A stretch of 64,000 bases of DNA from Aurantiochytrium sp. KH105 (taxonomy: Eukaryota; Sar; Bigyra; Thraustochytrida; Thraustochytriidae). Position 1 is the stretch's first letter, and every line of letters begins with the position of its first letter. Both the position numbers and the translations under genes were made by a program. Location of the stretch: NCBI GenBank assembly GCA_003116975.1, contig BGKB01000128.1, positions 150,154 to 214,153 on the forward strand, read 5' to 3'. Below the pieces are notes generated by a model that did not search any database, had not been told where the DNA came from, and saw only the letters and a program-made list of their open reading frames with translations. This document shows, one piece after another, positions 1 through 64,000 of the stretch.

Positions 1-411
1 CCTTGAGAGCAGATTAAGAGGCTGCAGCTGTGCGCGCGCCAGCGCGTGAGCGTTCGGCAGCGGTCTGTGCTGCGAAGCAGGGCTGGTGAGATAAGATGCC
101 AGCTTCGGGGCAAGATGCCAGCTTTGGGACGCTGCAGCAGCAGCTGCTGCTGCTGGCGAATTTTCGTGCGAAAGGTGGCGACACGAGCTATGCGAGGAGT
201 TGCGAGCGACTCAACTCGAAAGTTCGTAGTCCTCGTGGCTCTATCAGTGAGCAGAGAACAAAACAAAAGCTTGCATGGATGGCAAGGCAAGAAATGTCTG
301 AATTCAAGGTTCGAGATGTGTGAAAAAGAAGTGGTGATACGTAGGTCTACAAGTATGCGCGCTTTCCAGTGGCGTCATTTTTAGGAAATGGGAGTCCACC
401 ACGAAAGAGAA
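1..411. other. 5' edge of window, no gene recognised
   Basis: Holds a short CAG/CTG trinucleotide run near 133-155 and only short ORFs without recognisable domains. It lies downstream of the minus-strand sulfotransferase-like gene and probably contains that gene's 3' UTR. Confidence 0.5.
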
Positions 412-1395
412 TTACACTTCTTGGGAGGATGCCAACTGGGCCAATGGAGAGCGTCGACTTTGTCTAAACACCGGCAACGTGTACCCCCGTGGAGGTTGTA
501 TACCGACAAAATCAAAGACTTGCCGCCACGTCGTTTCTGGCTCGATTCCAAGCGCTTCGTAATCGACACGTAGCAAGCGTTGGGCAATCTCTCTCGTGTC
601 AAATGCGTCCTTAATGAGCTTGAGCGCGAGCGAGTACTCCATCTTTGCAAAAGTTGCGTTGCGACAGTGGATGTCCGCAATAGATCGCATCGACGCTGCC
701 ATGTCTCTTCGGAGCACTATTGCCTTTGCGCGGGGAAACCGGCGCAGCGTCTCGGTCACGTCGATAAAAAAACGCTTTGGAAGGGGAATCTCCCGATTGC
801 ACATGTCAACGCTAGGAAGAACTCGAACATTTCCATCGCACAGCCCTCCCCACGGCAGCGACAAGTGTTGAATATTCACATAGCCAAAGCTTGCCTTGTG
901 CGTCACACAGCCAGGTAGTTCTCCGTTCCAGCTGGACCCTGGATCGATAAGTCTCGAAAGGCTTCTCGCCATGAATCTCGTGCCCGTTGCCTCCGGGCCA
1001 ATGACGAAGATCGTTTCAACGGGAATGCCATTGCGCTTTGTCTCGCTCGGATACAATTGAAATATAATCGGTAACTCAGCTGTGTCACGAGCTTCGCGAT
1101 AGCCACGTTTTGACGTTTTTGCACTGCCTTGGAAGTGAGTGAATTCTACTTGTCTCGATTTCTTGGCAGCAACAATGGGCGAGGAGCTTGATTTGAGTGC
1201 AGCCGCTCCATTGGCCGTTCGAGGTGTCGCTGTCAAGCTCGCTGTTCGCGCAGCGCTTGCATCTTCTAGTGGGGTGATCATGCTCATCGCGGCCAGCGTC
1301 ACGATACCTAGACCAAGCAGTACGGCCATTGCAAGCAAGCCCGCGCCCCCTGGTCGCTTAAGCTGCCGGCGGCGAAAAAGTTGCCCATGGGCCAT
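412..1395 (-). CDS. sulfotransferase-like type II membrane protein, paralogue 1
   Basis: The 327-residue protein has a basic N-terminus, one hydrophobic segment at about residues 19-40, an Ala/Thr-rich stem and a C-terminal globular domain. That domain opens with a strand and P-loop-like turn, GPEATGTRF (133-141), which resembles the 5'-phosphosulfate loop that binds PAPS in sulfotransferases. A second motif, AIVLRRDMAASMRS (about 225-238), sits where the family has the 3'-phosphate-binding Arg/Ser pair. The layout is that of a Golgi type II carbohydrate or protein sulfotransferase. Two paralogues follow, on the minus strand at 1617-2921 and the plus strand at 4554-5474, sharing GPExTGTRFM and a HLSLPWGG block. 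The start is the first Met and places the basic residues before the membrane helix. The substrate is unknown, and another P-loop kinase-like activity cannot be excluded. Confidence 0.6.
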   Translation of the reverse strand: MAHGQLFRRRQLKRPGGAGLLAMAVLLGLGIVTLAAMSMITPLEDASAARTASLTATPRTANGAAALKSSSSPIVAAKKSRQVEFTHFQGSAKTSKRGYREARDTAELPIIFQLYPSETKRNGIPVETIFVIGPEATGTRFMARSLSRLIDPGSSWNGELPGCVTHKASFGYVNIQHLSLPWGGLCDGNVRVLPSVDMCNREIPLPKRFFIDVTETLRRFPRAKAIVLRRDMAASMRSIADIHCRNATFAKMEYSLALKLIKDAFDTREIAQRLLRVDYEALGIEPETTWRQVFDFVGIQPPRGYTLPVFRQSRRSPLAQLASSQEV

Positions 1396-1616
1396 CTTCG
1401 ATCAAGACGTCCCCTCGCTCGGCCTCTCGCAGCGCGTCAAGTCAGACCACGCCACGTCGCGTCGCGCCGCGTCGCGCGGTCCGACGCACCACGCACCACG
1501 CACGACGCACCACTCACGACGCACGGCGCGACACGGATCGAGCTCGCACTAGGCTTTCTCGCTTGGCCGTTGCTTATGCTGTGGTCCGAGTCCCCGTGCC
1601 ATTGTTGTGTTGTTGA

Positions 1617-2921
1617 TCAAATTACTTGTTGTTGGTCTTGGTCCACTCCGACGGCTGCCTCGCTTGCTGCTTCCCTTGCCTCGCGCAGCAGGCGCCGACG
1701 ATGGTTACCGGAGCGAAAGGCAGGCGGCGAAAAGTTGGCGGGCCGCTGGATGTCTGCAAACCGCATGATTTGCGACCAGGTCAGCTCGGGCAAGAGCCCC
1801 AGAGACTCGTACTCGACGCGCAAGACGCGATTGCCGACCTCTGGGGACTCTACCGCCTTGGAAATGAGGTCGAGCGCGGTCTGATGCTCCTTTGCAGCCA
1901 TGACTCTATTGCTGCAATGGTGCTTGAGCACCGAACGCATCGTGTACTTTGCGTCGCGTGAAAGGACAATTGCACGCGCGTTAGGCACTCGCTTCAACAG
2001 CGTCTCAATATCGACAAAAAAGCGACCGTACTTGGGCTTTTGCAGCACATTACACATGTCGATCCCGGGCACAATTCTGATGGCACCATCGCACCACCCG
2101 CCCCAGGGCAGCGAAAGATGTTGAATATTAACGTAACCTCCGCCTTCCGGGTCGATGTGCGTTTTGCAAGCAGGATACTCGCCATCCCACCTCGAAGTCG
2201 GCTCGAAGAGCTTCGAAAGACTGCGGGTCATGAATCTCGTCCCAGTCGACTCGGGTCCAAAAACATAGATTGTTTTCATGGGCACACCGTTGCGCGCGGT
2301 GCCGCCTTTTACTCGGAGCTGATTCGTCGAAGTTCGTTGAGCATTTCGCAAAGTAGAACTTGTCGTCTTACCTCGCAAGGCTGACGCGGTTGTCTTTCCT
2401 CGCAAAGTACTTGTGGGTCTCATCACTTTCGATGCTTGCGCGCGAAGCGCACTTGTTGTTCTTTGACTGGAAACTGATCGATATGCGGCTTGCGGAACAG
2501 CCAAGGGTTTCGAAGTTGTTCGGACAGAAGGCGGAGCAGTCCGAACAATCGTGAGCGGCGCTGTACGGATCGTTGGCGACGCTGCTGGGATACTTGGCGG
2601 CTTTGTCGAGGTCAATGGGTTGGCCATTGCGGTGCGAAGCGCGGCAGCTGTTTTCGGAGATCTCGGCGTACCTGCTTGTGCGGCGCCATTGTCGCTTGTC
2701 AAGCCCACGCCTGCCGATGGAGGCGGAGTCTGGACTTCGTTCAACCCGTCTGCCGTCGCTCGCGTTGCACGCAGAGACCCGGCACTCGAAGTCGACTGCG
2801 ACAGCTCCTTTCGGAGTTCTGCTGCGCTGGCTTGGGCCACAATTGTGTCGGCCCCGCACGCTCTTGCGCACAGCGCAAATGCAACAATCGCCAGGAGCAG
2901 CGCTCGCAAACCCAGCCCCAT
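1617..2921 (-). CDS. sulfotransferase-like secretory protein, paralogue 2
   Basis: At 434 residues this is the longest of the three sulfotransferase-like paralogues. A hydrophobic N-terminus (about residues 5-22) acts as signal peptide or signal anchor. A low-complexity Ala/Thr/Pro stem of about 190 residues follows, with near-repeats of the type LRGKTTASA. The catalytic-like domain begins near residue 217 with the PAPS-loop-like GPESTGTRF (222-230), followed by HLSLPWGGWCDG and AIVLSRDAKYTMRS. The stem is the part that differs most between paralogues, as in Golgi glycosyl- and sulfotransferases. It is transcribed the same way as paralogue 1, 221 bp upstream of it. Function is inferred from motif pattern only. 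Confidence 0.6.
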   Translation of the reverse strand: MGLGLRALLLAIVAFALCARACGADTIVAQASAAELRKELSQSTSSAGSLRATRATADGLNEVQTPPPSAGVGLTSDNGAAQAGTPRSPKTAAALRTAMANPLTSTKPPSIPAASPTIRTAPLTIVRTAPPSVRTTSKPLAVPQAAYRSVSSQRTTSALRAQASKVMRPTSTLRGKTTASALRGKTTSSTLRNAQRTSTNQLRVKGGTARNGVPMKTIYVFGPESTGTRFMTRSLSKLFEPTSRWDGEYPACKTHIDPEGGGYVNIQHLSLPWGGWCDGAIRIVPGIDMCNVLQKPKYGRFFVDIETLLKRVPNARAIVLSRDAKYTMRSVLKHHCSNRVMAAKEHQTALDLISKAVESPEVGNRVLRVEYESLGLLPELTWSQIMRFADIQRPANFSPPAFRSGNHRRRLLREAREAASEAAVGVDQDQQQVI

Positions 2922-4553
2922 CTCCCCGCTTGTTTGTCAGAATCAATCAAATCAACCGCCCACCCGATCGCTCTTCCGAGGCGCCAGGTGATGAGATTCT
3001 GCTCACATGTCGCTCGACGACTTGCACATTGGCCGACAGGTCTAGGCAAGAAAACTTGACCGCAGCCTCATTGCCGCGAATCATCATGATTACTCGTACC
3101 CTCACTCGTACCCGTAACGTTCAGCCACCAAGCCACAGACGCAAGCCACAACCACAGCCACCATGGCCACTGCCATCTCACGCCCCTCAGACGTGAGACC
3201 AGCGTGACCGTTGCTCCGACCCTCTCTCCATCTCGTGACAGCGACAGCGAGCAGGCTGGACCCAGCAGAGAACTGCAGCTGTAGCTTCCTCTCAGCAGCA
3301 GGCACTGCCGCGTACCGCAGCCACTGCCCCTCCCTCACTGGCCGGTGGCGACAACTTCGCGTCGAGGTCGGTCTTCTTCGATTCATTCGTCCGCGTCCGT
3401 CCCGGCAAGCAAGGCGATGTACGATGTAGGCGAGGCAAGGTCCGCCTGTGCATGCTGCCTCGCCATCGTTCGTGCACCAGCATAGACGCACGCGTGCACG
3501 TGCGCTTGCGGCACAATCTTACTCCCCCTCACTCGTGCACGCGGCAGCGGCAGCGGTGGCGGCATGGGCGCCTCCAACCCAACGGATAGCAGCGGCATAG
3601 CAACAGCCATGGCGGCTGCGGCGTGCTTCATTCAACCCGTGCCGCTGCGGCGTGGGTCTATGCCGCTGCGTAGCAGAGCTTGAGGCTGCGCAGGAGACCC
3701 GACGCGGTGTGATGCGATTCCTCTGGCTGCTGACATGCCAGCATGAGCGCGGTGTTTCCGTTGTTGGTCTACAGGTCAAGCTTTGCGCCGCACTGGATGA
3801 GCAACTGTGCCGTGTCGGGCTGGTCGCACGCAAGCGGGAGGGGGGGGGTAGAAAGGTGAACAGAACGCTGCGGCTGCACCGTGCACACACTGCAGGCTGG
3901 CACGTGACAGCGGGTCTGCGACAGCTGCAGCGATACGACGCAAGGTTCGTGACCACACCCCTCCGGGACGTCCTTCGGAGTTGAGTACTTTGACGAGGGT
4001 TTGCGGGCCCGAGTGAGGGAAGCTCGACAGGTGCAGCTCTCACACTGCCGCGCGGCAGCTGCGATGAAGCAAGACTCGCGGCGCACACCCCTCTGGGACG
4101 TCCTTCCGGAGGCGAGGAATGGGTTAGGCCGGATTCCGCTGCGTGCCTACGTGCCCGCGGGCCTGTGGCAGGGAGGGAGGGCTCGACCACCGCCACACCG
4201 CCGCTCTTCGGCGAGCCGCGCGACACGACGCGCCGCAGAGGTCGTGGCAGTGGCAGTGGACTGCAAGTGAGAGAGGCCAGCTACGAACAACAGCAGCTGC
4301 AGCTGCAGCTGCAGACGGCAACAAGCCCCTGCCACCGTGACAGCCAGGTGCAATACTTCCGGTTCCCGCGTTGGTTCTCTCCCTCCTGCTACTTACGTGG
4401 GTGGCTGCCACACAACTTTGAGGAAACTGACTTATGACACTGATAAAAAGTTGAAGGGTATGCAGGCGGCGACAGCGCGACCGGCCAGTTGCTCATGGTG
4501 GACAAAACGCTCAAGGACGTCCGAGTCAAAAGGCTGGCTGCTTCGTCTGCAAG
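2922..4553. other. 1.6-kb intergenic region with ankyrin relic
   Basis: Lies between two divergent sulfotransferase-like genes, so it should contain both promoters. It also carries a broken ankyrin-repeat coding relic on the minus strand (separate entry), a G homopolymer at 3840-3848, a CTGCAGCTGCAG-type palindrome run at about 4290-4315, and a diverged duplicate around a shared GGGACGTCCTTC core (near 3966 and 4094). Confidence 0.5.
3640..4110 (-). pseudogene. decayed ankyrin-repeat gene fragment
   Basis: Read on the minus strand, 3840-3780 encodes LACDQPDTAQLLIQCGAKLDL. An in-frame TAG follows where ankyrin repeats usually carry Gln or Lys, and then TNNGNTALMLACQQPEE (3767-3721). This matches the ankyrin pattern of helix 2, LL..GA, beta turn, G.TAL..A. 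Further upstream on the same strand, two diverged copies of a KDVPEGC-containing segment lie about 128 bp apart. Reading frames shift and stop repeatedly, so no intact protein is possible here. It could be the remnant of a larger ankyrin gene lost from the locus. The short match length keeps confidence moderate. Confidence 0.45.
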
Positions 4554-5474
4554 ATGAGGTTCCGCGGGTCTGGCGTTTTCGCCCTGATGGCCATTCTCCT
4601 CCCCCTGCTCATCATCTCATCATTTTCGCTGGTCTTCAGAATCGGCGCAGCGCAGAGAGGCAACGACAATACGGCGGAGGCAGTCCAGCTTGCTATCGTT
4701 GTCCCGCCAAGGCTCAGGAGAAGCACAGGGCCGGATATGGTCTCTCAGGCAGCGCAGACACCTCCGTCGTCCATCAACGAGACCAAGCAGAACGAACACG
4801 CTGGACGGAAGCCTTGTTACGCGCCCATGGAAGCGCCTCAGCGTCCTGTCGTACCCTTAGAAACGTCTCAGCGTCCAGCCGTGCCCCTGGAAACCATCTT
4901 TGTCTTTGGACCCGAGTCCACAGGAACAAGGTTTATGTCGCGAAGTCTGTCCAAAATGCTAGAACCAATGAGCAAGTGGGATGGTGAAGCACCAGCGTGC
5001 AAAGTTCACGAGGATCCCTTCCATAAGATTCACGTTAAGATTCAGCACATCTCGCTCCCTTGGGGTGGTTATTGTGATGGAGCGATTCATATTGTCTCGG
5101 ACCTTGACCTGTGCGACAAGCGCCAAAGACTGCCATTCTCGCATTTCTTCGTGGACATCGAAGAGGTGCTTCGACGCACGCCACATTCAAAAGCTATCGT
5201 GCTCACACGTGATCCACTCTTTGCGATGAGATCAGTTCTCGAGCACCATTGTCACGAACCAGAAGTTGCCGCCAAGGAGCGCGACGCTGCTCTCGAGCTC
5301 ATAAGGAAGGCCATCTCATCTCCGGATGTTGGCGACCGCGTGTTACATGTTCAGTACGAGTCGCTCGGGGTCATTCCCAGGATTTTATGGTCACAGATCA
5401 CGCAATTTCTTGACCTTCCTCAGTTAGAAGCGGATGCTGTGCCAAAGTTCACGTCAGGAAATCAGCTTGCGTGA
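4554..5474 (+). CDS. sulfotransferase-like type II membrane protein, paralogue 3
   Basis: This 306-residue protein has a short cytosolic tail, a strong hydrophobic anchor (about residues 8-30) and a stem with a duplicated QRPxVPLET segment (96-113). The catalytic-like domain carries GPESTGTRF (119-127), a HISLPWGGYCDG block and AIVLTRDPLFAMRS. The RDP..xxS pattern is closest to the canonical 3'-phosphate-binding motif of sulfotransferases among the three paralogues. It is on the plus strand, divergent from paralogues 1 and 2 across the ankyrin relic. The predicted site of action is the Golgi lumen, with PAPS as inferred donor; the acceptor is unknown. Confidence 0.6.
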   Translation: MRFRGSGVFALMAILLPLLIISSFSLVFRIGAAQRGNDNTAEAVQLAIVVPPRLRRSTGPDMVSQAAQTPPSSINETKQNEHAGRKPCYAPMEAPQRPVVPLETSQRPAVPLETIFVFGPESTGTRFMSRSLSKMLEPMSKWDGEAPACKVHEDPFHKIHVKIQHISLPWGGYCDGAIHIVSDLDLCDKRQRLPFSHFFVDIEEVLRRTPHSKAIVLTRDPLFAMRSVLEHHCHEPEVAAKERDAALELIRKAISSPDVGDRVLHVQYESLGVIPRILWSQITQFLDLPQLEADAVPKFTSGNQLA

Positions 5475-5878
5475 CACAGTACACGTTTTTTCAAAAAGCA
5501 AACGAGAAGGCAGCGAGAATATCACAACATCTTTCAGGATTGGAGATTGGACCGCCGCTTTAAAATGTTTATTGTTGAGAAATTCGCAGACGGGACGTTC
5601 TATTAAGAAAAATCGACGGACCGAGCTGTTGCGACATTTGACAAGAAATCCAAAATTGATCCTCGCATACTCACGCGAGACGGTCCAAGCCTGCGTTTGC
5701 CGCCTCCCCCCCCCCCCTTCCTCCCCTACCCCCTCTCCCCGCGCGCAAAAATCTCGAGAGGACATACCATACAGCTACCATTCAAGATAAAAATAAGTCC
5801 CAGGTTTTTTCCGCCGCCTCTTACGTCCCAGTTTTTCAACTCAAGATAAAATAGGATAATAGAATTGCTCGTGCTCGT
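5475..5878. other. convergent 3' intergenic region
   Basis: Downstream of both the third sulfotransferase-like gene (plus) and PI synthase (minus). It is AT-richer than the genes and holds a C homopolymer near 5706-5716. Two similar blocks, AAGATAAAA-type sequences near 5785 and 5843, may be 3' UTR sequence. No gene seen. Confidence 0.5.
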
Positions 5879-6535
5879 CTATGATGACTTCTCCCGGACA
5901 GCCTCTGCCAAGGGCGGAGCGAGGATGTCGCGAAGGCGCATAAGGTTCGCGCAAGCGCGGAAAAGAAACCCAGGAAGAAAAAATGCAGCCCAGAGCGGCT
6001 CTCCCATGACCAGCGCCATGGCAGTCGCCTCGAAGCTCACGCATGACCAAAAGAGCACCTTTTTGTTGCCCAGATAGAGACGCACAATGGCCCCGCCGGG
6101 CATCTCCTTTTGATGAAAGTTGCCCGTCTCTGCCTTGTACATGACCACACCGTGAGCCACGACTTCGACCATGATGAGCGCCGCGTACAAGCCAGCTGCG
6201 AGAAAAGTGCTCATTGGAGGGTCGTAGTCGTCGAGCATTCTTGTGGCCGCAAGATGAAGACACAGGCAAGAGCTGACCCTGTCGATCACCATATCCAGGT
6301 AGTATCCGAGCTTGGAGGTCTGGTTGAGCGCGCGTGCGGCGATGCCATCGAAGGCATCGAGAAAGTAGCTCAGCGCGTAGAACCCAGCAAAGCCCCAGCT
6401 ATTGCCCTTGGAAAACTCCGCGTAGGCAAAGTACAAAAAGACAACTCGAAAGTAGTCGATAATATTCGCCACGTAGAGGACCACCGGGACCTGCATCGTG
6501 CTTGCTTCGCTTCGCCTTGCCTGGCCCTGCCCCAC
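5879..6535 (-). CDS. PIS1: CDP-diacylglycerol-inositol 3-phosphatidyltransferase (PI synthase)
   Basis: The enzyme joins CDP-diacylglycerol and myo-inositol to make phosphatidylinositol in the ER membrane. The 218-residue protein carries the complete CDP-alcohol phosphatidyltransferase signature: D60, D63-G64, A67-R68, G77, D81 and D85 (Dx2DGx2ARx8Gx3Dx3D). Several hydrophobic helices surround it, and the N-terminal VANIIDYFRVV block is typical of PI synthases. The length matches PI synthases (about 210-220 residues) rather than PGP or choline phosphotransferases. A second Met (residue 15, position 6493) begins MQVPVVLYVAN and is a likely alternative start, because the first 14 residues are not conserved-looking. 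The upstream region carries a CCTCG pentanucleotide run. Confidence 0.88.
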   Translation of the reverse strand: MGQGQARRSEASTMQVPVVLYVANIIDYFRVVFLYFAYAEFSKGNSWGFAGFYALSYFLDAFDGIAARALNQTSKLGYYLDMVIDRVSSCLCLHLAATRMLDDYDPPMSTFLAAGLYAALIMVEVVAHGVVMYKAETGNFHQKEMPGGAIVRLYLGNKKVLFWSCVSFEATAMALVMGEPLWAAFFLPGFLFRACANLMRLRDILAPPLAEAVREKSS

Positions 6536-7337
6536 CTGGGTGTGCCGTTCGCGCTTTCCCGAGCACCTCGCGGTGCTTTGTCGCGCTTCTTATCCCCCAA
6601 AAAAATCCTTCGGCGAAGCCCACGCGATCGGATCGCCTCGCCTCGCCTCGCCCTGTGCCACGTTCGCGCCCGCGAGGCACGCCCGTCAGCGACGCGGCCC
6701 TCTCCGCGAGCTCCGCGCGCCCGCTCTGCTGTGAGGGCTCTGCGCCTGGACGTGGCGGCGCGCGGCGAGTTCGGGGTCTCGTGCGCGCGGACTCGACGAG
6801 GCGAGCAGGCCTCGCCAAACCGGCCCAAGCGCGCCGCTGCGCGTGGCGGCGCGTCCGCAGACGGGAGGGCCGTTGGGCCTCTTTCCCTTTTCCGGGCCCG
6901 CGAGCAAGCACGTGCGCGGCCTTGCTGCAGCTGCTTGCGTCCGGTTTGGGCTTTGGGTTCTTTCTCCCCTCTTCGGGCTGAGGAGCGAGCGAAAGACGAG
7001 GAGCGAGCGAAAGATGAGGATCGAGCGAAAGACGAGGATCGAGCGAAAGACGAAGATCGAACGAAAGGCGAAGAGCTCGCCCGCCCAGGCCGCTCTGCAT
7101 GCCGCGCAGGACCCAGCTACTTTGACTTTATCGATTAATTCGGCATGCGCAATTTCTACGAGGCGAATGCTCGTATTTGTTCACGGAACGGTGCACCTTT
7201 TGGTGGTAACGTAATAATGGCGAGACGATGAATTCGGGAGCACACGCATTAGCATGTGCAGCAGTTTTAGCAGCAGCAGCAGTGGCCGATGCTTGAAGTG
7301 CAAGGATAGCTGACAGACATTACGAGCACGTGGCGCG
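6536..7337. other. divergent promoter region between PI synthase and tyrosinase fusion
   Basis: GC-rich sequence with a (CCTCG)n run at about 6637-6654, a tandem 18-bp repeat (separate entry), then a drop to AT-rich DNA near 7120-7215 just before the tyrosinase-matrixin start. The long plus-strand ORF crossing it is low-complexity and antisense to PI synthase, so it is not called a gene. Confidence 0.5.
6980..7069 (+). repeat. 18-bp tandem repeat, five copies
   Basis: Five head-to-tail units of GAGGATCGAGCGAAAGAC and close variants (GAGGAGCGAGCG..., GAAGATCGAACG...). The divergence rises toward the 3' end. It sits in the intergenic space between two divergent genes. Confidence 0.85.
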
Positions 7338-10300
7338 ATGGGCGCCTTGGCCTCGCTTCCCGCCGAAGACCTGGGCGGGATTAACCTCAAAGGAACCGTG
7401 GAAGAGGTCGGCGACGTGGATGATGCCCAGCTCCTGCACACTGCGGAAAGCTTCCTCCTCGACATCCTCGAAGCGCGAGCTCCTCTAAGGAGCCCTTGGA
7501 CCGCGGAGCTGCACGACGCGCTTGGATTTGAGCACGAATCGAAGACCATTGACAATCTGTACATTCGTCTGGCCAAGACGCAAGAGTCAGAGGGCGCTTC
7601 CAATGAACCTGAAACTTTGAATACTTCGGCCGTAGTGCAGCATGGAGATGGCTCTTCGTGGCAGAATGCACGACTTTCGGCCGACGGGCTCCGACTCGTA
7701 GACTCTCTCTGTATACAAGCAATTCACGCCCATGAAGCGAGCGCGCCTGACCTCATGACAGACACCGTGCTTGGCCAGGTCTTTGTCGGCGCGCATGAGT
7801 ATTGGGGGCAAACAGTCGTGCTCGAGATGGAGCACCCTGAGAATGCCGAGACCACGACAGGTCGACTACTTCTTTCGATTGAAGCTGGCTTGCCGTGGAG
7901 CGAGGCGGACGAGCCGTCTGCAGAGGCCTCTGTGATCCAGCTTTTGGCGGACCTACCCACGCAGTATCTTCGTGAAAATTGCGTTCGTGTCTTGCAGGGC
8001 GCACTGCAGCTCGTGCTGGAATTTCGACGAGCCGGCGTCACGAACCCAGTCGGTTTTGCTCTCAAAGAAAAGGCTACATTCTCGAGCTTATTGCATCGAC
8101 TTTTCGCTGCGGCGGAAGAAGATCGTTTCGATGAGCTCATGCACGAGATATGCCAGACCGCTACTCCGCATGCTCTCGAAGAGGTCGAAGCACAGCGATT
8201 GGCGCGTTTGCCATCCCTCCAGCATCTCTCAGAACCGTTGCAGCATCAGCAACATCAACAACAGCTTATTCAGCAAGAAGAGCCAATGATGATCCAACAA
8301 CAGCAGCAGCAGGAACAGCAGTTCATTAAGCAAGAAGAACCACTGATGATGCAACAACAACAGCAGCAAGAGCAGCTCATCCAGCAAGAGGAACCGATGA
8401 TGATGCAACAGCAGCAACAACAGCAAATCCAACAACAAGAAATCATGCAAAGCATGCAAGAAACACTGTCGCAGTTCCCAACAGCTGACCGTAAAATCGT
8501 CGTCAGACGTGAAATCCGCCTCATGCCGCGAGAAGACCAGGAACGCTTTGTGACCGCCGTAAAGAAACTGATGGAAAGCGAAGATCAGGGTGGATCCGAA
8601 TGGCTTCGGCTCGCGGGTTACCACGGGTGGCCGAGCAATGATGGCAAGGGGTTCTGCGTGCATCGCGCTGAAGCCTTTCCAGGATGGCATCGCGCGTACT
8701 TGCTCGCTCTCGAGGAAGCCCTCCAAGAAGCTGACCGAGCACTAGGCCGCGACGGGATGATTGCGCTCCCGTACTGGGACTTTTCGCAATATGAGGTGAA
8801 TGGAGAGATTGTTCCGCGAATCGTGCGCGAGGCCTTTGGAGAAAATTTTTCCTTTCCCGAAAACTTTTTTCCGACAGACGCAATGCAAAACGCTTCGCGT
8901 GGGGTCCAGCGGTTCGTTGAGACGCAGTTCAAGAGGCTTAACAACGATGATCGCGTCTTGCGTAAACTGCAAAAGGCAGCAGTGCGCGAAAAATCAAACG
9001 AGTGTCTGGACACGTTTACGAATCTTGAACACTGGCAGCACGCTTCGACGGAGAACAAGCGCAGTGAATCCGTGGAGTCGCCGCACAATGCCACGCACAA
9101 CGCACTTGGGTATCCTCTGACCTCTCTCAAATTCGCCGCCTTTCATCCAATGTTCTGGCTGCTTCACTGCAATGCAGACCGGCAGTACGAGAAATACATA
9201 CAAATCGAGACGCGCGAAGAGTGTTTGGCAGAGCTCCGCAACCACCAAGCAATGATTGCGGCTTCGGGCGGGAAGAATCTCTTCCTTGACGAGCTTAAAC
9301 CGTTTCAGCGGCCTGCGGCCCTTGGCAAAGGAGGTTTCACCCTGGAGGACACGCTGCTGCCACTTGCAGAACTCGGATATGCCTATGATAACTTGCCCCC
9401 GCGACCCAAGCAGATGATGCGCGAGCTGCCGGCGTTTGCCTTGATTCGGAATGTGGACGTTGCCACGAAGCTGCTCGACGCAGATGGAGAAATGAAGAGC
9501 TTTGATGTACACATTTTTGTGTGCCGCAAGGATGCGACGGACCGTGCCGAGCAGCGTGCAGCGTTGGAGAATGCTATTGCCGCCAAAGAGTCAAATCAGG
9601 CATTCGATGTCTGGGCAGATGCCCAAGCAGCGTATGCTGGCGTGTGCACGTTGTTTGGTGGCAAAGGTCCTGCTTGCAAGAATTGTCGCGAGAACAAAGT
9701 GATTCATGCGCGCGTCAACCTGAACGACGCGCTCGCGCGTCTTGACGTGTCGAGCCGGCACGAAATCGAGATCCTTGCCGCTGTCTGCGAGGACGAAGTG
9801 GGCGCGCTTGTTCTTTTGGAGCAAGTGCAAGAGGTATTCGGGCCTGGCGTCGAAATTCCTGCTCCCGAAATTGTCGGTCCTGCACTTGAGAAAAGCCATG
9901 CACAAGAAGCGTTCAAGTCCGAAGCCGCTGATATTGTGGCGATTCAAGGGGCGCTCGCCCAGCGAGGGTTTTATGGTGGCGCGCTTGACGGCGACCACGG
10001 GCCGCGGACGAATGCGGCAGTAGTTTCGATGCAAGAGTTTGCAGGCGTCGCTCGGGATGGGGTTGTTGGGCCCATCACGAGGGCAGCTTTGCGTGTCCCT
10101 CGCGTGGATGTGCATCATGACGCACGAGAGGAGTCAGCATCGACGCTGCGCACGGGCGCCATCTCGTACTTTGTCGGTGCTTCACCTGGATATCTGGAGC
10201 GCAACCAAGTCATTGCGGTGATCAAAGAGGCTCTCGACGAATGGGCAAGTGCTGGAACAGTGAGCTTTTCTCAAGTGGACTGTCGCGAGGCTGCCGACTT

Positions 10301-10643
10301 GTACATTGGTTGGGCCGATCATACGGACGATAATCAGATGATCTTCGATGGGCCCGGCGGCGAAATTGCTCGTGCTGACGCGTCAAGCATCACGTTTGAT
10401 GTTTCCGAGCGGTGGTCATGTGGCGAGCCTATGGCGTCAAACCCGCTTGCAAAGAAAGAGGCCATGAGCAGAAAGCGGCACATCGTCGGTCGTCGCGTCT
10501 TCAGCGTCAAAGCAGTATGTCTTCACGAGATTGGCCACGTGCTTGGGCTTCATCACCAGTCAACAGGGGTGATGGCTCCGTACTATGCAGCACGGCGCAC
10601 GAAGCTTAGCGCCGAAGACAAGGCATTGCTGCTGATTCAATAA
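7338..10643 (+). CDS. tyrosinase / peptidoglycan-binding-like / matrixin metalloprotease fusion
   Basis: The protein has 1101 residues. Residues 1-295 match nothing I recognise and begin MGALAS, which fits the N-myristoylation pattern. Residues 300-375 are a Gln-rich spacer with repeated IQQEEPMMMQQ units. A tyrosinase central domain follows: CuA ligands H429, H442 and H451 (CVHRAEAFPGWHR), and CuB ligands H583 and H587 (HNATH) and H610 (FWLLHCNADR). The first His of the usual HH pair is Leu609. Residues about 870-930 form a type-1 peptidoglycan-binding-like domain (LAQRGFYGGALDGDHGP ... DGVVGPITRAAL). The C-terminal 150 residues are a matrixin/metzincin zinc protease with H1063-E1064, H1067 and H1073 in HExxHxxGxxH, plus a VMAPYY Met-turn. 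Expected activities are phenol oxidation and proteolysis. No signal peptide is visible, so location is uncertain. All metal ligands are present, so it is probably active. Confidence 0.85.
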   Translation: MGALASLPAEDLGGINLKGTVEEVGDVDDAQLLHTAESFLLDILEARAPLRSPWTAELHDALGFEHESKTIDNLYIRLAKTQESEGASNEPETLNTSAVVQHGDGSSWQNARLSADGLRLVDSLCIQAIHAHEASAPDLMTDTVLGQVFVGAHEYWGQTVVLEMEHPENAETTTGRLLLSIEAGLPWSEADEPSAEASVIQLLADLPTQYLRENCVRVLQGALQLVLEFRRAGVTNPVGFALKEKATFSSLLHRLFAAAEEDRFDELMHEICQTATPHALEEVEAQRLARLPSLQHLSEPLQHQQHQQQLIQQEEPMMIQQQQQQEQQFIKQEEPLMMQQQQQQEQLIQQEEPMMMQQQQQQQIQQQEIMQSMQETLSQFPTADRKIVVRREIRLMPREDQERFVTAVKKLMESEDQGGSEWLRLAGYHGWPSNDGKGFCVHRAEAFPGWHRAYLLALEEALQEADRALGRDGMIALPYWDFSQYEVNGEIVPRIVREAFGENFSFPENFFPTDAMQNASRGVQRFVETQFKRLNNDDRVLRKLQKAAVREKSNECLDTFTNLEHWQHASTENKRSESVESPHNATHNALGYPLTSLKFAAFHPMFWLLHCNADRQYEKYIQIETREECLAELRNHQAMIAASGGKNLFLDELKPFQRPAALGKGGFTLEDTLLPLAELGYAYDNLPPRPKQMMRELPAFALIRNVDVATKLLDADGEMKSFDVHIFVCRKDATDRAEQRAALENAIAAKESNQAFDVWADAQAAYAGVCTLFGGKGPACKNCRENKVIHARVNLNDALARLDVSSRHEIEILAAVCEDEVGALVLLEQVQEVFGPGVEIPAPEIVGPALEKSHAQEAFKSEAADIVAIQGALAQRGFYGGALDGDHGPRTNAAVVSMQEFAGVARDGVVGPITRAALRVPRVDVHHDAREESASTLRTGAISYFVGASPGYLERNQVIAVIKEALDEWASAGTVSFSQVDCREAADLYIGWADHTDDNQMIFDGPGGEIARADASSITFDVSERWSCGEPMASNPLAKKEAMSRKRHIVGRRVFSVKAVCLHEIGHVLGLHHQSTGVMAPYYAARRTKLSAEDKALLLIQ
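8236..8460 (+). repeat. CAG/CAA-rich coding repeat (Gln-rich spacer)
   Basis: Imperfect repeats encode IQQEEPMMIQQQQQQ, IKQEEPLMMQQQQQQ and IQQEEPMMMQQQQQQQ, joining the unknown N-terminal region to the tyrosinase domain. CAG and CAA codons are mixed, which limits slippage. It is likely a flexible linker. Confidence 0.85.
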
Positions 10644-10989
10644 TAACCTTGATAAGAAACTCTAGTGTGACTTGGAAAACAGGGAAATAAGAAAGAAGAC
10701 AGAGAGAGATTGTAACGCCAGTCAAATCGCAATGCAGCCGCAGTTTAAAGAGACGCTGGCACCACAAGCGCAAGGCGACATCCCTTCCTTTCGATTCGCA
10801 GACAGTTGAATTTGGTGTGTACCATGTAATGTTCTTTGCTTAGGGCAAAATTCGTACGATATCGTGCGCTGCGATCGCCTCTACCTTTCCAAAATTTGGC
10901 ACGAAAGAAGAAGAAGAAGAAGAACAACAAGAAGAAGACAAAAGTGAAGAGGTATAAAGAGAGATGACATATAAAATTTGCGTCCGTGT
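10644..10989. other. convergent 3' intergenic region
   Basis: Between the stop codons of the tyrosinase fusion (plus) and acyl-CoA synthetase 1 (minus). Contains an (AAG)n run at about 10906-10941. No gene seen. Confidence 0.55.
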
Positions 10990-12798
10990 TTAGAGCTTGG
11001 ACTTGGGGTTCTTTTGCTGCTCGGAGAGGATCTTGTTGTCCTCGATGATCTGACGGATCTCGCGCTTGACGATCTTGCCGGTGGCGCCGCGAGGAAGCTG
11101 CTCGGACCAAATGTACAAGTGCGTGGGGCACTCGAACTTGGCGAGGTCCTCGCACTTGGCAACGATCTCCTCGAGCGTCAGCTTGGCACCGTTCTTGGGG
11201 AAGACGACGATACCAACCTCCTCGCCAAGAGTGGGGTGGGGAACGGGAATGGCGGCGCACTCGGCGACACCAGGGTGCTGGTAGACACCGTCCTCGACGG
11301 CGACGCAAGAAATGTTCTCACCTCCACGGATGATAATCTCCTTGGTGCGGCCGCCCAGGTGCAGGTAACCTCCCTCGTCAATGTGGCCAACATCGCCGGT
11401 GCGCAGCCATCCATCGGCAGTCATGGTATCCGCGGTGGCCTCGGGCTTACGCCAGTACTCCTTGAGGTTTGCGGCGCCCTTGACCATGACATTACCCTTT
11501 TGGCCAGCGGGCAGGGGCTTGTCGTTGTCGTCCCAGACGGCAATCTGCATGCTCGGCGTAGCGCGGCCGCAGCTGGTGGGGCGCTCGGCATACGTATCAC
11601 CATCGTTGAGGCAGGTGAGGGCGTTGGTTTCGGTCATGCCAAAGCCCTGCAGAGGGGCAGCGCTCTTGAAGTTGCTCTGCACGTCCTTGACCATTGTCGA
11701 GGGGGGGGCAGCACCGCCACCGCCAACAGCCTCGAGAGAGCTGGTGTCGTATTTTTTAAAGTTAGGATGGTTCATCATGTCGAGGACCATGGTGGGCACA
11801 CCAGTAAAATTGGTAACGCGCTCGCGCTCGATGAGCTGGAGGGCCTGCTCGATGTTCCACTTGTCCATCATGACCATCTTGCGGCCAATGACAAAGGAGA
11901 GGAAGAAGACCGAGTGGAGGCCCGTGGCGTGGAAGAGAGGCACGTTGAGCAGGACGGCAAAGTGTTTGGGGTCGACCTCCTCCGGCGTGAAGGTTTTTCC
12001 GGCCTTGACGGCAGCCATCATCTTTTGGCGGATACTGTGCGCCACGGCGCAAGTGATGGCGTGGCAGATGCTGCGGTGGGTGAGCACGACACCCTTGGGA
12101 TGGCCCGTCGTGCCCGAGGTGTACATGATGAGGGCATTGTCGTCCTTGCCGGCAGTAAGAGGCGGCATGGCGTCGCCGCGGCGCTTAGACACGACGTCCT
12201 TGTACATGAGGAGCTTGGGATGGGGCTCAACGCTTCCGGCGTTAGCGTCGTCGAAGAGGATGACCTTTTCGAGGTTGGTGAGCTTGTCGAGAATGGGGAC
12301 GAGGAGCTTGTAGCGGTCGAGATCGCAGAGCACGATCTTGGTGCCCGAGTTGTCGAGGCCGTACTCGAGCTCCTTGGTCTTCCACCACGAGTTCATGGGC
12401 ACGCAGGTGGCCCCGACCGAGGTGGACGCCATGACGCCGATGGCGTACTCGGGTCGGTTTTTGGAGACGATGCAGACGCGGTCGAGGGTCTTGACGCCAA
12501 AATCGTTAATGAGCGCAGATCCGAGGGCGGAGGCCTCCTCGTCGGCCTCGCGAAAGGTGTAGCGTTTGTCCTCATAGACGAGGAACGGGTTGTCGAGGTT
12601 TCCGGTCGCCTTGGGGAAGCTGAAGAGGTCTACAAGCGTCTGGGGGCCGTTCGGGTACACCTGGTACTTGACGCCCTTGTGATGCGGGGCATGGTTCTCC
12701 TCAAACGCGATGACCTCCTCGCGCATCTCCAGCAGCGTCCCGGGCGCGTGCAGCGTCGCGTCGATCGCCGCCTCCTGCTCCTTGGTCAGCGCCGGCAT
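10990..12798 (-). CDS. PTS1-bearing acyl-CoA synthetase (AMP-forming), array copy 1
   Basis: An ANL-superfamily adenylate-forming enzyme that activates a carboxylic acid with ATP to an acyl-adenylate and then transfers it to CoA. The 602 residues carry the AMP-binding signature YTSGTTGHPKG (226-236), the GGRTKEIIIRGGENIS hinge and A8 region, and the C-terminal PRGATGKIVKRE motif with the catalytic lysine. The protein ends in -SKL, a canonical type 1 peroxisomal targeting signal. It is the last of five same-strand paralogues; its 5' end faces copy 2 across 1.4 kb. N-terminal residues TLHAPGTLLEMREEVIAF align with the other copies, supporting this start. Substrate chain length cannot be read from sequence; a medium- or long-chain fatty acid is plausible. 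Confidence 0.88.
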   Translation of the reverse strand: MPALTKEQEAAIDATLHAPGTLLEMREEVIAFEENHAPHHKGVKYQVYPNGPQTLVDLFSFPKATGNLDNPFLVYEDKRYTFREADEEASALGSALINDFGVKTLDRVCIVSKNRPEYAIGVMASTSVGATCVPMNSWWKTKELEYGLDNSGTKIVLCDLDRYKLLVPILDKLTNLEKVILFDDANAGSVEPHPKLLMYKDVVSKRRGDAMPPLTAGKDDNALIMYTSGTTGHPKGVVLTHRSICHAITCAVAHSIRQKMMAAVKAGKTFTPEEVDPKHFAVLLNVPLFHATGLHSVFFLSFVIGRKMVMMDKWNIEQALQLIERERVTNFTGVPTMVLDMMNHPNFKKYDTSSLEAVGGGGAAPPSTMVKDVQSNFKSAAPLQGFGMTETNALTCLNDGDTYAERPTSCGRATPSMQIAVWDDNDKPLPAGQKGNVMVKGAANLKEYWRKPEATADTMTADGWLRTGDVGHIDEGGYLHLGGRTKEIIIRGGENISCVAVEDGVYQHPGVAECAAIPVPHPTLGEEVGIVVFPKNGAKLTLEEIVAKCEDLAKFECPTHLYIWSEQLPRGATGKIVKREIRQIIEDNKILSEQQKNPKSKL

Positions 12799-14227
12799 CT
12801 TCTCTGCCTTCTCTCCTTCTCACACGCACGCTGCTCCCTTGCTCCGCTCGCTCTGCGTTGACTCTGCGCTTGCTCTGCACTCGCTCGCTCGCGTCCTCGA
12901 CTCCCTCGTTGCAGATCCGGGTTTGCTCTCTCCCCCTCGCTCCCGATCTTCTTTCTCCTGGGTGCCGGAAGGAGGCGCGCCTAGCCGCCGCCTAGGCCCT
13001 GCTACCCGCACACCGCCGCACGGTTTGTTTCTCTGCGCCTGTTTGTTTGCCCAGATCATCGCAGGCCAGACAGACCCAACCCGCCTGTCGTCCCAGTCCG
13101 TGTCCACCTCGGCAGCCACACAGCCACTGCCCCGCCACTAGTACGTCGCGATCCTTGCCGTTGATTTGATCACTCCTCCCCACCCCGCGCAGCCGCAGCG
13201 GTATCCTTCGCGAGCTCCCCCTCCTCTGGCTCGAACGACACAAGCTCCCGAGTTCACAGACAGCTGCACTGCAGCAGCTGCAGCTGCAGGTGGATGGATG
13301 GATAAAAGCGAAGGAAGGAACAAGCGCTGCTCGTGCTGCAGGCACGCACGCAGGGCGCGCGCGGTTGCGGCACGGCCTAGGAAAAACGCACGCCGCTGCC
13401 GCGAGCGTCTCCCTGCCGTCGATCCAAGGCTGCGGCGGCGAGCGGCGGGCGACGGAAAGATACGAATCGACTCACGAGGGCGCGAGCAACCATCCAAAGC
13501 GCCGCAGCCGCACCGCTTTCTTTCTTGCGGCGCGGACTGTAGCGTAGCTCTCTAGCTTGTAGCAGTAGCAGGTGCGGTGGTTAGTCAGCTGGGTCGGTCC
13601 GACGCGCCGCCTCGGTCCGCCTCGCGCCGCCGGTCCTCTTTTCTCTCCTCCTCTTTTCTCCGCAGCGTGGTTCTCCTCTGGATCAGCTCTTCTAGCTCCC
13701 CGTTCTCGCCCGCCCCGCCCGCGACGATGCTCGCGCTCGCCCGCGCCTCGGCTTCCGCGTTGGCGTGACTTGGCTCGCCGCCTGCGAGGCGCCTGCAATG
13801 CGACGCGAGGCGAGGCGAGGCGAGGCGAGGCGAGGCGAGCGATGCGCGCCGCGCCGCGTCGTCAGAGCGCGGGAGGGGAGGACTGGCAGGCTGGCCCCGG
13901 GAAGCCCCGCGGCGCGAGGTCCCCGGACCTCGCGCGGGCGCGCGCCGGGCTGAGAGCGCTCGGGGGGAGCCTAGCGAGCGAGGGAGCGAGGGAGAACCAA
14001 CGAGCGAGCAAGCAAGCAAGCATGGAGAAAGAAAGCGCGCATTGCATGCATGGAGATCGAAGATAAGTTAGAGAGAGAGCTACACCGCTGCAAGGCTCGG
14101 ACGATGATGGTCGCATGAGGATCGTGCAGCGGTCGGCATGCGGACAGCAAAGGTCGCTTGACTGAGAACCACAGCTCAGGCGCCGGACAATAGGATAATC
14201 GCAGTCAGGTCACCGAACGACAGTAGT
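12799..14227. other. upstream region of acyl-CoA synthetase 1
   Basis: GC-rich, with no supported gene. Contains a CTGCAGCTGCAG palindrome cluster at about 13261-13290, a (GCGAG)n pentanucleotide array at 13805-13839 and an AAGC run at about 14009-14020. It presumably includes the promoter of copy 1 and the 3' region of copy 2. Confidence 0.5.
13805..13839 (+). repeat. (GCGAG)n pentanucleotide array
   Basis: Seven near-perfect GCGAG units. The same pentamer array recurs at about 38059-38088 and 41904-41929, and as the complement near 6637-6654. Confidence 0.9.
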
Positions 14228-16045
14228 TTAGAGCTTGGAGGCGGGCGCCTGCTTCTGCTGCTCGGAAAGTAGCTTCTTGTCCTCGATAATCTGGCGGATG
14301 TCGCGCTTGACGATCTTGCCGGTGGCCCCACGCGGAAGCTGCTCGGGCCAAAGGTACAGGTGCGTCGGACACTCGAACTTGGCGAGGTCGCTGCACTTGG
14401 CGACGATCTCCTCGAGCGTCAGCTTGGCGCCGTTCTTGGGGAAAACGACAATGCCGACCTCCTCGCCGAGCGAGGGGTGAGGAACAGGGATGGCCGCGCA
14501 CTCGGCGACGCCAGGGTGCTGGTAGACGCCATCCTCGACGGTGACGCAGGAAATATTCTCGCCACCTCGGATGATGATCTCCTTGGTGCGCCCTCCGAGG
14601 TAGAGGTACCCCTCCTCATCGAGATGGCCAACGTCCCCGGTGCGCAGCCAGCCGTCACGCGTGATGGTGTCGGCCGTGGCCTCCGGCTTGCGCCAGTACT
14701 CCTTCATGACAGAGGCCGACTTGACCATTACATTACCCTTTTGGCCAGTGGGCACAGGCTTGTCGTCGTCGTCCCAGATGGCAAGTAGAAGTGTTGGCAC
14801 GGCGCGGCCGCAGCTCGTGGGCTTGGCGCAATAGGCGTCACCATCCGTGAGCACGGAAAGGGCATTCGTCTCCGTCATGCCAAAGCCCTGGGTGGGCGCG
14901 GCGTTTTTAAAGTTCTTGCCAATGTCCTTGGTGATGGTGCTCGGAGGCGCCGCCCCGCCGCCGCCCACGGCCTCGAGCGAGCTGGTGTCATACTTGCTAA
15001 AGTTCGGGTGGTTCATCATGTCGAGCACCATGGTCGGCACACCCGTGAAAGCTGTGATGCGCTCGCGCTCCACGAGCTGAAGTGCACGCTCCGGATTCCA
15101 CTTGCTCATCATGACGATCTTGCGACAAGTCACGATGGAGATCATGCAAACGGCATGAAGACCCGTGGCATGGAAAAGGGGCACATTGAGCAGAACGCCA
15201 GCTTTGCTCAACTCTTCAGGCGTGGGCTCTTCGGCAGTGGGTGTGATACCCGCTTTGACGGCGGCAACGGTTTTGTTCAGCACAGCATGGGCAATCGCTG
15301 AGAAAAGAGCGTGGCAAATGCTGCGATGCGTCATCACCACGCCTTTGGGGTGGCCCGTGGTGCCAGACGTGTACATGATGAGAGCGTTTTCGTCTTTGCT
15401 CGCGGTGAACGGCGGCATCGTTGCGCCCTGGTGCTTGGCGACGGCATCGTCGTAGGCGATGCGCTTGGCGTGCGGCGCAAAGGCATCGGTGCCCGGCCCG
15501 TTGAGCAGAAGAACCTTTTCAACGGTGTCGAGTTTGTCGAGAATTGGCTCGAGGAACTTGTAGCGATCCGCGTCACAAATGACAACTTTAGTGCCCGAGT
15601 TCTCGAGTCCGTACTCGAGCTCTTTGGTCTTCCACCACGAGTTCATCGGTACAAAGCAGGCGCCGACCGAGGTCACGGCAATGAAGGCCACCAAGTACTC
15701 GATGCGGTTCTTGGAGACGGCGCAGACACGATCGCCCTGCTGCACGCCAAATCCGTTCACAAGGACGTCACCGAGAGCTGCGGCTTCGGCATAGACCTGG
15801 GTAAAGGTCCTGCGGTCATCCTCAAAGACGAGAAACTCGTTCTCCATCACGCCCTTCGCCTTGGGAATCTCAAACACGTCGACCAAGGTTTGTGGCGCGT
15901 TGGGAAAGACCTTATACTTGACGCCCTCGTGGTGAGGCGCGTGCTTGTCCGGGAAGGCAATGACCTCTTCCCGAAGCTCCAGCAGCGTGCCGGGCGCGAA
16001 CACCTTTTCCGCGATCGCATCCTCGAACGGCCCTCGGCTCATCAT
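14228..16045 (-). CDS. PTS1-bearing acyl-CoA synthetase (AMP-forming), array copy 2
   Basis: This 605-residue paralogue of copy 1 shares the YTSGTTGHPKGV P-loop, TGVPTMVLDMMNHPNFSKYD block, GGRTKEIIIRGGENIS hinge and PRGATGKIVKRDIRQ catalytic end. The C-terminus is -SKL (PTS1). By eye it is closest to copy 3: both have DAIAEKVFAPGTLLE-type N-termini, and their FAPHAKRIAYDDA segments are nearly identical. The start gives MMSRGPFEDAIAEKV; the extra seven or so residues compared with copy 3 are not conserved. Peroxisomal activation of fatty acids for beta-oxidation is the expected role. The variable segment just after the P-loop (about 255-280) is where the copies differ most. Confidence 0.88.
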   Translation of the reverse strand: MMSRGPFEDAIAEKVFAPGTLLELREEVIAFPDKHAPHHEGVKYKVFPNAPQTLVDVFEIPKAKGVMENEFLVFEDDRRTFTQVYAEAAALGDVLVNGFGVQQGDRVCAVSKNRIEYLVAFIAVTSVGACFVPMNSWWKTKELEYGLENSGTKVVICDADRYKFLEPILDKLDTVEKVLLLNGPGTDAFAPHAKRIAYDDAVAKHQGATMPPFTASKDENALIMYTSGTTGHPKGVVMTHRSICHALFSAIAHAVLNKTVAAVKAGITPTAEEPTPEELSKAGVLLNVPLFHATGLHAVCMISIVTCRKIVMMSKWNPERALQLVERERITAFTGVPTMVLDMMNHPNFSKYDTSSLEAVGGGGAAPPSTITKDIGKNFKNAAPTQGFGMTETNALSVLTDGDAYCAKPTSCGRAVPTLLLAIWDDDDKPVPTGQKGNVMVKSASVMKEYWRKPEATADTITRDGWLRTGDVGHLDEEGYLYLGGRTKEIIIRGGENISCVTVEDGVYQHPGVAECAAIPVPHPSLGEEVGIVVFPKNGAKLTLEEIVAKCSDLAKFECPTHLYLWPEQLPRGATGKIVKRDIRQIIEDKKLLSEQQKQAPASKL

Positions 16046-16898
16046 CTTTCCTTCCTTGCTCTGCTCTGTTTTCTCAAGAGCTCTGAGATGCTCTGTGCTG
16101 CTGTTCTCCCAGTCTTCCTCGGTCGCAATTGCAGCTTTGCCGCTTCCCCGCCCATTGTCTCCCTGCCTGTCTCCGTGCGCTTGCCTGTCGCACAGTATTC
16201 CCCTTTTCGATCCTGCATCGCACCGTCGCAGTCACACTGTCAGGTGTCCCGATAGACCTTGACGGGGCCAATTACCGCCAGCAACCGCGGTATCTTTCTC
16301 GCGGTCGGACCGCCCGCGCCGGTCCGCCGGGCGAGAAGACGACCGCTCGTCCCGACTCCGGACGCGCGCGACAATGACGGCGGCGAGAAAGGGATCCCAA
16401 GTTTGGCAAGGAACGACAGCGACTGCGAATTGCGGTGCGATGCGCGACAGAGTCAGAGAACATTACTGTAGCCAGGTAGACGTATACAACCATCTACATC
16501 AGCCGTACTACTTACTATACGATAAGTGCATCTTCATTTGTATTTATGGCATGGCTTTATCCGCTAATCGTTGATTCCATGAGTATGCTCGTGCGTATTT
16601 TTACAGACTTCTTCGAGACCTGTCAGGTAGTCGTTGTTGGCGCAACAGGACTTCGAGAAGGCCGGGATTCTGGCCGCCAAAAGAGGGGTCTCAATAGAGC
16701 TATAGACGGAAAATTGCCGCACCGGCGGAAACAAAGAACCGATGACTCCAACTCGCGCCTCAGGCTAGACGGACAACTTACTTGACTGCTTTATAAAAAA
16801 AACAACGATTTGCTTTGCTGTACTGGGAAAAAAGAGAAGAGGAGAGAGTCGACGAGAAAGAGAAGAAGAGGGGTACCAGAGCTCTGACTCGGGGGCGA
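16046..16898. other. intergenic region between acyl-CoA synthetases 2 and 3
   Basis: Includes the promoter of copy 2, with one CTTGACGG motif (16258-16265), followed by AT-richer DNA near 16480-16600 and the 3' region of copy 3. No gene seen. Confidence 0.5.
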
Positions 16899-18692
16899 TC
16901 AGAGCTTGGACTTGGGGTTCTTCTGCTGCTCGGAGAGGATCTTGTTGTCCTCGATGATCTGGCGGATCTCGCGCTTGACAATCTTGCCGGTGGCCCCGCG
17001 CGGGAGCTGCTCGGGCCAAATGTACAAGTGCGTGGGGCACTCGAACTTGGCGAGATCATCGCACTTGGCAACGATCTCCTCGAGGGTCAACTTGGCGCCG
17101 TTCTTAGGAAAGACCACGATGCCGACCTCCTCGCCGAGCGAAGGGTGGGGAACTGGGATGGCCGCGCACTCGGCGACGCCAGGGTGCTGAAAGACACCAT
17201 CCTCGACGGCGACGCAGGAAATGTTCTCGCCTCCGCGAATGATAATCTCCTTGGTGCGACCGCCAAGATGCAGATACCCATCCTCGTCGAGATGGCCCAC
17301 GTCTCCGGTACGCAACCAGCCATCGCGCGTGATGGTCTCGGCCGTGGCTTCTGGCTTGCCCCAGTACTCCTTCATGACGGAGGCACCCTTGATCATGACA
17401 TTGCCCTTTTGGCCAGCGGGCACGGGCTTGTCGTTGTCGTCCCAGACGGCAATCTCCACCGTCGGCACGGCTCGGCCGCAACTGGTGGGCTTGGCTCGGT
17501 AGGCATCGCCGTCAGTGAGGGCGGCGACTGCGTTGGTCTCCGTCATGCCAAAGCCCTGGTTCGGGGAGGCCTTTTTGAAGTTCTTGCCAACGTCCTTGAC
17601 CATTGAGCTCGGTGGCGCAGCGCCACCGCCACCAATGGCCTCGAGAGAGCTCGTATCGTATTTGCTAAAGTTCGGGTGATTCATCATGTCGAGCACCATG
17701 GTCGGAACACCGGTGAAATTTGTAATGCGCTCTCGCTCCACGAGCTGGAGGGCGCGCTCAGGCTCCCACTTGCCCATCATGACAATCTTGCGGCACGCAA
17801 GGATGGAAATAATGCAAACAGCGTGAAGTCCCGTGGCATGGAAGAGAGGTACATTCAGCAGAATGGCCTTGGCTTTGGTTGCTTCGGCACTTTCCTCTGC
17901 AGCGGGCGCAGTGCCTGCTTTGACGGCCTCAATCGTTTTGGTGAGTGCAGAATGCGCAACAGCTGCCGTAAGAGCGTGGCAGATGCTGCGGTGCGTGAGC
18001 ACCACACCCTTCGGGTGGCCCGTAGTGCCAGACGTGTACATGATGAGAGCGTTCTCATCCTTGGTCGCCACAAAGGGGGGCATGCTCGCACCCTGATGCT
18101 TTGCAATGGCGTCGTCATAGGCAATGCGCTTGGCGTGCGGCGCAAAGGCGTCGGTGCCCGGTCCGCTGAGCAGGAGAACCTTACTGAGGCCGGTAAGCTT
18201 GTCGAGCACAGGCTCGAGAAACTTGTAGCGATCCGCATCGCAAATGACCACCTTGGTACCCGAATTGTCGAGTCCGTATTCGAGCTCCTTCGTCTTCCAC
18301 CACGAGTTCATGGGCACGAAGCAGGCACCAACCGAGGTCACGGCGATGAGCGCCACAATGTATTCGATGCGGTTCTTGGAGACGACACAGACACGGTCGC
18401 CGCGCTGCACGCCGAGTCCATTCACGAGGGCATCGCCGAGCGCTGCGGCTTCGGCAAAGACCTGGCCAAAGGTCCTGCGATCGTCCTCGAAGACGAGGAA
18501 CTCATTGTCCATCACACCCTTGGCCTTGGGGATGTTAAAGACATCGACCAAGGTTTGCGGTGCGTTGGGGAAAACCTTGTACTTGACGCCATCGTGGTGG
18601 GGCGCATGTTTGTCCGGGAACGCAATGACTTCTTCTCCGATCTCCAGCAGCGTGCCGGGGGCGAACACCTTTTCCGCAATCGCGGCCTCCAT
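16899..18692 (-). CDS. PTS1-bearing acyl-CoA synthetase (AMP-forming), array copy 3
   Basis: The chosen start gives 597 residues beginning MEAAIAEKVFAPG, which aligns with copy 2. The open frame runs 65 codons further upstream, but that extension is a low-complexity Arg/Ser/Gln string. The chosen ATG is directly preceded on the sense strand by an AGCAAGCAAGCAAGC leader like those before other genes here. All ANL motifs are intact (YTSGTTGHPKGV, GGRTKEIIIRGGENIS, PRGATGKIVKRE), and the C-terminus reads KNPKSKL, identical to copy 1 and a PTS1. This mixture of similarities, body like copy 2 and tail like copy 1, is what gene conversion or recent tandem duplication would leave. Confidence 0.88.
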   Translation of the reverse strand: MEAAIAEKVFAPGTLLEIGEEVIAFPDKHAPHHDGVKYKVFPNAPQTLVDVFNIPKAKGVMDNEFLVFEDDRRTFGQVFAEAAALGDALVNGLGVQRGDRVCVVSKNRIEYIVALIAVTSVGACFVPMNSWWKTKELEYGLDNSGTKVVICDADRYKFLEPVLDKLTGLSKVLLLSGPGTDAFAPHAKRIAYDDAIAKHQGASMPPFVATKDENALIMYTSGTTGHPKGVVLTHRSICHALTAAVAHSALTKTIEAVKAGTAPAAEESAEATKAKAILLNVPLFHATGLHAVCIISILACRKIVMMGKWEPERALQLVERERITNFTGVPTMVLDMMNHPNFSKYDTSSLEAIGGGGAAPPSSMVKDVGKNFKKASPNQGFGMTETNAVAALTDGDAYRAKPTSCGRAVPTVEIAVWDDNDKPVPAGQKGNVMIKGASVMKEYWGKPEATAETITRDGWLRTGDVGHLDEDGYLHLGGRTKEIIIRGGENISCVAVEDGVFQHPGVAECAAIPVPHPSLGEEVGIVVFPKNGAKLTLEEIVAKCDDLAKFECPTHLYIWPEQLPRGATGKIVKREIRQIIEDNKILSEQQKNPKSKL

Positions 18693-19251
18693 GCTTGCTT
18701 GCTTGCTGCTCTCCCTCTGTTCTCGCTGCAGTCGGCTCTGCTCTGCTCTCCTCTCTCTGCTCCGGCTCGCTCTGCGCTGCTCGGGGCCGCGCTGCGCTTT
18801 TCTGCTCTGCTGCGCTCTCTCCTCTTCGCAGCTTGGCTCGGACCAAGCAAGCCAAGCAAGCAGGGCTAGGCGGTAGTATCTACGCACGGCACGGGATCGA
18901 TCACCTTTATGACCGGACGGCGGATCGGACCCAGTGGCACGTGGTCAGTCCGCCGCGCTTCTGATTCGCCTCAAGTAGTTCGGGGGGCGGAGAAAGAGGG
19001 AGGGAGGGGGGGGGGGGGGAGGAGAGGAGAGGCTCGATCGGGCGGATGTTCAGAATGGTGTTGCCTTTGATTGGATTCATACGGAAGAAGAAAGCAAAGT
19101 AGGTCTGTAGAAGGCATTCAAGCATAATGAGCAAACAAGCCGGTGGACCAGGAGAGCAAGGAATCGAACGTGACGGGCGCACCATCAAAATCGAGAGAGA
19201 TAAATGCAAGATAGTGATAAAGATTGGGGGCGCAGAAATGGTGAAAATCAA
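18693..19251. other. intergenic region between acyl-CoA synthetases 3 and 4
   Basis: Contains the AAGC-type leader of copy 3 and a long G homopolymer at about 19008-19019 in a G/A-rich tract. No gene seen. Confidence 0.5.
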
Positions 19252-21048
19252 TCAGAGCTTGGAGGCGGGCACAGCCTCGTCCTTGACCTTGCCGGCCTTG
19301 ATGTCGGCCAAAATGGTGCGCTTATGGATCTTGCCCGTGTCTCCACGCGGGAGCTGCTCGGGCCAAAAGTAAAGATGCGTAGGCATCTCGTAACGCGCGA
19401 GGTTCACGCAAACATCGCGAATGCTCTGGAGCGAGGGTCGCGCGCCAGACTGGCTAAAGACGGCAATGCCGACCTCCTCGCCAAGCGTGGGATGGGGGAC
19501 CGGGATGGCCGCCACTTCATTGATATCATCGTGCTTGTAGACTGCGTTTTCGACAACGACGCAGGAAATGTTCTCGCCTCCGCGAATGATGATCTCCTTG
19601 CTACGGCCCTTGAGCTGGAGGAAGCCTTCCTCGTCAATGACGCCAATGTCACCGGTTCGGAACCAGCCCTCGGCTGTGATGCTCTTGGCCGTAGCCTCGG
19701 GCTTGTTCCAGTACTCTTTGAGGCAGGTGGACCCACGAATGACAAGCTCTCCCTCGGCGCCCGCGGGCACGGGCTCGTCGCGAGCATTCCAGATGGCAAT
19801 CTCGACATTGGGGATGGCCTTGCCGCAGCTATCCGGCTTGCGCCGGTACATGTCGCCTTCGGTGATGGTTGCAATGCCATTGGTCTCCGTCATGCCCCAG
19901 GCCTGCAGCGGAGACGCTTGTTTGAAGTTCTTGTCGATGTCGTTCACCATGGTGCTCGGAGGCGCCGCGCCACCGCCGCCGAGAGACTTGAGCGTGCTCG
20001 TGTCCCGCTTCTTAAAGTCCGGGTGGGTCATCAGGTCGAGAGCCATGGTGGGCACGCCAGTAAAGTTTGTAATGCGCTCGGTCTCAATGAGCTCCAGGGC
20101 AAGCTTGGGATCCCACTTGCTCATGAGCACGATCTTGCGGCAGCTAATGATAGAGAGCAGACCGACGCAGTGGTGGCCCGTCACGTGAAAGAGCGGAACG
20201 CCGAGCAAGAAGGCCGACAGCGATGGGTCTTCGGGCTCGGGCAAGGTCTCGCCAGCTCTGGCGGCGGCAAGCGTCTTCTCGTACGTCATGGCTGCAACAG
20301 CGCCCGTCATGGCTTCGCCAATGCTGCGGTGCGTGAGCACGACGCCCTTGGGGTTGCCGGTGGTTCCCGAGGTGTACATGATCATGGCAGGGTCGTCCTT
20401 TTGGCAGGGAAAGGGCGGCATCTTGGCGCCGGCGTGCTTGCTGATGACCTCGTCAAAGGCGGTGGTCTTGGCGTTGGGGCGGAACTTTTCAGTGCCGGGC
20501 CCACTGAGGAGAAGAACGCGCTCCAGTGCGGAGGCGCGGCCGTCCAGGAGAGGCTCGAGCTGCACGTAGCGGTCGGCGTCGCAGACGACGACCTTGGCGC
20601 CCGAATCATCGAGCCCGTACGAGAGCTGCTCCGTCTTCCAGTACGAGTTGAGGGGTGCAAAGATGGCGCCGACCGAGGTCGCCGCGATCATGGCGACAAT
20701 GTACTCGTTGCGGTTCTTGGAGAGAGCGACAACGCGATCGCCCTTCTTCACGCCGTACTCGTTGACGAGGGCGTCGCCGAGCGCGGCGGCGGCGTCAAAG
20801 ACCTCCTGAAAGGTCATGCGTCCGGTCTCGTCGACGAGCAAGTCGTTCTTCATGACCTGCTTCTCGAAGGGCACCTTGAAGATATCCTCCATGGTCTGGA
20901 ACCCGTTCGGGAACACCTTCATCTTGACGCCCTTGAAGTGCGCCGCCTCGCCCTCGTGCTTGACCACCTCTTCGCGCATCTCCAGCATCGTGCCCTTCGC
21001 GAACACCTGCTCCCACACCTCCTTCTCCAGCCCCGCGAGCCCCGCCAT
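19252..21048 (-). CDS. PTS1-bearing acyl-CoA synthetase (AMP-forming), array copy 4 (divergent)
   Basis: The 598-residue copy 4 is the most divergent of the five. Its P-loop is YTSGTTGNPKGV (Asn instead of His), the Trp pair in the NSWWKTKELEYG block is replaced (NSYWKTEQLSYG), and the C-terminal catalytic segment reads PRGDTGKIHKRTILADI. Active-site features remain: the P-loop, a GGENIS hinge and the terminal Lys motif. It ends in -ASKL (PTS1). The differences lie in regions that line the acyl pocket in ANL enzymes, so a different substrate from the other copies is a reasonable inference. The start MAGLAGLEKEVWEQVFAKGTMLE aligns with copy 5. Confidence 0.87.
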   Translation of the reverse strand: MAGLAGLEKEVWEQVFAKGTMLEMREEVVKHEGEAAHFKGVKMKVFPNGFQTMEDIFKVPFEKQVMKNDLLVDETGRMTFQEVFDAAAALGDALVNEYGVKKGDRVVALSKNRNEYIVAMIAATSVGAIFAPLNSYWKTEQLSYGLDDSGAKVVVCDADRYVQLEPLLDGRASALERVLLLSGPGTEKFRPNAKTTAFDEVISKHAGAKMPPFPCQKDDPAMIMYTSGTTGNPKGVVLTHRSIGEAMTGAVAAMTYEKTLAAARAGETLPEPEDPSLSAFLLGVPLFHVTGHHCVGLLSIISCRKIVLMSKWDPKLALELIETERITNFTGVPTMALDLMTHPDFKKRDTSTLKSLGGGGAAPPSTMVNDIDKNFKQASPLQAWGMTETNGIATITEGDMYRRKPDSCGKAIPNVEIAIWNARDEPVPAGAEGELVIRGSTCLKEYWNKPEATAKSITAEGWFRTGDIGVIDEEGFLQLKGRSKEIIIRGGENISCVVVENAVYKHDDINEVAAIPVPHPTLGEEVGIAVFSQSGARPSLQSIRDVCVNLARYEMPTHLYFWPEQLPRGDTGKIHKRTILADIKAGKVKDEAVPASKL

Positions 21049-21847
21049 CTTCCCTTGCTCCCTCGCGGCCTCCTGCTCCTCCTCTTGGTTCCTCGCTCGC
21101 TCGCTCGCTCGCGTTGATTAGGTTTCTGCTTTGCTCGCCGCACGCCGCGCCTCGCGACGCCTCGCTCGCCTAGCGCGGCCTAGCAGCGCAGGCGTCGTCC
21201 GACCCGCCGCCGTCGGTTCCAGGATACCGCCGCGGTTCGCCGTCGACCGGCGCTGTCTGGCCAGGATCGGCACGGAGCGCACGCGCCGCGGCGCCTGAAA
21301 CCCGCCGCGCGAGCGAGGGGAGGCCGCCGCCGGCGAGGGCCTGCGACGGAGCCGACCTGCGCCCGCGACGGCGAGGGTGCGGACAACAGACGAGCGGAGC
21401 AGGGCCAGCTGCCGAGGAGTGAGACCGGCATGTGGCCAGACTGATGATTGGCGGTCGACTGGGTGGGTCCGGGGAAGTGATGGTTAGTTATGCCATGTTG
21501 GAGGGACTCGGAGAAGACGGTGGTGGATGGTGTGGATGGCAGGGGAGCTTTCGGTGAGGTAGGCAGACTAGAAAGCGAGCAAGCAAGCAAAAGCAAGAAA
21601 GCAAAACCTCAATCGAGTGCAGCGCAGATGAACAAGGGCAAGCATGGACGAAAAAGCGAACGAGGTCGTTCGTAAACGTGGAGCACGGAAGATCTGACTT
21701 TTGCTTGGATGTTAGCTCGTGCGCGGCATTTGGACCAACGATGCATGCGCGATCCGATCCGAAGAGAGCGGTGGACAGAAAACTTGTCCCACGCCGAGTT
21801 GCTTCTTTGCTCGACCTCCGAGACGATTAACGGCTGACGCGTATAAG
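21049..21847. other. intergenic region between acyl-CoA synthetases 4 and 5
   Basis: GC-rich. Holds GCAAGC repeats at about 21578-21600 and no supported gene. Confidence 0.5.
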
Positions 21848-23650
21848 CTAGAGCTTGGCGGCGGGCTTCTTTTGCTGCTCGGAGAGGATCTTGCCGTTGT
21901 CAATCGCGTCGCGAATGCCACGCTTGAAGATCTTGCCCGTGGCACCGCGCGGGAGCTGGTCGGGCCAAATGTACAGGTGCGTGGGCAGCTCGAAGCTAGC
22001 CAGGTCAACGCAGGCGGCACGAATGGCTTCGAGAGTGACCTCTGCGCCGGGCTTGGGGTAGACGACAATGCCGACCTCTTCGCCGAGCGTAGGATGCGCG
22101 ACAGGAATGGCGGCGCACTCGGCGACACCCGGGTGCTGGTAGACGCCATCCTCGACAGCAACGCAAGAAATATTCTCGCCGCCGCGAATGATAATCTCCT
22201 TGGTGCGGCCTCCCAAATGCAAATAACCATCCTCGTCGAGCATGCCAACGTCACCCGTGCGAAGCCAGCCATCAGGGGTAATGGTCTTGGCAGTCGCCTC
22301 GGGGTTGCGCCAGTACTCCTTGAGGACGGAGGCAGCCTTGACCATGAGGTTGCCCTTTTGGCCAGGGGGCAGAGGCTTGTCGTTATCGTCCCAAATCTCG
22401 TAGTAGAGACCGGGAATGGCACTGCCGCAGCTCGTGGGCTTGAGCTTGTAGATTTCACCAACGGTCGATCCTGTGACTCCGCTCGTCTCCGTCATGCCGA
22501 AGCCCTGAAGAGGCGCGGCGCGCTTGAATTTGGTGCTGACGTCCTTGACCATGGTGGTCGGCGGCGCAGCGCCACCACCTCCGACGGTGTCGAGCGAGCT
22601 GGTATCGTACTTGGAAAAGTTGGGGTGCGCCATAAGGTCAAGAACCATGGTTGGTACGCCCGAGAAGCTGCTGATCTTCTCGCGCTCAATAATTTGCAAG
22701 GCCTTTTCCGGCTCCCATTTGCTCAGGAGGACAATCTTGCGCTTGGCCACAATGGAAATGAAGCACACAGCGAGAAGACCCGTGACATGGAAAAGTGGAA
22801 CGTTGAGCATGGTAGCGCCAACCGTGTTCGAGGGCTCTGAAGGCGGAGTGCCGGCAAGAGCGTTCGAGACAGCCGTGTTGATTGCGCCCTTGGCAACGGT
22901 GCCGACAAGTGCATGCGTAATGGATCGATGCGTGAGCACGACGCCCTTAGGATGCCCGGTGGTTCCCGACGTATACATGATGATAGCGTTGCCGTCCTTG
23001 TTGGCTGTAAACGGCGGCATCGACGCGCCGCGCCGCTTGCCGACTGCTTCGTTGTAGGTGGTGAGCTTTGCGTGCGGCTTGAAGGCATCCGACCCCGGGC
23101 CGTCGCAGAGAAAGACCTTTTGCAGCTCCGGAAGTTTGTCGAGAAGAGGCTCGGCGTTGGCGTACCGATCGGCGTCGCAAATCAGGACTTTTGTTCCCGA
23201 GTTCTCGAGCCCGTACTCGAGCTCCTTGGTCTTCCAGTATGAATTCATGGGCACGAAGACAGCGCCAATTGAGGTGATTGCAATGAAGGCGACAATGTAC
23301 TCGTGGCGGTTCTTGGAGAGCATGCAAACGCGATCGCCACGTTCGACTCCATAGTCGTTGACGAGCGCAGCGCCCAGAGCGGCGGCCTCGGCGTATCCTT
23401 GTTCGTAGGTGTAGCGCTTGTCTTCGTAGACGAGGAATTCGTTCTTCTGTGCGCCCTGGCTGATGGGGATGTTGAAGACCTCGGGCAAAGTCTGCGGGCC
23501 GTTCGGGAACACGGGCACCTTGACGCCCTTGTGATGCGCCGCCGAGCCTCCCTCGTGCCGGATGACCTCTTCTCCCAGCTCGAACATGGTCCCCTTGGCC
23601 ACGACCTGGGCCTTGACCTTTGCCTCCAGCTCTGCGAGCGAGGGCGCCAT
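21848..23650 (-). CDS. PTS1-bearing acyl-CoA synthetase (AMP-forming), array copy 5
   Basis: The chosen start gives 600 residues, MAPSLAELEAKVKAQVVAKGTMFE, aligning with the other copies. An upstream in-frame ATG at 23701 would add 17 residues that nothing supports. The YTSGTTGHPKGV P-loop, GGRTKEIIIRGGENIS hinge and PRGATGKIFKRGIRD end are present. The C-terminus is -AKL, a recognised PTS1 variant of -SKL. It is the most upstream member of the array in transcriptional order. The A5-like block reads GFGMTETSGVT rather than GFGMTETNA, another sign of divergence around the substrate pocket. Confidence 0.87.
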   Translation of the reverse strand: MAPSLAELEAKVKAQVVAKGTMFELGEEVIRHEGGSAAHHKGVKVPVFPNGPQTLPEVFNIPISQGAQKNEFLVYEDKRYTYEQGYAEAAALGAALVNDYGVERGDRVCMLSKNRHEYIVAFIAITSIGAVFVPMNSYWKTKELEYGLENSGTKVLICDADRYANAEPLLDKLPELQKVFLCDGPGSDAFKPHAKLTTYNEAVGKRRGASMPPFTANKDGNAIIMYTSGTTGHPKGVVLTHRSITHALVGTVAKGAINTAVSNALAGTPPSEPSNTVGATMLNVPLFHVTGLLAVCFISIVAKRKIVLLSKWEPEKALQIIEREKISSFSGVPTMVLDLMAHPNFSKYDTSSLDTVGGGGAAPPTTMVKDVSTKFKRAAPLQGFGMTETSGVTGSTVGEIYKLKPTSCGSAIPGLYYEIWDDNDKPLPPGQKGNLMVKAASVLKEYWRNPEATAKTITPDGWLRTGDVGMLDEDGYLHLGGRTKEIIIRGGENISCVAVEDGVYQHPGVAECAAIPVAHPTLGEEVGIVVYPKPGAEVTLEAIRAACVDLASFELPTHLYIWPDQLPRGATGKIFKRGIRDAIDNGKILSEQQKKPAAKL

Positions 23651-24733
23651 TGTCTCCTTGGCTGGCTTGCTCGCCGGCCAGCTCAACTTGCTCTGCAACA
23701 CGCTCCTTTTCCTCCTGCTTCAAGTTCTGCAAATCGATCTTGCGCCGCGTCTCAATAGCGATTTGCTGCGCCAGCCTGACCCGCGTTGCCTCTCCTCGTC
23801 CCAGTATTCCCGGCCTTGGCGGGCGGGTTTGGGATACCGCTCTCGCTCCTGGCTCGCGCTCGCCTCCTCGCCATCTCGCCTCAGTCTCCTCCCGGATCCG
23901 CTTTTCGCCGCCGAGTCCGACTCGCGCCGCGCCGCGTGTCGGACGAGCCCGCCGCGCCTCGCGACATGGCCTTGCGTTTTGCACCTGCAGCTGCAGCTGC
24001 TCCGGCTTCGATCATAGGGACCGGCCTCGTCGCTGCGGCGGCGACTTCCTCGCGGCTGCGGCCAAGCTCGGGCTTATCACTTTCTTGGTGTGCGGATCCA
24101 ACGAGATCGCCTTTGGAGACCCCACGCAGCACCTGCAGCTGCCAGCCAGATCGGTTCGTGATAATGTTGTTCGTTCGCTGTCGAGTTCGACTTGGACTTT
24201 GTTGCGAAGACGGTGGGAGGGAGGGAGGGAGGTCACTCGGTCCGGCTGGGTTACGGACGGGACCACACGGCGAGGCGAGGTGAAGAAGAAGGCAAGACGA
24301 GGCCAGGCTGAGGCAAGGAGGCAACGGGGAGCTTTTGCGCGGGGAGGAGGAGATTCCGTGGAAGGTACGGATAGGCCTGGAGCGTTAGGGTGTTTGTAAG
24401 TGATCAATTCGGCATGGGCAAGTGAAAAGGCTTCTCGCGGCAGAATGTGGCGTTAGCCCCGAAGCCATCCGCTCGCCGGCAACCGGATCGATCCACGTAT
24501 TATACCCTGACAGCATCATTCAGTTTTCGGACTCCTGGCCTTCGATTTTTGATAAAATCAATCAAGCACTCACTGTGTGAATCAAATCATATCATTCAAA
24601 ATCATTTGAGAACATTCAATCATAACAACACATTCAGAGAAACAGACGCCGCACCGCAGGTATCTCGGGGATGCGACGACGGGGGCAAAAAGAAAGAGAG
24701 TGGACGCGCCAGCACTCGATCGCTAGCGATTGT
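23651..24733. other. intergenic region, acyl-CoA synthetase 5 to ATP-grasp gene
   Basis: Contains the promoter of copy 5, CTGCAGCTGCAGC palindromes near 23983-24002 and 24130-24142, and an AT-rich stretch from about 24500 that is probably the 3' UTR of the ATP-grasp gene. No gene seen. Confidence 0.5.
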
Positions 24734-26233
24734 TTAGACGGCAGCCATCTCGGGGCCGGCCTCGACGGCCTCAGGGCCGGCAGGGACGATACAGTTCGCG
24801 GCGGCATCGTGGATGAGGTCGAGGTTCTCGCCCATGGCAGCGAGCATCTCTTCGCCGGTGCAGTTGCCGCGGAGGTGCACCTCGCCGATCCAATCGGGCA
24901 GACGCGTGTCCAGGCCCTTGACAGCCTCCTTGGGCTTCTTGAAGTAGTTGAGCGTCTTGAAGTAGGGCGACTTCTTGGTCTCGTCGAGGAAGTCAGCCTT
25001 GTCGGCAATGGCGCCGGTGAGCGGGGCGTTGGGCAGAATGTAGCCGTACACGCAAAAGGGCTCCTCGGCGCGGGGAGGGTTGATGGGGATGTCAAGCATG
25101 GCGAGGGTGAACTCGAGCATGGGGTTGACGCCCCAGACGTTGATGTGCGTATCGACAGTGGCGCCGCCGCCAACGCGCGGGTTGTTTTCGATGAGAATCG
25201 GGCCCGAGGGTGTCATCCAGGTCTCGACGTGAAAGGCGCCGGTGTGGAAGCCCATGGCGCGCGTGGCAGCCGCGGCGTACTGAATCATCTCCTCCTGAAC
25301 CTCGCGCGGCGAGAGCGAAGGCGCGATGGATCCGAGCTCCTGGTACGTGTATGGAAGGGCCTCGAGGTTGTCGAGGACGTTTGAGTAGACGAGCTCGCCC
25401 TTGTTGAGGACAACCTCAACGTCGAACTCGTTGATGCGGCCACCATAGATGTTGGGGAGCACGCAGGTCTCGGCGAGGACAGGCGCCTGGCGCTGCACGG
25501 CACCGTGGTTGACCTTGAGACCCCAGGACGAGTCAATGTCGGCAAAGACGCGCTTGAGGGTCTCGCGGAGCTCGGCGTTGTCATCGACGCGGTAGACGCC
25601 GGCGCTGCCCATGCCAGACGAGGGCTTGACGATCATGGGGAAGCCAATCTCGCGGGCGGCGAGGTCGGCGTCTTCGACGTCCCAGATCTGAACGGCCTTG
25701 ATCGAGTTGATGTTTGCCTCCTTGAGAGCCTCGCGGGTGGCGAACTTGTCGCGCGCGACCTCGTAGGCCGAGGGCGGGTTGCCGGGGAGCTTGAGGAGGG
25801 CGGCGATGCGGCTCATGAGGAGCACGACGGCCTCGTGCGGGGACCACACGCCGTCGAACTCGAGACCAGCCTCGCGGACGGCCGCGACGGCGTTCTCAGC
25901 GCCGTTCGAGGCGCCGAGATCGGCGAAGAGCTCGGCGTCGACGACGGGGCGGCAGGCGTCGTAGTACGCCTTCTTCTTGTCCTGCTGGAAGATGGCCGTA
26001 ATGTACAGACCGTGCGCGCGGAGTCCCTGGAGGTGATCGCAGAGGAACTTGGCGCACGCCGGGTACACAAAGTCACCCGCAACGAAGAGCATGTGCTTGC
26101 CCTTGAGCGACGCGAGCCTCGCGCGCTGCGTCTCATCGTCCGCCGCGTTCGCCTCCAGGAGCGCCTCGATGCGCTCGGGCGTCAAGTCGTCCGCCTCCGT
26201 CACGGGCTCCGTGGGCGGGAAGGCGACCACCAT
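24734..26233 (-). CDS. ATP-grasp ligase, carnosine-synthase-like
   Basis: The 499-residue protein is built like an amino-acid/peptide ATP-grasp ligase: an N-terminal Rossmann-like region (about 45-160), an ATP-binding lobe with PMIVKPSSGMGSAGV (K203 and the glycine-rich loop), and a metal-binding end with E337 (HVETW) and ILIENNPRVGGG (E349, N351, R353). This class makes amide bonds through an acyl-phosphate; carnosine synthase and bacterial dipeptide ligases are the best-known relatives. The absence of biotin or carbamoyl-phosphate-synthase-specific domains argues against a carboxylase. The substrate is unknown, and no signal peptide or membrane segment is visible. The 5' leader is unusually rich in CAG triplets. 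Transcription is in the same direction as the acyl-CoA synthetase array. Confidence 0.75.
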   Translation of the reverse strand: MVVAFPPTEPVTEADDLTPERIEALLEANAADDETQRARLASLKGKHMLFVAGDFVYPACAKFLCDHLQGLRAHGLYITAIFQQDKKKAYYDACRPVVDAELFADLGASNGAENAVAAVREAGLEFDGVWSPHEAVVLLMSRIAALLKLPGNPPSAYEVARDKFATREALKEANINSIKAVQIWDVEDADLAAREIGFPMIVKPSSGMGSAGVYRVDDNAELRETLKRVFADIDSSWGLKVNHGAVQRQAPVLAETCVLPNIYGGRINEFDVEVVLNKGELVYSNVLDNLEALPYTYQELGSIAPSLSPREVQEEMIQYAAAATRAMGFHTGAFHVETWMTPSGPILIENNPRVGGGATVDTHINVWGVNPMLEFTLAMLDIPINPPRAEEPFCVYGYILPNAPLTGAIADKADFLDETKKSPYFKTLNYFKKPKEAVKGLDTRLPDWIGEVHLRGNCTGEEMLAAMGENLDLIHDAAANCIVPAGPEAVEAGPEMAAV

Positions 26234-26500
26234 CTTCTCCTTTTCCTTCTCCTTCTGCCGCTGCTGCTGCTGCTGCTGCTTGCCGCGCTGCTGCTACTTG
26301 CTGCGCTGCTGCTTGCTGTGCTGCTGCTGCTCGAGTTTCGGATTTGCTGCTTCCGGTTCTGCGCTCGCCTGCTGCGTCCGGGCCTGGTCTCTCCCACGCC
26401 ACCCACCGCGCGACGAGTGACTGGCCGCGCCTCGCTTTGCTGGTCTCCCTTCCCCCCCCCGCTTCCGACTTTTTTTTCATTTCCTCGTCGAACCTCGCCC

Positions 26501-26588
26501 GCGTTTGCCCCACTTGCGCCGCGCGTTTGCCCCACTTGCGCCGCGCGTTTGCCCCACTTGCGCCGCGCGTTTGCCCACTTCGCCGCGG
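26501..26588 (+). repeat. 22-bp tandem repeat with TTTGCCCCACTTGCG core
   Basis: Four head-to-tail copies of GCGTTTGCCCCACTTGCGCC plus GC; the last copy is degraded. It lies about 270 bp upstream of the ATP-grasp start. The core recurs singly upstream of two other gene pairs (47933-47949 reversed, and 53311-53345), so it may be a promoter element. Confidence 0.85.
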
Positions 26589-28476
26589 CGTTGGGGCCCT
26601 GTGTACACAGACAGACCTCCGTGCACACGCAGTCTCCCCTGCCCCCTCTCTCCGCCACCCACTCCCACTGGCTTCCCGCGCCAGAGCCGGCTGCCGTAGG
26701 ACCTCCTACGGTCTTGCTACGGATTTTCTTTTTTTTTTCTTCTTTCCTCGCCGCCGTCACGACCCCGAGCTCCGCTCGCGTTCGAAGTCCCTGCTTCTCG
26801 TGCTCTGCGGCTCCAAACTCGAGCCGCGAGCGGCTTCTGCAAAGTCTGCTGCTGCAGGACTCCGCTCCTGCTGCGATCTCCGCCGCGGGCGCCGGCTTCT
26901 GCGCAGGGGCGCGCGGCTTTCTCCGCGCGCGTGCCTGCCGGAGACGATAGCCACCACTGGTTTTCTTCGATTTCTTTGGCTTTTCTTGGCCGTTTCCGCG
27001 CGCGCCCGCGCATAGGGGTTCCTAGGTCTCAGCTACAGCCCCCGCGCGGAATGGGTGGTCGCCGCGCCGCGCGCCATCGTCTGATACGGGTTAACAGCAG
27101 GTCTCCCGGCCGCCAAGCAAGGCCACGGTGGATTCCGGCCGCGCTCGCGCGCAGTCCTGGCTTGCTCGGAGCGCGTGCGCGCGGAGACGTTTCGTGCGCC
27201 CCCCTTCTTCGGCCTGGGGTAGGTGGGTAATAGGGGGACGGCTTTTGCAGAAGAGGGCATAGAGAAAGATGCTTTCGCGCTGAAGAGTGAAACGAGCAAT
27301 CCCGACATTCGCCAGTACTTGCGTTGCAGCTGCTGCTGCTGCTGGCTGCAACGCGTGCGCATCTTCTTCGCCAGCCACCGATCGCCAACCGCACCGACCA
27401 TCGACCGAGCATTACCTCTCCCCGGCAAGGCGGCGCGGCTGCAGAAGCGCATTTCCTTCGCATCCGCCTTGCGATGCGTGGCGACGATGAAGTGAAGCGG
27501 CAGCTGCAGCTGCAGCGGCCTGGCGGGTGGTTCTGTGGAGGGGTCCAAAGTGACAAGCCGGCAGTGCAGGCAGGCGCGCCAGTCATTGCCGGCTGCGGCC
27601 GTCGTCCGCGGCATCCACCATCCATCCACCATGGCCACCATGGCCACCTTCCGTCCGTCCGTCCATCCGTTCATCCGTGGCAGGCCGGTGGCTGGCACGG
27701 GCTGCAGCTGCACTGCATGCGGCTGCGGCAGGCTGCGGCGCGGAGAGGAGAGAAGAGGAGACGAGAGGAGAGGAGAGCTCCGTGATGCGTTTCGCGCAGC
27801 TGCAGCCAACCGCACCGAGCGCGAAGAGTCGAACGCACTCGCACGACTGGGAGGGGATGTCCGCACTACGACACTGTCAGTGCAGTGCGGCAGTGCAGTG
27901 CAGTGCAACGCAGGGCGGTACAAGGTGATGATGAGTGGTGGGTGGTTACCTAGTGCCGAGGGCGATCACAAATCAGAACGGGCGGTCGACGAACAAGACG
28001 AGAAGTTGGGACCGCTGGGTGGCGGCAGTGCAGTAGCAGTAGCTACAGCTACTTGCTTTGACGGCTACAAGCAATAGCGAGCTATACAAATGGCAGTGGC
28101 CAGGTGGATGCCTCACTGTAGTTCCGAAGATGCAGGGCTCGCGGTGTCGCTGACCAAGCAACCATGCAACCAGTAGCAGCAGTGCAGCTGCAGCAGCAGC
28201 AAAGGTTTGTGAGCAGACGTGGCACTGATGCGGCGATGCCAGAGCTTGCGAAATATCGTGAACCGCGCCCGCCGCCATTTGCAACATTAAGAAACTCCTT
28301 AAGCGCCATCGAGAATGTCCATTTCATCTCGTGCGAAAACTCGGAGGGCTGAGCCTCACATGGGAAGGTCGATATCAACCGTGGAAAGTCGGTACGCGCC
28401 CGGCGGTCACGGTGTGCTTCACCATCACCGTACGCAGACGAGCATAGAGTACGCAAATCGTAAGCGCAGCAGCAGC

Positions 28477-28522
28477 TGCAGCACCAGCACCAGCACCAGC
28501 ACCAGCACCAGCACCAGCACCA
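28477..28522 (+). repeat. CACCAG hexanucleotide repeat
   Basis: About seven copies of CACCAG immediately before the transposase ATG at 28527. Confidence 0.9.
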
Positions 28523-28526
28523 GAAA

Positions 28527-30491
28527 ATGCAGGAAAGCACCAACAGCCATGAATCCTTTCCGCGAGCGTCGTCGCTGTCGCAGTCTTCGCAGCAGTCGTC
28601 GCTGTCGGTGCAGTCGAAGCCTCTAAATGAAGATGGCAGTCGCTGCCGCAGACGTCTCTATCGTGATGCAGATGATGGCCAAATACGTTCGCGAGAATCT
28701 GAGTTGCAGGGAGCGTTCATGAGGCAAGATGTCCGGGGTTTTCAAGGCTCCTTGGACAATCTCATTCGCGATTTCAAGGAATTACGAGATGTTACTATAG
28801 AATCCCAAGAAAAACTCCATGATCTCAGGCAGGAGAATGAGCGTTTCCGTAAGCAAAATGAGCATCTGAAGCAGGAACTGTCAGATGCCAGGAAATCGGT
28901 CCAGCGTCTTCAAGAAGATCAGCAAGAAGATCAGCAACCTGATGCCATCTCGAGCACCAGTTCATGTGACGCTGGCGGCCGCAATGAGCATGTCATCGCT
29001 TCTACAGCTTCTGCGTCGAGATCCATAGAAGAGGACACATCTACAACCTCAGGCACCACCACAACCGAGGATCGGCCCCAGAAGCGCAGACGCTACACCG
29101 ACAGCGACAAGTATCACATTTTTCGAACCTATCAAAGCTTTGGTCGAAAGGCAGCACTGTCTGCCGCTGCTGAAATTGGAATGCCAAAACCAACTGCAAG
29201 AAGTATTTTGCTTCGCTTCGATAGGGAGGGAAAAGAAGCCATCCACGATAAGCGGCTCGACAAGGGAGGCCCTGGGCCCAATTCGAAGCGAGAGGAGTGG
29301 CACGGCGAGATGTTGTGCGAATGGCTTCACTGGGATGCAAGAATTACCTTGAAGGCTCTCGTTGCAATGCTTAATGCTGAGATCGGTCGGCGTATCCTTT
29401 GTCGAGAACTAGACAAGGAGTGCCCGACCTGTGGTCCATTGCTCAGCGAATCAGAACGCAAAAGTGGATACCACGTGGACATCGAGGAGCGCATGGAGAG
29501 CGCCTGCGAAAAAGCGAAGGAAGAGTATGAGAAAGGTCATATCCGCTGCGAGCGGACGATTCGCGAGTGGCTCAGACAGGATCCTTATTTGTACACTCGG
29601 AAGGCTGTTGTCAAACAAAAGACGTCTGCAAACACCGATGAAAACATGCGCAAGCGTCTCCTTTATGCGCAGGAGGTCGAGAAGATGCTGACCAACAGCT
29701 CATATTACCCAATTTTTATCGACGAAATGCCTTTTTACTCGACGATGACGTCCACCAAGGGTCGCTCACAAAAGGGAGAGCGGGCAGTCGTTCTCGTGCC
29801 ACCCGAAAGCAACTTAACGCATCGTAATCAGGTCGCCATGGCAGTGCATCATGAGCATGGGCTAATTTATGGATGTTCTTTCCCCCCTGTCAAGCGACAG
29901 AGGAACTGGTCAGCGCAGTACGGCAAAGAGGAATTCAAAGAGTTTCTTCGCGGCCTTTTTCATACCCTCATGGTCGGAAAAGATCCCCGGAGCAAGGTCG
30001 AATACGCGGAGACATTTAGAAATAAGTGCATCAGGATTATATGGGACAATGCATCCGATCATGGATGTCGACGTGAAGCAGCAAAGGCGGCTAACGGATT
30101 TCCTGAAGATGTCAAACCTGACAATTTTGACGAGTTCGTTTCCTTCGCACGCGAACGTGGGGCAACAGTCCATGTCGTGCACGCTGCACCAGTCTCGCCT
30201 CATCTGAACCTGTGCGAGATCTACAACGGGGTACTCTGTAGTCTCGTCAACACAGAGCGAAACCGATCTGATGTACGAGAAGCTCTGTTGGAGCCACAGG
30301 CTCGCGGCCGAGTTATCTCGAAACCAAACCAAGTGCTGGACAAAATCATCCACGGGAGCCTTGAAACACTGAAAAACGAGCGTGGAGCGCTTGCTGGCAC
30401 TTTCGCAATTATAAGAAGTGTCTTACAGAAAGTCATCGACAAGAACGGTTTTCTGGACTGGGAATGGGTCAACCAGAAAGAGATAAACTAG
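28527..30491 (+). CDS. DDE transposase, Tc1/mariner-IS630-like, with N-terminal coiled coil
   Basis: The 654-residue protein begins with a Ser/Gln-rich stretch and a coiled coil (about residues 75-140, LRQENERFRKQNEHLKQEL). A helix-turn-helix follows in the region AALSAAAEIGMPKPTARSIL. The C-terminal half carries a DDE-type catalytic core: D399 (IFIDEMPF), D507 (IIWDNASDH) and E564 (SPHLNLCEIYNG, the equivalent of NPxLNxIE in Tc1/IS630 proteins). Such enzymes cut and paste DNA at TA sites. The local DNA is clearly AT-richer than the flanks, which supports an incoming element. The frame is intact over its whole length, so it is either a recent insertion or a domesticated gene. I could not see convincing terminal inverted repeats. 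Confidence 0.75.
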   Translation: MQESTNSHESFPRASSLSQSSQQSSLSVQSKPLNEDGSRCRRRLYRDADDGQIRSRESELQGAFMRQDVRGFQGSLDNLIRDFKELRDVTIESQEKLHDLRQENERFRKQNEHLKQELSDARKSVQRLQEDQQEDQQPDAISSTSSCDAGGRNEHVIASTASASRSIEEDTSTTSGTTTTEDRPQKRRRYTDSDKYHIFRTYQSFGRKAALSAAAEIGMPKPTARSILLRFDREGKEAIHDKRLDKGGPGPNSKREEWHGEMLCEWLHWDARITLKALVAMLNAEIGRRILCRELDKECPTCGPLLSESERKSGYHVDIEERMESACEKAKEEYEKGHIRCERTIREWLRQDPYLYTRKAVVKQKTSANTDENMRKRLLYAQEVEKMLTNSSYYPIFIDEMPFYSTMTSTKGRSQKGERAVVLVPPESNLTHRNQVAMAVHHEHGLIYGCSFPPVKRQRNWSAQYGKEEFKEFLRGLFHTLMVGKDPRSKVEYAETFRNKCIRIIWDNASDHGCRREAAKAANGFPEDVKPDNFDEFVSFARERGATVHVVHAAPVSPHLNLCEIYNGVLCSLVNTERNRSDVREALLEPQARGRVISKPNQVLDKIIHGSLETLKNERGALAGTFAIIRSVLQKVIDKNGFLDWEWVNQKEIN

Positions 30492-31121
30492 ATTTTACAG
30501 TTGAACTTTTGCAAGTGTGCCAAAACGACCGAAAAGGAATGCGAAGCATCTACATTACATGTACTTCAAGCCGCTATCCGCATAAATCTTGGTTTGGAAC
30601 ACGGTACATGCATTCCGTTCACAAGTGGGTTCACTGACTGGCTACAGATCAACGAAGTCGAATTTTTGTGTTGTTGCAGTGGTTGATGTTCCTCCAAATG
30701 TCATGGGAAAGGGGTCCCCGCGAGTTCTTATTGGCGGATGTCACCGAGCCTCCTCATCTCTCTCTCTCTCTCTCTCTCTCGCTCGCTCTACCTTCGCCCT
30801 TTCTTCTCGTCCAAGAGAGATAGCAGTGCGCATCCAGGCAATACGAAACAAATCGCTTCGTTGTCCTTCCTTGCGATGAGATGGAAATCTAAAACCGGAC
30901 CATGACTCTTTGAGTCTACTTCCAATATTCATCAGCCGCGAATTCTTGTTTGCTCGAATAGAATGTGTGCACAAGCAAGAGACAGGACGTATGTGCATTT
31001 TACAAGACCTGCACGTTAATGTTTACAAATATATTCACATGGTATGTGTTCTTGTTCTATAAACGCCACCCGTCCGAGAACCGTCGCAGGCAAATTTTCA
31101 ACGCTGCGGCTGCTGCTCGCG
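30492..31121. other. spacer between transposase and Crinkler-like gene
   Basis: AT-rich. Contains a (TC)n microsatellite at about 30755-30781 and ends with a TATA box before the next gene. No coding sequence recognised. Confidence 0.55.
31058..31063 (+). promoter_or_regulatory. TATA box of Crinkler-like gene
   Basis: TATAAA, 64 bp upstream of the ATG at 31122. Initiation about 25-30 bp further on would exclude the upstream in-frame ATG at 31044, which supports 31122 as the start. Confidence 0.4.
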
Positions 31122-33239
31122 ATGTCGGACCATCAGCTTCCCCTCGACGAGCCTGACTACTCCAAGTGGCCGGACTCCGCCTTTCAAGCCCTCACGCCCG
31201 ATCATGTCAAGTTGTTTGACGATGAAAACGTGCAGAGATTTCGTGAGCATCTGGAGGAACACTGGTGGACAACTTTGAAGCAAAGTACGAGTGGCACCCA
31301 GACACTGATAGCCTTTACTAAAGCGTCCTTGGACGCCTCCCGGCGCAGGCGTGCCGCTCAAGATAAAGAGACTGAGGAGATGCTGAAGGCGATCAAAAAG
31401 ATGGACGAAGATACGGAGCTGATGGCGGAATATAATGCCGCGATGCGTGATGAGATTGATGCTAAAGAGAAAATACGTAGCATCTCATGCGACCCTGAGC
31501 TCGCACCAGACGTCCGGGCGCGCAAGCTTGCTGGAGCGAACGCGGTCTACGTAGAGTTCGAGGCCGAGGTTGCCGAACTCGAAAAACGCCTCGTTCAAAG
31601 GGGCTTGTTGAGGCCGGGAGATTGGTGCAGGTCTGCCCTGAGACGCGCCTTGTGCGAACGAGTCGAGAATCCGCCCACAGAGCAAGCCTCCAGCCTGCCA
31701 CGCAGATGGGGCTTGGAATTTCAGCGCCTCGAGCACTGGGACGATTTTAACGCCGGCAAGAACCTCAGATCGTCCCCCGCATTTCGCTTGCGGATCGATG
31801 CGAATGCCTTCGTCACGGACGAGGCCTTTGATGCCTCGGAGAGCGAAAAGGGCTGCGCCATGATGATGTACGCGCGCTCCGAGGACCCGCTGTTGCAGCA
31901 CGTTTTCCGCCACCGCGATAAGCCGTTTGGCGACTTGAAGATGGCTCTCAAGTTCGAGCACATCGCCGTGCTAGGCGCGCGTCCCGATCAGCTGTGGCTC
32001 GCAGGCAAGCCTGAATGGAACGGCGAAATGCGGCCCCTTCTGGTTCACGAGCACAAGAAGCCCGCGGTCTTCCCCGCCAGGGTTGGCGGAGGCACCGAGC
32101 CACGCCTCAGAATCTGGGAGTACGGGATGCGAAGAAATGACTCCTCGCGCTCAAATGACTTCCATCAGGGAGTAAGCGATGTGCTGCAGGAGGCGTACGG
32201 TTACATGATTACTCTTGGGCTGCGTTACGGCGCGATTAGCACGACGGAATATACCTGGTTTCTCAAGCGTGCAGATGACAACAGCTCTGGCACACAGACA
32301 CCCGCCGGTCTCCTCGTGTCTAGTGCATACTCGTGCACGAGAACAGGATACACGTCCTTGCACAGAGGATACCTGACGGCGCTCTTGCATGCGCTGCGAG
32401 ACGACAGCGCCTCCGGCCAGTTTCCCGGCCCCAGCACTCCGCTGGGGTTGAATCTCGCGGCCCAGTGGCGCGAGGCCCTTGGAGATACCAAGCTGGAGCG
32501 CGGCCTTGCGGACCCTTTCGAGCAGAGGATCTTCGCGTACCTTGCCGCCATTCAAGAGGGAAAGTCGGCGGCGGGCGGGCCCGGCGATCTCCTCCCGCTC
32601 CAGCGCTCCGCCATGGCCGACCTGCTGCCCGTGCCCTGGGACAAGGCCTACGAGCGCGTACGCGAGTCTGCGGGCTCCAGCGTGCTGCGGCTGCGGCGCC
32701 CCGACGGGCTCGCTTTCATCGTCAAGACCCCCGTCGTGGGCGGGCCGGACGGCATCTCCGCCGCCGAGGTCGCCGAGGCGGCGAGCCGCGAGACCCGCGT
32801 CTACGCGGCGCTCGCCGCCTTGCAGGGCTCGTCGCTGGCCCCCATGGTCTACGGCGGCGCGCTCATGGACGAGGACCGCGGCGGCTGGCACGCCGTCATC
32901 ACCTTGGACGTGGGCACGAGCTTGGACCAGCTCGAGGCGCCGCTCGCGGAAGGGGTGCAGACGGGAGCCCTCGCGGCCCTCGCTCGCGTGCACGCGGCCG
33001 GCTGTCTGCACGGCGACGTGGCGCTGCGGAAGTTTGTGCTTTGCCCCAGCACAGGCGCCGTGCGTGTGATTGGCTTTGCCCGCGCCGAGCTCGTGGGTGT
33101 CGATTCCGCCGAAGCAAAACGCGGTGCCGCGGCTGAGATATCCACCCTGCGAGACTGCCTCGGACTCGCGCAGGTGGACGCCCCGGAATCGCGCGTTGAA
33201 GACGCCTCGTCCAGCACGAAAAGAATTCGCGTGGCGTAG
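31122..33239 (+). CDS. Crinkler-like protein: nuclease-like domain plus degenerate protein kinase
   Basis: The chosen start gives 705 residues (an in-frame ATG at 31044 would add 26). Residues 1-160 are charged and helical. Residues about 200-400 look like a PD-(D/E)xK nuclease fold: VHEHKKP with E310 and K312, preceded by a conserved acidic strand and followed by QEAYGYM (Q356, Y359) and a TEYTWFLKR strand. Residues about 500-680 are a protein-kinase fold with K535 (FIVKTP) and a catalytic-loop HGD (630-632). The Asn expected at 637 is Lys, and the DFG aspartate is Gly651 (IGFA), so metal binding and catalysis should be impaired. Nuclease-plus-kinase architecture is known from Crinkler (CRN) proteins of oomycetes, fungi and other eukaryotes. 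Proximity to a transposase fits the mobile history proposed for that group. Confidence 0.6.
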   Translation: MSDHQLPLDEPDYSKWPDSAFQALTPDHVKLFDDENVQRFREHLEEHWWTTLKQSTSGTQTLIAFTKASLDASRRRRAAQDKETEEMLKAIKKMDEDTELMAEYNAAMRDEIDAKEKIRSISCDPELAPDVRARKLAGANAVYVEFEAEVAELEKRLVQRGLLRPGDWCRSALRRALCERVENPPTEQASSLPRRWGLEFQRLEHWDDFNAGKNLRSSPAFRLRIDANAFVTDEAFDASESEKGCAMMMYARSEDPLLQHVFRHRDKPFGDLKMALKFEHIAVLGARPDQLWLAGKPEWNGEMRPLLVHEHKKPAVFPARVGGGTEPRLRIWEYGMRRNDSSRSNDFHQGVSDVLQEAYGYMITLGLRYGAISTTEYTWFLKRADDNSSGTQTPAGLLVSSAYSCTRTGYTSLHRGYLTALLHALRDDSASGQFPGPSTPLGLNLAAQWREALGDTKLERGLADPFEQRIFAYLAAIQEGKSAAGGPGDLLPLQRSAMADLLPVPWDKAYERVRESAGSSVLRLRRPDGLAFIVKTPVVGGPDGISAAEVAEAASRETRVYAALAALQGSSLAPMVYGGALMDEDRGGWHAVITLDVGTSLDQLEAPLAEGVQTGALAALARVHAAGCLHGDVALRKFVLCPSTGAVRVIGFARAELVGVDSAEAKRGAAAEISTLRDCLGLAQVDAPESRVEDASSSTKRIRVA

Positions 33240-33497
33240 GCCTAAACTGAAATGAAACGTAATGAAATGTAGCAATGAAATGTAGAAGTAGGCGTTCTTG
33301 AGCCCGTACATTCTGCGGATTTGGGCCTGCCTGCACAGCCTTTTATTGCATGTAGTATCCATGTCCAGTGCGAAAAGACGAATTACAAATGAGAAAAGTC
33401 GTGGCGTTTTCGAGTCCTTTGTCGAGATTCTCGAGCATATATCGCATGTCTCGCTTGTTCATGTCTGGCAGTTCATGCCTCGAATAGACTGGCTTGC

Positions 33498-33606
33498 AAA
33501 CTGAGTACTCGACTCGGGCCAAGTCTTCAAACTGAGTACTCGGGCCAAGTCTCCAAACTGAGTACTCGGGCCAAGTCTCCAAACTGAGTACTCGGGCCAA
33601 GTCTTC
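33498..33606 (+). repeat. 26-bp tandem repeat, four copies
   Basis: Units begin AAACTGAGTACTCGGGCCAA and end GTCTCC or GTCTTC. Copy 1 (33498-33528) carries a 5-bp insertion, GACTC; copies 2-4 are exactly 26 bp. Each unit contains the palindrome GAGTACTC. Confidence 0.92.
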
Positions 33607-36600
33607 ACAAGACGCAAAATCTTATACTTCGACAGAGTCCGGACGGTAGAGAAGAGGAAATCGGACTCGGGTCTGTCGAAGATGGAGTAAATCGTAAATT
33701 GGCACTAACGCGCCCAACAAAACCTTTACGCGATACAAGTTTGTTGTCTTGATGAAATAACTAGAGTCAAGTAAATCGCCAGGGTGAATTTGATGCTGGC
33801 AAAATCAAACAATCTGGAGGTGGAACTCGACGTTCTCGCCACCTTCAAGGTTGTCTAGAGAATGTAGTGGGGAGCTTGTGGGTCATACATCCCTTGGTCG
33901 TGCTAGCTCATGCTGCGAGCGCTATTAGACTTCCTTTAGTGTCGCATGAAATTAGTGTTTGACGAGATCGGGTTGAACTTGTCATGGCGAGTGCAAGTTT
34001 GACTTCACCGCTTTTGTGTTGCTGCTGTCGCCTCACATCATTTCAATGTTCCACAATCTCTGAGTGTTCTTCGCGAGCTCTACTTTTTTATTCTTCAGCT
34101 TTCTTGGTTTTTCTTTCACAACGTGAGAGATCGATCCTTTTGCTGATAGGAGTTTATGGATCTACCAACCGTCATTCTCTGTCTGCCCACAAAGATGGAG
34201 TGTGTAGTTTTAGCGATTTAGTGCCGGGAGGGAAGTATCGATGCGATTAGTAGGTGTTGGGAAAAGGAAATGACGTGAGCAGACAGCAGCGCCAAAGAAG
34301 TAGTGAAGTAAACTAGGCACCCATGGGAAATCTATCATGGACTTGCCGTGCCAACAACCATCCAATCTCAGCAGCCACTAGCTCGTGCGACATTAAGGTA
34401 AGTCTAACATTGCTCAGAGCACGAACTAGCACGGCCGAAGATTTGAGATCATCCAACTCTTCACTACATCCTCGATCTTCACCACCAGACAGATTCATCT
34501 CAGCAGAATCGAAACCCCCCAGGCATTCCTAGCGTACTTTGACATACTAGCAATCCATTTGACTCTACTTATTCCAATAGTAGGCCTACATCGACCAGTT
34601 CACCAAGCGAGAGCAATCGACTCCGTGCAGGGTCAACGGCAAAATATGCGTTGAGGACCAGGCCTTTCTCCTCCCGTTGTCAAGACTTGTCGTCCAAGTC
34701 TGGCTCGGGCTGCTCGCCACCCTGAGCAATATACGTCGCTCGCATGAGGGAAAATTTGCCTATTCGATGTTTCTCCTCAAGTTTAAGACTGCTGGACGTT
34801 CTCTTTGCCACTTGTAGCTAGCAACTCGGCCCGTTCCAAGTATCATGTACAATTATTCTCGCGTAGATATCTTTTGGCTTCTGACAGCAAAGATATTGAG
34901 GTTTTCCATCCACCCTTTGTGCGATGAGCGTGTCCACGCGATAGACTTTTGTAAATGATGTCAAGTTGCACGTAAATAGAATAATTTTCGACTCATTTGC
35001 GACTTGCACGAAACTTCATGGTTTGTTTCCTCTTGTTGTCAGGTAAATTCGGTGCAAGACGCAGTTGCAGTCTTGTGAGAAGGATGACACAATGGAAGGG
35101 TATTTCATGCGCGGTTTGATTCAGACGCTATCCGTGCGTCAAGTGAATGGGCGGCGGACCAAAAACCAGAGACCCATTCGTATCGTTTGTACAGTCGTAG
35201 ACAAGGGCGGCGCTCAAGAGATCTAATTTCTGGGCGTGTTGGCCTTGACATTCGTGCAACAGCCTATACCTTCATGAGCAGCCAGGTGTTTTTCCAAGAA
35301 AAGGGAAAGAAAGAAAGAAAGAAAGAAAGCGCAAGTTTTCAAGAAAGCAGTTTTGGCGAGACAAGTTGTAGCAGCAGCGCAGAGCGTGATGTGGACAGAT
35401 CGAGCCCTGCGGCTTAGGGCCGCTAACAAGGAGGCGGCTCATCTTCCTCGCGGCGTCACGGTTTCAGGGCCAAGAAGTTTGAGTGCGGCCCAAGTCACGT
35501 TTCGAAATAGGGTGGGGAGGGCCATGGATCTCCGAGCCAAGACCTCGATCTGGCCTCATTGCGAGCGATGCGAATGAACTCCTCTCCAAAGGCAGCGTGC
35601 CTGCAGTGGCAGCTGCTCCTTGCAGGCACGGCATGGTAGATCCGCGCCAACGTGACTCCAACTTGTGTCATGATCACGACCAAACCGCTGGACTCGCGAC
35701 GATTCGCAGCCCTGCGCTTTCCCCCCTACCTAGCCATGTGGCAAAGAGCAAGAACGCGCGCGGGAACGTCGTGGCGGCTTGCGTGGACTTCACTCGCTCC
35801 GTCTCGCCGGCGTTGGCGCTGCGAGCGTCCGGGACTTGGTCGCTGCTCGTCGTCGGGGACTTCTCGTCTCCCCCCTCGGGTCATGACTTCCCGGGAGCCG
35901 GCGCGCTTGCTGCCGGTGGCGGCGTCTCCGAGCTCAGCGACGTGGGGTGGGTCCGAGCCGCGCCGCGCCGCGCCGCTGCCCGCTGCCCTGCCGGTCGAAG
36001 TCTTCGTCCCAACCACGCTCGCAGTGGCCGGTCGGCGGGCGATCATGGGCGGCTCGGCTAGCCTCGCCTCGCATCGCCTCTCGCATCGCACGCCGCTCTC
36101 CCGCGTCTGGCCTGCGCGCACCCGCACAAAAGGGGACTGCCTGGGCCTCCCGAAGGGACGCTCTCAGCGCAAGCAGCCGCAGCTGCAGAGCGTCCTTGCC
36201 AAGTACACGGCCGTCCGCGCCGCCGCGCAGCTGCGCTGGCTGGCTGGCTGCGGCAGGGAGGAAGGAGCGGAGCCCGCTCGCTGATCGTCTCCGCGTCCGG
36301 CCGGGACGGCGCTCGACGTCGACGGGCTTCGCCAGAAGCGTCGCGCCCGACCGGCAGCAGCAGGCAGGCAGCTGGCCAGAGTGCCAGCTGCCGTCGCCAT
36401 TTAGCTGGCTAGCTGGGCAGCCACGATGAACACCCATCTGGCTGCATTCGTCGCGACCATTCGAACCGTCTGCCATGCATGGCTGGCTGGCCGACCGAGC
36501 GCTGCGCCGGCGCGGAGGCCTCAAGGTCTCCGCGCAAGGCATGGCGTGCCGCGGCGTGGCATGGCGTGGCATGGCGTGGCATGACCACCTCCGCGCAGAC

Positions 36601-38058
36601 GATCGATGGCGCTTCGAGCGAATCGACCCTCCCGCGGTTTGGGTCGACGATGCCATGAGGCGTGCCTGTTCACGTCAAAAACGTCCGGCTTCCCGTCGTG
36701 TCGGCCACGCGCCGGCCCTTGGCCGTGGCGGCCGGCTGCCTCGTCTGGCTGAACGCGGGCGTCCATGTTGGCGTCCACGGGGGGGGGGGGGGGCAGGCAG
36801 TCGCGGGCTCTCCTTCCTCGCGCTCGCAGATGCGTGCGCGCGGTCGCCTCGCTGCCTGCCGAGACCGAGGCGCTTGCCGGCTTTCCTCGCCCCGCTCCCG
36901 CTCCCGCTCTGCAGCCAGGTGCTCAGCAGCCAGGTGCTGCAAGGAAGGCGCAGTCGCCGAGCGCCTTCTGGCTGCTGCAGCTGCAGCTGCTTCTCCGCGT
37001 CTGTCTGTCTGTCTTCCGCGCCTTCTTCTCTCCGGCCCTCTTCACGTCGTCGCGCCCGCCTTCCTTCGCCTGGCAGGGGCCTCTCGGATAAGGCAGAGTC
37101 CGGGGAGCCGGGCCGTATCCGCGCGCAGGCCACTGTGGGGGCACGGCTTCCAAGCCGGTCCAGAGCGAGGCGCTGGCTGCAGCCAACTCGCGCGCCGCCC
37201 CCCTCTGCACGCTCCCGCGCCGCGGCCGGGGGGGGGCACGCGGGGCGCGCCCCCCCCCAGCGTTCGGACCAGCCCCGCGGCGCTGTCTCCTCGGCGCGGA
37301 TCGCATTATAACCTTGGTTGACAAGGGCATTCACGCAAGCAAGCAGGCATAAACCGCAGCACGCGACGCAAGCAGGCAACGACCGATCGCGGCCGGCAGG
37401 GGCGCTGCTTTGCGTCCGCGCGGCCGGCGACCGCTCGAGAGCGTGGGCTCGAGGTTGAACTGACGCTGACATGACTGTGCGTGAAGCCAGCCACCCTCGG
37501 CACCACGCTGAGCTGCTACCGCGCACAAGGCTTGTGCGCGCTCGGCTTCCTTCGCCCCTGTAGTAAGTCAAGTTGCCTGCCTGCCTGGCATCTGGCTGGC
37601 CATGGTGGCTGGCTTGTTGTCGGCGTATTGCCGAACCCCTCATATCATCACAGACCAACCAACCATGGCAACTTGAAAAGTCAGCGTTTCGCTCCATGAT
37701 TGATCGCCTGCCAGCTGACCGACTGACTCTTGGTCGCAGGCGCCCCATCGAGTTGCCGTATAGGTGCTCGCATCGTCAAGAACGGCGTCGAACACCCGTC
37801 CATGGGCCCTGCCATTGCGCTCTCCATGATGCAGGCGGTGCGGGCCGGGCCCCACCTTGTTTCCCTTCCACAGCTTCCTTCGCGTTCTGCCGCCGCGCCG
37901 CGCCGCCTCCCGCCTTCCTTTTCTCTCTTCTCGGCGCCGCTGCGCAAGAGCGCGGGCAGCGCAGCGCAGAGCGAGCGAGGCCAGCCAGCCAGCAAGCCCA
38001 GCCGCCACGGCGAGCCCGGACCGGGACCGGGGTCGGCGCGGAAAAGAGCCAAGGCCGA

Positions 38059-38088
38059 CGAGGCGAGGCGAGGCGAGGCGAGGCGAGG
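38059..38088 (+). repeat. (CGAGG)n pentanucleotide array
   Basis: Six tandem units, the same pentamer as at 13805 and 41904. Confidence 0.88.
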
Positions 38089-38879
38089 GCGAGGCTGCTT
38101 TCGCTCTTGCTCTAGCTCATCTCGAGTTGGGTTTTCTTGATTTTCTTTCTTCCTTTCTTTCTTTCTTTCGTTCTTTCTTTCTTTCTGTGTCTCTCTCTCT
38201 CTTTGCGCTGCGCCTCGCACTGAGGCGAAGCAGGCTTCCCGCGCCGGCGCGCACCAGGGCAGCCCCTCTGCGCCCCTGCACGCCCAGTGGCGTCCCCTCT
38301 CCGCGGCCTCCCACCGCGCTCCTGCCGCCTCTGCCGCGGCTCGGCTCTCGTGGCTCTCGCGGCTCGCCCGCCTCTGGCTCGGCTCGTCGCAGCTCGCGTC
38401 CCCTCTCTTGTTTCCTGCCTCTCTCTCTCTCTCTCTCCGCGCCTCGATCATGGCGGCTCGCCTCCCTCCCTTCCTTCCTTCCTTCCTTCCTTCCTCCTCC
38501 CTCCCCGCCTTTCTCCCTTCGAAGGTTTCCTTCCGGCTTCCCGTGTTTCTCTGGGCGTGCCGGCGCTGCGCCGCTTCTGCTCCCGCGCCGCCGGGCCGCG
38601 CCGCCGCCGCCGCCGCCGCAAGGCAGGGGCCGGGGAGGCGGCGCCGTGGTGCGCGGCGTGCTGCGGCGGCACGGCGGGCCTCGTGCTGCGCTGGCGGCGG
38701 CAGCTGGCGCTGGCAGGCGGCGGTTCTCCTTCTCGCTCTTCCTCGCTCCGCTTTCGTTTGCAGAGAGCTGGCCAGCCGCGGTAGGAGGCCGCTAGGGGGT
38801 GCTAGGGGCGGCGGTCGCTGGCTAGCGCGCTGCTGCTGGCTAGCGGCGAAGCGGCGCGGAGCAAAACAGGATCGAGCAC

Positions 38880-39083
38880 ACGCAAGCAAGCAAGCAAGCA
38901 GAGCAAGCAAGCAAGCAAGCAGAGCAAGCACGCATCAGCAGCGCGAGAAAGTCCGCGCGCGCGGAGTGGACAGCGCCAGCAGAACCGCAACCGAGTGATC
39001 GCAGCGAGAGCAGCAGCAAGAGCAGCAGCAGCACGAGAAGCAAGCAAGCAAGCAAGCAAGCAAAGAAGCAAGCAAGAAAGAAG
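38880..39083 (+). repeat. (AAGC)n-rich 5' leader
   Basis: Several interrupted blocks of AAGC tetranucleotides (38882-38930 and 39040-39078) run up to 5 bp before the ATG of the first TIL-domain gene. They are probably its transcribed leader, because similar blocks precede other genes here. Confidence 0.7.
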
Positions 39084-39788
39084 ATGGGCGTCAACATGAA
39101 GACGACGCTTGCAGCGGCAGCGGCGCTCGTGGCGACCGTGCTGGCGCAGCACGCCCAGGCTGGCGTGGTGGGCAAGCTCCCGACCTGCCCGGACGGCATG
39201 CACACCCGCTTCTGCTGGAAGGACTGCGCAGAAAACGTATGCGGGTACACGCCCGACGAGGACGAGGACTGCGCAGAGGTGCCCATGGTATGCGCAGATG
39301 GCCCCGCGCCCAAGTCGTCCTGGACCGACGCGGAGACGCGCGCCTTCCAGTTGAACTTTTGCCGCTGCGACGACCTCGACGCCTACTTTGACATGGAGAC
39401 CCTCACTTGCGTGGCGACCAAGGACGAGTGCAGCAGCGACGCGAGCGAAAGCAACGTCACCGCTGTCTCCCGCCCCGAACTCGCCAGCGATGATGAGGAT
39501 GTCGAAGAGGAGGATACCCTCGTCCAGATTGGCATTGTCGAGGAAGACGAGATCGACGAAGACGACCAAGAAGATGAAGAAGAAGACGCCACCCCCACGT
39601 GCCCCGACACCATGGAGTACAAGGAGTGCGGGACCAGGTGCGTCAAGACGTGCGGTGAAAAGGCCCCGGGCAAGTTCTGTACCATGGACTGTGTCCCCGG
39701 CTGCTACTGCAAGAAGGCGAGCCGCTGGTACGACCCGGTCACGGACCGCTGCGTCAAGAAGAACAAGTGCACGCCCCGGGACCAGTAA
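39084..39788 (+). CDS. secreted double TIL-domain cysteine-rich protein, paralogue 1
   Basis: The 234-residue protein has a signal peptide (about 1-26, ending AQHAQA) and two ten-cysteine modules. Module 1 spans about 35-120 and module 2 about 172-230, joined by an acidic Asp/Glu linker (about 135-170). Cysteine spacing in module 2, including CVPGCYCKK followed by Cys at +13 and +19, fits trypsin-inhibitor-like (TIL) domains with five disulfides. TIL proteins usually inhibit secreted serine proteases or serve as extracellular matrix modules. A near-identical design is encoded at 42128-42784; both end in KCTPRDQ. The first in-frame Met (MGVNMK) gives a good signal peptide; Met5 is an alternative. 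Confidence 0.75.
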   Translation: MGVNMKTTLAAAAALVATVLAQHAQAGVVGKLPTCPDGMHTRFCWKDCAENVCGYTPDEDEDCAEVPMVCADGPAPKSSWTDAETRAFQLNFCRCDDLDAYFDMETLTCVATKDECSSDASESNVTAVSRPELASDDEDVEEEDTLVQIGIVEEDEIDEDDQEDEEEDATPTCPDTMEYKECGTRCVKTCGEKAPGKFCTMDCVPGCYCKKASRWYDPVTDRCVKKNKCTPRDQ

Positions 39789-41177
39789 ACGCGCCCGTTT
39801 GTCTGTCCCCCGAGGTCTCGCGGTCTCCTTTCTGTGTAGTAGCATTATTTTCTCCCCGGGACACGCGGCTGCTCCGTAGCTGCAGCCGCATCCCATCCAT
39901 GTACAATACCACTCCCCCTACTTAGTAGCATAGTCAACCTATTCACTATTCATTCATTGCAACAAGCAACCATCCATCCCCTTTTCCCTTGCATGAGCAA
40001 CCTTGTACGCTGCTGCAGCTGCTATCGATTGCAAGCGCCCGCGCGAGATTTGAGCCGATCCCCCTGTGCTCGTGACGAACCTTACTTCTACATCCCTCTC
40101 TCGCGTTGCGTGCCGCAGTACTACCTCCTATTTCCTGCAAACAGCCCAGGCACGCACGCGTCAACGTCAACGTCTCCAACGTTCAGCCAGCCTTGCTCCC
40201 CGCTCGACGCCGGCCCGTGCGTGGGGTACTTCGCAGAGGTCCCTTGCGCGTCCATCGTCTGCGCTGCAGCCCGTGCAGCACGCGCAAGATCTGTGGCGAG
40301 CGAGCGGGCGAGCGAGCGTGCCCTGACTGAGCCCGCGACGCGTGGTATACGTGGTCTTCCGGTCGCCATGCCTTGCTCGCCCCCATGCCTCTCTCGCCTG
40401 CGTGCTGCGTCCCATCACCGCGCGCGCCGTGTGCGCGAGGCCCGCTCCGCACACTGTCTCCACTTGACGGGGCGCGCGCCTCTTCCGAGCTGTCTCCTGG
40501 CGCGCACTCCGGCCGCCGCCAGCCCCGCCGTCAAGGCGCTGCAGCTGCCGCAGCAGGGCGCGCGGCGCGGCTCCCCTCGCACCGGCCAGGGCCGTGCGTC
40601 GCCGGCGGCGCCTCCGTCAAGCGCGGCGGCCCGGGCGCCGCCGAGCACAGGCCCTGGCGCGACCTGTCTCGGGCTGCTTTCGTTCGCGCCCGAGATCGAG
40701 AGCGAGATCGAGAGATCGAGCGCGAGAGAGAGAGAGAGAGGCGGCGAGGAGGGGAGTCGTAATTCCTCCCTCCCTGTGGTGCGGGCCGCGGCGCACACCC
40801 CCCCCCCCATCGAGGGCTCCCTTTCCTGCGTCGGCCACTCGCCATGGTCGCTGGCTAGCGCAGCCTTTTCCTCGGCCCTTCGATTCCACGCATGCGATCT
40901 CTCGAAGGTTCGCTCCTTGGCCGGTGGTTCGTTCCTCGTCGTCGCCTGTGAACGACGCGGCCGGCAGCTTTCTAGCTGCTGCTGCGGCTGCTGCTGCCTG
41001 GCGAGCCTGGCCGGTCAACGACGGCGCCGTGATGCGCGGGAGCCGGAGCGAGGAGAGCGCGGGCGGGCTGGCTTCAGCCAAGAGCTCGCTCGCTCGCTCG
41101 CTCGCGCGCTAGAGTATAAAATGAACAACTACCGCCGGCCACGGAAGGAAGAGAAGCCAAGCAGGCCGTCGCGGCCG

Positions 41178-41197
41178 GGCCGTGCCGCCGCACGGCC
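41178..41197. repeat. 8-bp hairpin, 4-nt loop
   Basis: Arms GGCCGTGC and GCACGGCC around CGCC; perfect pairing. Confidence 0.85.
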
Positions 41198-41255
41198 TCG
41201 CGCCGGGACCTCGCGCGGGTCCCGCGCCGGGCCGCGCTCGCGCGGGGCTCGAGCC

Positions 41256-41316
41256 GGCCTCGCGTCGCGTCGCGTCGCGTCTGCGTTGGCGGCGCGACGC
41301 GACGCGACGCGAGGCC
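41256..41316. repeat. perfect 24-bp inverted repeat, 13-nt spacer
   Basis: Left arm 41256-41279 and right arm 41293-41316 are exact reverse complements, each starting or ending in GGCCTCGCG/CGCGAGGCC with TCGCG pentamers between. The hairpin would be almost all G-C pairs and very stable. Confidence 0.93.
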
Positions 41317-41412
41317 TCCCGCTCGCGCGCGGAAGGAGGGAGGGAGGGAGGGAGGGAGGGGGAGAGGCGCGGGAGCGGGCACACCGTCTCACGCGGGCGC
41401 GCCCCGGGCGCA

Positions 41413-41508
41413 CTTGACGGCGGCTTGACGGCGGCCTGCTGCGCGCCTGAAAGAACGGCGGCGAACGGGTACAACCCGCGTGCGGGTTTCCGTCAAGCCG
41501 CCGTCAAG
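41413..41508. repeat. 19-bp inverted repeat with nested hairpin
   Basis: Arms 41413-41431 (CTTGACGGCGGCTTGACGG) and 41490-41508 are exact reverse complements. Each arm holds two CTTGACGG motifs. A second perfect hairpin (AACCCGC-GT-GCGGGTT, 41473-41488) lies in the spacer. Confidence 0.93.
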
Positions 41509-41903
41509 GGGGCGGCCGGCGCAGAGGCGCGCAGAGGGGCGGTCCACTGACGGCGGGATGGGGACGGATTACGGGTGTCTAATGGGAGGGCGCGCCCCGC
41601 ACGTGCGGGCGCCGGGACGAGGCAGACCGGTGGGAGGAAGGAGCAGCTACCTGGCTAGCTGCAGGTACGCGGAGAAAGGAGGAGGAGGAGGGAGGAGCCA
41701 GTGGGTGTAAAAGGAGGAGAACGAGAGAGCGGGATTCCGCAGGGTAGGCCCGCGCGCGCAAGGTATGGCGAATAGGCAGTGTACAGCGCGCGGCGGCTAC
41801 TGGGGGGAAGCAGAGAGAGGGAGGAGGCTGGGCCGCGCTGGCTGCTCCGGTTAGCTAGCAACAGTAATAATAAGAAGACGGAGAGCGAGGCGCTGTGCTG
41901 TAC

Positions 41904-41929
41904 GCGAGGCGAGGCGAGGCGAGGCGAGG
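41904..41929 (+). repeat. (CGAGG)n pentanucleotide array
   Basis: Five tandem units about 200 bp upstream of the second TIL gene. Confidence 0.88.
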
Positions 41930-42127
41930 AGACGAGGAGAGCGCGCGCCAGGACCAGATCCCGAACGCGACGCGCAAGAAAGCAAAACCAGAACCCGAAC
42001 GCAGCAACGCGAACCAGCGAGACAGCGACGCAAGCCAGCAACGCGAACCATACCAGCAAGAGAGCAAGCAAGCAGCCAGGTGCAGAGCGGCCGAGCCCAA
42101 GGCAAGTCGTCGAAGCCCAAGCCCAGG

Positions 42128-42784
42128 ATGAAGATGAACCTCAAGCGCAGCGCCGTGGCCGCGGTGCTCGTGGCGGCGGCGGTGGCGCAGCACGCCCAGG
42201 CCAGCGTGGTGGGCAAGCTGCCGAGCTGCCCTGACGGCATGCACACCCGCTTCTGCTGGAAGGACTGCGAGGAGAACGTGTGCGGGTACACGCCCGACGA
42301 GGATGAGAACTGCTCAGAGGTGCCCATGGTATGCGCGGATATGATGCCCAAGCCCTCATGGACGGACGAGGAGACGCGCGGCTTTCAGTTGTCCTTTTGT
42401 CGCTGCAATGACATCAACGAATACTTTGACCCCGAAACGCTCACGTGTGTTGCCAGCGAAGACGAATGCAGCACCGAGACTTCAGAAAAGGACACCTCTG
42501 ACGAAGAAGAGGAAGATGACAGTGCCGATGATGTCGTGAGCATTGGAATCATCGATGATGAAGAAGATGGCGAAGAGGAAGAAGATCGCACCTGCCCGCA
42601 CACGTCCTTGGTCTACAAGACATGCGGATCTGCATGCACTAAGACGTGCGGTGAGCCAGCACCAGGCAAAACTTGCATCAGTAGCTGCGTATCCGGATGC
42701 TTTTGCAAAAACCCAAACCGCTGGTACGACCCTGTCAAGCAAAAGTGCGTGCGCAAGAAGAGGTGCACTCCCCGCGACCAATAA
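42128..42784 (+). CDS. secreted double TIL-domain cysteine-rich protein, paralogue 2
   Basis: Starting at 42128 (MKMNLKRSAVAAVLV) gives a 218-residue protein whose signal peptide ends AQHAQA exactly as in paralogue 1. The open frame extends 16 codons further upstream to 42080, but that would bury the signal peptide. Two ten-cysteine TIL-like modules with matching spacing and the shared CPDGMHTRFCWKDC block flank an acidic linker that differs in length and sequence from paralogue 1. The AATAAA polyadenylation-like hexamer (42780-42785) overlaps the TAA stop, and a genomic run of 17 A follows at 42821-42837. This suggests a retrocopy. The expected role is secreted protease inhibition or cell-surface structure. 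Confidence 0.75.
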   Translation: MKMNLKRSAVAAVLVAAAVAQHAQASVVGKLPSCPDGMHTRFCWKDCEENVCGYTPDEDENCSEVPMVCADMMPKPSWTDEETRGFQLSFCRCNDINEYFDPETLTCVASEDECSTETSEKDTSDEEEEDDSADDVVSIGIIDDEEDGEEEEDRTCPHTSLVYKTCGSACTKTCGEPAPGKTCISSCVSGCFCKNPNRWYDPVKQKCVRKKRCTPRDQ

Positions 42785-43800
42785 AGAACAAAAATCATGA
42801 CCACAACCCCCCACCCCCCCAAAAAAAAAAAAAAAAACGCCACCCTCCTCCTCCATGTAGCATATATACACCTTACAACGTTGCCAGTCAACCGGTACAT
42901 TATTTTATCTCTTTCTCACGTTCATCTTTTTACTCATTTTACTACTCTTGCAATCACCGGAAATCGTTCTCATGCAGCGGCCTCAAACACAAAGAGCCCG
43001 TCGATCAGGGACGCGTTCCTTTTTTCATTCTGCCACCCTTCACGTCTCCTCGACTCGTCTGGCCAGTACTTATAAAGCTATAGTTGATCAGCCAGATGTG
43101 CCCTTTTTCTCGTTCTAAAGATGTCGTTTCATCTTTTCTTCTTTCTTTCTGCCGTCCCTGTCCCCGTCCCCTCAACTTGTTATGCCAGTGTTGCTTTGTT
43201 TGCCCTTCTAAATAAAAGTCGTTCTTTGTCGATTTTTGGGTTGATTCCAAACTAAGATTGTTCCATCTTGCATGCTGCCGTCTTCGACCCCTCAACTTGT
43301 TGGCCAGTCAGGGATGCACTGCCCTGGTCGATCAGATGTGCCCTTTCGGTCGAGCGTTTTCCGTGAAGATGTTCTTCAATCTAAATTTTTGCCGTCCCCG
43401 GTCCCTCAACTTGCTGGCCAGCCAGGCCGCAACATCTCCCTTCTTCTTTCCACTCCTTCTCCTCTCATGCCGCTCCCCCTCCCCCCCAAAGTAATAAATG
43501 ATTGATGTCTCCCCGCCGCAGAAAAAGATGGAAAGGTGGATAACCGGCCGGCTCTTGCTCTCTTCGTTGCTGTACTATTCACGGTGAAAGTATAGGTACA
43601 GGCCTAGGCCTACTAGGTAGAGTAGGCCTAGCTAGTGGTAAAAAGAATAAAAGCAACAACTCACACAAACCGCTTTCGCCAAACACGAGTGTATCGCGCC
43701 GACAGGCACGCAGCGAGCGAGCGAGTGACCGAGCACGTAACAAGAGTGAACGGGCAGGCGAGCGAAGGCTGCTGGCCGAACGTGAGAGACGTCAAGCAAT
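42785..43800. other. intergenic region with degenerate duplicated blocks
   Basis: Starts with a C-run and A-tract, then holds three copies of a CTCAACTTGNTGGCCAG-containing segment (43151-43188, 43277-43307, 43391-43421). The first and last belong to a longer duplicated block that begins at 43087 and 43329 respectively. No open frame is conserved between the copies. The last 150 bp lead into the next secreted protein gene. Confidence 0.55.
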
Positions 43801-44298
43801 ATGCAGCACGTCGTGCCCTCGCTCCTCGTGGCCCTGGTGCTTGCCCTCCTCGGCAGCCAGGCGCGCGCCCTCGCCCTCGATTCGAACAGTGGCGCGGACA
43901 CGCTCCAGGCCAGCGAGCTCTCGCTTGGGGACATCTTGCTCGATCTCTCCAAAAAGGAAAGGTGCACCTTTGATTGCGGCCAAAACGGAATCTCTCGTAG
44001 ACGGAAAAAGTGCCTTCACGACTACACCGATTGCAAATGCAAAAAGGGCTTCGTTCAACAAGATGTCAAGCCCTACGCTTGCGTTCCCAAGGGTTCCGAC
44101 AAGAACGATGTAGAAACCCCGGACGAGTGCTCAGCGGGTCGCGTCAAGTCTTGTGGCCCCGTCCGTATTTGTCATTTGAACGCTGAGCCTGTGGTCTGCG
44201 ATATGTGCAGATGTCCAAACGGCCTCTATTGGAGCGATGGCGCAAATGACTGCATCAAGCGCTCCAAGTGCAAAAGATACCCTGACCAAACGTACTAA
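43801..44298 (+). CDS. small secreted cysteine-rich protein, degenerate TIL-like
   Basis: The 165-residue protein has a strong signal peptide (about 1-24, ending SQARALA). A six-cysteine basic module (about 55-100) is followed by a C-terminal eight-cysteine module (about 113-160) whose CRCPNGLYW...DC...SKC ending resembles TIL domains but lacks two of the ten cysteines. It sits just downstream of the two double-TIL paralogues, in the same orientation, and may be a diverged relative. Function is unknown; an extracellular or inhibitor role is inferred only from the secreted disulfide-rich design. Confidence 0.65.
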   Translation: MQHVVPSLLVALVLALLGSQARALALDSNSGADTLQASELSLGDILLDLSKKERCTFDCGQNGISRRRKKCLHDYTDCKCKKGFVQQDVKPYACVPKGSDKNDVETPDECSAGRVKSCGPVRICHLNAEPVVCDMCRCPNGLYWSDGANDCIKRSKCKRYPDQTY

Positions 44299-44747
44299 GA
44301 GCACGTCGCCTCAAACCCAGTCTCTTTTCGATTGAGAAAAGCAAGCTTCGTGGTCAAAAGACAACCTGACTTTCATCATAGCGACCAAATTATGTTTTTG
44401 ACGGGAAAACGAAACTTTGATGACTCATCTTCTTTCTTTCTTTCTTTCTCCTTTGAAAACCACATCAAGCGACAAGGTGTTATTTAAAAAATTCTGCAGC
44501 CTATAAATTCTCTACAAGACTGCGAAAAATAACCTTTTCTCCCACCAGCAATAGGACAACCCCTTGACGGAAGTTACTTGTTTGAATCTGGTGCACGGAT
44601 CCAATTGACTTTCACATCCATTCGTACTTCTCCAAAATGCCCAATGTCACATTTTCCTGGATTGTATGTTCGTGATCACCACGTGATGACTGAGATGCGT
44701 ACTACCTTTTAACGGAGGAAACGTCAAGGTTTAACGGCGATTCATGT
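44299..44747. other. convergent 3' intergenic region
   Basis: AT-rich sequence between converging genes. It has a (TTTC)n run near 44430-44450 and no gene. It contains one CTTGACGG at 44564-44571. Confidence 0.5.
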
Positions 44748-45242
44748 TCAGGCCACCTTATCGGCGGTCTCGATTGCTGCCGAGACGACGCGAACGTGCG
44801 GATTCTCCCGCAAAAACTTGGGGCTGTACTCTGTTGGAATGGCGTCGAGCGTTTGCGCAAGCTCCAAATCCACTGCCGTAAGGGCCTGTGCCGAGTGCGT
44901 CTGCAACACAACTTTCACATTTCGGTAGCTTGTGAGGTGAAAGTCAGGATGATGATTGAGCTCCTCTGCAGCCTCTGCAGCTGCGTTGATCCATGCCATT
45001 GCCTTGACAAAGTTCTTGGCCACAAAGCTCTTCTCCATGGAGAGATTGCCCCCGACCACTTTCCACGAGGGACAGAGCGTTTCGAGGCCTTGCGCCACCT
45101 CTTTCTCCTCAAGAGGCGTACCCGAGCACTTGCGACGCTTCTGTTCCGATGCACTCTGGCTTGCCTCGCTTGCATCTGCGCTCGCTGCCCGCGTGGTTGT
45201 TGCTGCAGACTCCGTCGCACCTGGGGTCGAGGTCTCAACCAT
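44748..45242 (-). CDS. pterin-4a-carbinolamine dehydratase
   Basis: The enzyme dehydrates 4a-hydroxytetrahydrobiopterin, recycling the pterin cofactor of aromatic amino acid hydroxylases. The 164-residue protein has a low-complexity Ala/Ser/Thr N-terminal stretch (1-35), then a compact dehydratase domain of about 100 residues. The active-site signature is visible: E93 or E94, N96-H97-H98-P99, Y106 and H116, followed by D125, as in the family pattern HHP...Y...H...D. About 30 non-conserved residues follow at the C-terminus. In bacteria and animals the homologue (PhhB/PCBD) can also act as a dimerisation cofactor; nothing here shows that. Confidence 0.85.
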   Translation of the reverse strand: MVETSTPGATESAATTTRAASADASEASQSASEQKRRKCSGTPLEEKEVAQGLETLCPSWKVVGGNLSMEKSFVAKNFVKAMAWINAAAEAAEELNHHPDFHLTSYRNVKVVLQTHSAQALTAVDLELAQTLDAIPTEYSPKFLRENPHVRVVSAAIETADKVA

Positions 45243-45965
45243 GACGACTAATCAGCAACGAGATAAGGTGCTGAGCGAGGGCACGGTTGGCCGAGCTACC
45301 TTCTCCCGCCCAGGCAAATCTGCACGGCGACCTCGGCTGCCCCTGCGCGATCTCAGCAACACACGCCTTCGTATGGTATCGCGAAGCAGTTTTGTTTCTC
45401 ATTCTCTTTGTCACTCGATGTCAGCAGTCACGAAACAAGAAGAAGACTGAGGAAAGACCTAGGCCTAGCTTCGCGTCAAGCCAAGCATGCATGCATTTTC
45501 CCTTCACCATACAGTCTCTCTCACTTTCGCGTAAGCCTCTTCTTTCTTTGTTCATACAGCACTGAACCAACAAGACGATGATGACGACGACGACGACGAT
45601 GACGGAAAGGCACAACATGTTTAAAAAGGTAGCATGTGACCAAACATGATGTATACCGTTTTCGTTTTCGCGTTGACGCGACGAGACACATTCTTTCCCA
45701 CGTACTGATGAACCTTGTGTTTGCTGCTTCTAGCGCAGTCGTTAACAGCGCCGACGACCTCATCGTCTTTGGCAACTCTGACAAACACGTCTCTCCCTGA
45801 GAGCGAGGACCAAATCAAGCGCTCTCAATCCATGCGTATCTTTTTTATTCGCTCAATAGCAGCAGCAGCAGCAGGAGGAGGAGGAGGAGCAAACAGAACA
45901 CAAGCCAAGCCAGCAAGCAAGACCAAAAAAAAATGAACTTTGGTGGTGTACGTAGGATGTGCAGT
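45243..45965. other. intergenic region upstream of pterin dehydratase
   Basis: Holds the promoter of the minus-strand dehydratase, a GAC/GAT triplet run at 45575-45604 and the 3' region of dihydrolipoamide dehydrogenase. No gene seen. Confidence 0.5.
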
Positions 45966-47220
45966 CTAGCTGTGAATGGGCTGGCCAAAAGCAGTGGCCA
46001 TGGCGGTCTCGCCAATGGCCTCGCTGAGGCACGGGTGGGGGTGGCAGACGCGGGCAAGATCCTCGGCCGAGGCGCCGTACTCGAGCGCAATGACGGCCTC
46101 GGCGATGGCCTCGCCAGCGTTAGGGCCAATGATGTGCGCGCCAAGAAGACGGTCAGTCTCCTTGTCGGCAAGGAACTTGACAAAGCCCTCGGTCTGGCGG
46201 ATGGCGCGGGCACGGGAGTTGGCAACGTAGTTGAACTTGCCCTTCTTGTACGCAATGCCCTGCTCCTTGAGCTGCTCCTCGGTGGCGCCCACGGCGGCGA
46301 CCTCGGGGCTGGTGTAGATCACGCCCGGCACGGTGTCGTAGTTGACGTGGCCAGCCTTGCCCGAGATGATCTCGGCGATGGCAGCGCAGTCGTGCTCGGC
46401 CTTGTGCGCCAGCATCGGGCCCTTGATGACGTCACCACCGGCGTAGATGCTGGGAATGTTGGTGCGGAAGTGGTCGTCGACCTCGACGCGACCAGCCTTG
46501 TCCATGGGGATGCCCATCTCCTCGAGGCCAAGACCCTGGGTGTACGGGCGGCGGCCAGTGGCGACGAGCACGACGTCAGCGTCAATGGTCTCCGAGTCTC
46601 CGCCGCTGCTCGGCTCCATCGTCACCTTGACGCCGGTGTCCGAGACCTCGGTGCCAGTGACCTTGGTCTTCATCTTGAACTTGAGGCCCTGCTTCTGGAG
46701 CGTGCGCTGGAAGGTCTTGACGATCTCACCGTCCATGCCGGGGCAGATCTTGTCGAGGAACTCAACGACGGTCACCTCGGTGCCGAGGCGAGCCCACACA
46801 GAGGCCATCTCGAGGCCGATCACGCCACCGCCGACGACGACGAGCTTCTCCGGGATGGTGTCAATCTCGAGGGCGCCAGTGGAGTCAACAATGCGCTTCT
46901 TGGCGTTGTCGACGGGGCAAGGGGGAAGAGGCGCAGGCTCCGAGCCGGTGGCAATGACAATGTTCTTGGCCTTGATGGTCTTGTTGTTGCCGTCCTCGAG
47001 GGCCACGGACACCTCGTTGGCGCTGATGATCTTGCCCCAGCCCTGGACCCAGGTGGTCTTGTACTTCTTGAAGAGGCCGGCGATACCACCGGTGAGGCCC
47101 TCGACGACCTCGCGCTTCTTCTCCTGAAGTTTGTCGAGGTCAATCTTGACGTCGGCGACGGCAATGCCGTGGTCCGCAAAGTCGTGCTTGGCCATGTGGT
47201 AGTGATGCGTCGACTCGAGG

Positions 47221-47255
<35 letters not shown>

Positions 47256-47486
47256 GGTGCCGCCGAGCTTGCCGCGGCCCTCCACGCACGCCGTCTTGAG
47301 CCCGAGCTGCGAGGCCTTGATGGCGCCAAAGTAGCCGCCGGGGCCGCCGCCGATGAAGACCACGTCGTACTCCTCATCCGCCGCGCTGCTCATCGCGCGC
47401 ACGCCCACGCGCGCCACGCGCTGCCGCGCCATCGCCGAGGGCGCGCGCGTGGCCGCGCGCGCCGTGTTCGCCGCCGCCGCCAGCAT
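45966..47486 (-). CDS. DLD: dihydrolipoamide dehydrogenase, mitochondrial (E3)
   Basis: This flavoprotein reoxidises dihydrolipoamide in the pyruvate, 2-oxoglutarate and branched-chain dehydrogenase complexes and the glycine cleavage system. The chosen start gives 506 residues: an Ala/Arg-rich mitochondrial presequence (about 1-33), the FAD-binding GGGPGGYFGA (47-56), the redox disulfide C78/C83 in GGTCLNVGCIPSK, an NAD-binding GGGVIGLEMASVWARLG, and the C-terminal HPHPCLSE with the catalytic His-Glu pair. The open frame extends 42 codons further upstream, but that extension is Gly/Arg/Ser low complexity; starting at 47486 gives the standard length. The gene is intact and presumably essential. 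Confidence 0.95.
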
Positions 47487-48525
47487 CTTGCCTGCCTGCC
47501 TGCGCGTCTCCGCGAACGACTCGCCTGATCCCAGCTCGCTCCGCCGCTCCGCCGCGCGCCCGCTCCAAGCCGCTCGCCGCTCGCCGCTCCCGCCCGCCGC
47601 GCCGCGCTCCAAGCCGCTCTGCTCTGCCGGAGTCGCCGCGCTGCTCGAACGGGGTCTACGCGCCGTCGACGTCGTCGTCCGCGCCCGCCTCGCCGCCGCC
47701 GACGCAGCTGCGACTCTCGCCTCCGTCTCCCTGTATCTATCTATCTATCTATCCACCTATCTTCTCTCTCCCGCGTTCCGCGCGACTAACCACCTGCGGC
47801 TAGCCGCCTCTGTCCAGCGTCTATCTCCCCGCCATCTTCTGTCTGTCTGTGCAGGGACCGCGAGGCGGTCTTCCCGGCTTGGGATTCGAAGGAGGAGGCG
47901 CCGTTTTTGTGCGCGCGAGTGCGGCGGCGGCAGGCGCAAGCGGGGCAAACGGCGCGCGAAACAGGCGCAGAGGCGGATACTTGTGTTGCGGCCGCAGGCG
48001 CAGCTGCGCCGGGCGGGCGGGCGGGCGGGCGAGCCGGGAGCGCCGCCGCTGCGCAGCCGGGAGAGGAGAGCGCAGCGCGGAGGGAGGGAGCGAGGGAGGG
48101 AGCGAGGGGGGGAGGGAGGGCGGGNNNNNNNNNNNNNNNNNNNNNNNAAAAAAATTGTGGTGGCCGCGTAGGAAACGCCTAGGGCGGGGCTAGTGACCTG
48201 CGCCGAAGGCACAAAAGAGAGAGGGCGCGCCGCAGGGAGGGAGGACTTGGGCGCGGCGGGGCAGGATACAAAAAGGGAGGGCCGCAAGGGCGACCGGGTA
48301 CGTGCGGAAAAGGGGCACGTCCAGGACGAGCGGGACGCGGTCCGTCTGCGCGGCGGTCTAGTCGAGGAGGCAGGCGAGGAAGCAGAGCAGGCAGAGCAGG
48401 CAGAGCAGGAGCAATCCGTCCGGGTCGGGCGACGCGCGCGCGAGAAGAGGGCCGGCGGCAGACGCGAGGCAGGCAGGAAGGCCAGCGGGCGGGCGGGCGA
48501 GAGATCGAGGCAAAGTCCTGGCGAG
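47487..48525. other. divergent promoter region with assembly gap
   Basis: Between DLD (minus) and the b5-reductase-like gene (plus). It holds a (CTAT)n run (47734-47752), one reversed copy of the TTTGCCCCRCTTGCGCC element (47933-47949), a very GC-rich (GGGC)n/(GGGA)n stretch and the N gap. Any promoter analysis here must allow for missing sequence. Confidence 0.55.
48125..48147. other. assembly gap (23 N)
   Basis: A run of 23 undetermined bases, flanked on the left by a G-rich repeat and on the right by an A-run. The true gap length is unknown. Confidence 0.98.
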
Positions 48526-49602
48526 ATGCTCGCGAGACGCGCAGCCCTCGCCGCCGCGGCGGCGACCGCTGCAGCGGCAACGGCGGCCCTGGCGACCACG
48601 GCCGCGACCGCAGCACATGCACACGCAGAGCCGGAGGCTGAGGACCCCACCCGGGTGTCAGAAGACCCGCGCAGCAGCAACGCCAATGCAGCACAAAAAG
48701 TGGCAGAGGCCGCTGCGCTCGAAACCTTTGAAAAGCTCGAAGTTCTGCGCAACAAGCCCCTCGGCGCCAACGCGCGCATCATCAGGTTCAAGTTGCCAGA
48801 TCGCCAGCAAAGCTTCGCCTACTCGTTCGGTGACATCATCAACGTACGCGCGCTCAGCTTTGATGTCGACGAGTCGTACGCCTTCGGCAAGCGACTCTCA
48901 CGCGCCTACATCCCGCTTCACCCCCTCGACAGAAAGGGCCACATGGACATTATCGTGAAAACTTATCCGTACCCAGACGGCGACACGGGACGCTTCTTGG
49001 CGACGCGCCGACAGGGCGACCTCGTCGAAGTTTCTGCGGCGCCTCAGCCAAGGCCCCATGCTCACATCGACCTTGCCGCCTGCTCCACTGTTGCCGTGCT
49101 CTCGGCCGGATCCGGACTCACTGCTGGCATTCAGCTTGCCCGCGCCGTCTTGGAGCCAGCTCCAAGCCCGGCAGCACCTAGCGCACCTACCGGCAACGAA
49201 GATCCCAGCGACGCGGACGACCATGTTACAGCGCACCAGCCTCGCATCAAGCTCATCTCCAGCGACAAAACCCCGGATGATATGTTTTATGCCCGCGAAC
49301 TCCAGCAGCTTGCGGAAAAGCATCCTGGCCAATTGACCGTATTCCGCACTCTCACACGGGATGTGCCAAGAGATTGGACACAGGGTGTAGGACGCGTTTC
49401 TGCCGACATGCTCGCCGACCAGCTCGGCGCCGTGCTTCTTGATCCGCACGCCAAAGTTGTTGTCTGTGGACCCCCTGATTTCGTGCACAGTCTCACGGGT
49501 CGTCGCAGCAGTGACAACGACGCTCAATTGCCACATCAAAGCATTGCTGGCATTCTCGGCGACCTTGGCTGCACAGACCCAGCTCGTGTGATTATACTGT
49601 AG
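48526..49602 (+). CDS. NADH-cytochrome b5 reductase-like FAD oxidoreductase
   Basis: The chosen start gives 358 residues. Residues 1-35 are an Ala-rich hydrophobic/presequence-like segment with a few Arg (MLARRAALAAAAA), suggesting a membrane anchor or organelle targeting. The FNR-type FAD domain includes RAYIPLHP, matching the RxYxP flavin motif. The NAD half carries GSGLTAGIQL (the counterpart of GxGxTPxxQ) and CGPPDF near the C-terminus, typical of cytochrome b5 reductases and nitrate reductase flavin domains. No heme or iron-sulfur domain is present. It would supply electrons from NAD(P)H, for example to desaturases through cytochrome b5. The upstream 111 codons are low complexity and rejected as coding. 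The Pro of GxTP is replaced (GLTAG), so activity details may differ. Confidence 0.72.
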   Translation: MLARRAALAAAAATAAAATAALATTAATAAHAHAEPEAEDPTRVSEDPRSSNANAAQKVAEAAALETFEKLEVLRNKPLGANARIIRFKLPDRQQSFAYSFGDIINVRALSFDVDESYAFGKRLSRAYIPLHPLDRKGHMDIIVKTYPYPDGDTGRFLATRRQGDLVEVSAAPQPRPHAHIDLAACSTVAVLSAGSGLTAGIQLARAVLEPAPSPAAPSAPTGNEDPSDADDHVTAHQPRIKLISSDKTPDDMFYARELQQLAEKHPGQLTVFRTLTRDVPRDWTQGVGRVSADMLADQLGAVLLDPHAKVVVCGPPDFVHSLTGRRSSDNDAQLPHQSIAGILGDLGCTDPARVIIL

Positions 49603-50025
49603 TAAAAAAAGAAAATAACCAAGACATTCCTTCTGTGCTGGCAAGTGGAAAGCGTATACCTTGCGCCAAAGGATCTGCACTTTGTATCTTGCTCGCCCAT
49701 GGACACAAAAATCAAGATCAAAATGTGCATTTTCCCCACCCGAAAAGAGAACAAGAGCAATCGCCAGTGAATTGATTATTTGATTGTGTTTTCGATGAGA
49801 TCAAAAGTTTGATTTGCGAACACTCGGTCCCGGGAAAAAGAAATTCCCTTGACCCGGCTCTTGCTTGCTTGCTTGCTTGCTTGCTTGCCTGCCTGCCTGC
49901 CTGTCTTCCTGTTCGCATGCATGCATGTACATGTGCATATTCTTCTCTTTCCATTTCTTTCCATTTCTTTTCTTTTTACAAATGCGACACAGACTGCAGC
50001 TCCATTTCACGACAAAGGAGGGTTT
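49603..50025. other. convergent 3' intergenic region with tetranucleotide repeat
   Basis: Contains (CTTG)n followed by (CCTG)n at 49858-49905. It lies between two converging stop codons. No gene seen. Confidence 0.6.
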
Positions 50026-51759
50026 CTAGCGCGGCGTTGCTGCAAGAGGCGGGACCCAGCCAGCGACACCGAGAGACTCTAAATGCATGGCCGTCGCAAT
50101 CGTCAAATGATCGTTTCCATTCGCAGCAACAAGCTGTACACCCGTCGGCAAGAGCTTCTTATCACGGGATAAACCTGTCGGCACTGCCGTCGCCGGTAAC
50201 TCGAGAACGTTGAAAATTCCCGTCGCGCCAAAGTCCGCAAAATACAAAAGATTCGGCAGAGGGCCATGAAGCGGGGCAGGCGTAGGCAATCCCGGGAAAA
50301 TAAGGACGCCGTCCTCGCCCAAGAGATCATTCATCTCTAGACGCAGCTCCTCTCCCAGCTCCAGATTATTGCGATGCATGCGCGGCGTCAAGTGCCGAAA
50401 GCGCTCCGTGCATGCAAGGCCCAAAGCAGGTAAAGTGTGCTGCGAACCATAGCCAAACGTGAGGACGCTCTTGACAAGCTCCCAGACCGGCCAAATGACA
50501 CTGCCAAGTCCTTCGGACATGATCTCCGCAAACGGGACCGTCTGCGCTTCCAAAAGCATAGCTGACCACAAGTCAAAGCAACGCTTCAGCGCATCGAATT
50601 CAACCGCATGCACCTTGACACCCAGCGAAGTCTCGAGCGCGCGGACTACGCGTCTTTGTGCTGCCAGCATTTCAGGGTCCCGAGCGCGCGTTATACCCAT
50701 GGAGCTTCCCGGTTGGTCCCACACAACATGATACTTGAGCTCCCTCATGCGCACCGTTGCTGGATGCGGCCACTGCATATCGAGCATGTACTTTCGCTGG
50801 GCCTCCAAATGTTCAACTTCTTCTTCTGTGACATCCTCCAAGTCCTCGAGCTTGAGTCGACCAGCCATAGTCTCCAACAGAGGGAAAAGGTCGTGAGCGT
50901 AGCGAGCCGTGGGGCCCAGTTGGCAATACCGTTCCACGAGGCCATGAACCTTGGGAATGCAGCGGGTGTTGGGCACGGCCCCGCCCGTGGGCTTGTGTCC
51001 AAAGAGACCATTATAAAGCGCCGGAATGCGCGTGCTGCCCCCCACATCTGACGTCACGCCAAACGAACCACCAAGAGCAGAGACCAACGCTGCTGTCCCG
51101 CCGCTGCTGCCACCGCACGTTCGCCGCAGGTCATACGGCATGCACGTTCGTCCATGCACTGGATTGCTCGACTCGCTCCACATGCAAGCCTCACTCGTAT
51201 TACCACAAGCAAGGATTATTGCACCCTCGTCCTGAAGGCGCTGCAGCACCGGATTCCGCGCGCGTCCACGCACTTCGCGACGACCGACAATTCCTCCCGT
51301 AAATGGAAACCCTGGGTACTCGAACACCTCCTTGCTGATAAAGGGAACTCCAAGAAAGTCCGGGAGGCTGTCCGTCGAGCCCTTGCGGCGTGCCTCTGCA
51401 AGCAGGTCGTCAGCTTCTTTGGCGTCGCGCAAAGCATCCTTGAAGCAGTTCCCCACCACGGCGTGGAGATGTACGTCCACGCGCTCGAGTTGAGAAATAT
51501 ACAGCTCGACCATCTCGTACGAGGTCACTTCACCCTCGCGTAGTTTCTGCGCCAGCGTCAGGGTCGACCACGCCAAGCGTGGGTCTGCGGACCCAATCGC
51601 TTCGACCAGCTTCGCGTGCGTGCGTCTCTGCCGCGTACTATCTCGCGCACGTTTCAGTAGGAGGAGCGAGACCACGACGCAGGTCGCAAGGAGGTAGATC
51701 TCCGCCGCATGCACGACCTCGAGCACCTCGCTAGCGCTCGGGACCCACGCCATCTCCAT
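50026..51759 (-). CDS. amidase-signature hydrolase, fatty-acid-amide-hydrolase-like
   Basis: The chosen start gives 577 residues with an N-terminal membrane helix (about 18-36), a feature of FAAH enzymes. The catalytic Ser-cisSer-Lys triad is K143 (ISKE), S218 (GGSSGG) and S242 (DVGGSTRIPA). These are almost the same residue numbers as in mammalian FAAH1 (K142, S217, S241). The enzyme should hydrolyse fatty-acid amides or esters at an ER membrane face. The open frame continues 54 codons upstream, but that segment is Arg/Gly-rich and unsupported, while the chosen start puts the membrane helix at the N-terminus. FAAH2-type relatives are equally possible; the substrate is inferred only from family. 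Confidence 0.85.
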   Translation of the reverse strand: MEMAWVPSASEVLEVVHAAEIYLLATCVVVSLLLLKRARDSTRQRRTHAKLVEAIGSADPRLAWSTLTLAQKLREGEVTSYEMVELYISQLERVDVHLHAVVGNCFKDALRDAKEADDLLAEARRKGSTDSLPDFLGVPFISKEVFEYPGFPFTGGIVGRREVRGRARNPVLQRLQDEGAIILACGNTSEACMWSESSNPVHGRTCMPYDLRRTCGGSSGGTAALVSALGGSFGVTSDVGGSTRIPALYNGLFGHKPTGGAVPNTRCIPKVHGLVERYCQLGPTARYAHDLFPLLETMAGRLKLEDLEDVTEEEVEHLEAQRKYMLDMQWPHPATVRMRELKYHVVWDQPGSSMGITRARDPEMLAAQRRVVRALETSLGVKVHAVEFDALKRCFDLWSAMLLEAQTVPFAEIMSEGLGSVIWPVWELVKSVLTFGYGSQHTLPALGLACTERFRHLTPRMHRNNLELGEELRLEMNDLLGEDGVLIFPGLPTPAPLHGPLPNLLYFADFGATGIFNVLELPATAVPTGLSRDKKLLPTGVQLVAANGNDHLTIATAMHLESLGVAGWVPPLAATPR

Positions 51760-52477
51760 CCTCGCGCCAGGCGCGCCCTCGCCCTCGCCCCTGCTCCTCG
51801 CGCTCGCGCGGCGTCCTTGCGCTCGCCTCGCCTCGCACACTCGCACACGGCAATCTCGCTCTGCTTGTGCAATGTGACATGGAAACAAACTTGTTCGCGC
51901 GTGCCCTGCATGCATGTGCAAGCATGCGCCATGTATTTCTTATTATAGAACGACACACTTGCACACTAATCCGCGAAAAGCTGGGAAAGCTGGCTTGCAC
52001 ATTGCGCGCGAGACCTTGATGACTGTAAGTGTAGTAGGCTGTAGTACGTCGTCTCGTCTGTCTGCCGTCATGGATGTCCCGAAGGTGTCTTCACAAAAGA
52101 GAGCGTCTTCACAAAAGAGAGCGAGCTGATCGTGATACGAGGTTCGCAGACACGTTGCAAACACCCGTAAGATGGATGGACCGATGGGCCGATAGATCAA
52201 TGGATGGAAATCGATACAGCTCAGGCAGTCAAAGTTCAGAGGTTATCAACTACCTCGTCGAATGCAGTACAAAGGCATCCCAGTAAGCTACATGTTCCAG
52301 GACGAGCTTATTGCACGAGTCGTTCTTGAGACACGACTAACACTTCTTTTCCACAAGCACCAAAAGATATTGGGTACAGAAAATACGTAAGAAAATAAGA
52401 ATCCAAAATCTGAATCGTCTATCGCCTAATCGTAGGGTGCTAACAGTAAAAGTCCCTTTTTGCAAGGAAAAAATAAA
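51760..52477. other. intergenic region upstream of amidase
   Basis: Contains an 18-bp direct repeat (GTCTTCACAAAAGAGAGC, 52088-52105 and 52106-52123), then AT-rich DNA that is probably the 3' UTR of the four-helix membrane protein. No gene seen. Confidence 0.55.
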
Positions 52478-53047
52478 TTAGTCTGCCTTGACAGCCTCAG
52501 ACGCGCTGTCTGCACGGTATCCAGGCGCAGGGTTCTTGAGCTCAAGAAGTTCCTCGCGCGAATCTCTGATGCGCTTTGCATTGCCGCGCATGTAGCGTAG
52601 CGCGAAAATGACAACGACAAGGTAAAACAAGGACACCGGCACGAACTCCGCATCAGCCTTGCCCTCGACGAGAGCAAAAACAAAGAAACCCACTTGCGAC
52701 AGCAATGGCACCATGGAAAGACGAAAAAGCGGATTGCTCATATAGTTTTCAAACGAGCTCTCCTGCCCGTGAAGCCATGCCGCCGACACGGCATAGTAGA
52801 GCGCGCCCATGCCGTCGAAAATGGCAAGGTCCATGTTATCCTTGTGCGTGTACGCCGCGTACGCCGCAAAGAGCACGAGCGAGCACGACAGCTTGAAGAG
52901 AAAATCCCGCCACATCATGTTGAAGGCCTCCGTCTGCACGTGCAGCGTCTGCAGCGGGCGGTCTGCGCGCTCCACGAACTGCTGCTCGGCGTCGCTGCGC
53001 GCCGCTGCGCGCTCCTGGCCACCCGGTTTCCGCGACCGGAGCCCCAT
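52478..53047 (-). CDS. predicted four-helix membrane protein, family not recognised
   Basis: The 189-residue protein has four hydrophobic segments at about residues 48-68, 72-90, 107-128 and 137-155. A charged N-terminal tail of about 45 residues and a charged C-terminal tail (RGNAKRIRDSREELLELKNP) flank them. I do not recognise a family. The topology suggests a small ER or Golgi membrane protein with both ends on the same side. It is transcribed divergently from the golgin gene 650 bp away; a shared bidirectional promoter is possible, but no functional link is shown. Confidence 0.65.
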   Translation of the reverse strand: MGLRSRKPGGQERAAARSDAEQQFVERADRPLQTLHVQTEAFNMMWRDFLFKLSCSLVLFAAYAAYTHKDNMDLAIFDGMGALYYAVSAAWLHGQESSFENYMSNPLFRLSMVPLLSQVGFFVFALVEGKADAEFVPVSLFYLVVVIFALRYMRGNAKRIRDSREELLELKNPAPGYRADSASEAVKAD

Positions 53048-53700
53048 GGTTTCCGCCTCACGCGCTCACCGACACCGCGCAGAGCGCCGGCCGCGGGCCC
53101 TGGGCGCGCGCGCTTCTCTCCGGCGACGACTCCGGCGACGACTCCGGCGCTCCCGCGGCCGCCGCGCGCGCGCGAGGTCTGCGAGGCACGGACTCGAGTT
53201 CTCGTGTTCGGCGTCTGCTCGAGTGACTTTGCTGGTCTGTCTCGGCAGCGCTGTCTCCGCCCACGCGGTTTGAAAGCGAAAAGGCAAGCGAAAAGGGCGG
53301 CTCGCGGAAAGCCCCACTTGCGGCGCGCGGTTTGCCCTTCTTGCGGCCGCCATTCCCGACTTGCGTCCGCGGCGAGGCCGGCCGGCAGAGCAGCCAGGCA
53401 TCCTCCCGCGTTTGCAGAGTCTGACTTTCAAACACGCAAACCCTCCCGCCCCCGACCCCGACGCGCGCGAGCCCGAGCGCGAGCTCGCAAGGAAGCCGCC
53501 GCCGCGCAGAGCGCCCCGCCCGCGCCCGCGCCCGCCCCGCCCCGCCGAGCCCGCGCGCGCGCAGCGGCGCCGACCCCGGTCGAGCAGGACCCAGGCTGGA
53601 GGAGAGGAATCCGGTCGGTGCTCGAGCCGGGAGCGCAGTCGTACTCCGCCTCGTGCAGCCCGCGACGGGGGCTGCGCGCGCCGACGAGGACGCAGGGAAG
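53048..53700. other. divergent promoter region of membrane protein and golgin
   Basis: GC-rich. Carries GCCCCACTTGCG (53311-53322) and TTTGCCCTTCTTGCG (53331-53345), resembling the element arrayed at 26501-26588. The open frame of the golgin extends upstream to 53653, but that part is not protein-like. Confidence 0.5.
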
Positions 53701-56700
53701 ATGAGCTTCTGGGGAGACCTGAACAAAGGCCTGGAGAAGGCCAGGAGAAATGCAGAGGGTCTCGTCAAGAACGCAGAAGGCCTCGTGAACAAGACCTTGG
53801 ACGAGCTCATGGAGGAAGGAGACGGCGACGACGACGACGACCGCGGCCCTGACAGCGAGAATGGCTGGGACGACGGTGAAGACGACGGCGACGACGACGA
53901 CGACGATGATGACGACGATGACGATGATGATGATGGTATTAATGAAGACGACGGTGATGACATGGCCCATGCCAAAGACACCAATGTCGTCGCCACCGAG
54001 GGCCCCGACAATGCTGGACATGCACAGGACATTGCAAATGCCAAGCAAGTCTCGGGCGACCAGGCCAAAGCGACCGCAGAGGGTGGCTGGGGAGACCAGG
54101 ACGAGGAGCTTGATCTCGACCAGGACACTTTGCAAGCGCAACACAGGCCCGCCGACCAAGACGAGGATGATGCGTGGTCCGGCGACAATGGAGACTGGGG
54201 CGACGAGGATGAACAAGAAGATGGAGAAGGGTCAGAGGCTCCCTCGTCGTCTGTCGCGACCGGCTTTCTTGGTCTCGCGAGAAACATCGGCAGCAACTTT
54301 AACAGAATGCTCAACGAAGAAGACCAGGACGACGGCAGCAGTGAGGATGACGATGACGATGCGGCGGCCGACAACAGCGGCGACGAGGGCGAAGACTCTG
54401 GTGACAACAATGGACAAGACCAAGGTCGCGAGGGCGACCAGGCGAAGAGCGCACAAACCACCAACGCCGCGAAGGGGGGTCGAACGCGTGGCATGTTTGA
54501 CTTTGTCAACCAAGTAGGCCGCATTATCGCGTCTGAGGCTGACAGCGATGAAAGCGCCGCGCAAATGCGCCGGCTTCTCGATGACGCGGAAAACGTCAAA
54601 ATGGAGATGCAGCTGCTTAAAGACGAAAAAGAGAGCTTCCAGCAGCTCATTCGCCAGTACGAGAACGAGCGCGAGTCCATGCAGCGCCAAATCGAAAGTC
54701 TGCAGACCCAAGGAGGGTCGGCAACATCAATCTCGTCGGAAGATGCACAACAAAAGACCAATGCCCAGGTCGAGGCGGAAGGCAAGGGCCGCGAGCAGCT
54801 CCGGGGAGAGCTCGAAGCGCTTGAAGCGCGTGGAGCACAAGCTGAAAGGGAAAATGCTGACCTCCAAGTCAAGCTTCAGGAAGCTCTTCGTCAGGCCGCA
54901 TCACAAGGTCAAGAGATTGAGCGCCTACAAATGCAGCTCAACGCAGAAGCAACAGACTCTCGGGCGGCTGCTGCTGAGGGTGATGAAGACGCTGAAGAAG
55001 AAGTCACAGAGCTCAAGCAGCGCCTCGAGCAAGCTGAAGAAGACGCTGCTCAAGCAAGAAGTCTGCAAGAAGAATTGCAGGCAAAACTTGACGAGCTACA
55101 TGCCGCTACAGATTCTACGAATGACCCGGATGACTCCACAAATGCGCTCCAAGCCAAGGAAGAAGAGATTGCGCGTCTGAACGATGACCTTAAGAGCGCG
55201 CGTGCTGGACTCGCCGCGGCAAAAGATCTCCGGGAACAGTTCGACAACCAAAAGGAAGAGCTCGACAGGCTTACGCATGAGCTTCACTCTGCACAGGAAA
55301 GTGGGGCCAGTCTCGAGAGTCTCCAGGCGGAGCTTGAAGCAAAGAATGCCGAACTCGAGGAAGCGAAGGCGCTTCGTGAGGAGCTCAAGTCGAAAGAAGC
55401 CCAGCTTCGAGACTTGAACCAAGAGCTCGAAGAATCGGCTCGCGCTGATGAAGCCGATGCTGCTGCCCTTCGCAAAGAGCTTGAGACTAAAACCGAGGAG
55501 CTCGAGGCAGCAAATGAGCTTCGTAAGGAACTCGAGGCCAAGGACGAAAAGCTCAAGCAATTGGAGGAAGAGCTTGAGACCGCAAATGGGCTTCGCGAGC
55601 AGCTCGAGACCAAAGACGAAAAGCTCAAGCGACTTGAGGAAGAGCTTGAGACCGCACATACTGGTGAAAGCGATGCTACGAGTCGCCTCCGCGAAGAACT
55701 CGAGACCAAGACGAGCGAACTTGAGAAGCTTTCGGAAGAGCTTGAAACCGCGGATGAGCTTCGCGAGCAGCTCAAGACCAAGACGGGCGAAGTTGAAAAG
55801 CTATCGCTCGAGCGTGAGGCGGTAAATGCTCTTCGCGTGGAACTCGAGACCAAGACGGGCGAAGTTGAAAAGCTATCGCAAGAGCTTGAGGCGGCAAATG
55901 CTCTTCGCGAGGAACTCGAGGCCAAAGATGAGAAGCTGAATCAATTAGAGCAAGAGCTCGAGACTGCGCGTGCTGGCGAAAGCGATGCCGCAAATAGATT
56001 TCGCGAGGAACTCGACACCAAAACAGGCGAAGTTGAAAAGCTATCGCAAGAGCTTGAGGCGGCAAATTTTCTTCGCGAGGAACTCGAGACCAAGGATGAG
56101 AAACTCAAGCAATTAGAGCAAGAGCTCGAGACTGCACGAGCTGGCGAGAGCGATGCCACCAATAGTCTTCGCGAGGAACTCGAGACCAAGACGGGCGAAG
56201 TTGAAAAGCTATCGCAAGAGCTTGAGGCGGCAAATTTTCTTCGCGAGGAACTCGAGACCAAGGATAAGAAACTCAAGCAATTTGAGCAAGAGCTCGAGGC
56301 TGCCAGTGAGCTCCGCAAGCAGCTTGATGACCAAAAACATACGGTCGAGAAGCTCACGCACGATTTGGAAGCTGCACGTGCAAGCGAGAATGATGTTACG
56401 AATAGTCTCCGCGAAGATCTTCAACGCAGAAGCCAGGAACTCGAGGCAACAAAGCAGATTTTCGAACAACAGAGCGCGGCAAAGGACCAAGACGTGGCTC
56501 GATTGACCGAGGAGCTCGAGGCTGCCAAAGCCGATGAAAGCAAGCTGGACTCTCTTCGGGAACAGCTCGAGGCCAAAGACGAACAGGTGGAGGAACTGCG
56601 CGAAGCCCTCGAGGACGCCAAGACGGAAGGAAGTTCTGCAGAGGAGCTGCAAGCTCGTCTCGATGCAAAGGAAAAGGAGCTTGAAGCTGCTCTTGCTCAA

Positions 56701-59700
56701 GGAGTCGAAGTTACAAGTCTTCGCGAGGAGCTGGAGGCTCTGAAGCAGAAGGCAGGCGAGGGCGAGCACGGACAAGCATTAGTGGACCATGTTGAGAGAC
56801 TCGCAGAGGAGCGTCTTAAGGGCTATCTTGCAGAACGAGGTTTCTCAGCAGCCACGAACGATGACGGGGATGGCGAGGAAGAAGCTGCCATGGCAACGTT
56901 GGATCGAGGTCTCTCTGTGGAACGCGAGCGCGTAAGTGCGCTCGAATCCGAGTTAGCTTCGGCCCGCGAGAACGCGAATGACAGCGCCTCTGAGCTTGAG
57001 AAGCTGCGCGTTGAGTTTGAAGTCTTGCGTGGCCAGCAAGCTGCCTCGCTTCAAGAGGCGCAAGATAAGGCTATGGAACTTGATCAAGAACTTCAAGCTG
57101 CCAAGGAGGCTGCGCAGGTCGGCTCCGCGGACCAAGAAGGCAAGCTTCAGGAGGCACTTGATACAGCTGAGGCTCTTCGCAAGGAACTCGAGCAAACTCG
57201 TCAAGACTCCCAGAACGTCGAAGCAAAGATGGGCAAGCTCAAAGAACAGTATCTGGAGCTCTTGCGTCGCAAGGCCTCAGAAAAGTCGGATTCTGTTGAC
57301 GAACTGGAAAGTAAGACCGCTCAGCTTAACGCCGCTCTCGCGGACCTTACACAGGCGCAAACGGATATGGATGGACTGCGCGCAAGCCTGGCAGAGGCCC
57401 AAAAGGCGCAAGAGTCAGCCGAGGCTAATCTTTCAACGCTCGAAGAAAAGCACGCAGAGCAAGCGGCGCGTCTCCAGGCCGATCTTGAGGCCGCAGAGCA
57501 CAAAGTTCAGGAGACCGCGTCTACTTCCGAGCAGTCGCAGAGCGACGCCCAAGCCAAGATCGAGCACCTGCAATTTCAGCTCGAAGAGGTCAAGTCTGCG
57601 GCAGCCAGCGAGCAGGAGCGCAGTAGCAGCGAGCTCGAAGCTCTCCGTGCCCAAGTTGAAGAAGCACGGGCTGCTTCCAAAGGCTCCTCGGGCGAGCTCG
57701 GTGACCTCCGCAATCAGCTCGATGAAGCCAAGTCGGTCGCCGAGAGCTCGAACCAAGAGCTCGAGAGTGTGCGTGCCCAGCTCGAACAGGCCAAGTCCGA
57801 CAGCAACGCGTCGTCCGAACAGCTTGAAGAACTTCGCACTCAGCTCGCCGAAGCCAACAATAGCGCTCAAGGTTCTTTCACTGCACTTGAAGAGCTGCAA
57901 GCGCAGCTCGCCGAGGCCAAGGCGAACGCCAAATCGTCGTCGAGTGAGCTCGACGGCCTCCGCGCACAGCTCGAGCAAGCCGAGGCTGACGCGAAGGTCG
58001 CATCCACGGAGCTCGAAGACCTTCGGGCTCAGCTGGCTGATGCCCAGGACGCCTCTCATGGTTCTTCGCATGAGCTAGAAAGTCTACGGTTGCAACTCGA
58101 AGAAGTGCAGGGCCAGCTTGAAGAGGCGAGAAACGATTCTGCAAGTTCGACGACTGAACTCGAAGAACTCCGCACACAACTTGCCGAGGCCCAAGCAATC
58201 GCCAAAAACTCATCGAGTGAGCTCGACGGACTACGCGCTCAGGTGGAAGAATTGACGGCAAAAGCCGACGAGGCGACTTCCCTTCAGTCTGCCAAGGCCG
58301 AGATCGAAGCGGAGTTGGAGCAATTGCGGGAGCAGCTGGAAGAGGCCTCGCAAGCAAAGGCTGCCCTTGGTGAGGCCGAGGCTGCTCAAGCAGCGGCTGC
58401 AGCCGAGCTTCACGCTCTTGAAGACAAAGTTGCACAGGCGGAGACGCAGGCTTCGACCGCCGCGGACGAGCACGCTGCCTCTTTGGAGGCGGCAGTTGCG
58501 GAGCACAAGGCAGAAGTCTCGGCACTGCGAGCTAACCTTGCAGAGGCCAAGAGCGCTGCCAAGAAGCAGAAACTTTCTGTCGAATCAAGGCTACAGGAGA
58601 TGAGTGAGAAACACGCTCGCGCTCTCGCAGAAACCGAAGCCCGCCTTGCGAGCGAGCACGAAAATGGCCTTGAAGAGGTGCGTGCCCAGCTTGAAAATGC
58701 GGAAGCTGAACTGAGCAAGATCAGCGAACTGCGCGAGCAAGCTGAAAAGAGAGCGCAAGAGCTTGAAGCAACGTTGACGCAAGCTCGCCAAGAGGCTCAA
58801 TCGAGCGCACAGCAAGATCGCGAGTCTCTCGAGAACATGCTTCGCGCAGAAATGCAGCGCGCAGTTGAGGCTGCAGCCGCGGAAGCACGTGCTACTGCGC
58901 TGGCTGAAGCCGAGGCGGAGGCTGCGACGTCTTCCGGGGAGTTGCAAAAGTACAAGCGAAAGGCTCGTGCGGCTATGAAGACCTCGCAAGACAAGCTTAA
59001 GGCACGAGAAGAGCAAGTGAGTAAATTGACCCAAGATCTCGCTCTCGCCCGCCAGCGCATCCTCGACTTGGAAGAGCATGCGCCCGAGGAACGCGTTGTC
59101 GTCAAGGAAGTCCGTACAGAGGTTCCCGCTCAGGCAGCCCCTGCAGAGGTTGCTGCGCTTGCAGAGTCAAAACGTGCGCTCGAAGAGACGGCTGCTCGAG
59201 AGTCCGCGGCTGCTGAGGCGGCTCGCGCCGAGGCTGCTGAGCTCAAGGCCCATTTGCAGGCGCGCGAAGACGCGCTCACGAGCCTACGTCACGAAATTGA
59301 AGCCCAAAAGGCGCAACAACAGACGCAACTGGAAGACCATCGCCAACAGCTCCAACACCTGCAAGAACTTCACGAGTCTCATGGTCAGAACAGCCAGGCG
59401 GAGGCTGAATTGGCGTTGCAGCGGGCGCGGGCTGAAATCCAGCAGAGCTTGCTCGCCGAGCGGAAGGAACACGAACGCGTGGCCGCGGAGCTCCGCGCCC
59501 ATGTGAAGAGCTTGCAGGATGAAACGCAGTCCTTACGCGCAGAAAGGAGTCGCAGCCACGGTGGCGACGTCGTGCTCGACGTGATGGAGGATATTACGCC
59601 CCGCACTACGACGCCGCCCATCGCGACGGAACGCATCAAGCGCAAGTCTTCTGTCGAAGATCCTGAACTGGGCATCAGCTCTTCGCGAATGCAGTCTTCG

Positions 59701-59859
59701 TCGAAGCTGCACCCTCGGCCATCGCCCCCGCTCAAGACGTTGCTGCAGCGTCGCGAGGTCATGATGGCGCTTGTCTATGTCCTTTTTGTGCATATTGCTC
59801 TCTTCTCCCTGTATCGTGGGTGCCTTCCGGGCTCGATGGATGCTTCAAATCTGCCTTAA
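53701..59859 (+). CDS. golgin-like giant coiled-coil protein with C-terminal membrane anchor
   Basis: The chosen start (MSFWGDLNKGLEKARRNAEG) gives 2052 residues. An amphipathic N-terminus is followed by a very acidic region with a long Asp run (about 55-80) and more acidic patches to about residue 270. Nearly continuous heptad coiled coil runs from about 285 to 1960. One hydrophobic segment lies near the C-terminus, with Y2026 and H2031 in ALVYVLFVHIALF, followed by a short tail. A conserved Tyr and His in a C-terminal anchor is a known hallmark of the golgin-84/CASP/giantin group, which tether vesicles at the Golgi rim. A block of 56-residue internal repeats lies at about 714-881. No GRIP domain is seen. 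The role is inferred from architecture. Confidence 0.78.
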   Translation: MSFWGDLNKGLEKARRNAEGLVKNAEGLVNKTLDELMEEGDGDDDDDRGPDSENGWDDGEDDGDDDDDDDDDDDDDDDGINEDDGDDMAHAKDTNVVATEGPDNAGHAQDIANAKQVSGDQAKATAEGGWGDQDEELDLDQDTLQAQHRPADQDEDDAWSGDNGDWGDEDEQEDGEGSEAPSSSVATGFLGLARNIGSNFNRMLNEEDQDDGSSEDDDDDAAADNSGDEGEDSGDNNGQDQGREGDQAKSAQTTNAAKGGRTRGMFDFVNQVGRIIASEADSDESAAQMRRLLDDAENVKMEMQLLKDEKESFQQLIRQYENERESMQRQIESLQTQGGSATSISSEDAQQKTNAQVEAEGKGREQLRGELEALEARGAQAERENADLQVKLQEALRQAASQGQEIERLQMQLNAEATDSRAAAAEGDEDAEEEVTELKQRLEQAEEDAAQARSLQEELQAKLDELHAATDSTNDPDDSTNALQAKEEEIARLNDDLKSARAGLAAAKDLREQFDNQKEELDRLTHELHSAQESGASLESLQAELEAKNAELEEAKALREELKSKEAQLRDLNQELEESARADEADAAALRKELETKTEELEAANELRKELEAKDEKLKQLEEELETANGLREQLETKDEKLKRLEEELETAHTGESDATSRLREELETKTSELEKLSEELETADELREQLKTKTGEVEKLSLEREAVNALRVELETKTGEVEKLSQELEAANALREELEAKDEKLNQLEQELETARAGESDAANRFREELDTKTGEVEKLSQELEAANFLREELETKDEKLKQLEQELETARAGESDATNSLREELETKTGEVEKLSQELEAANFLREELETKDKKLKQFEQELEAASELRKQLDDQKHTVEKLTHDLEAARASENDVTNSLREDLQRRSQELEATKQIFEQQSAAKDQDVARLTEELEAAKADESKLDSLREQLEAKDEQVEELREALEDAKTEGSSAEELQARLDAKEKELEAALAQGVEVTSLREELEALKQKAGEGEHGQALVDHVERLAEERLKGYLAERGFSAATNDDGDGEEEAAMATLDRGLSVERERVSALESELASARENANDSASELEKLRVEFEVLRGQQAASLQEAQDKAMELDQELQAAKEAAQVGSADQEGKLQEALDTAEALRKELEQTRQDSQNVEAKMGKLKEQYLELLRRKASEKSDSVDELESKTAQLNAALADLTQAQTDMDGLRASLAEAQKAQESAEANLSTLEEKHAEQAARLQADLEAAEHKVQETASTSEQSQSDAQAKIEHLQFQLEEVKSAAASEQERSSSELEALRAQVEEARAASKGSSGELGDLRNQLDEAKSVAESSNQELESVRAQLEQAKSDSNASSEQLEELRTQLAEANNSAQGSFTALEELQAQLAEAKANAKSSSSELDGLRAQLEQAEADAKVASTELEDLRAQLADAQDASHGSSHELESLRLQLEEVQGQLEEARNDSASSTTELEELRTQLAEAQAIAKNSSSELDGLRAQVEELTAKADEATSLQSAKAEIEAELEQLREQLEEASQAKAALGEAEAAQAAAAAELHALEDKVAQAETQASTAADEHAASLEAAVAEHKAEVSALRANLAEAKSAAKKQKLSVESRLQEMSEKHARALAETEARLASEHENGLEEVRAQLENAEAELSKISELREQAEKRAQELEATLTQARQEAQSSAQQDRESLENMLRAEMQRAVEAAAAEARATALAEAEAEAATSSGELQKYKRKARAAMKTSQDKLKAREEQVSKLTQDLALARQRILDLEEHAPEERVVVKEVRTEVPAQAAPAEVAALAESKRALEETAARESAAAEAARAEAAELKAHLQAREDALTSLRHEIEAQKAQQQTQLEDHRQQLQHLQELHESHGQNSQAEAELALQRARAEIQQSLLAERKEHERVAAELRAHVKSLQDETQSLRAERSRSHGGDVVLDVMEDITPRTTTPPIATERIKRKSSVEDPELGISSSRMQSSSKLHPRPSPPLKTLLQRREVMMALVYVLFVHIALFSLYRGCLPGSMDASNLP
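55840..56343 (+). repeat. 168-bp in-frame tandem repeat within golgin (three copies)
   Basis: The block GAACTCGAGACCAAGACGGG starts at 55840 and 56176, with a variant at 56008, giving exact 168-bp spacing. Each unit encodes 56 residues, exactly eight heptads, so copies can be gained or lost without disturbing the coiled-coil register. Confidence 0.88.
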
Positions 59860-60489
59860 AATACATAATTTCAGATAAACTGATGACTTTTTCTGCCGTT
59901 CTGAAGAATGTCAACAGACTACAACCAGCGCAGAGCCACTCTCTTTCAAAGCGTGGAGGAGAAGCGCGAAGCTGCCACTTCTCGGCCATCGTGGCGAGAG
60001 TCGAACGTGACCAGAGGCGCGGATGCCATCGAAATGCTTGGCTACTGCCAGCGCATTTCTTCGACACGAACATCTCGCATTTTGCAGTTTGTCGTGCAAA
60101 CATGCGCTGCGATGGCGGCTGTTCATTTGACAAACATCCTATTGGTCTAGATGTTCAGGTTGATGATTTGCTTGGTGAGCTTCTGCACCACGTCTCCTGA
60201 AGATCTGAAGCATCCAATGACACGCACGCGCGGGGTACAAACCTTTTCCGCTCACGTCGCGTAAATTCCGGCTCGTCCAACACGCCTGCGAGCCCGCTCT
60301 TCTGCATTATGCTCGTGATTTACATTTCAAGAGACGGCGGCATGCGTGTTTGGATTGGAAGAAGGCTGCGCGCGAGTGCTGGAATCATTCCAAGGCTGCT
60401 CTTGGCATTTGGACGGTTTCAGGCAGAACCTGAGCACGTCGCAACTGCGCGGTAAAGTTCAAATGAGTCATCTTTGCTTTGGTAAAATT
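59860..60489. other. convergent 3' intergenic region
   Basis: Between the golgin (plus) and TPR (minus) stop codons. Short open frames show no recognisable domain. No feature stands out. Confidence 0.5.
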
Positions 60490-61734
60490 TCATTGTCCGC
60501 GAATTACATTTTTTTTTATTCCCCAAAGGCATGCGAGCTTTCGCAGCGGACTCCGACATGCCATCATCGCCCATTTTTTAAGACGCGTAATTCTTATGTT
60601 GTGGAGCGTGACCGCCACTGAGGGATGTTGGTCGCCAAGACTCTCCTTGAAAATCGACAGCGCTTCCTCGTAGTACGCCAAGGCCTCCTCGTAGCGGCCT
60701 TGTGAGTCATGCACGATGGCGATGTTACCAAGCGTGTTCGCCACGTTGGGATGCCGGTCGCCAAGGGCCTCCATGCGAATCGACAGCGCTTCCTCGTAGT
60801 TTGCCGAGGCCTCCTCGTAGCGGCCTTGATCGCTGTACACGTTGGCGATGTTGTTGAGCGTGGTCGCCACATCGGGATGCCGATCGCCAAGACTCTCCTT
60901 GCGAATCGACAGCGCTTCCTCGTAGTACGCCAAGGCCTCCTCGTAGCGACCTTGATCGGCATACACGATGGCGATGCTGTTGAGCGTGGTCGCCACATCG
61001 GGATGCCGGTTGCCAAGACTCTCCTTGCGAATCGACAGCGCTTCCTCGAAGTACTCCAAGGCCTTCTTCTTGCGGCCTTGTGAGTTATACACGTTGGCGA
61101 TGTTGTGGAGCGTGGACGCCACATTGGGATGCCGGTCGCCAAGATTCTCTTTACGAATCGACAGCGCTTCCTCGTAGTACCCCAAGGCCTTCTTCTTGCG
61201 GCCTTGTGACTTATACACGTTGGCGATGTTGTTGAGCGTGGTCGCCACATCGGAATGCCGGTCGCCAAGGGCCTCCTTGGAAATCGACAGCGCTTCCTCG
61301 AAGTACGCCAAGGCCTCCTCGTAGCGGCCTTGATCGTCATACACACTGGCGATGCTGTTGAGCGTGGTCGCCACATCGGGATGCCGGTCGCCAAGACTCT
61401 CCTTGCGAATCGACAGCGCTTCCTCGTAGTACGCCAAGGCCTCCTCGTAGCGGCCTTGATCGGCATACACGATGGCGATGCTGTTGAGCGTGGTCGCCAC
61501 ATCGGGATGCCGGTCGCCAAGGGCCTCCTTGCGAATCGACAGCGCTTCCTCGAAGTACGCCAAGGCCTTCTCGTAGCGGCCTTGTGAGTTGTACACGTTG
61601 GCGATGTTGTGGAGCGTTGACGCCACTGAGGGATGCCGGTCGCCAAGACTTTTCTTGTAAATCGACATCGCTTCCTCATTGCACGCCAAGGCTTTATCGA
61701 ATGAGCTCTGGATGTAAAAAAGAATCCCCGCACT
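60490..61734 (-). CDS. TPR (kinesin-light-chain-type) repeat half of an interrupted gene
   Basis: The open frame encodes nine tandem 42-residue TPR units of the kinesin-light-chain/nephrocystin type (LGDRHPDVATTLNSIAIVY, then QGRYEEALAYYEEALSIRKE). The first Met is at 61689, but the TPR fold already begins before it (GILFYIQSSFDKALACNEEAM). The in-frame TGA at 61735-61737 separates it from the upstream TIR-like half, which is in the same frame. Together they match a stramenopile architecture of N-terminal TIR-like domain plus KLC-type TPRs. Repeats of this type bind partner proteins. The final unit runs into a non-repeat basic tail. It is either the 3' exon of a spliced gene or a broken gene. 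Confidence 0.7.
   Translation of the reverse strand, partial: SAGILFYIQSSFDKALACNEEAMSIYKKSLGDRHPSVASTLHNIANVYNSQGRYEKALAYFEEALSIRKEALGDRHPDVATTLNSIAIVYADQGRYEEALAYYEEALSIRKESLGDRHPDVATTLNSIASVYDDQGRYEEALAYFEEALSISKEALGDRHSDVATTLNNIANVYKSQGRKKKALGYYEEALSIRKENLGDRHPNVASTLHNIANVYNSQGRKKKALEYFEEALSIRKESLGNRHPDVATTLNSIAIVYADQGRYEEALAYYEEALSIRKESLGDRHPDVATTLNNIANVYSDQGRYEEASANYEEALSIRMEALGDRHPNVANTLGNIAIVHDSQGRYEEALAYYEEALSIFKESLGDQHPSVAVTLHNIRITRLKKWAMMACRSPLRKLACLWGIKKNVIRGQ
60650..61690 (-). repeat. 126-bp tandem coding repeats (TPR units)
   Basis: About eight to nine units of 126 bp with very high nucleotide identity, including at synonymous sites. This points to recent expansion or gene conversion. 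Confidence 0.85.
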
Positions 61735-61788
61735 TCAAAGAATATCCGCTAGACCCTCTTCATTCTCTCGCTGTCGCGCTTTGCCGAC
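61708..61788 (-). other. candidate 81-bp intron spanning the in-frame TGA
   Basis: On the minus strand, GT at 61788-61787 and a strong acceptor (TTCTTTTTTACATCCAG, ending at 61708) bound 81 bp, a multiple of three. Removing it joins HMARHA to SSFDKAL in frame and eliminates the TGA. The donor, GTCGGC, is weak. A 47-bp alternative using GTCTAG with the same acceptor would break the frame. Confidence 0.35.
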
Positions 61789-62970
61789 TGCGTGTCGAGC
61801 CATGTGCATATGCCACTCTCGCACACGGTCGTTCACCACCGTATTCAGCGTTGTGAAGTCCCCGTCGATATCTTTGACAGCATCGTCAATCATCTTCTTA
61901 TCTTCAGCTTTGTGGCACTTTGCGTTGCGCATATCATTGTTGTCTGCCATGATCTTGGCGATCTCCGAAGGGCTCTTACGAAGTTGCTTCTCGAAGCCCT
62001 CCTCCTCACCGGGTGTAATGACAATCCGTAGAGACCGATCGGCCTTTACGGCTCCCAGCACCTCCCACACGCACCACGCGCGCTGCAGAGGAGCTGGTAT
62101 GTCCCAGCGGTCAAAAACCACCACCAACTCCTCAAACTTGGCAATGGCGCGATGAAGACCAGCCGTCATGTACTCCTCATAGGCCTTTTTCGTTTCATCG
62201 GGCATACCTTCGACACGCCGTGTGAGTTCCGGCTGGTTGGCGCTGAAGATGTCGAGCCACACAAAGGCGGACTCTGCCTTATCACCAAAGTGGGCTTTAA
62301 TCGCAGCGACGAGATCTCTGAAGCTTTTTGCACGCGCTTGGCTCACGAAGGTGCCCTGGAACTCGCCACCCACATCAGCATCGTCGAGATGCTGGAGATA
62401 GATTTGCTTGTCGGTCGTGATCAGTGCAGGAACTACGTACTGCGCAATGTCTTCGGTGGCCCAGTCACGGCGTTCTTTCACTTTCGCGTCTTCGCCGGGC
62501 ACGAACGTGACTTGCTCATCGGCGTAGTAGACGCGGCCTTTGCGCGAACCATCATCGTTTGCCTCAAGGGCCTCTATAGTTGTTCCTGCGGTGATCTTTT
62601 CGGAGAGGTTTCGCGTGGCTTCAAAGAGCTCGACGTCCGGGACAAGGTCGCCACGAATCACGCCTTCGTAGATATTCTTGACGGCGCGAAAGGAGATGCT
62701 GCGAGAATCGATGATGGCTCGGGCCTCGGCTGAGAACACCTCGTCTCCCGTGCTGCTCTTATCGCTCGCGACGAGCTTGCGTTCGGCTTCTTTGACGGCT
62801 TCAGAGCTCGGCGCAGGAGCGAAGGTGTGTCCGCGAGGGCCGCCGTCGTCGAAACGAACCGCCTCGAGCTGTCGCTGGCTCAGGCGCTGGCTCAGGCGCT
62901 GGCTCAGGCGCTGGCTCAGGCGCTGGCTCCGGTCCTTGCTCAGGCGTGGCGTGCGCTTGGCGTCGGGCAT
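61735..62970 (-). CDS. TIR-like domain half of an interrupted TPR gene
   Basis: This is a 411-residue open frame. The N-terminal 35 residues contain four to five copies of RLSQ (12-bp DNA repeats at 62870-62928). Residues about 195-370 have the pattern FVSQARAKSFRDLV ... FVWLDIFSANQ ... VVVFDRWDIPAPLQRAWCVWE. I know this as the TIR-like region that precedes kinesin-light-chain TPRs in many algal and stramenopile proteins. The WDIPAPLQRAWCVWE segment is the most diagnostic. The frame ends at a TGA directly before the TPR repeats, which continue in the same frame. A signalling or scaffold role is inferred; no catalytic residue for NAD cleavage can be assigned. Confidence 0.6.
   Translation of the reverse strand: MPDAKRTPRLSKDRSQRLSQRLSQRLSQRLSQRQLEAVRFDDGGPRGHTFAPAPSSEAVKEAERKLVASDKSSTGDEVFSAEARAIIDSRSISFRAVKNIYEGVIRGDLVPDVELFEATRNLSEKITAGTTIEALEANDDGSRKGRVYYADEQVTFVPGEDAKVKERRDWATEDIAQYVVPALITTDKQIYLQHLDDADVGGEFQGTFVSQARAKSFRDLVAAIKAHFGDKAESAFVWLDIFSANQPELTRRVEGMPDETKKAYEEYMTAGLHRAIAKFEELVVVFDRWDIPAPLQRAWCVWEVLGAVKADRSLRIVITPGEEEGFEKQLRKSPSEIAKIMADNNDMRNAKCHKAEDKKMIDDAVKDIDGDFTTLNTVVNDRVREWHMHMARHAVGKARQRENEEGLADIL
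62870..62928 (-). repeat. 12-bp tandem repeat encoding RLSQ
   Basis: Four to five copies of CTCAGGCGCTGG in the 5' part of the TIR-like gene, adding SQRL units without changing frame. Confidence 0.9.
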
Positions 62971-64000
62971 CCTGGCGTCGCGCGAGTTGCTGGTTTGCTT
63001 CGGCGGCGGGCAGCAGGTAGCGAGAGCTCACGAGAACTTGTGAGGACTTGTCGAGGAGAACCTGATGAAGGGGGCACCCGACCGGTGCAGATTGGGAAGA
63101 TAGACCGGGACGCCGCCGCACGAGGTGCGTCGGAGAATAGACATTGAAAAGGCTATTGACTCGTAGTGGTGGCTCTTGCAAACGTTAAGATATGCGAACC
63201 TGCCCGTGACGCCGAGTAGAAGGGCAACGATGTGGGTGATGAACAGGTAGTCGACGTGGCATGGCTGGAGGACTCTCGTCGCTCGAGTAGGCGCCAGTTT
63301 ATGTCTATACAAATCGACAACAGGTTTAAGATCCAAAAATCACGAAAGGATCTTACTATTTCTTCGACTCTAATGTGGGCGTGTTTCTTTCGTTCATGAC
63401 CTTGCCATGATGAACCCAGCAAGCCAGCATATTACGTTTGTCCAAGGCCTTTTAGCTTGTGATTATGCCTGTCTCGATGAGCTCGTTGAGCTCATCTGAT
63501 AACGAGGGCATGGTGCCAGGCATGACACCATGACAATTGCCCGATCTTCGGCAATAGGCGTGATCCGCCTGCCGGTGTTCCCAAAGGAGACTACATACCT
63601 TTAACTTTCGCATAGCCCGAAAGTTGGTGCCCACGAGGAAAGTGCGGATGATGTAATTTCGCGGGGGGGGGTTAGTATCGCATCCGATTCGTGCATGCTA
63701 GACTTCCTATCCCTGGCTAGCCACAAAAAACGGGACGAAATTGGGACGAAATCTCTGCTCACGTTATCCGTCTGGGCACGGTCAGATCTACATCGCGTGC
63801 TATGAAATTGAGCTCAGTTTTAGTTTTTCGTGTCTAGATTACTATCCCAAAGTTTGAGATTCTGAAAAGTGTTTTTGATTGAAGTACAGATGAAAGACTA
63901 ATTTGGCGGCTGCGAGTATAAAGTGGTCTATTTGATCAGAATAGGTCTCGTCCCGAAAAACGGGACGAAATTAATTAAGGCTAATATGACTAAGACCCTC
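62971..64000. other. 3' edge of window, AT-rich, with small hairpins
   Basis: Presumed promoter of the TIR-like gene, then AT-rich DNA. Hairpins are seen at 63476-63496 (GATGAGCTC-GTT-GAGCTCATC) and about 63949-63969 (TCGTCCCG-AAAAA-CGGGACGA). AACGGGACGAAATT occurs twice (about 63728 and 63957), and a G-run lies at 63663-63671. No gene recognised. Confidence 0.5.

Follow-up and report, generated by a model that had tools for sequence, protein, structure and literature searches.

Fusion gene A, in the window (the whole analysed stretch of 64,000 nucleotides of Aurantiochytrium sp. KH105 DNA), joins a tyrosinase, a putative tyrosinase lid, a peptidoglycan-binding-like domain (PGBD) and a matrixin protease in one open frame. 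The order tyrosinase-PGBD-matrixin stands in one open frame at four loci of this genome, which are two allele pairs of two paralogues, A and B. An oxidase with a protease tail is perhaps a built-in on-switch for phenol oxidation. Our main reading, to which we give a probability of about 0.4, is that the protein would be a latent tyrosinase of the cytosol, probably tethered to a membrane, with a built-in protease that activates it by removing the lid.

Architecture of the fusion gene

The reading frame of gene A is open throughout from ATG to TAA, with an in-frame stop codon 27 bases ahead of the ATG. Three Pfam domains scored above their gathering scores: Tyrosinase (residues 420-621, E 1.6e-28), PG_binding_1 (residues 864-918, E 9e-12) and Peptidase_M10 (residues 941-1095, E 7.1e-23). 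No NCBIfam model matched gene A or paralogue B at its own cut-off, and neither a tRNA nor an Rfam match was found in the window. The preliminary description had reported a single intact frame with two copper sites, a PGBD and a matrixin zinc site with its Met-turn, and the open frame, the Pfam matches and the residues all agree with it (Table 1). The six copper-binding His of CuA and CuB are invariant in all four proteins, and HExxHxxGxxH and the Met-turn are complete in both alleles of gene A. Y681-A-Y683 may be an end-of-core tyrosine motif. Phenol oxidase activity of the gene A tyrosinase is a prediction. A thioether of the Cys-x-His kind is given for vsTyr (Cys84-His86) in the accessible part of its description (PMC10526336).

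Table 1. Features of fusion gene A and their positions in the window
Feature	Positions	Strand	Basis
Tyrosinase-lid-PGBD-matrixin fusion gene A (allele A1; lid putative), 1101 aa, single open frame	7338..10643	+	ORF, Pfam; architecture repeated in C134, C5 and C21
N-terminal region, residues 1-295; no convincing Pfam match, C2 of paralogue B not recognisable	7338..8222	+	
N-terminal MGALAS, N-myristoylation-like (MGSGLS in paralogue B)	7338..7355	+	sequence; NMT encoded in genome
Degenerate 54-57 bp tandem repeat (QQEEPMMMQQ-like units); allele length differences in-frame	8239..8426	+	alignment
Tyrosinase core, residues 389-690	8502..9407	+	best-scoring solved relatives are molluscan haemocyanins
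CuA site: H429, H442, H451; C440-V-H442 fits a Cys-x-His thioether	8622..8690	+	sequence
CuB site: H583, H587, H610; Asn584 directly after the first His	9084..9167	+	
Y681-A-Y683, possible end-of-core tyrosine motif (Y-V-F in paralogue B)	9378..9386	+	alignment
Putative tyrosinase C-terminal lid, residues 696-850	9423..9887	+	sub-threshold Tyrosinase_C PF18132
Invariant F773 (candidate placeholder) and C780-K-N-C783 (candidate copper-loading CxxC)	9654..9686	+	alignment
PG_binding_1 domain, residues 864-918, where the MMP prodomain would sit	9927..10091	+	Pfam, alignment
D924, at the place of the MMP cysteine-switch Cys (D783 in paralogue B)	10107..10109	+	alignments of B to pro-matrilysin and of A to B
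Peptidase_M10 (matrixin) catalytic domain, residues 941-1095	10158..10622	+	Pfam, alignment
FDGPGGEIA...FDVSE: calcium-type loop kept, MMP structural-zinc His not retained	10344..10409	+	alignments by eye
Catalytic zinc motif HEIGHVLGLHH (H1063-H1073; H1063-E1064, H1067, H1073)	10524..10556	+	
Met-turn M1079	10572..10574	+	

Recurrence and selection

The other allele of gene A, on contig C134, is 97% identical, and the paralogue B pair on C5 and C21 is 35-36% identical to gene A. In six-frame searches of the 76-Mb genome (E up to 0.001), all four PF00413 matches and all four PF01471 matches fell within the fusion ORFs, as did four of the six tyrosinase matches found at the same threshold. Both copies of the fusion gene, which are old, carry the protease tail.

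Because of the domain E-values and the repetition across loci, chance is excluded as the origin of this architecture. The preliminary description had itself raised the possibility of a joining artefact, and the repetition in two diverged paralogues and in both haplotypes speaks against it: the fusion is real, an error of assembly or joining is very unlikely, and a single transcript is presumed.

Purifying selection acts along the frame: none of the tested regions of either paralogue reached a dN/dS of 1. The values for A and B were 0.10 and 0.03 in the tyrosinase core, 0.16 and 0.10 in the joining stretch, and 0.27 and 0.14 in the matrixin. The matrixin is somewhat faster-evolving than the core (pooled Fisher test on counts, p 0.09). 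An AlphaFold2 model of gene A, built from a four-row alignment, had a mean pLDDT of 28.9, with none of the 1101 residues at 50 or more, too low to be of use for the lid or the Asp switch.

A putative lid between the core and the PGBD

The stretch between the tyrosinase core and the PGBD resembles a tyrosinase C-terminal lid. Out of 24736 Pfam models, the best match to it was Tyrosinase_C (PF18132), with an E-value of 0.026 and a score short of the Pfam cut-off. The other gene A allele gave an E-value of 0.019, and two of the four members were matched in all, with paralogue B giving no match. Searched against the PDB set at E-values up to 10, a profile of the lid stretch hit no tyrosinase, nor did the middle part of the stretch alone; PF18132 run over the own genome gave no match, and the controls gave none either. 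Residues 691-860 are 37.5% identical between the paralogues, and both the CxxC and a Phe seven residues ahead of it are invariant in all four proteins. The residues for comparison in the mushroom tyrosinase abPPO4 are Phe454 and Cys462-Cys465, according to the accessible part of its description (PMC4157443).

The protease half

The protease half looks like a pro-MMP in which Asp occupies the cysteine-switch position. Paralogue B could be aligned to pro-matrilysin over the prodomain, the switch and the catalytic domain. The MMP switch PRCGVPD was not found in gene A or paralogue B, both of which have Asp at the position, and the secretion signal of MMP zymogens was absent by hydropathy from all four proteins. 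In the FDGPGGEIA...FDVSE region, which we take to hold the ligands of the calcium loop and of the structural zinc, the MMP structural zinc is bound by three His and one Asp, and these His appeared by eye to be replaced in both paralogues.

HExGH and the Met are kept in all four proteins. Both alleles of paralogue B carry an extra residue that moves the third zinc His by one position (HELGHTLGLRTH), so that HExxHxxGxxH is not strictly preserved and the protease of B may be dead. The site need not be simply broken, however: the alignments with MMP-20 and pro-matrilysin show one insertion before an otherwise MMP-like HSxDPSxxM, which makes its state uncertain.

N-terminus and cell compartment

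The fusion proteins look cytosolic and membrane-tethered, unlike matrix enzymes. No signal peptide or transmembrane segment was seen in any of the four, as judged by hydropathy alone. Both starts, MGALAS and MGSGLS, have Gly2 and a small residue at position 6; we take MGxxxS to be an N-myristoylation pattern, and acylation is a prediction. An N-myristoyltransferase (PF02799) is encoded in the genome, with two NMT_C matches. Paralogue B has a C2 domain; when the N-terminal region of gene A was compared with the N-terminus of B by hhalign, nothing significant pointed to a C2 in gene A (probability 0.4%). The cytosolic side of a membrane is suggested by the lack of a signal peptide or transmembrane segment, by the two starts and by the C2 domain of B. 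A matrixin inside the cytosol would be unusual.

Searches for similar fusions

No such fusion was found in limited searches of papers and of bacterial and viral sequence; among eukaryotes, the sequence analysis covered this genome. Two pattern scans of genome_contigs (53 and 54 stretches) and four of viral_contigs (103, 27, 129 and 134 stretches) gave no relative confirmed by tblastn. Seeded with two to six short peptides each, the scans detect near relatives only, in sets without cellular eukaryotes, and more distant relatives in prokaryotes or viruses may exist. Against plasmids, tblastn with the full query matched one record, from Rhizobium, in the tyrosinase region only, and the protease half matched 19 records, of which the best 15 were listed. 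The Pfam make-up of one plasmid record of each kind was a tyrosinase alone and a PGBD-matrixin without a tyrosinase, respectively.

The titles and opening abstract lines of the literature described no tyrosinase-matrixin fusion. No paper joining PF00264 with PF00413 was found; by title, work on thraustochytrid or Labyrinthulomycetes tyrosinase included no such gene, and work on stramenopile tyrosinase and matrix metalloproteinase nothing related. Tyrosinase domains in novel combinations are mentioned for Saprolegnia, with partners not named in the accessible part of the oomycete genome paper (PMC3681718), so a similar fusion may exist there.

Proposed mechanism and alternatives

We propose that the protein would be made without a signal peptide and that its Gly2 is probably N-myristoylated. 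Copper loading may be helped by the CxxC of the lid, which would then place Phe773 over the dicopper site and keep the oxidase inactive. Behind the lid the matrixin would be latent, with Asp924, brought to the zinc by the PGBD prodomain, acting as an aspartate switch. Once awake, perhaps through a rise in calcium after cell damage, the matrixin could cleave where the core meets the lid, either within its own chain or in an adjacent molecule, and so release an active phenol oxidase. The earlier idea that one half activates the other by cleavage is thus retained as a conditional one. A more elaborate version, which we regard as quite unlikely, is a self-maturing, calcium-triggered phenol oxidase stored at the membrane in the cytosol and double-locked by the lid and an aspartate-switch matrixin: a breach of the cell with entry of calcium would turn on the C2 domain (in B) and the calcium-dependent matrixin, the lid would be cut, and quinones or melanin would seal or defend the site.

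Other explanations concern what the protease tail is for. The matrixin could be a pseudo-protease, a binding or scaffolding tail that has lost cutting. The displaced third His of paralogue B and the structural-zinc ligands that, by eye, are not kept would suit this, as would a dN/dS about 2.5 to 5 times as high in the matrixin as in the tyrosinase core, a difference for which the pooled Fisher test gives only p 0.09. We nevertheless hold it to be unlikely, since gene A has the full zinc motif, HExGH and the Met persist in every member and the matrixin is still under purifying selection. Similar odds go to a polyprotein, in which fusion would only ensure joint production of an oxidase and a protease that are cut apart and act on separate substrates. 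Each half does have its own complete domains, and the long variable stretches are possible cut places, but two paralogues share this order and retain the core-PGBD stretch, and neither a matrixin nor a PG_binding_1 match turned up outside the fusion ORFs in the six-frame search of the genome.

The tyrosinase and matrixin families often act outside cells, and the compartment is read here from sequence alone, both of which would suit a secreted enzyme whose two activities cross-link and remodel the same extracellular matrix; cross-linking and remodelling of one matrix had been suggested in the preliminary description. The secreted role is not supported: the hydropathy of all four proteins, the N-myristoylation-like starts and the C2 domain of B speak against it, and secretion would require an unconventional route or an unseen 5' exon. 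We consider it very unlikely. For an artefact of assembly, splicing or annotation that joins two genes we found no supporting point. It is extremely improbable, because the error would have to recur at four loci, in two diverged paralogues and both haplotypes, and the joining stretch is itself conserved as protein.

With a protease-zymogen-like half behind a putative lid, a single recombinant protein and a single point mutation suffice for a direct test of self-maturation in a tyrosinase. If the reading holds, it would add a phenol oxidase that activates itself within one chain, and an MMP-like enzyme with an intracellular role; the calcium-triggered version would amount to a prophenoloxidase cascade in one molecule.

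Comparison with known systems

The fungal pro-tyrosinases abPPO4 and aoTyr share with the fusion the dicopper core, a Cys-x-His near CuA and a C-terminal Phe followed by CxxC, although the lid similarity here is sub-threshold. None of those described in the accessible part of PMC4157443 has a protease attached, and the protease that activates abPPO4 was there called unknown in origin and type in 2014. Among solved sequence relatives, functional units of molluscan haemocyanin score best against the copper core, but the fusion has one unit instead of a chain of units and is joined to a zymogen-like protease half. The preliminary description had called PGBD plus matrixin an ordinary pairing, which is borne out by pro-MMPs and by a Paenibacillus plasmid protein (WP_338709029) with PG_binding_1 and then Peptidase_M10. 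Unlike the fusion, the Paenibacillus protein lacks a tyrosinase and has an FG-GAP-like match behind the protease. Zymogens of MMPs (M10A, for instance pro-matrilysin) likewise have a PGBD-like prodomain followed by a matrixin with the catalytic zinc motif, Met-turn and calcium-type loop, but they have Cys where the fusion has Asp, keep the structural-zinc His and carry a secretion signal, whereas the protease half of the fusion stands behind a tyrosinase. Karilysin also has a matrixin domain, and its switch residue is an Asp.

A single reading frame for tyrosinase, PGBD and matrixin

Gene A joins a tyrosinase, a peptidoglycan-binding-like domain (PGBD) and a matrixin protease in one open reading frame (Table), and a stop codon lies in frame 27 bases 5' of its ATG. 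The preliminary description had named the metal-binding residues, and the translated frame bears them out: the copper histidines H429/H442/H451 and H583/H587/H610 are at their expected positions, and the zinc motif H1063-E1064-x-x-H1067-x-x-G-x-x-H1073 with M1079 is correct. The PGBD-matrixin pairing is, as had been held, an ordinary one (for instance in a Paenibacillus protein), and lone tyrosinases are likewise ordinary (one is encoded on a Rhizobium plasmid). Beyond gene A, a second tyrosinase-matrixin fusion occurs in the same genome, paralogue B, and none was met in scans of bacterial and viral sequences; a literature search also found no joint protein, and both the scans and this search were of limited reach.

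Features of gene A, its surroundings and the third tyrosinase pair
Feature	Position	Strand	Evidence or remark
Gene A ORF, 1101 codons, ATG to TAA, uninterrupted	7338-10643	+	
Tyrosinase	residues 420-621 of gene A		Pfam, E 1.6e-28, above gathering score
PG_binding_1	residues 864-918 of gene A		Pfam, E 9e-12, above gathering score
Peptidase_M10	residues 941-1095 of gene A		Pfam, E 7.1e-23, above gathering score
Sulfotransferase-like gene	415-1395	-	
Sulfotransferase-like gene	1620-2921	-	just under Pfam cut-off
Four tandem AMP-binding (acyl-CoA-synthetase-like) genes	10990-21048	-	598-662 aa each
ORF, 2068 aa	53653-59859	+	no Pfam match at E up to 1e-4
Tandem repeat, 126-bp unit, 8.7 copies	60596-61692		one ORF scanned, without Pfam match (E cut-off 1e-4)
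Third tyrosinase pair, C15, 734-aa open frame	3583-5784 of locus L018	-	
Third tyrosinase pair, C6, 734-aa open frame	5002-7203 of locus L019	+	

The G+C content of 2-kb blocks of the window ranges from 0.50 to 0.70 and mostly exceeds 0.54. The AMP-binding genes lie directly downstream of gene A, and the two sulfotransferase-like genes are close to the start of the window. The 2068-aa frame has a strong AT skew and 72/168-bp repeats and is coiled-coil-like by its repeat unit; the 126-bp repeat overlaps minus-strand open frames, its period being compatible with 42-residue TPR-type repeats.

Recurrence and constraint

A six-frame search of the genome (76.03 Mb, 367 contigs) gave six tyrosinase, four matrixin and four PG_binding_1 matches, although it scores each exon separately and retains the best candidates, so that an intron-split free matrixin could escape. 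All four matrixin and all four PG_binding_1 matches fall within the same four frames as four of the six tyrosinases. These four fusions form two pairs, A on C128 (the window's contig) and C134, and B on C5 and C21. Within pairs the neighbourhoods align at about 90-95% DNA identity, and a blastn comparison between a single locus of A and a single locus of B gave no match. The C5 and C21 copies fit alleles, since N-myristoyltransferase matches lie at nearly equal distances from B on both (about 190 kb). We infer a thraustochytrid genome in which both haplotypes were assembled, because the tyrosinases, the N-myristoyltransferase and matches to omega_3_PfaA, a PUFA-synthase model, all occur as contig pairs; the last (E 1.4e-278) are below the model's own cut-off and suggestive only, as 11 of 14 control genomes also matched below it. 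Aurantiochytrium sp. KH105 is thought to be diploid (PMC5924542). In genes A and B, dS between alleles is about 0.10, which seems high for one species; a hybrid origin is possible. The third tyrosinase pair stands outside the fusion family; its frames have three TM-like stretches and lack a matrixin match.

Overall identity between the A and B proteins is 35-36% (tyrosinase core 43.9%, joining stretch 37.5%, PGBD 41.5%, matrixin 37.5%). As both pairs carry the fusion at this divergence, it is most likely older than the split between A and B and has been retained since. Allele-to-allele dN/dS (Nei-Gojobori, per region) is 0.14 for the whole of gene A (N-terminal region 0.09, repeat 0.24, core 0.10, joining stretch 0.16, PGBD 0.08, matrixin 0.27) and 0.09 for gene B (N-terminal region 0.09, core 0.03, joining stretch 0.10, PGBD 0.16, matrixin 0.14). 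Every part of both genes looks constrained, on small counts of 2 to 8 non-synonymous changes per region. The matrixin seems looser than the core, yet p is 0.09 with counts pooled over A and B, half-counts rounded and only these two regions compared.

Cellular location

The preliminary description had considered that the two enzymes could act on a shared matrix. By hydropathy, none of the four proteins has a signal peptide or a stretch reaching 1.6 over 19 residues. A starts with MGALAS and B with MGSGLS, which we take to be of the type accepted by N-myristoyltransferase, an enzyme that the genome encodes; in B2, one of the B alleles, the frame stays open for 18 codons further 5' and contains no ATG there. 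B also carries a C2 domain (residues 66-156, E 5.8e-20), with synaptotagmin-1 as the best PDB match of that part and with Asp positions that, by eye, presumably correspond to calcium ligands. The lack of a secretion signal, the N-myristoylation-like starts and the C2 domain thus disfavour an extracellular enzyme. The N-terminal 295 residues of A gave no convincing match. Type-3 copper proteins are already known to include a cytosolic subclass, thought to have originated before the unikont lineages split (PMC3658974).

A putative lid and a protease behind it

The joining stretch between tyrosinase core and PGBD (residues 696-850 of A) is probably more than a mere linker. Its top Pfam match is Tyrosinase_C, below cut-off (E 0.026 in the window allele, best 0.019) and seen in two of the four members, neither of them B. 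Its best-conserved block is YAGxxTxFGGKGxxCKNC, and all four members have a Phe seven residues ahead of the CxxC. This Phe is a candidate placeholder residue, to be compared with Phe454 of abPPO4 (PMC4157443); a comparable use of Phe is described for aoTyr (Phe513) and vsTyr (Phe453) in PMC10526336. Against a lid, a profile of the stretch retrieved no tyrosinase from the PDB sequences (E cut-off 10), nor did phmmer with its middle part. The stretch is likely, though unproven, to be a tyrosinase lid. The AlphaFold model of gene A is uninformative (pLDDT 28.9).

We propose, as the most likely reading, a latent, membrane-tethered cytosolic tyrosinase with a lid-removing protease attached behind its lid. 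Oxidase and protease would both stay locked until a trigger, for which calcium entry is the first candidate, and the matrixin would then remove the lid by self-cleavage. What the sequences show is the domain architecture, its recurrence, the motifs, the constraint and, by hydropathy, the lack of secretion signals, whereas the lid, the Asp switch, the self-cleavage, the part played by calcium and any wound or pigment role are inferred.

Among solved structures the protease half scores best against matrix metalloproteases (MMPs), namely stromelysin-3 for A, and MMP-20 and pro-matrilysin for B. By eye, the calcium-type loop FDGxGG...FDxxE is retained in all four proteins, whereas the structural-zinc His residues of MMPs are not. 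B has one extra residue ahead of the third zinc His. B can be aligned to pro-matrilysin from prodomain through catalytic domain, but where pro-matrilysin reads QKPRCGVPD, B reads MKRNDALPD, with Asp in place of the switch Cys; D924 of A aligns with this Asp. The cysteine switch is therefore absent from both, and an aspartate switch, as in karilysin, is possible. We regard the fusion as a pro-tyrosinase-like protein to which a protease-zymogen-like half has been added.

Follow-up and report, generated by a model that had tools for sequence, protein, structure and literature searches.

A conserved tyrosinase–matrixin fusion as a candidate latent phenoloxidase with a built-in activator

What would a phenol oxidase and a metalloprotease do in one polypeptide chain? 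The question is raised by a gene at 7338..10643 (+ strand, stop codon included) in the window, i.e. the whole 64,000-nucleotide stretch of Aurantiochytrium sp. KH105 DNA analysed here, from a genome of 76 Mb. The 1101-aa product combines a tyrosinase, a peptidoglycan-binding-like domain (PGBD) and a matrixin. The analysis showed one uninterrupted frame, intact catalytic residues in both enzymes, a conserved family of relatives, no cysteine switch in the protease and retention of its calcium-site residues. Our main reading, to which we give a probability of roughly 40%, is a calcium-triggered latent phenoloxidase that would be anchored inside the cell and switched on by its own matrixin.

One frame, two halves

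The gene is a single open frame of 1101 codons from ATG to stop. Upstream, the frame is closed by a stop 8 codons ahead of the ATG; downstream, no further methionine occurs before residue 140. The same start and frame are found in a second copy of the gene on contig C134 and in P0002, a protein from the thraustochytrid Hondaea fermentalgiana that has the same fusion and is 99% identical to the window protein. Pfam placed Tyrosinase at residues 420-621 (E 1.6e-28), PG_binding_1 at 864-918 (E 9e-12) and Peptidase_M10 at 941-1095 (E 7.1e-23), all beyond the curated cut-offs. The open frame and these matches bear out the original prediction of one intact frame with the three domains, and the copper histidines, zinc motif and Met-turn that it listed are all present and conserved in relatives. 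Three parts go beyond that first reading: a hemocyanin-like C-terminal domain (~691-855), a degenerate C2 fold (54-183) and a myristoylation-like N terminus. A Gln/Glu/Met-rich linker of tandem repeats (8239..8426, +) differs in length between the window copy (C128) and the C134 copy, with 86 of 90 codons alignable. A structure model of residues 379-1101 (pLDDT 87.8, pTM 0.90, the latter being the one measure of inter-domain contacts) predicts two zymogen-like halves within one confidently modelled chain.

The family used for comparison comprises 47 proteins including the window protein, in which Pfam found Tyrosinase in 47, M10 in 43, PG_binding_1 in 40, C2 in 14 and EF-hands in one. These counts exclude P0002 (a near-duplicate of P0001), P0020, P0041 and P0043 (a fungal tyrosinase); the alignment used for residue conservation retained P0002 and has 48 rows. 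P0020 and P0041, where the fusion is joined to an acetyl-CoA acetyltransferase or enolase, look like gene-model chimeras.

The tyrosinase core found by Pfam (residues 385-690; 8490..9407, +) holds the copper-site histidines 429/442/451 and 583/587/610, and Cys440. Histidines 429, 442, 583 and 587 and Cys440 are kept in 48/48 rows, His451 in 47/48 and His610 in 47/47 ungapped rows. By its six copper ligands the window protein is a tyrosinase (type-3 copper, PF00264), with phenol oxidation as the putative activity. The core is followed by a predicted hemocyanin-like C-terminal (shielding) domain (residues 691-855; 9408..9902, +). In the fold comparison, whose VIA rows are dominated by the tyrosinase half, modelled residues 387-850 matched latent tyrosinases and one complete hemocyanin unit, the C-terminal shielding domain included. 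The oxidase half is accordingly modelled as a member of the latent tyrosinases and hemocyanins with such a shield, a prediction from the fold; sequence alignments stop before, or are too weak in, the part of the shield where a placeholder residue would sit.

In the protease half, the PGBD (9927..10091, +; Pfam) is probably the equivalent of the pro-domain of matrix metalloproteases (MMPs). A fold search with the model matched this half to pro-MMP-10 and pro-MMP-9 (TMt 0.72-0.75), and the family profile matched pro-MMP-1 across both pro-domain and catalytic domain (E 3e-35). The pairing of PGBD and matrixin had been likened to that in MMPs from the outset, and the Pfam, fold and profile matches support the likeness; the PGBD is predicted to be docked as in pro-MMPs. 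The matrixin catalytic domain (residues 941-1095; 10158..10622, +; Pfam and MMP-11 alignment) carries the zinc motif HEIGHVLGLHH (1063-1073) and Met-turn M1079 (together 10524..10574, +). With HExxHxxGxxH and the Met-turn in place this is a matrixin domain (PF00413), and proteolysis is its putative activity. Among ungapped rows, His1063 is kept in 42/42, Glu1064 in 41/42, His1067 in 42/43, His1073 in 41/42 and Met1079 in 41/41; the odd row at the zinc site is Volvox africanus P0042, and P0040, which has no M10, aligns a chance histidine at two zinc positions and so inflates those two counts by one.

How such a protease might be restrained is a separate matter. A motif scan for an RCGxPD-like or PRCGxPD cysteine switch found none in 47/47 family proteins; a PRC triplet in P0008 falls in the C-terminal domain of the oxidase half. 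The segment RVDVHHD (10101..10121, +), in the region of the MMP switch, holds D924, which lies close to the missing cysteine position and is Asp in 44/45 ungapped rows. Karilysin, a bacterial matrixin, is kept inactive by an aspartate according to an excerpt of the report on it (PMC6949598), and by analogy an aspartate switch is possible in this family, with D924 as a candidate for contact with the zinc.

The calcium site is kept and the structural zinc site is not (10344..10409, +), the correspondence of positions being taken from the MMP-11 alignment. What we take to be the matrixin calcium-site residues are all present in the window protein and are common among ungapped rows of the family (D1004 40/46, G1005 41/46, G1007 44/45, D1021 45/45, E1024 43/45). 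The MMP structural-zinc ligands, which we take to be H168, D170, H183 and H196, are replaced by D997, N999, R1012 and T1019, and are mostly absent in the family (His997 1/44, Asp999 7/44, His1012 9/46, His1019 2/46, ungapped rows).

In the most serious rival the tyrosinase does the work, e.g. in making a pigment or defence compound from a catechol, and the matrixin is kept mainly for regulation or docking rather than as an activator. Volvox africanus P0042 keeps the fusion, M10 domain included, and has lost the zinc motif (HDIGN...D), so that proteolysis is not needed in every member. P0012 and P0014, of the paralogue clade, have one extra residue between the Gly and the third zinc His. Between the C128 and C134 copies dN/dS was 0.14 over 1097 codons; by part, with few changes in each, it was 0.09 (N-terminal), 0.22 (Gln-rich), 0.11 (tyrosinase), 0.16 (C-terminal domain), 0.06 (PGBD) and 0.27 (M10). 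Every part is under purifying selection (dN/dS <0.3), and the higher value of M10 than of tyrosinase would suit a docking role. However, nearly every row long enough to cover the zinc histidines, the glutamate and the Met-turn has kept them, and we regard the docking role as unlikely, if still worth keeping in mind.

N terminus and predicted location

The protein starts with MGALASL (7338..7358, +), which fits an MGxxxS-type N terminus and for which myristoylation is predicted. MG starts recur in 21 of the 45 M-starting family proteins. This is not a clean test, since many of the rows without MG seem to be cut short or have other starts; six M-starting members, apparently truncated, begin ≤60 residues from the first copper site. 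The rows are also related, and the 8% background for MG starts was an assumption, so the figure serves as a count and not as a probability. Scored with a pattern that we take to be PROSITE-like, a myristoylation-like N-terminal motif is present in 18/47, including the window protein, P0012, P0003, P0004, P0024 and P0045. The genome has an N-myristoyltransferase gene. Among 16 matches without M10 three begin with MG, one of which, P0052, is a C2-tyrosinase that resembles a piece of the tyrosinase–matrixin family.

Residues 54-183 (7497..7886, +) are predicted to form a degenerate C2-like fold, from an N-terminal model of low confidence (pLDDT 60.9) for which Foldseek ranked C2 domains highest. 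The acidic loop residues of this region are replaced, and Pfam C2 gave no match in the window protein; the paralogue P0012 of the same genome carries a clear C2 domain. Two members end in CaaX-like tails, CVIS in P0030 and CTLL after a basic run in P0044. Scanned for hydropathy over their first 40 residues, 44/47 members, the window protein among them, showed no strongly hydrophobic N terminus; the three exceptions are P0037, P0050 and P0051. Taken together, the MG starts, C2 domains, EF-hand and CaaX-like tails, and the lack of a signal-like N terminus, point to the cytosolic face of membranes.

This bears on the proposal in the original prediction that both enzymes cross-link and remodel the same matrix. 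On that reading the two halves would share an outside target, with the matrixin trimming and the tyrosinase cross-linking extracellular matrix or scale. Both catalytic sites are intact, MMPs classically act outside cells and the family includes proteins of organisms whose matrix is elaborate, e.g. Volvox. The missing signal-like N terminus, the frequent MG starts and the C2, EF-hand and CaaX-like features nevertheless argue against matrix remodelling, and we judge a shared outside target improbable.

An intracellular protease could also be the working enzyme itself, with the tyrosinase-hemocyanin half as its oxygen or redox sensor. The hemocyanin-like fold, C-terminal domain included, and the retention of all copper ligands would fit a sensor, but latent tyrosinases are oxidases with the same fold and the searches made found no precedent. 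We see a sensor as a long shot.

Copies, relatives and origin of the fusion

The C134 copy encodes the same fusion in 1102 aa and lies in a syntenic stretch, 92.4% identical over 13.5 kb and 87% over the 5.5 kb preceding; we read it as the other haplotype. A paralogous fusion locus is present on C5 and C21 (964 aa each). All M10 and PGBD matches in the genome, four of each as lower bounds, fall in the four frames of C128, C134, C5 and C21. A third tyrosinase pair, on C15 and C6 (L005 and L006), has no M10 match, and the C15 frame (708 aa) apparently has hydrophobic stretches. Database names for the fusion proteins include 'Matrix metalloproteinase-C' (P0002) and 'Matrix metalloproteinase-2' (P0012).

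On the DNA and protein records used here, the chance that assembly, gene modelling or splicing created the fusion as an artefact is negligible, given the same frame in the C134 copy, the paralogue and P0002, both domains in 42/46 other family members, transcriptome-assembly-style names on P0018, P0019 and P0044, and 1101 codons without a stop under purifying selection throughout. Intron read-through and misassembly are rejected on the strength of the second copy, the paralogue, the family and the transcript-style records, which answer at the family level the concern that two genes had been joined.

Next to the fusion gene in the window, at 10990-23701 (-), stands a tandem row of at least five AMP-binding ligase (acyl-CoA-synthetase-like) frames related to one another, the first two recognized by Pfam and the others by DNA similarity, and a CDP-alcohol phosphatidyltransferase gene lies just upstream of the fusion gene at 5879-6535 (-). 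Further away are a 2068-aa frame with 72- and 168-bp tandem repeats that resembles a long coiled coil (53653-59859, +) and a 126-bp unit repeated 8.7 times (60596-61692).

The relatives come from H. fermentalgiana, Durusdinium trenchii, Symbiodinium sp. KB8 (a partial record without M10), Volvox africanus, Volvox carteri, Emiliania huxleyi and others. The coupling of a phenol oxidase to a matrixin, noted at first as unusual, is indeed so, but the architecture search gave a conserved family rather than a one-off. Tyrosinase and M10 distances co-vary across the 37 of 47 proteins covered (Mantel r 0.57; reached in 0/2000 permutations), which is what joint inheritance of the parts would produce.

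A bacterial or viral source of the fusion was considered and is not supported. A contig scan of other genomes gave 43 pattern matches and nine confirmed bacterial loci, which match query residues 369-675 only, with none in PGBD or M10; on viral contigs five stretches fitted a pattern and none was confirmed. The scan patterns were derived from the tyrosinase part alone, and matching regions rather than flanks were compared, so a distant bacterial or viral fusion could be missed. A search of the open-access PMC literature by title or abstract start found no description of a tyrosinase–matrixin fusion.

Proposed mechanism and comparison with known systems

That one half activates the other by cleavage, the second suggestion of the original prediction, is the version we favour because both halves are predicted to be zymogen-like; both catalytic residue sets are also intact across the family. 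The location, the trigger and the activating cut are what we infer. The chain, putatively myristoylated, would be held on the cytosolic side of membranes, where the matrixin would stay off because calcium is scarce, perhaps with help from D924 at the zinc. Wounding or calcium entry would turn it on, and the active matrixin would cut the chain it belongs to or an adjacent one and thereby free the copper site of its shield. The resulting quinones might then seal, cross-link or poison at the wound. The links to calcium are the kept calcium-site residues, C2 in 14/47 and EF-hands in 1/47. Against the mechanism we count the zinc loss in P0042, the altered zinc motif of P0012 and P0014, the degenerate C2 of the window protein and the hydrophobic N termini of P0037, P0050 and P0051.

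A bolder version would make the family a widespread eukaryotic class of phenoloxidase: a lipid-anchored two-zymogen chain in which a calcium-dependent, aspartate-switched matrixin, facing the cytosol, would be the covalently attached activator of a latent tyrosinase, i.e. a quinone bomb triggered by wounding or lysis. We offer it tentatively, at clearly worse than even odds. How latent tyrosinases are activated is an open question, and here a predicted-latent oxidase and a protease with an intact motif share one polypeptide, in a fusion that is conserved across thraustochytrid, dinoflagellate, Volvox and haptophyte records; the question thereby becomes addressable with one construct and one point mutant. 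In an excerpt of a 2021 review, no activating protease is known for plant or fungal polyphenol oxidases (PMC8517187). If the bolder version is true, this would be the first built-in polyphenol-oxidase activator. The family also suggests that MMP-type domains can act intracellularly, restrained without the usual cysteine. The parts were already known; within the open-access PMC literature searched, no description of the combination, its breadth or the predicted intracellular setting was found.

Among known systems, the oxidase half has its closest solved relative, by both sequence and fold, in the molluscan hemocyanin functional unit, and the likeness extends to the C-terminal domain. Hemocyanins are oxygen carriers of the hemolymph in which the unit is repeated many times, and we know of no molluscan hemocyanin with a protease domain. 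Latent tyrosinases and polyphenol oxidases (AbPPO4, Aspergillus oryzae MelB, MdPPO1) likewise have a type-3 copper core followed by a C-terminal shield; those of fungi and plants become active once the shield is removed or displaced, as described in the same excerpt (PMC8517187). They lack a protease, whereas the window protein adds PGBD and matrixin in the same chain, and unlike them the tyrosinase–matrixin family has C2 or lipid-anchor-like N termini.

With MMPs (pro-MMP-1, -9 and -10; MMP-11) and karilysin the family shares the pro-domain and matrixin, HExxHxxGxxH, the Met-turn and the calcium-site residues. It differs in having no cysteine switch (47/47), structural-zinc ligands that are mostly lost, no visible secretion signal and a tyrosinase ahead of the protease half; with hydropathy as the guide to the signal, the window protein does not appear to be a canonical secreted MMP on any of the first three counts. 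Karilysin offers the precedent for an aspartate in the role of the cysteine (PMC6949598, excerpt). In the arthropod prophenoloxidase cascade a latent phenoloxidase is likewise activated by a protease, again as given in the excerpted review (PMC8517187). In that cascade activation is the task of a separate serine protease and the shield sits at the N-terminal end, whereas in the window protein the candidate activator is a metalloprotease of the same chain and the predicted shield is C-terminal to the copper core.
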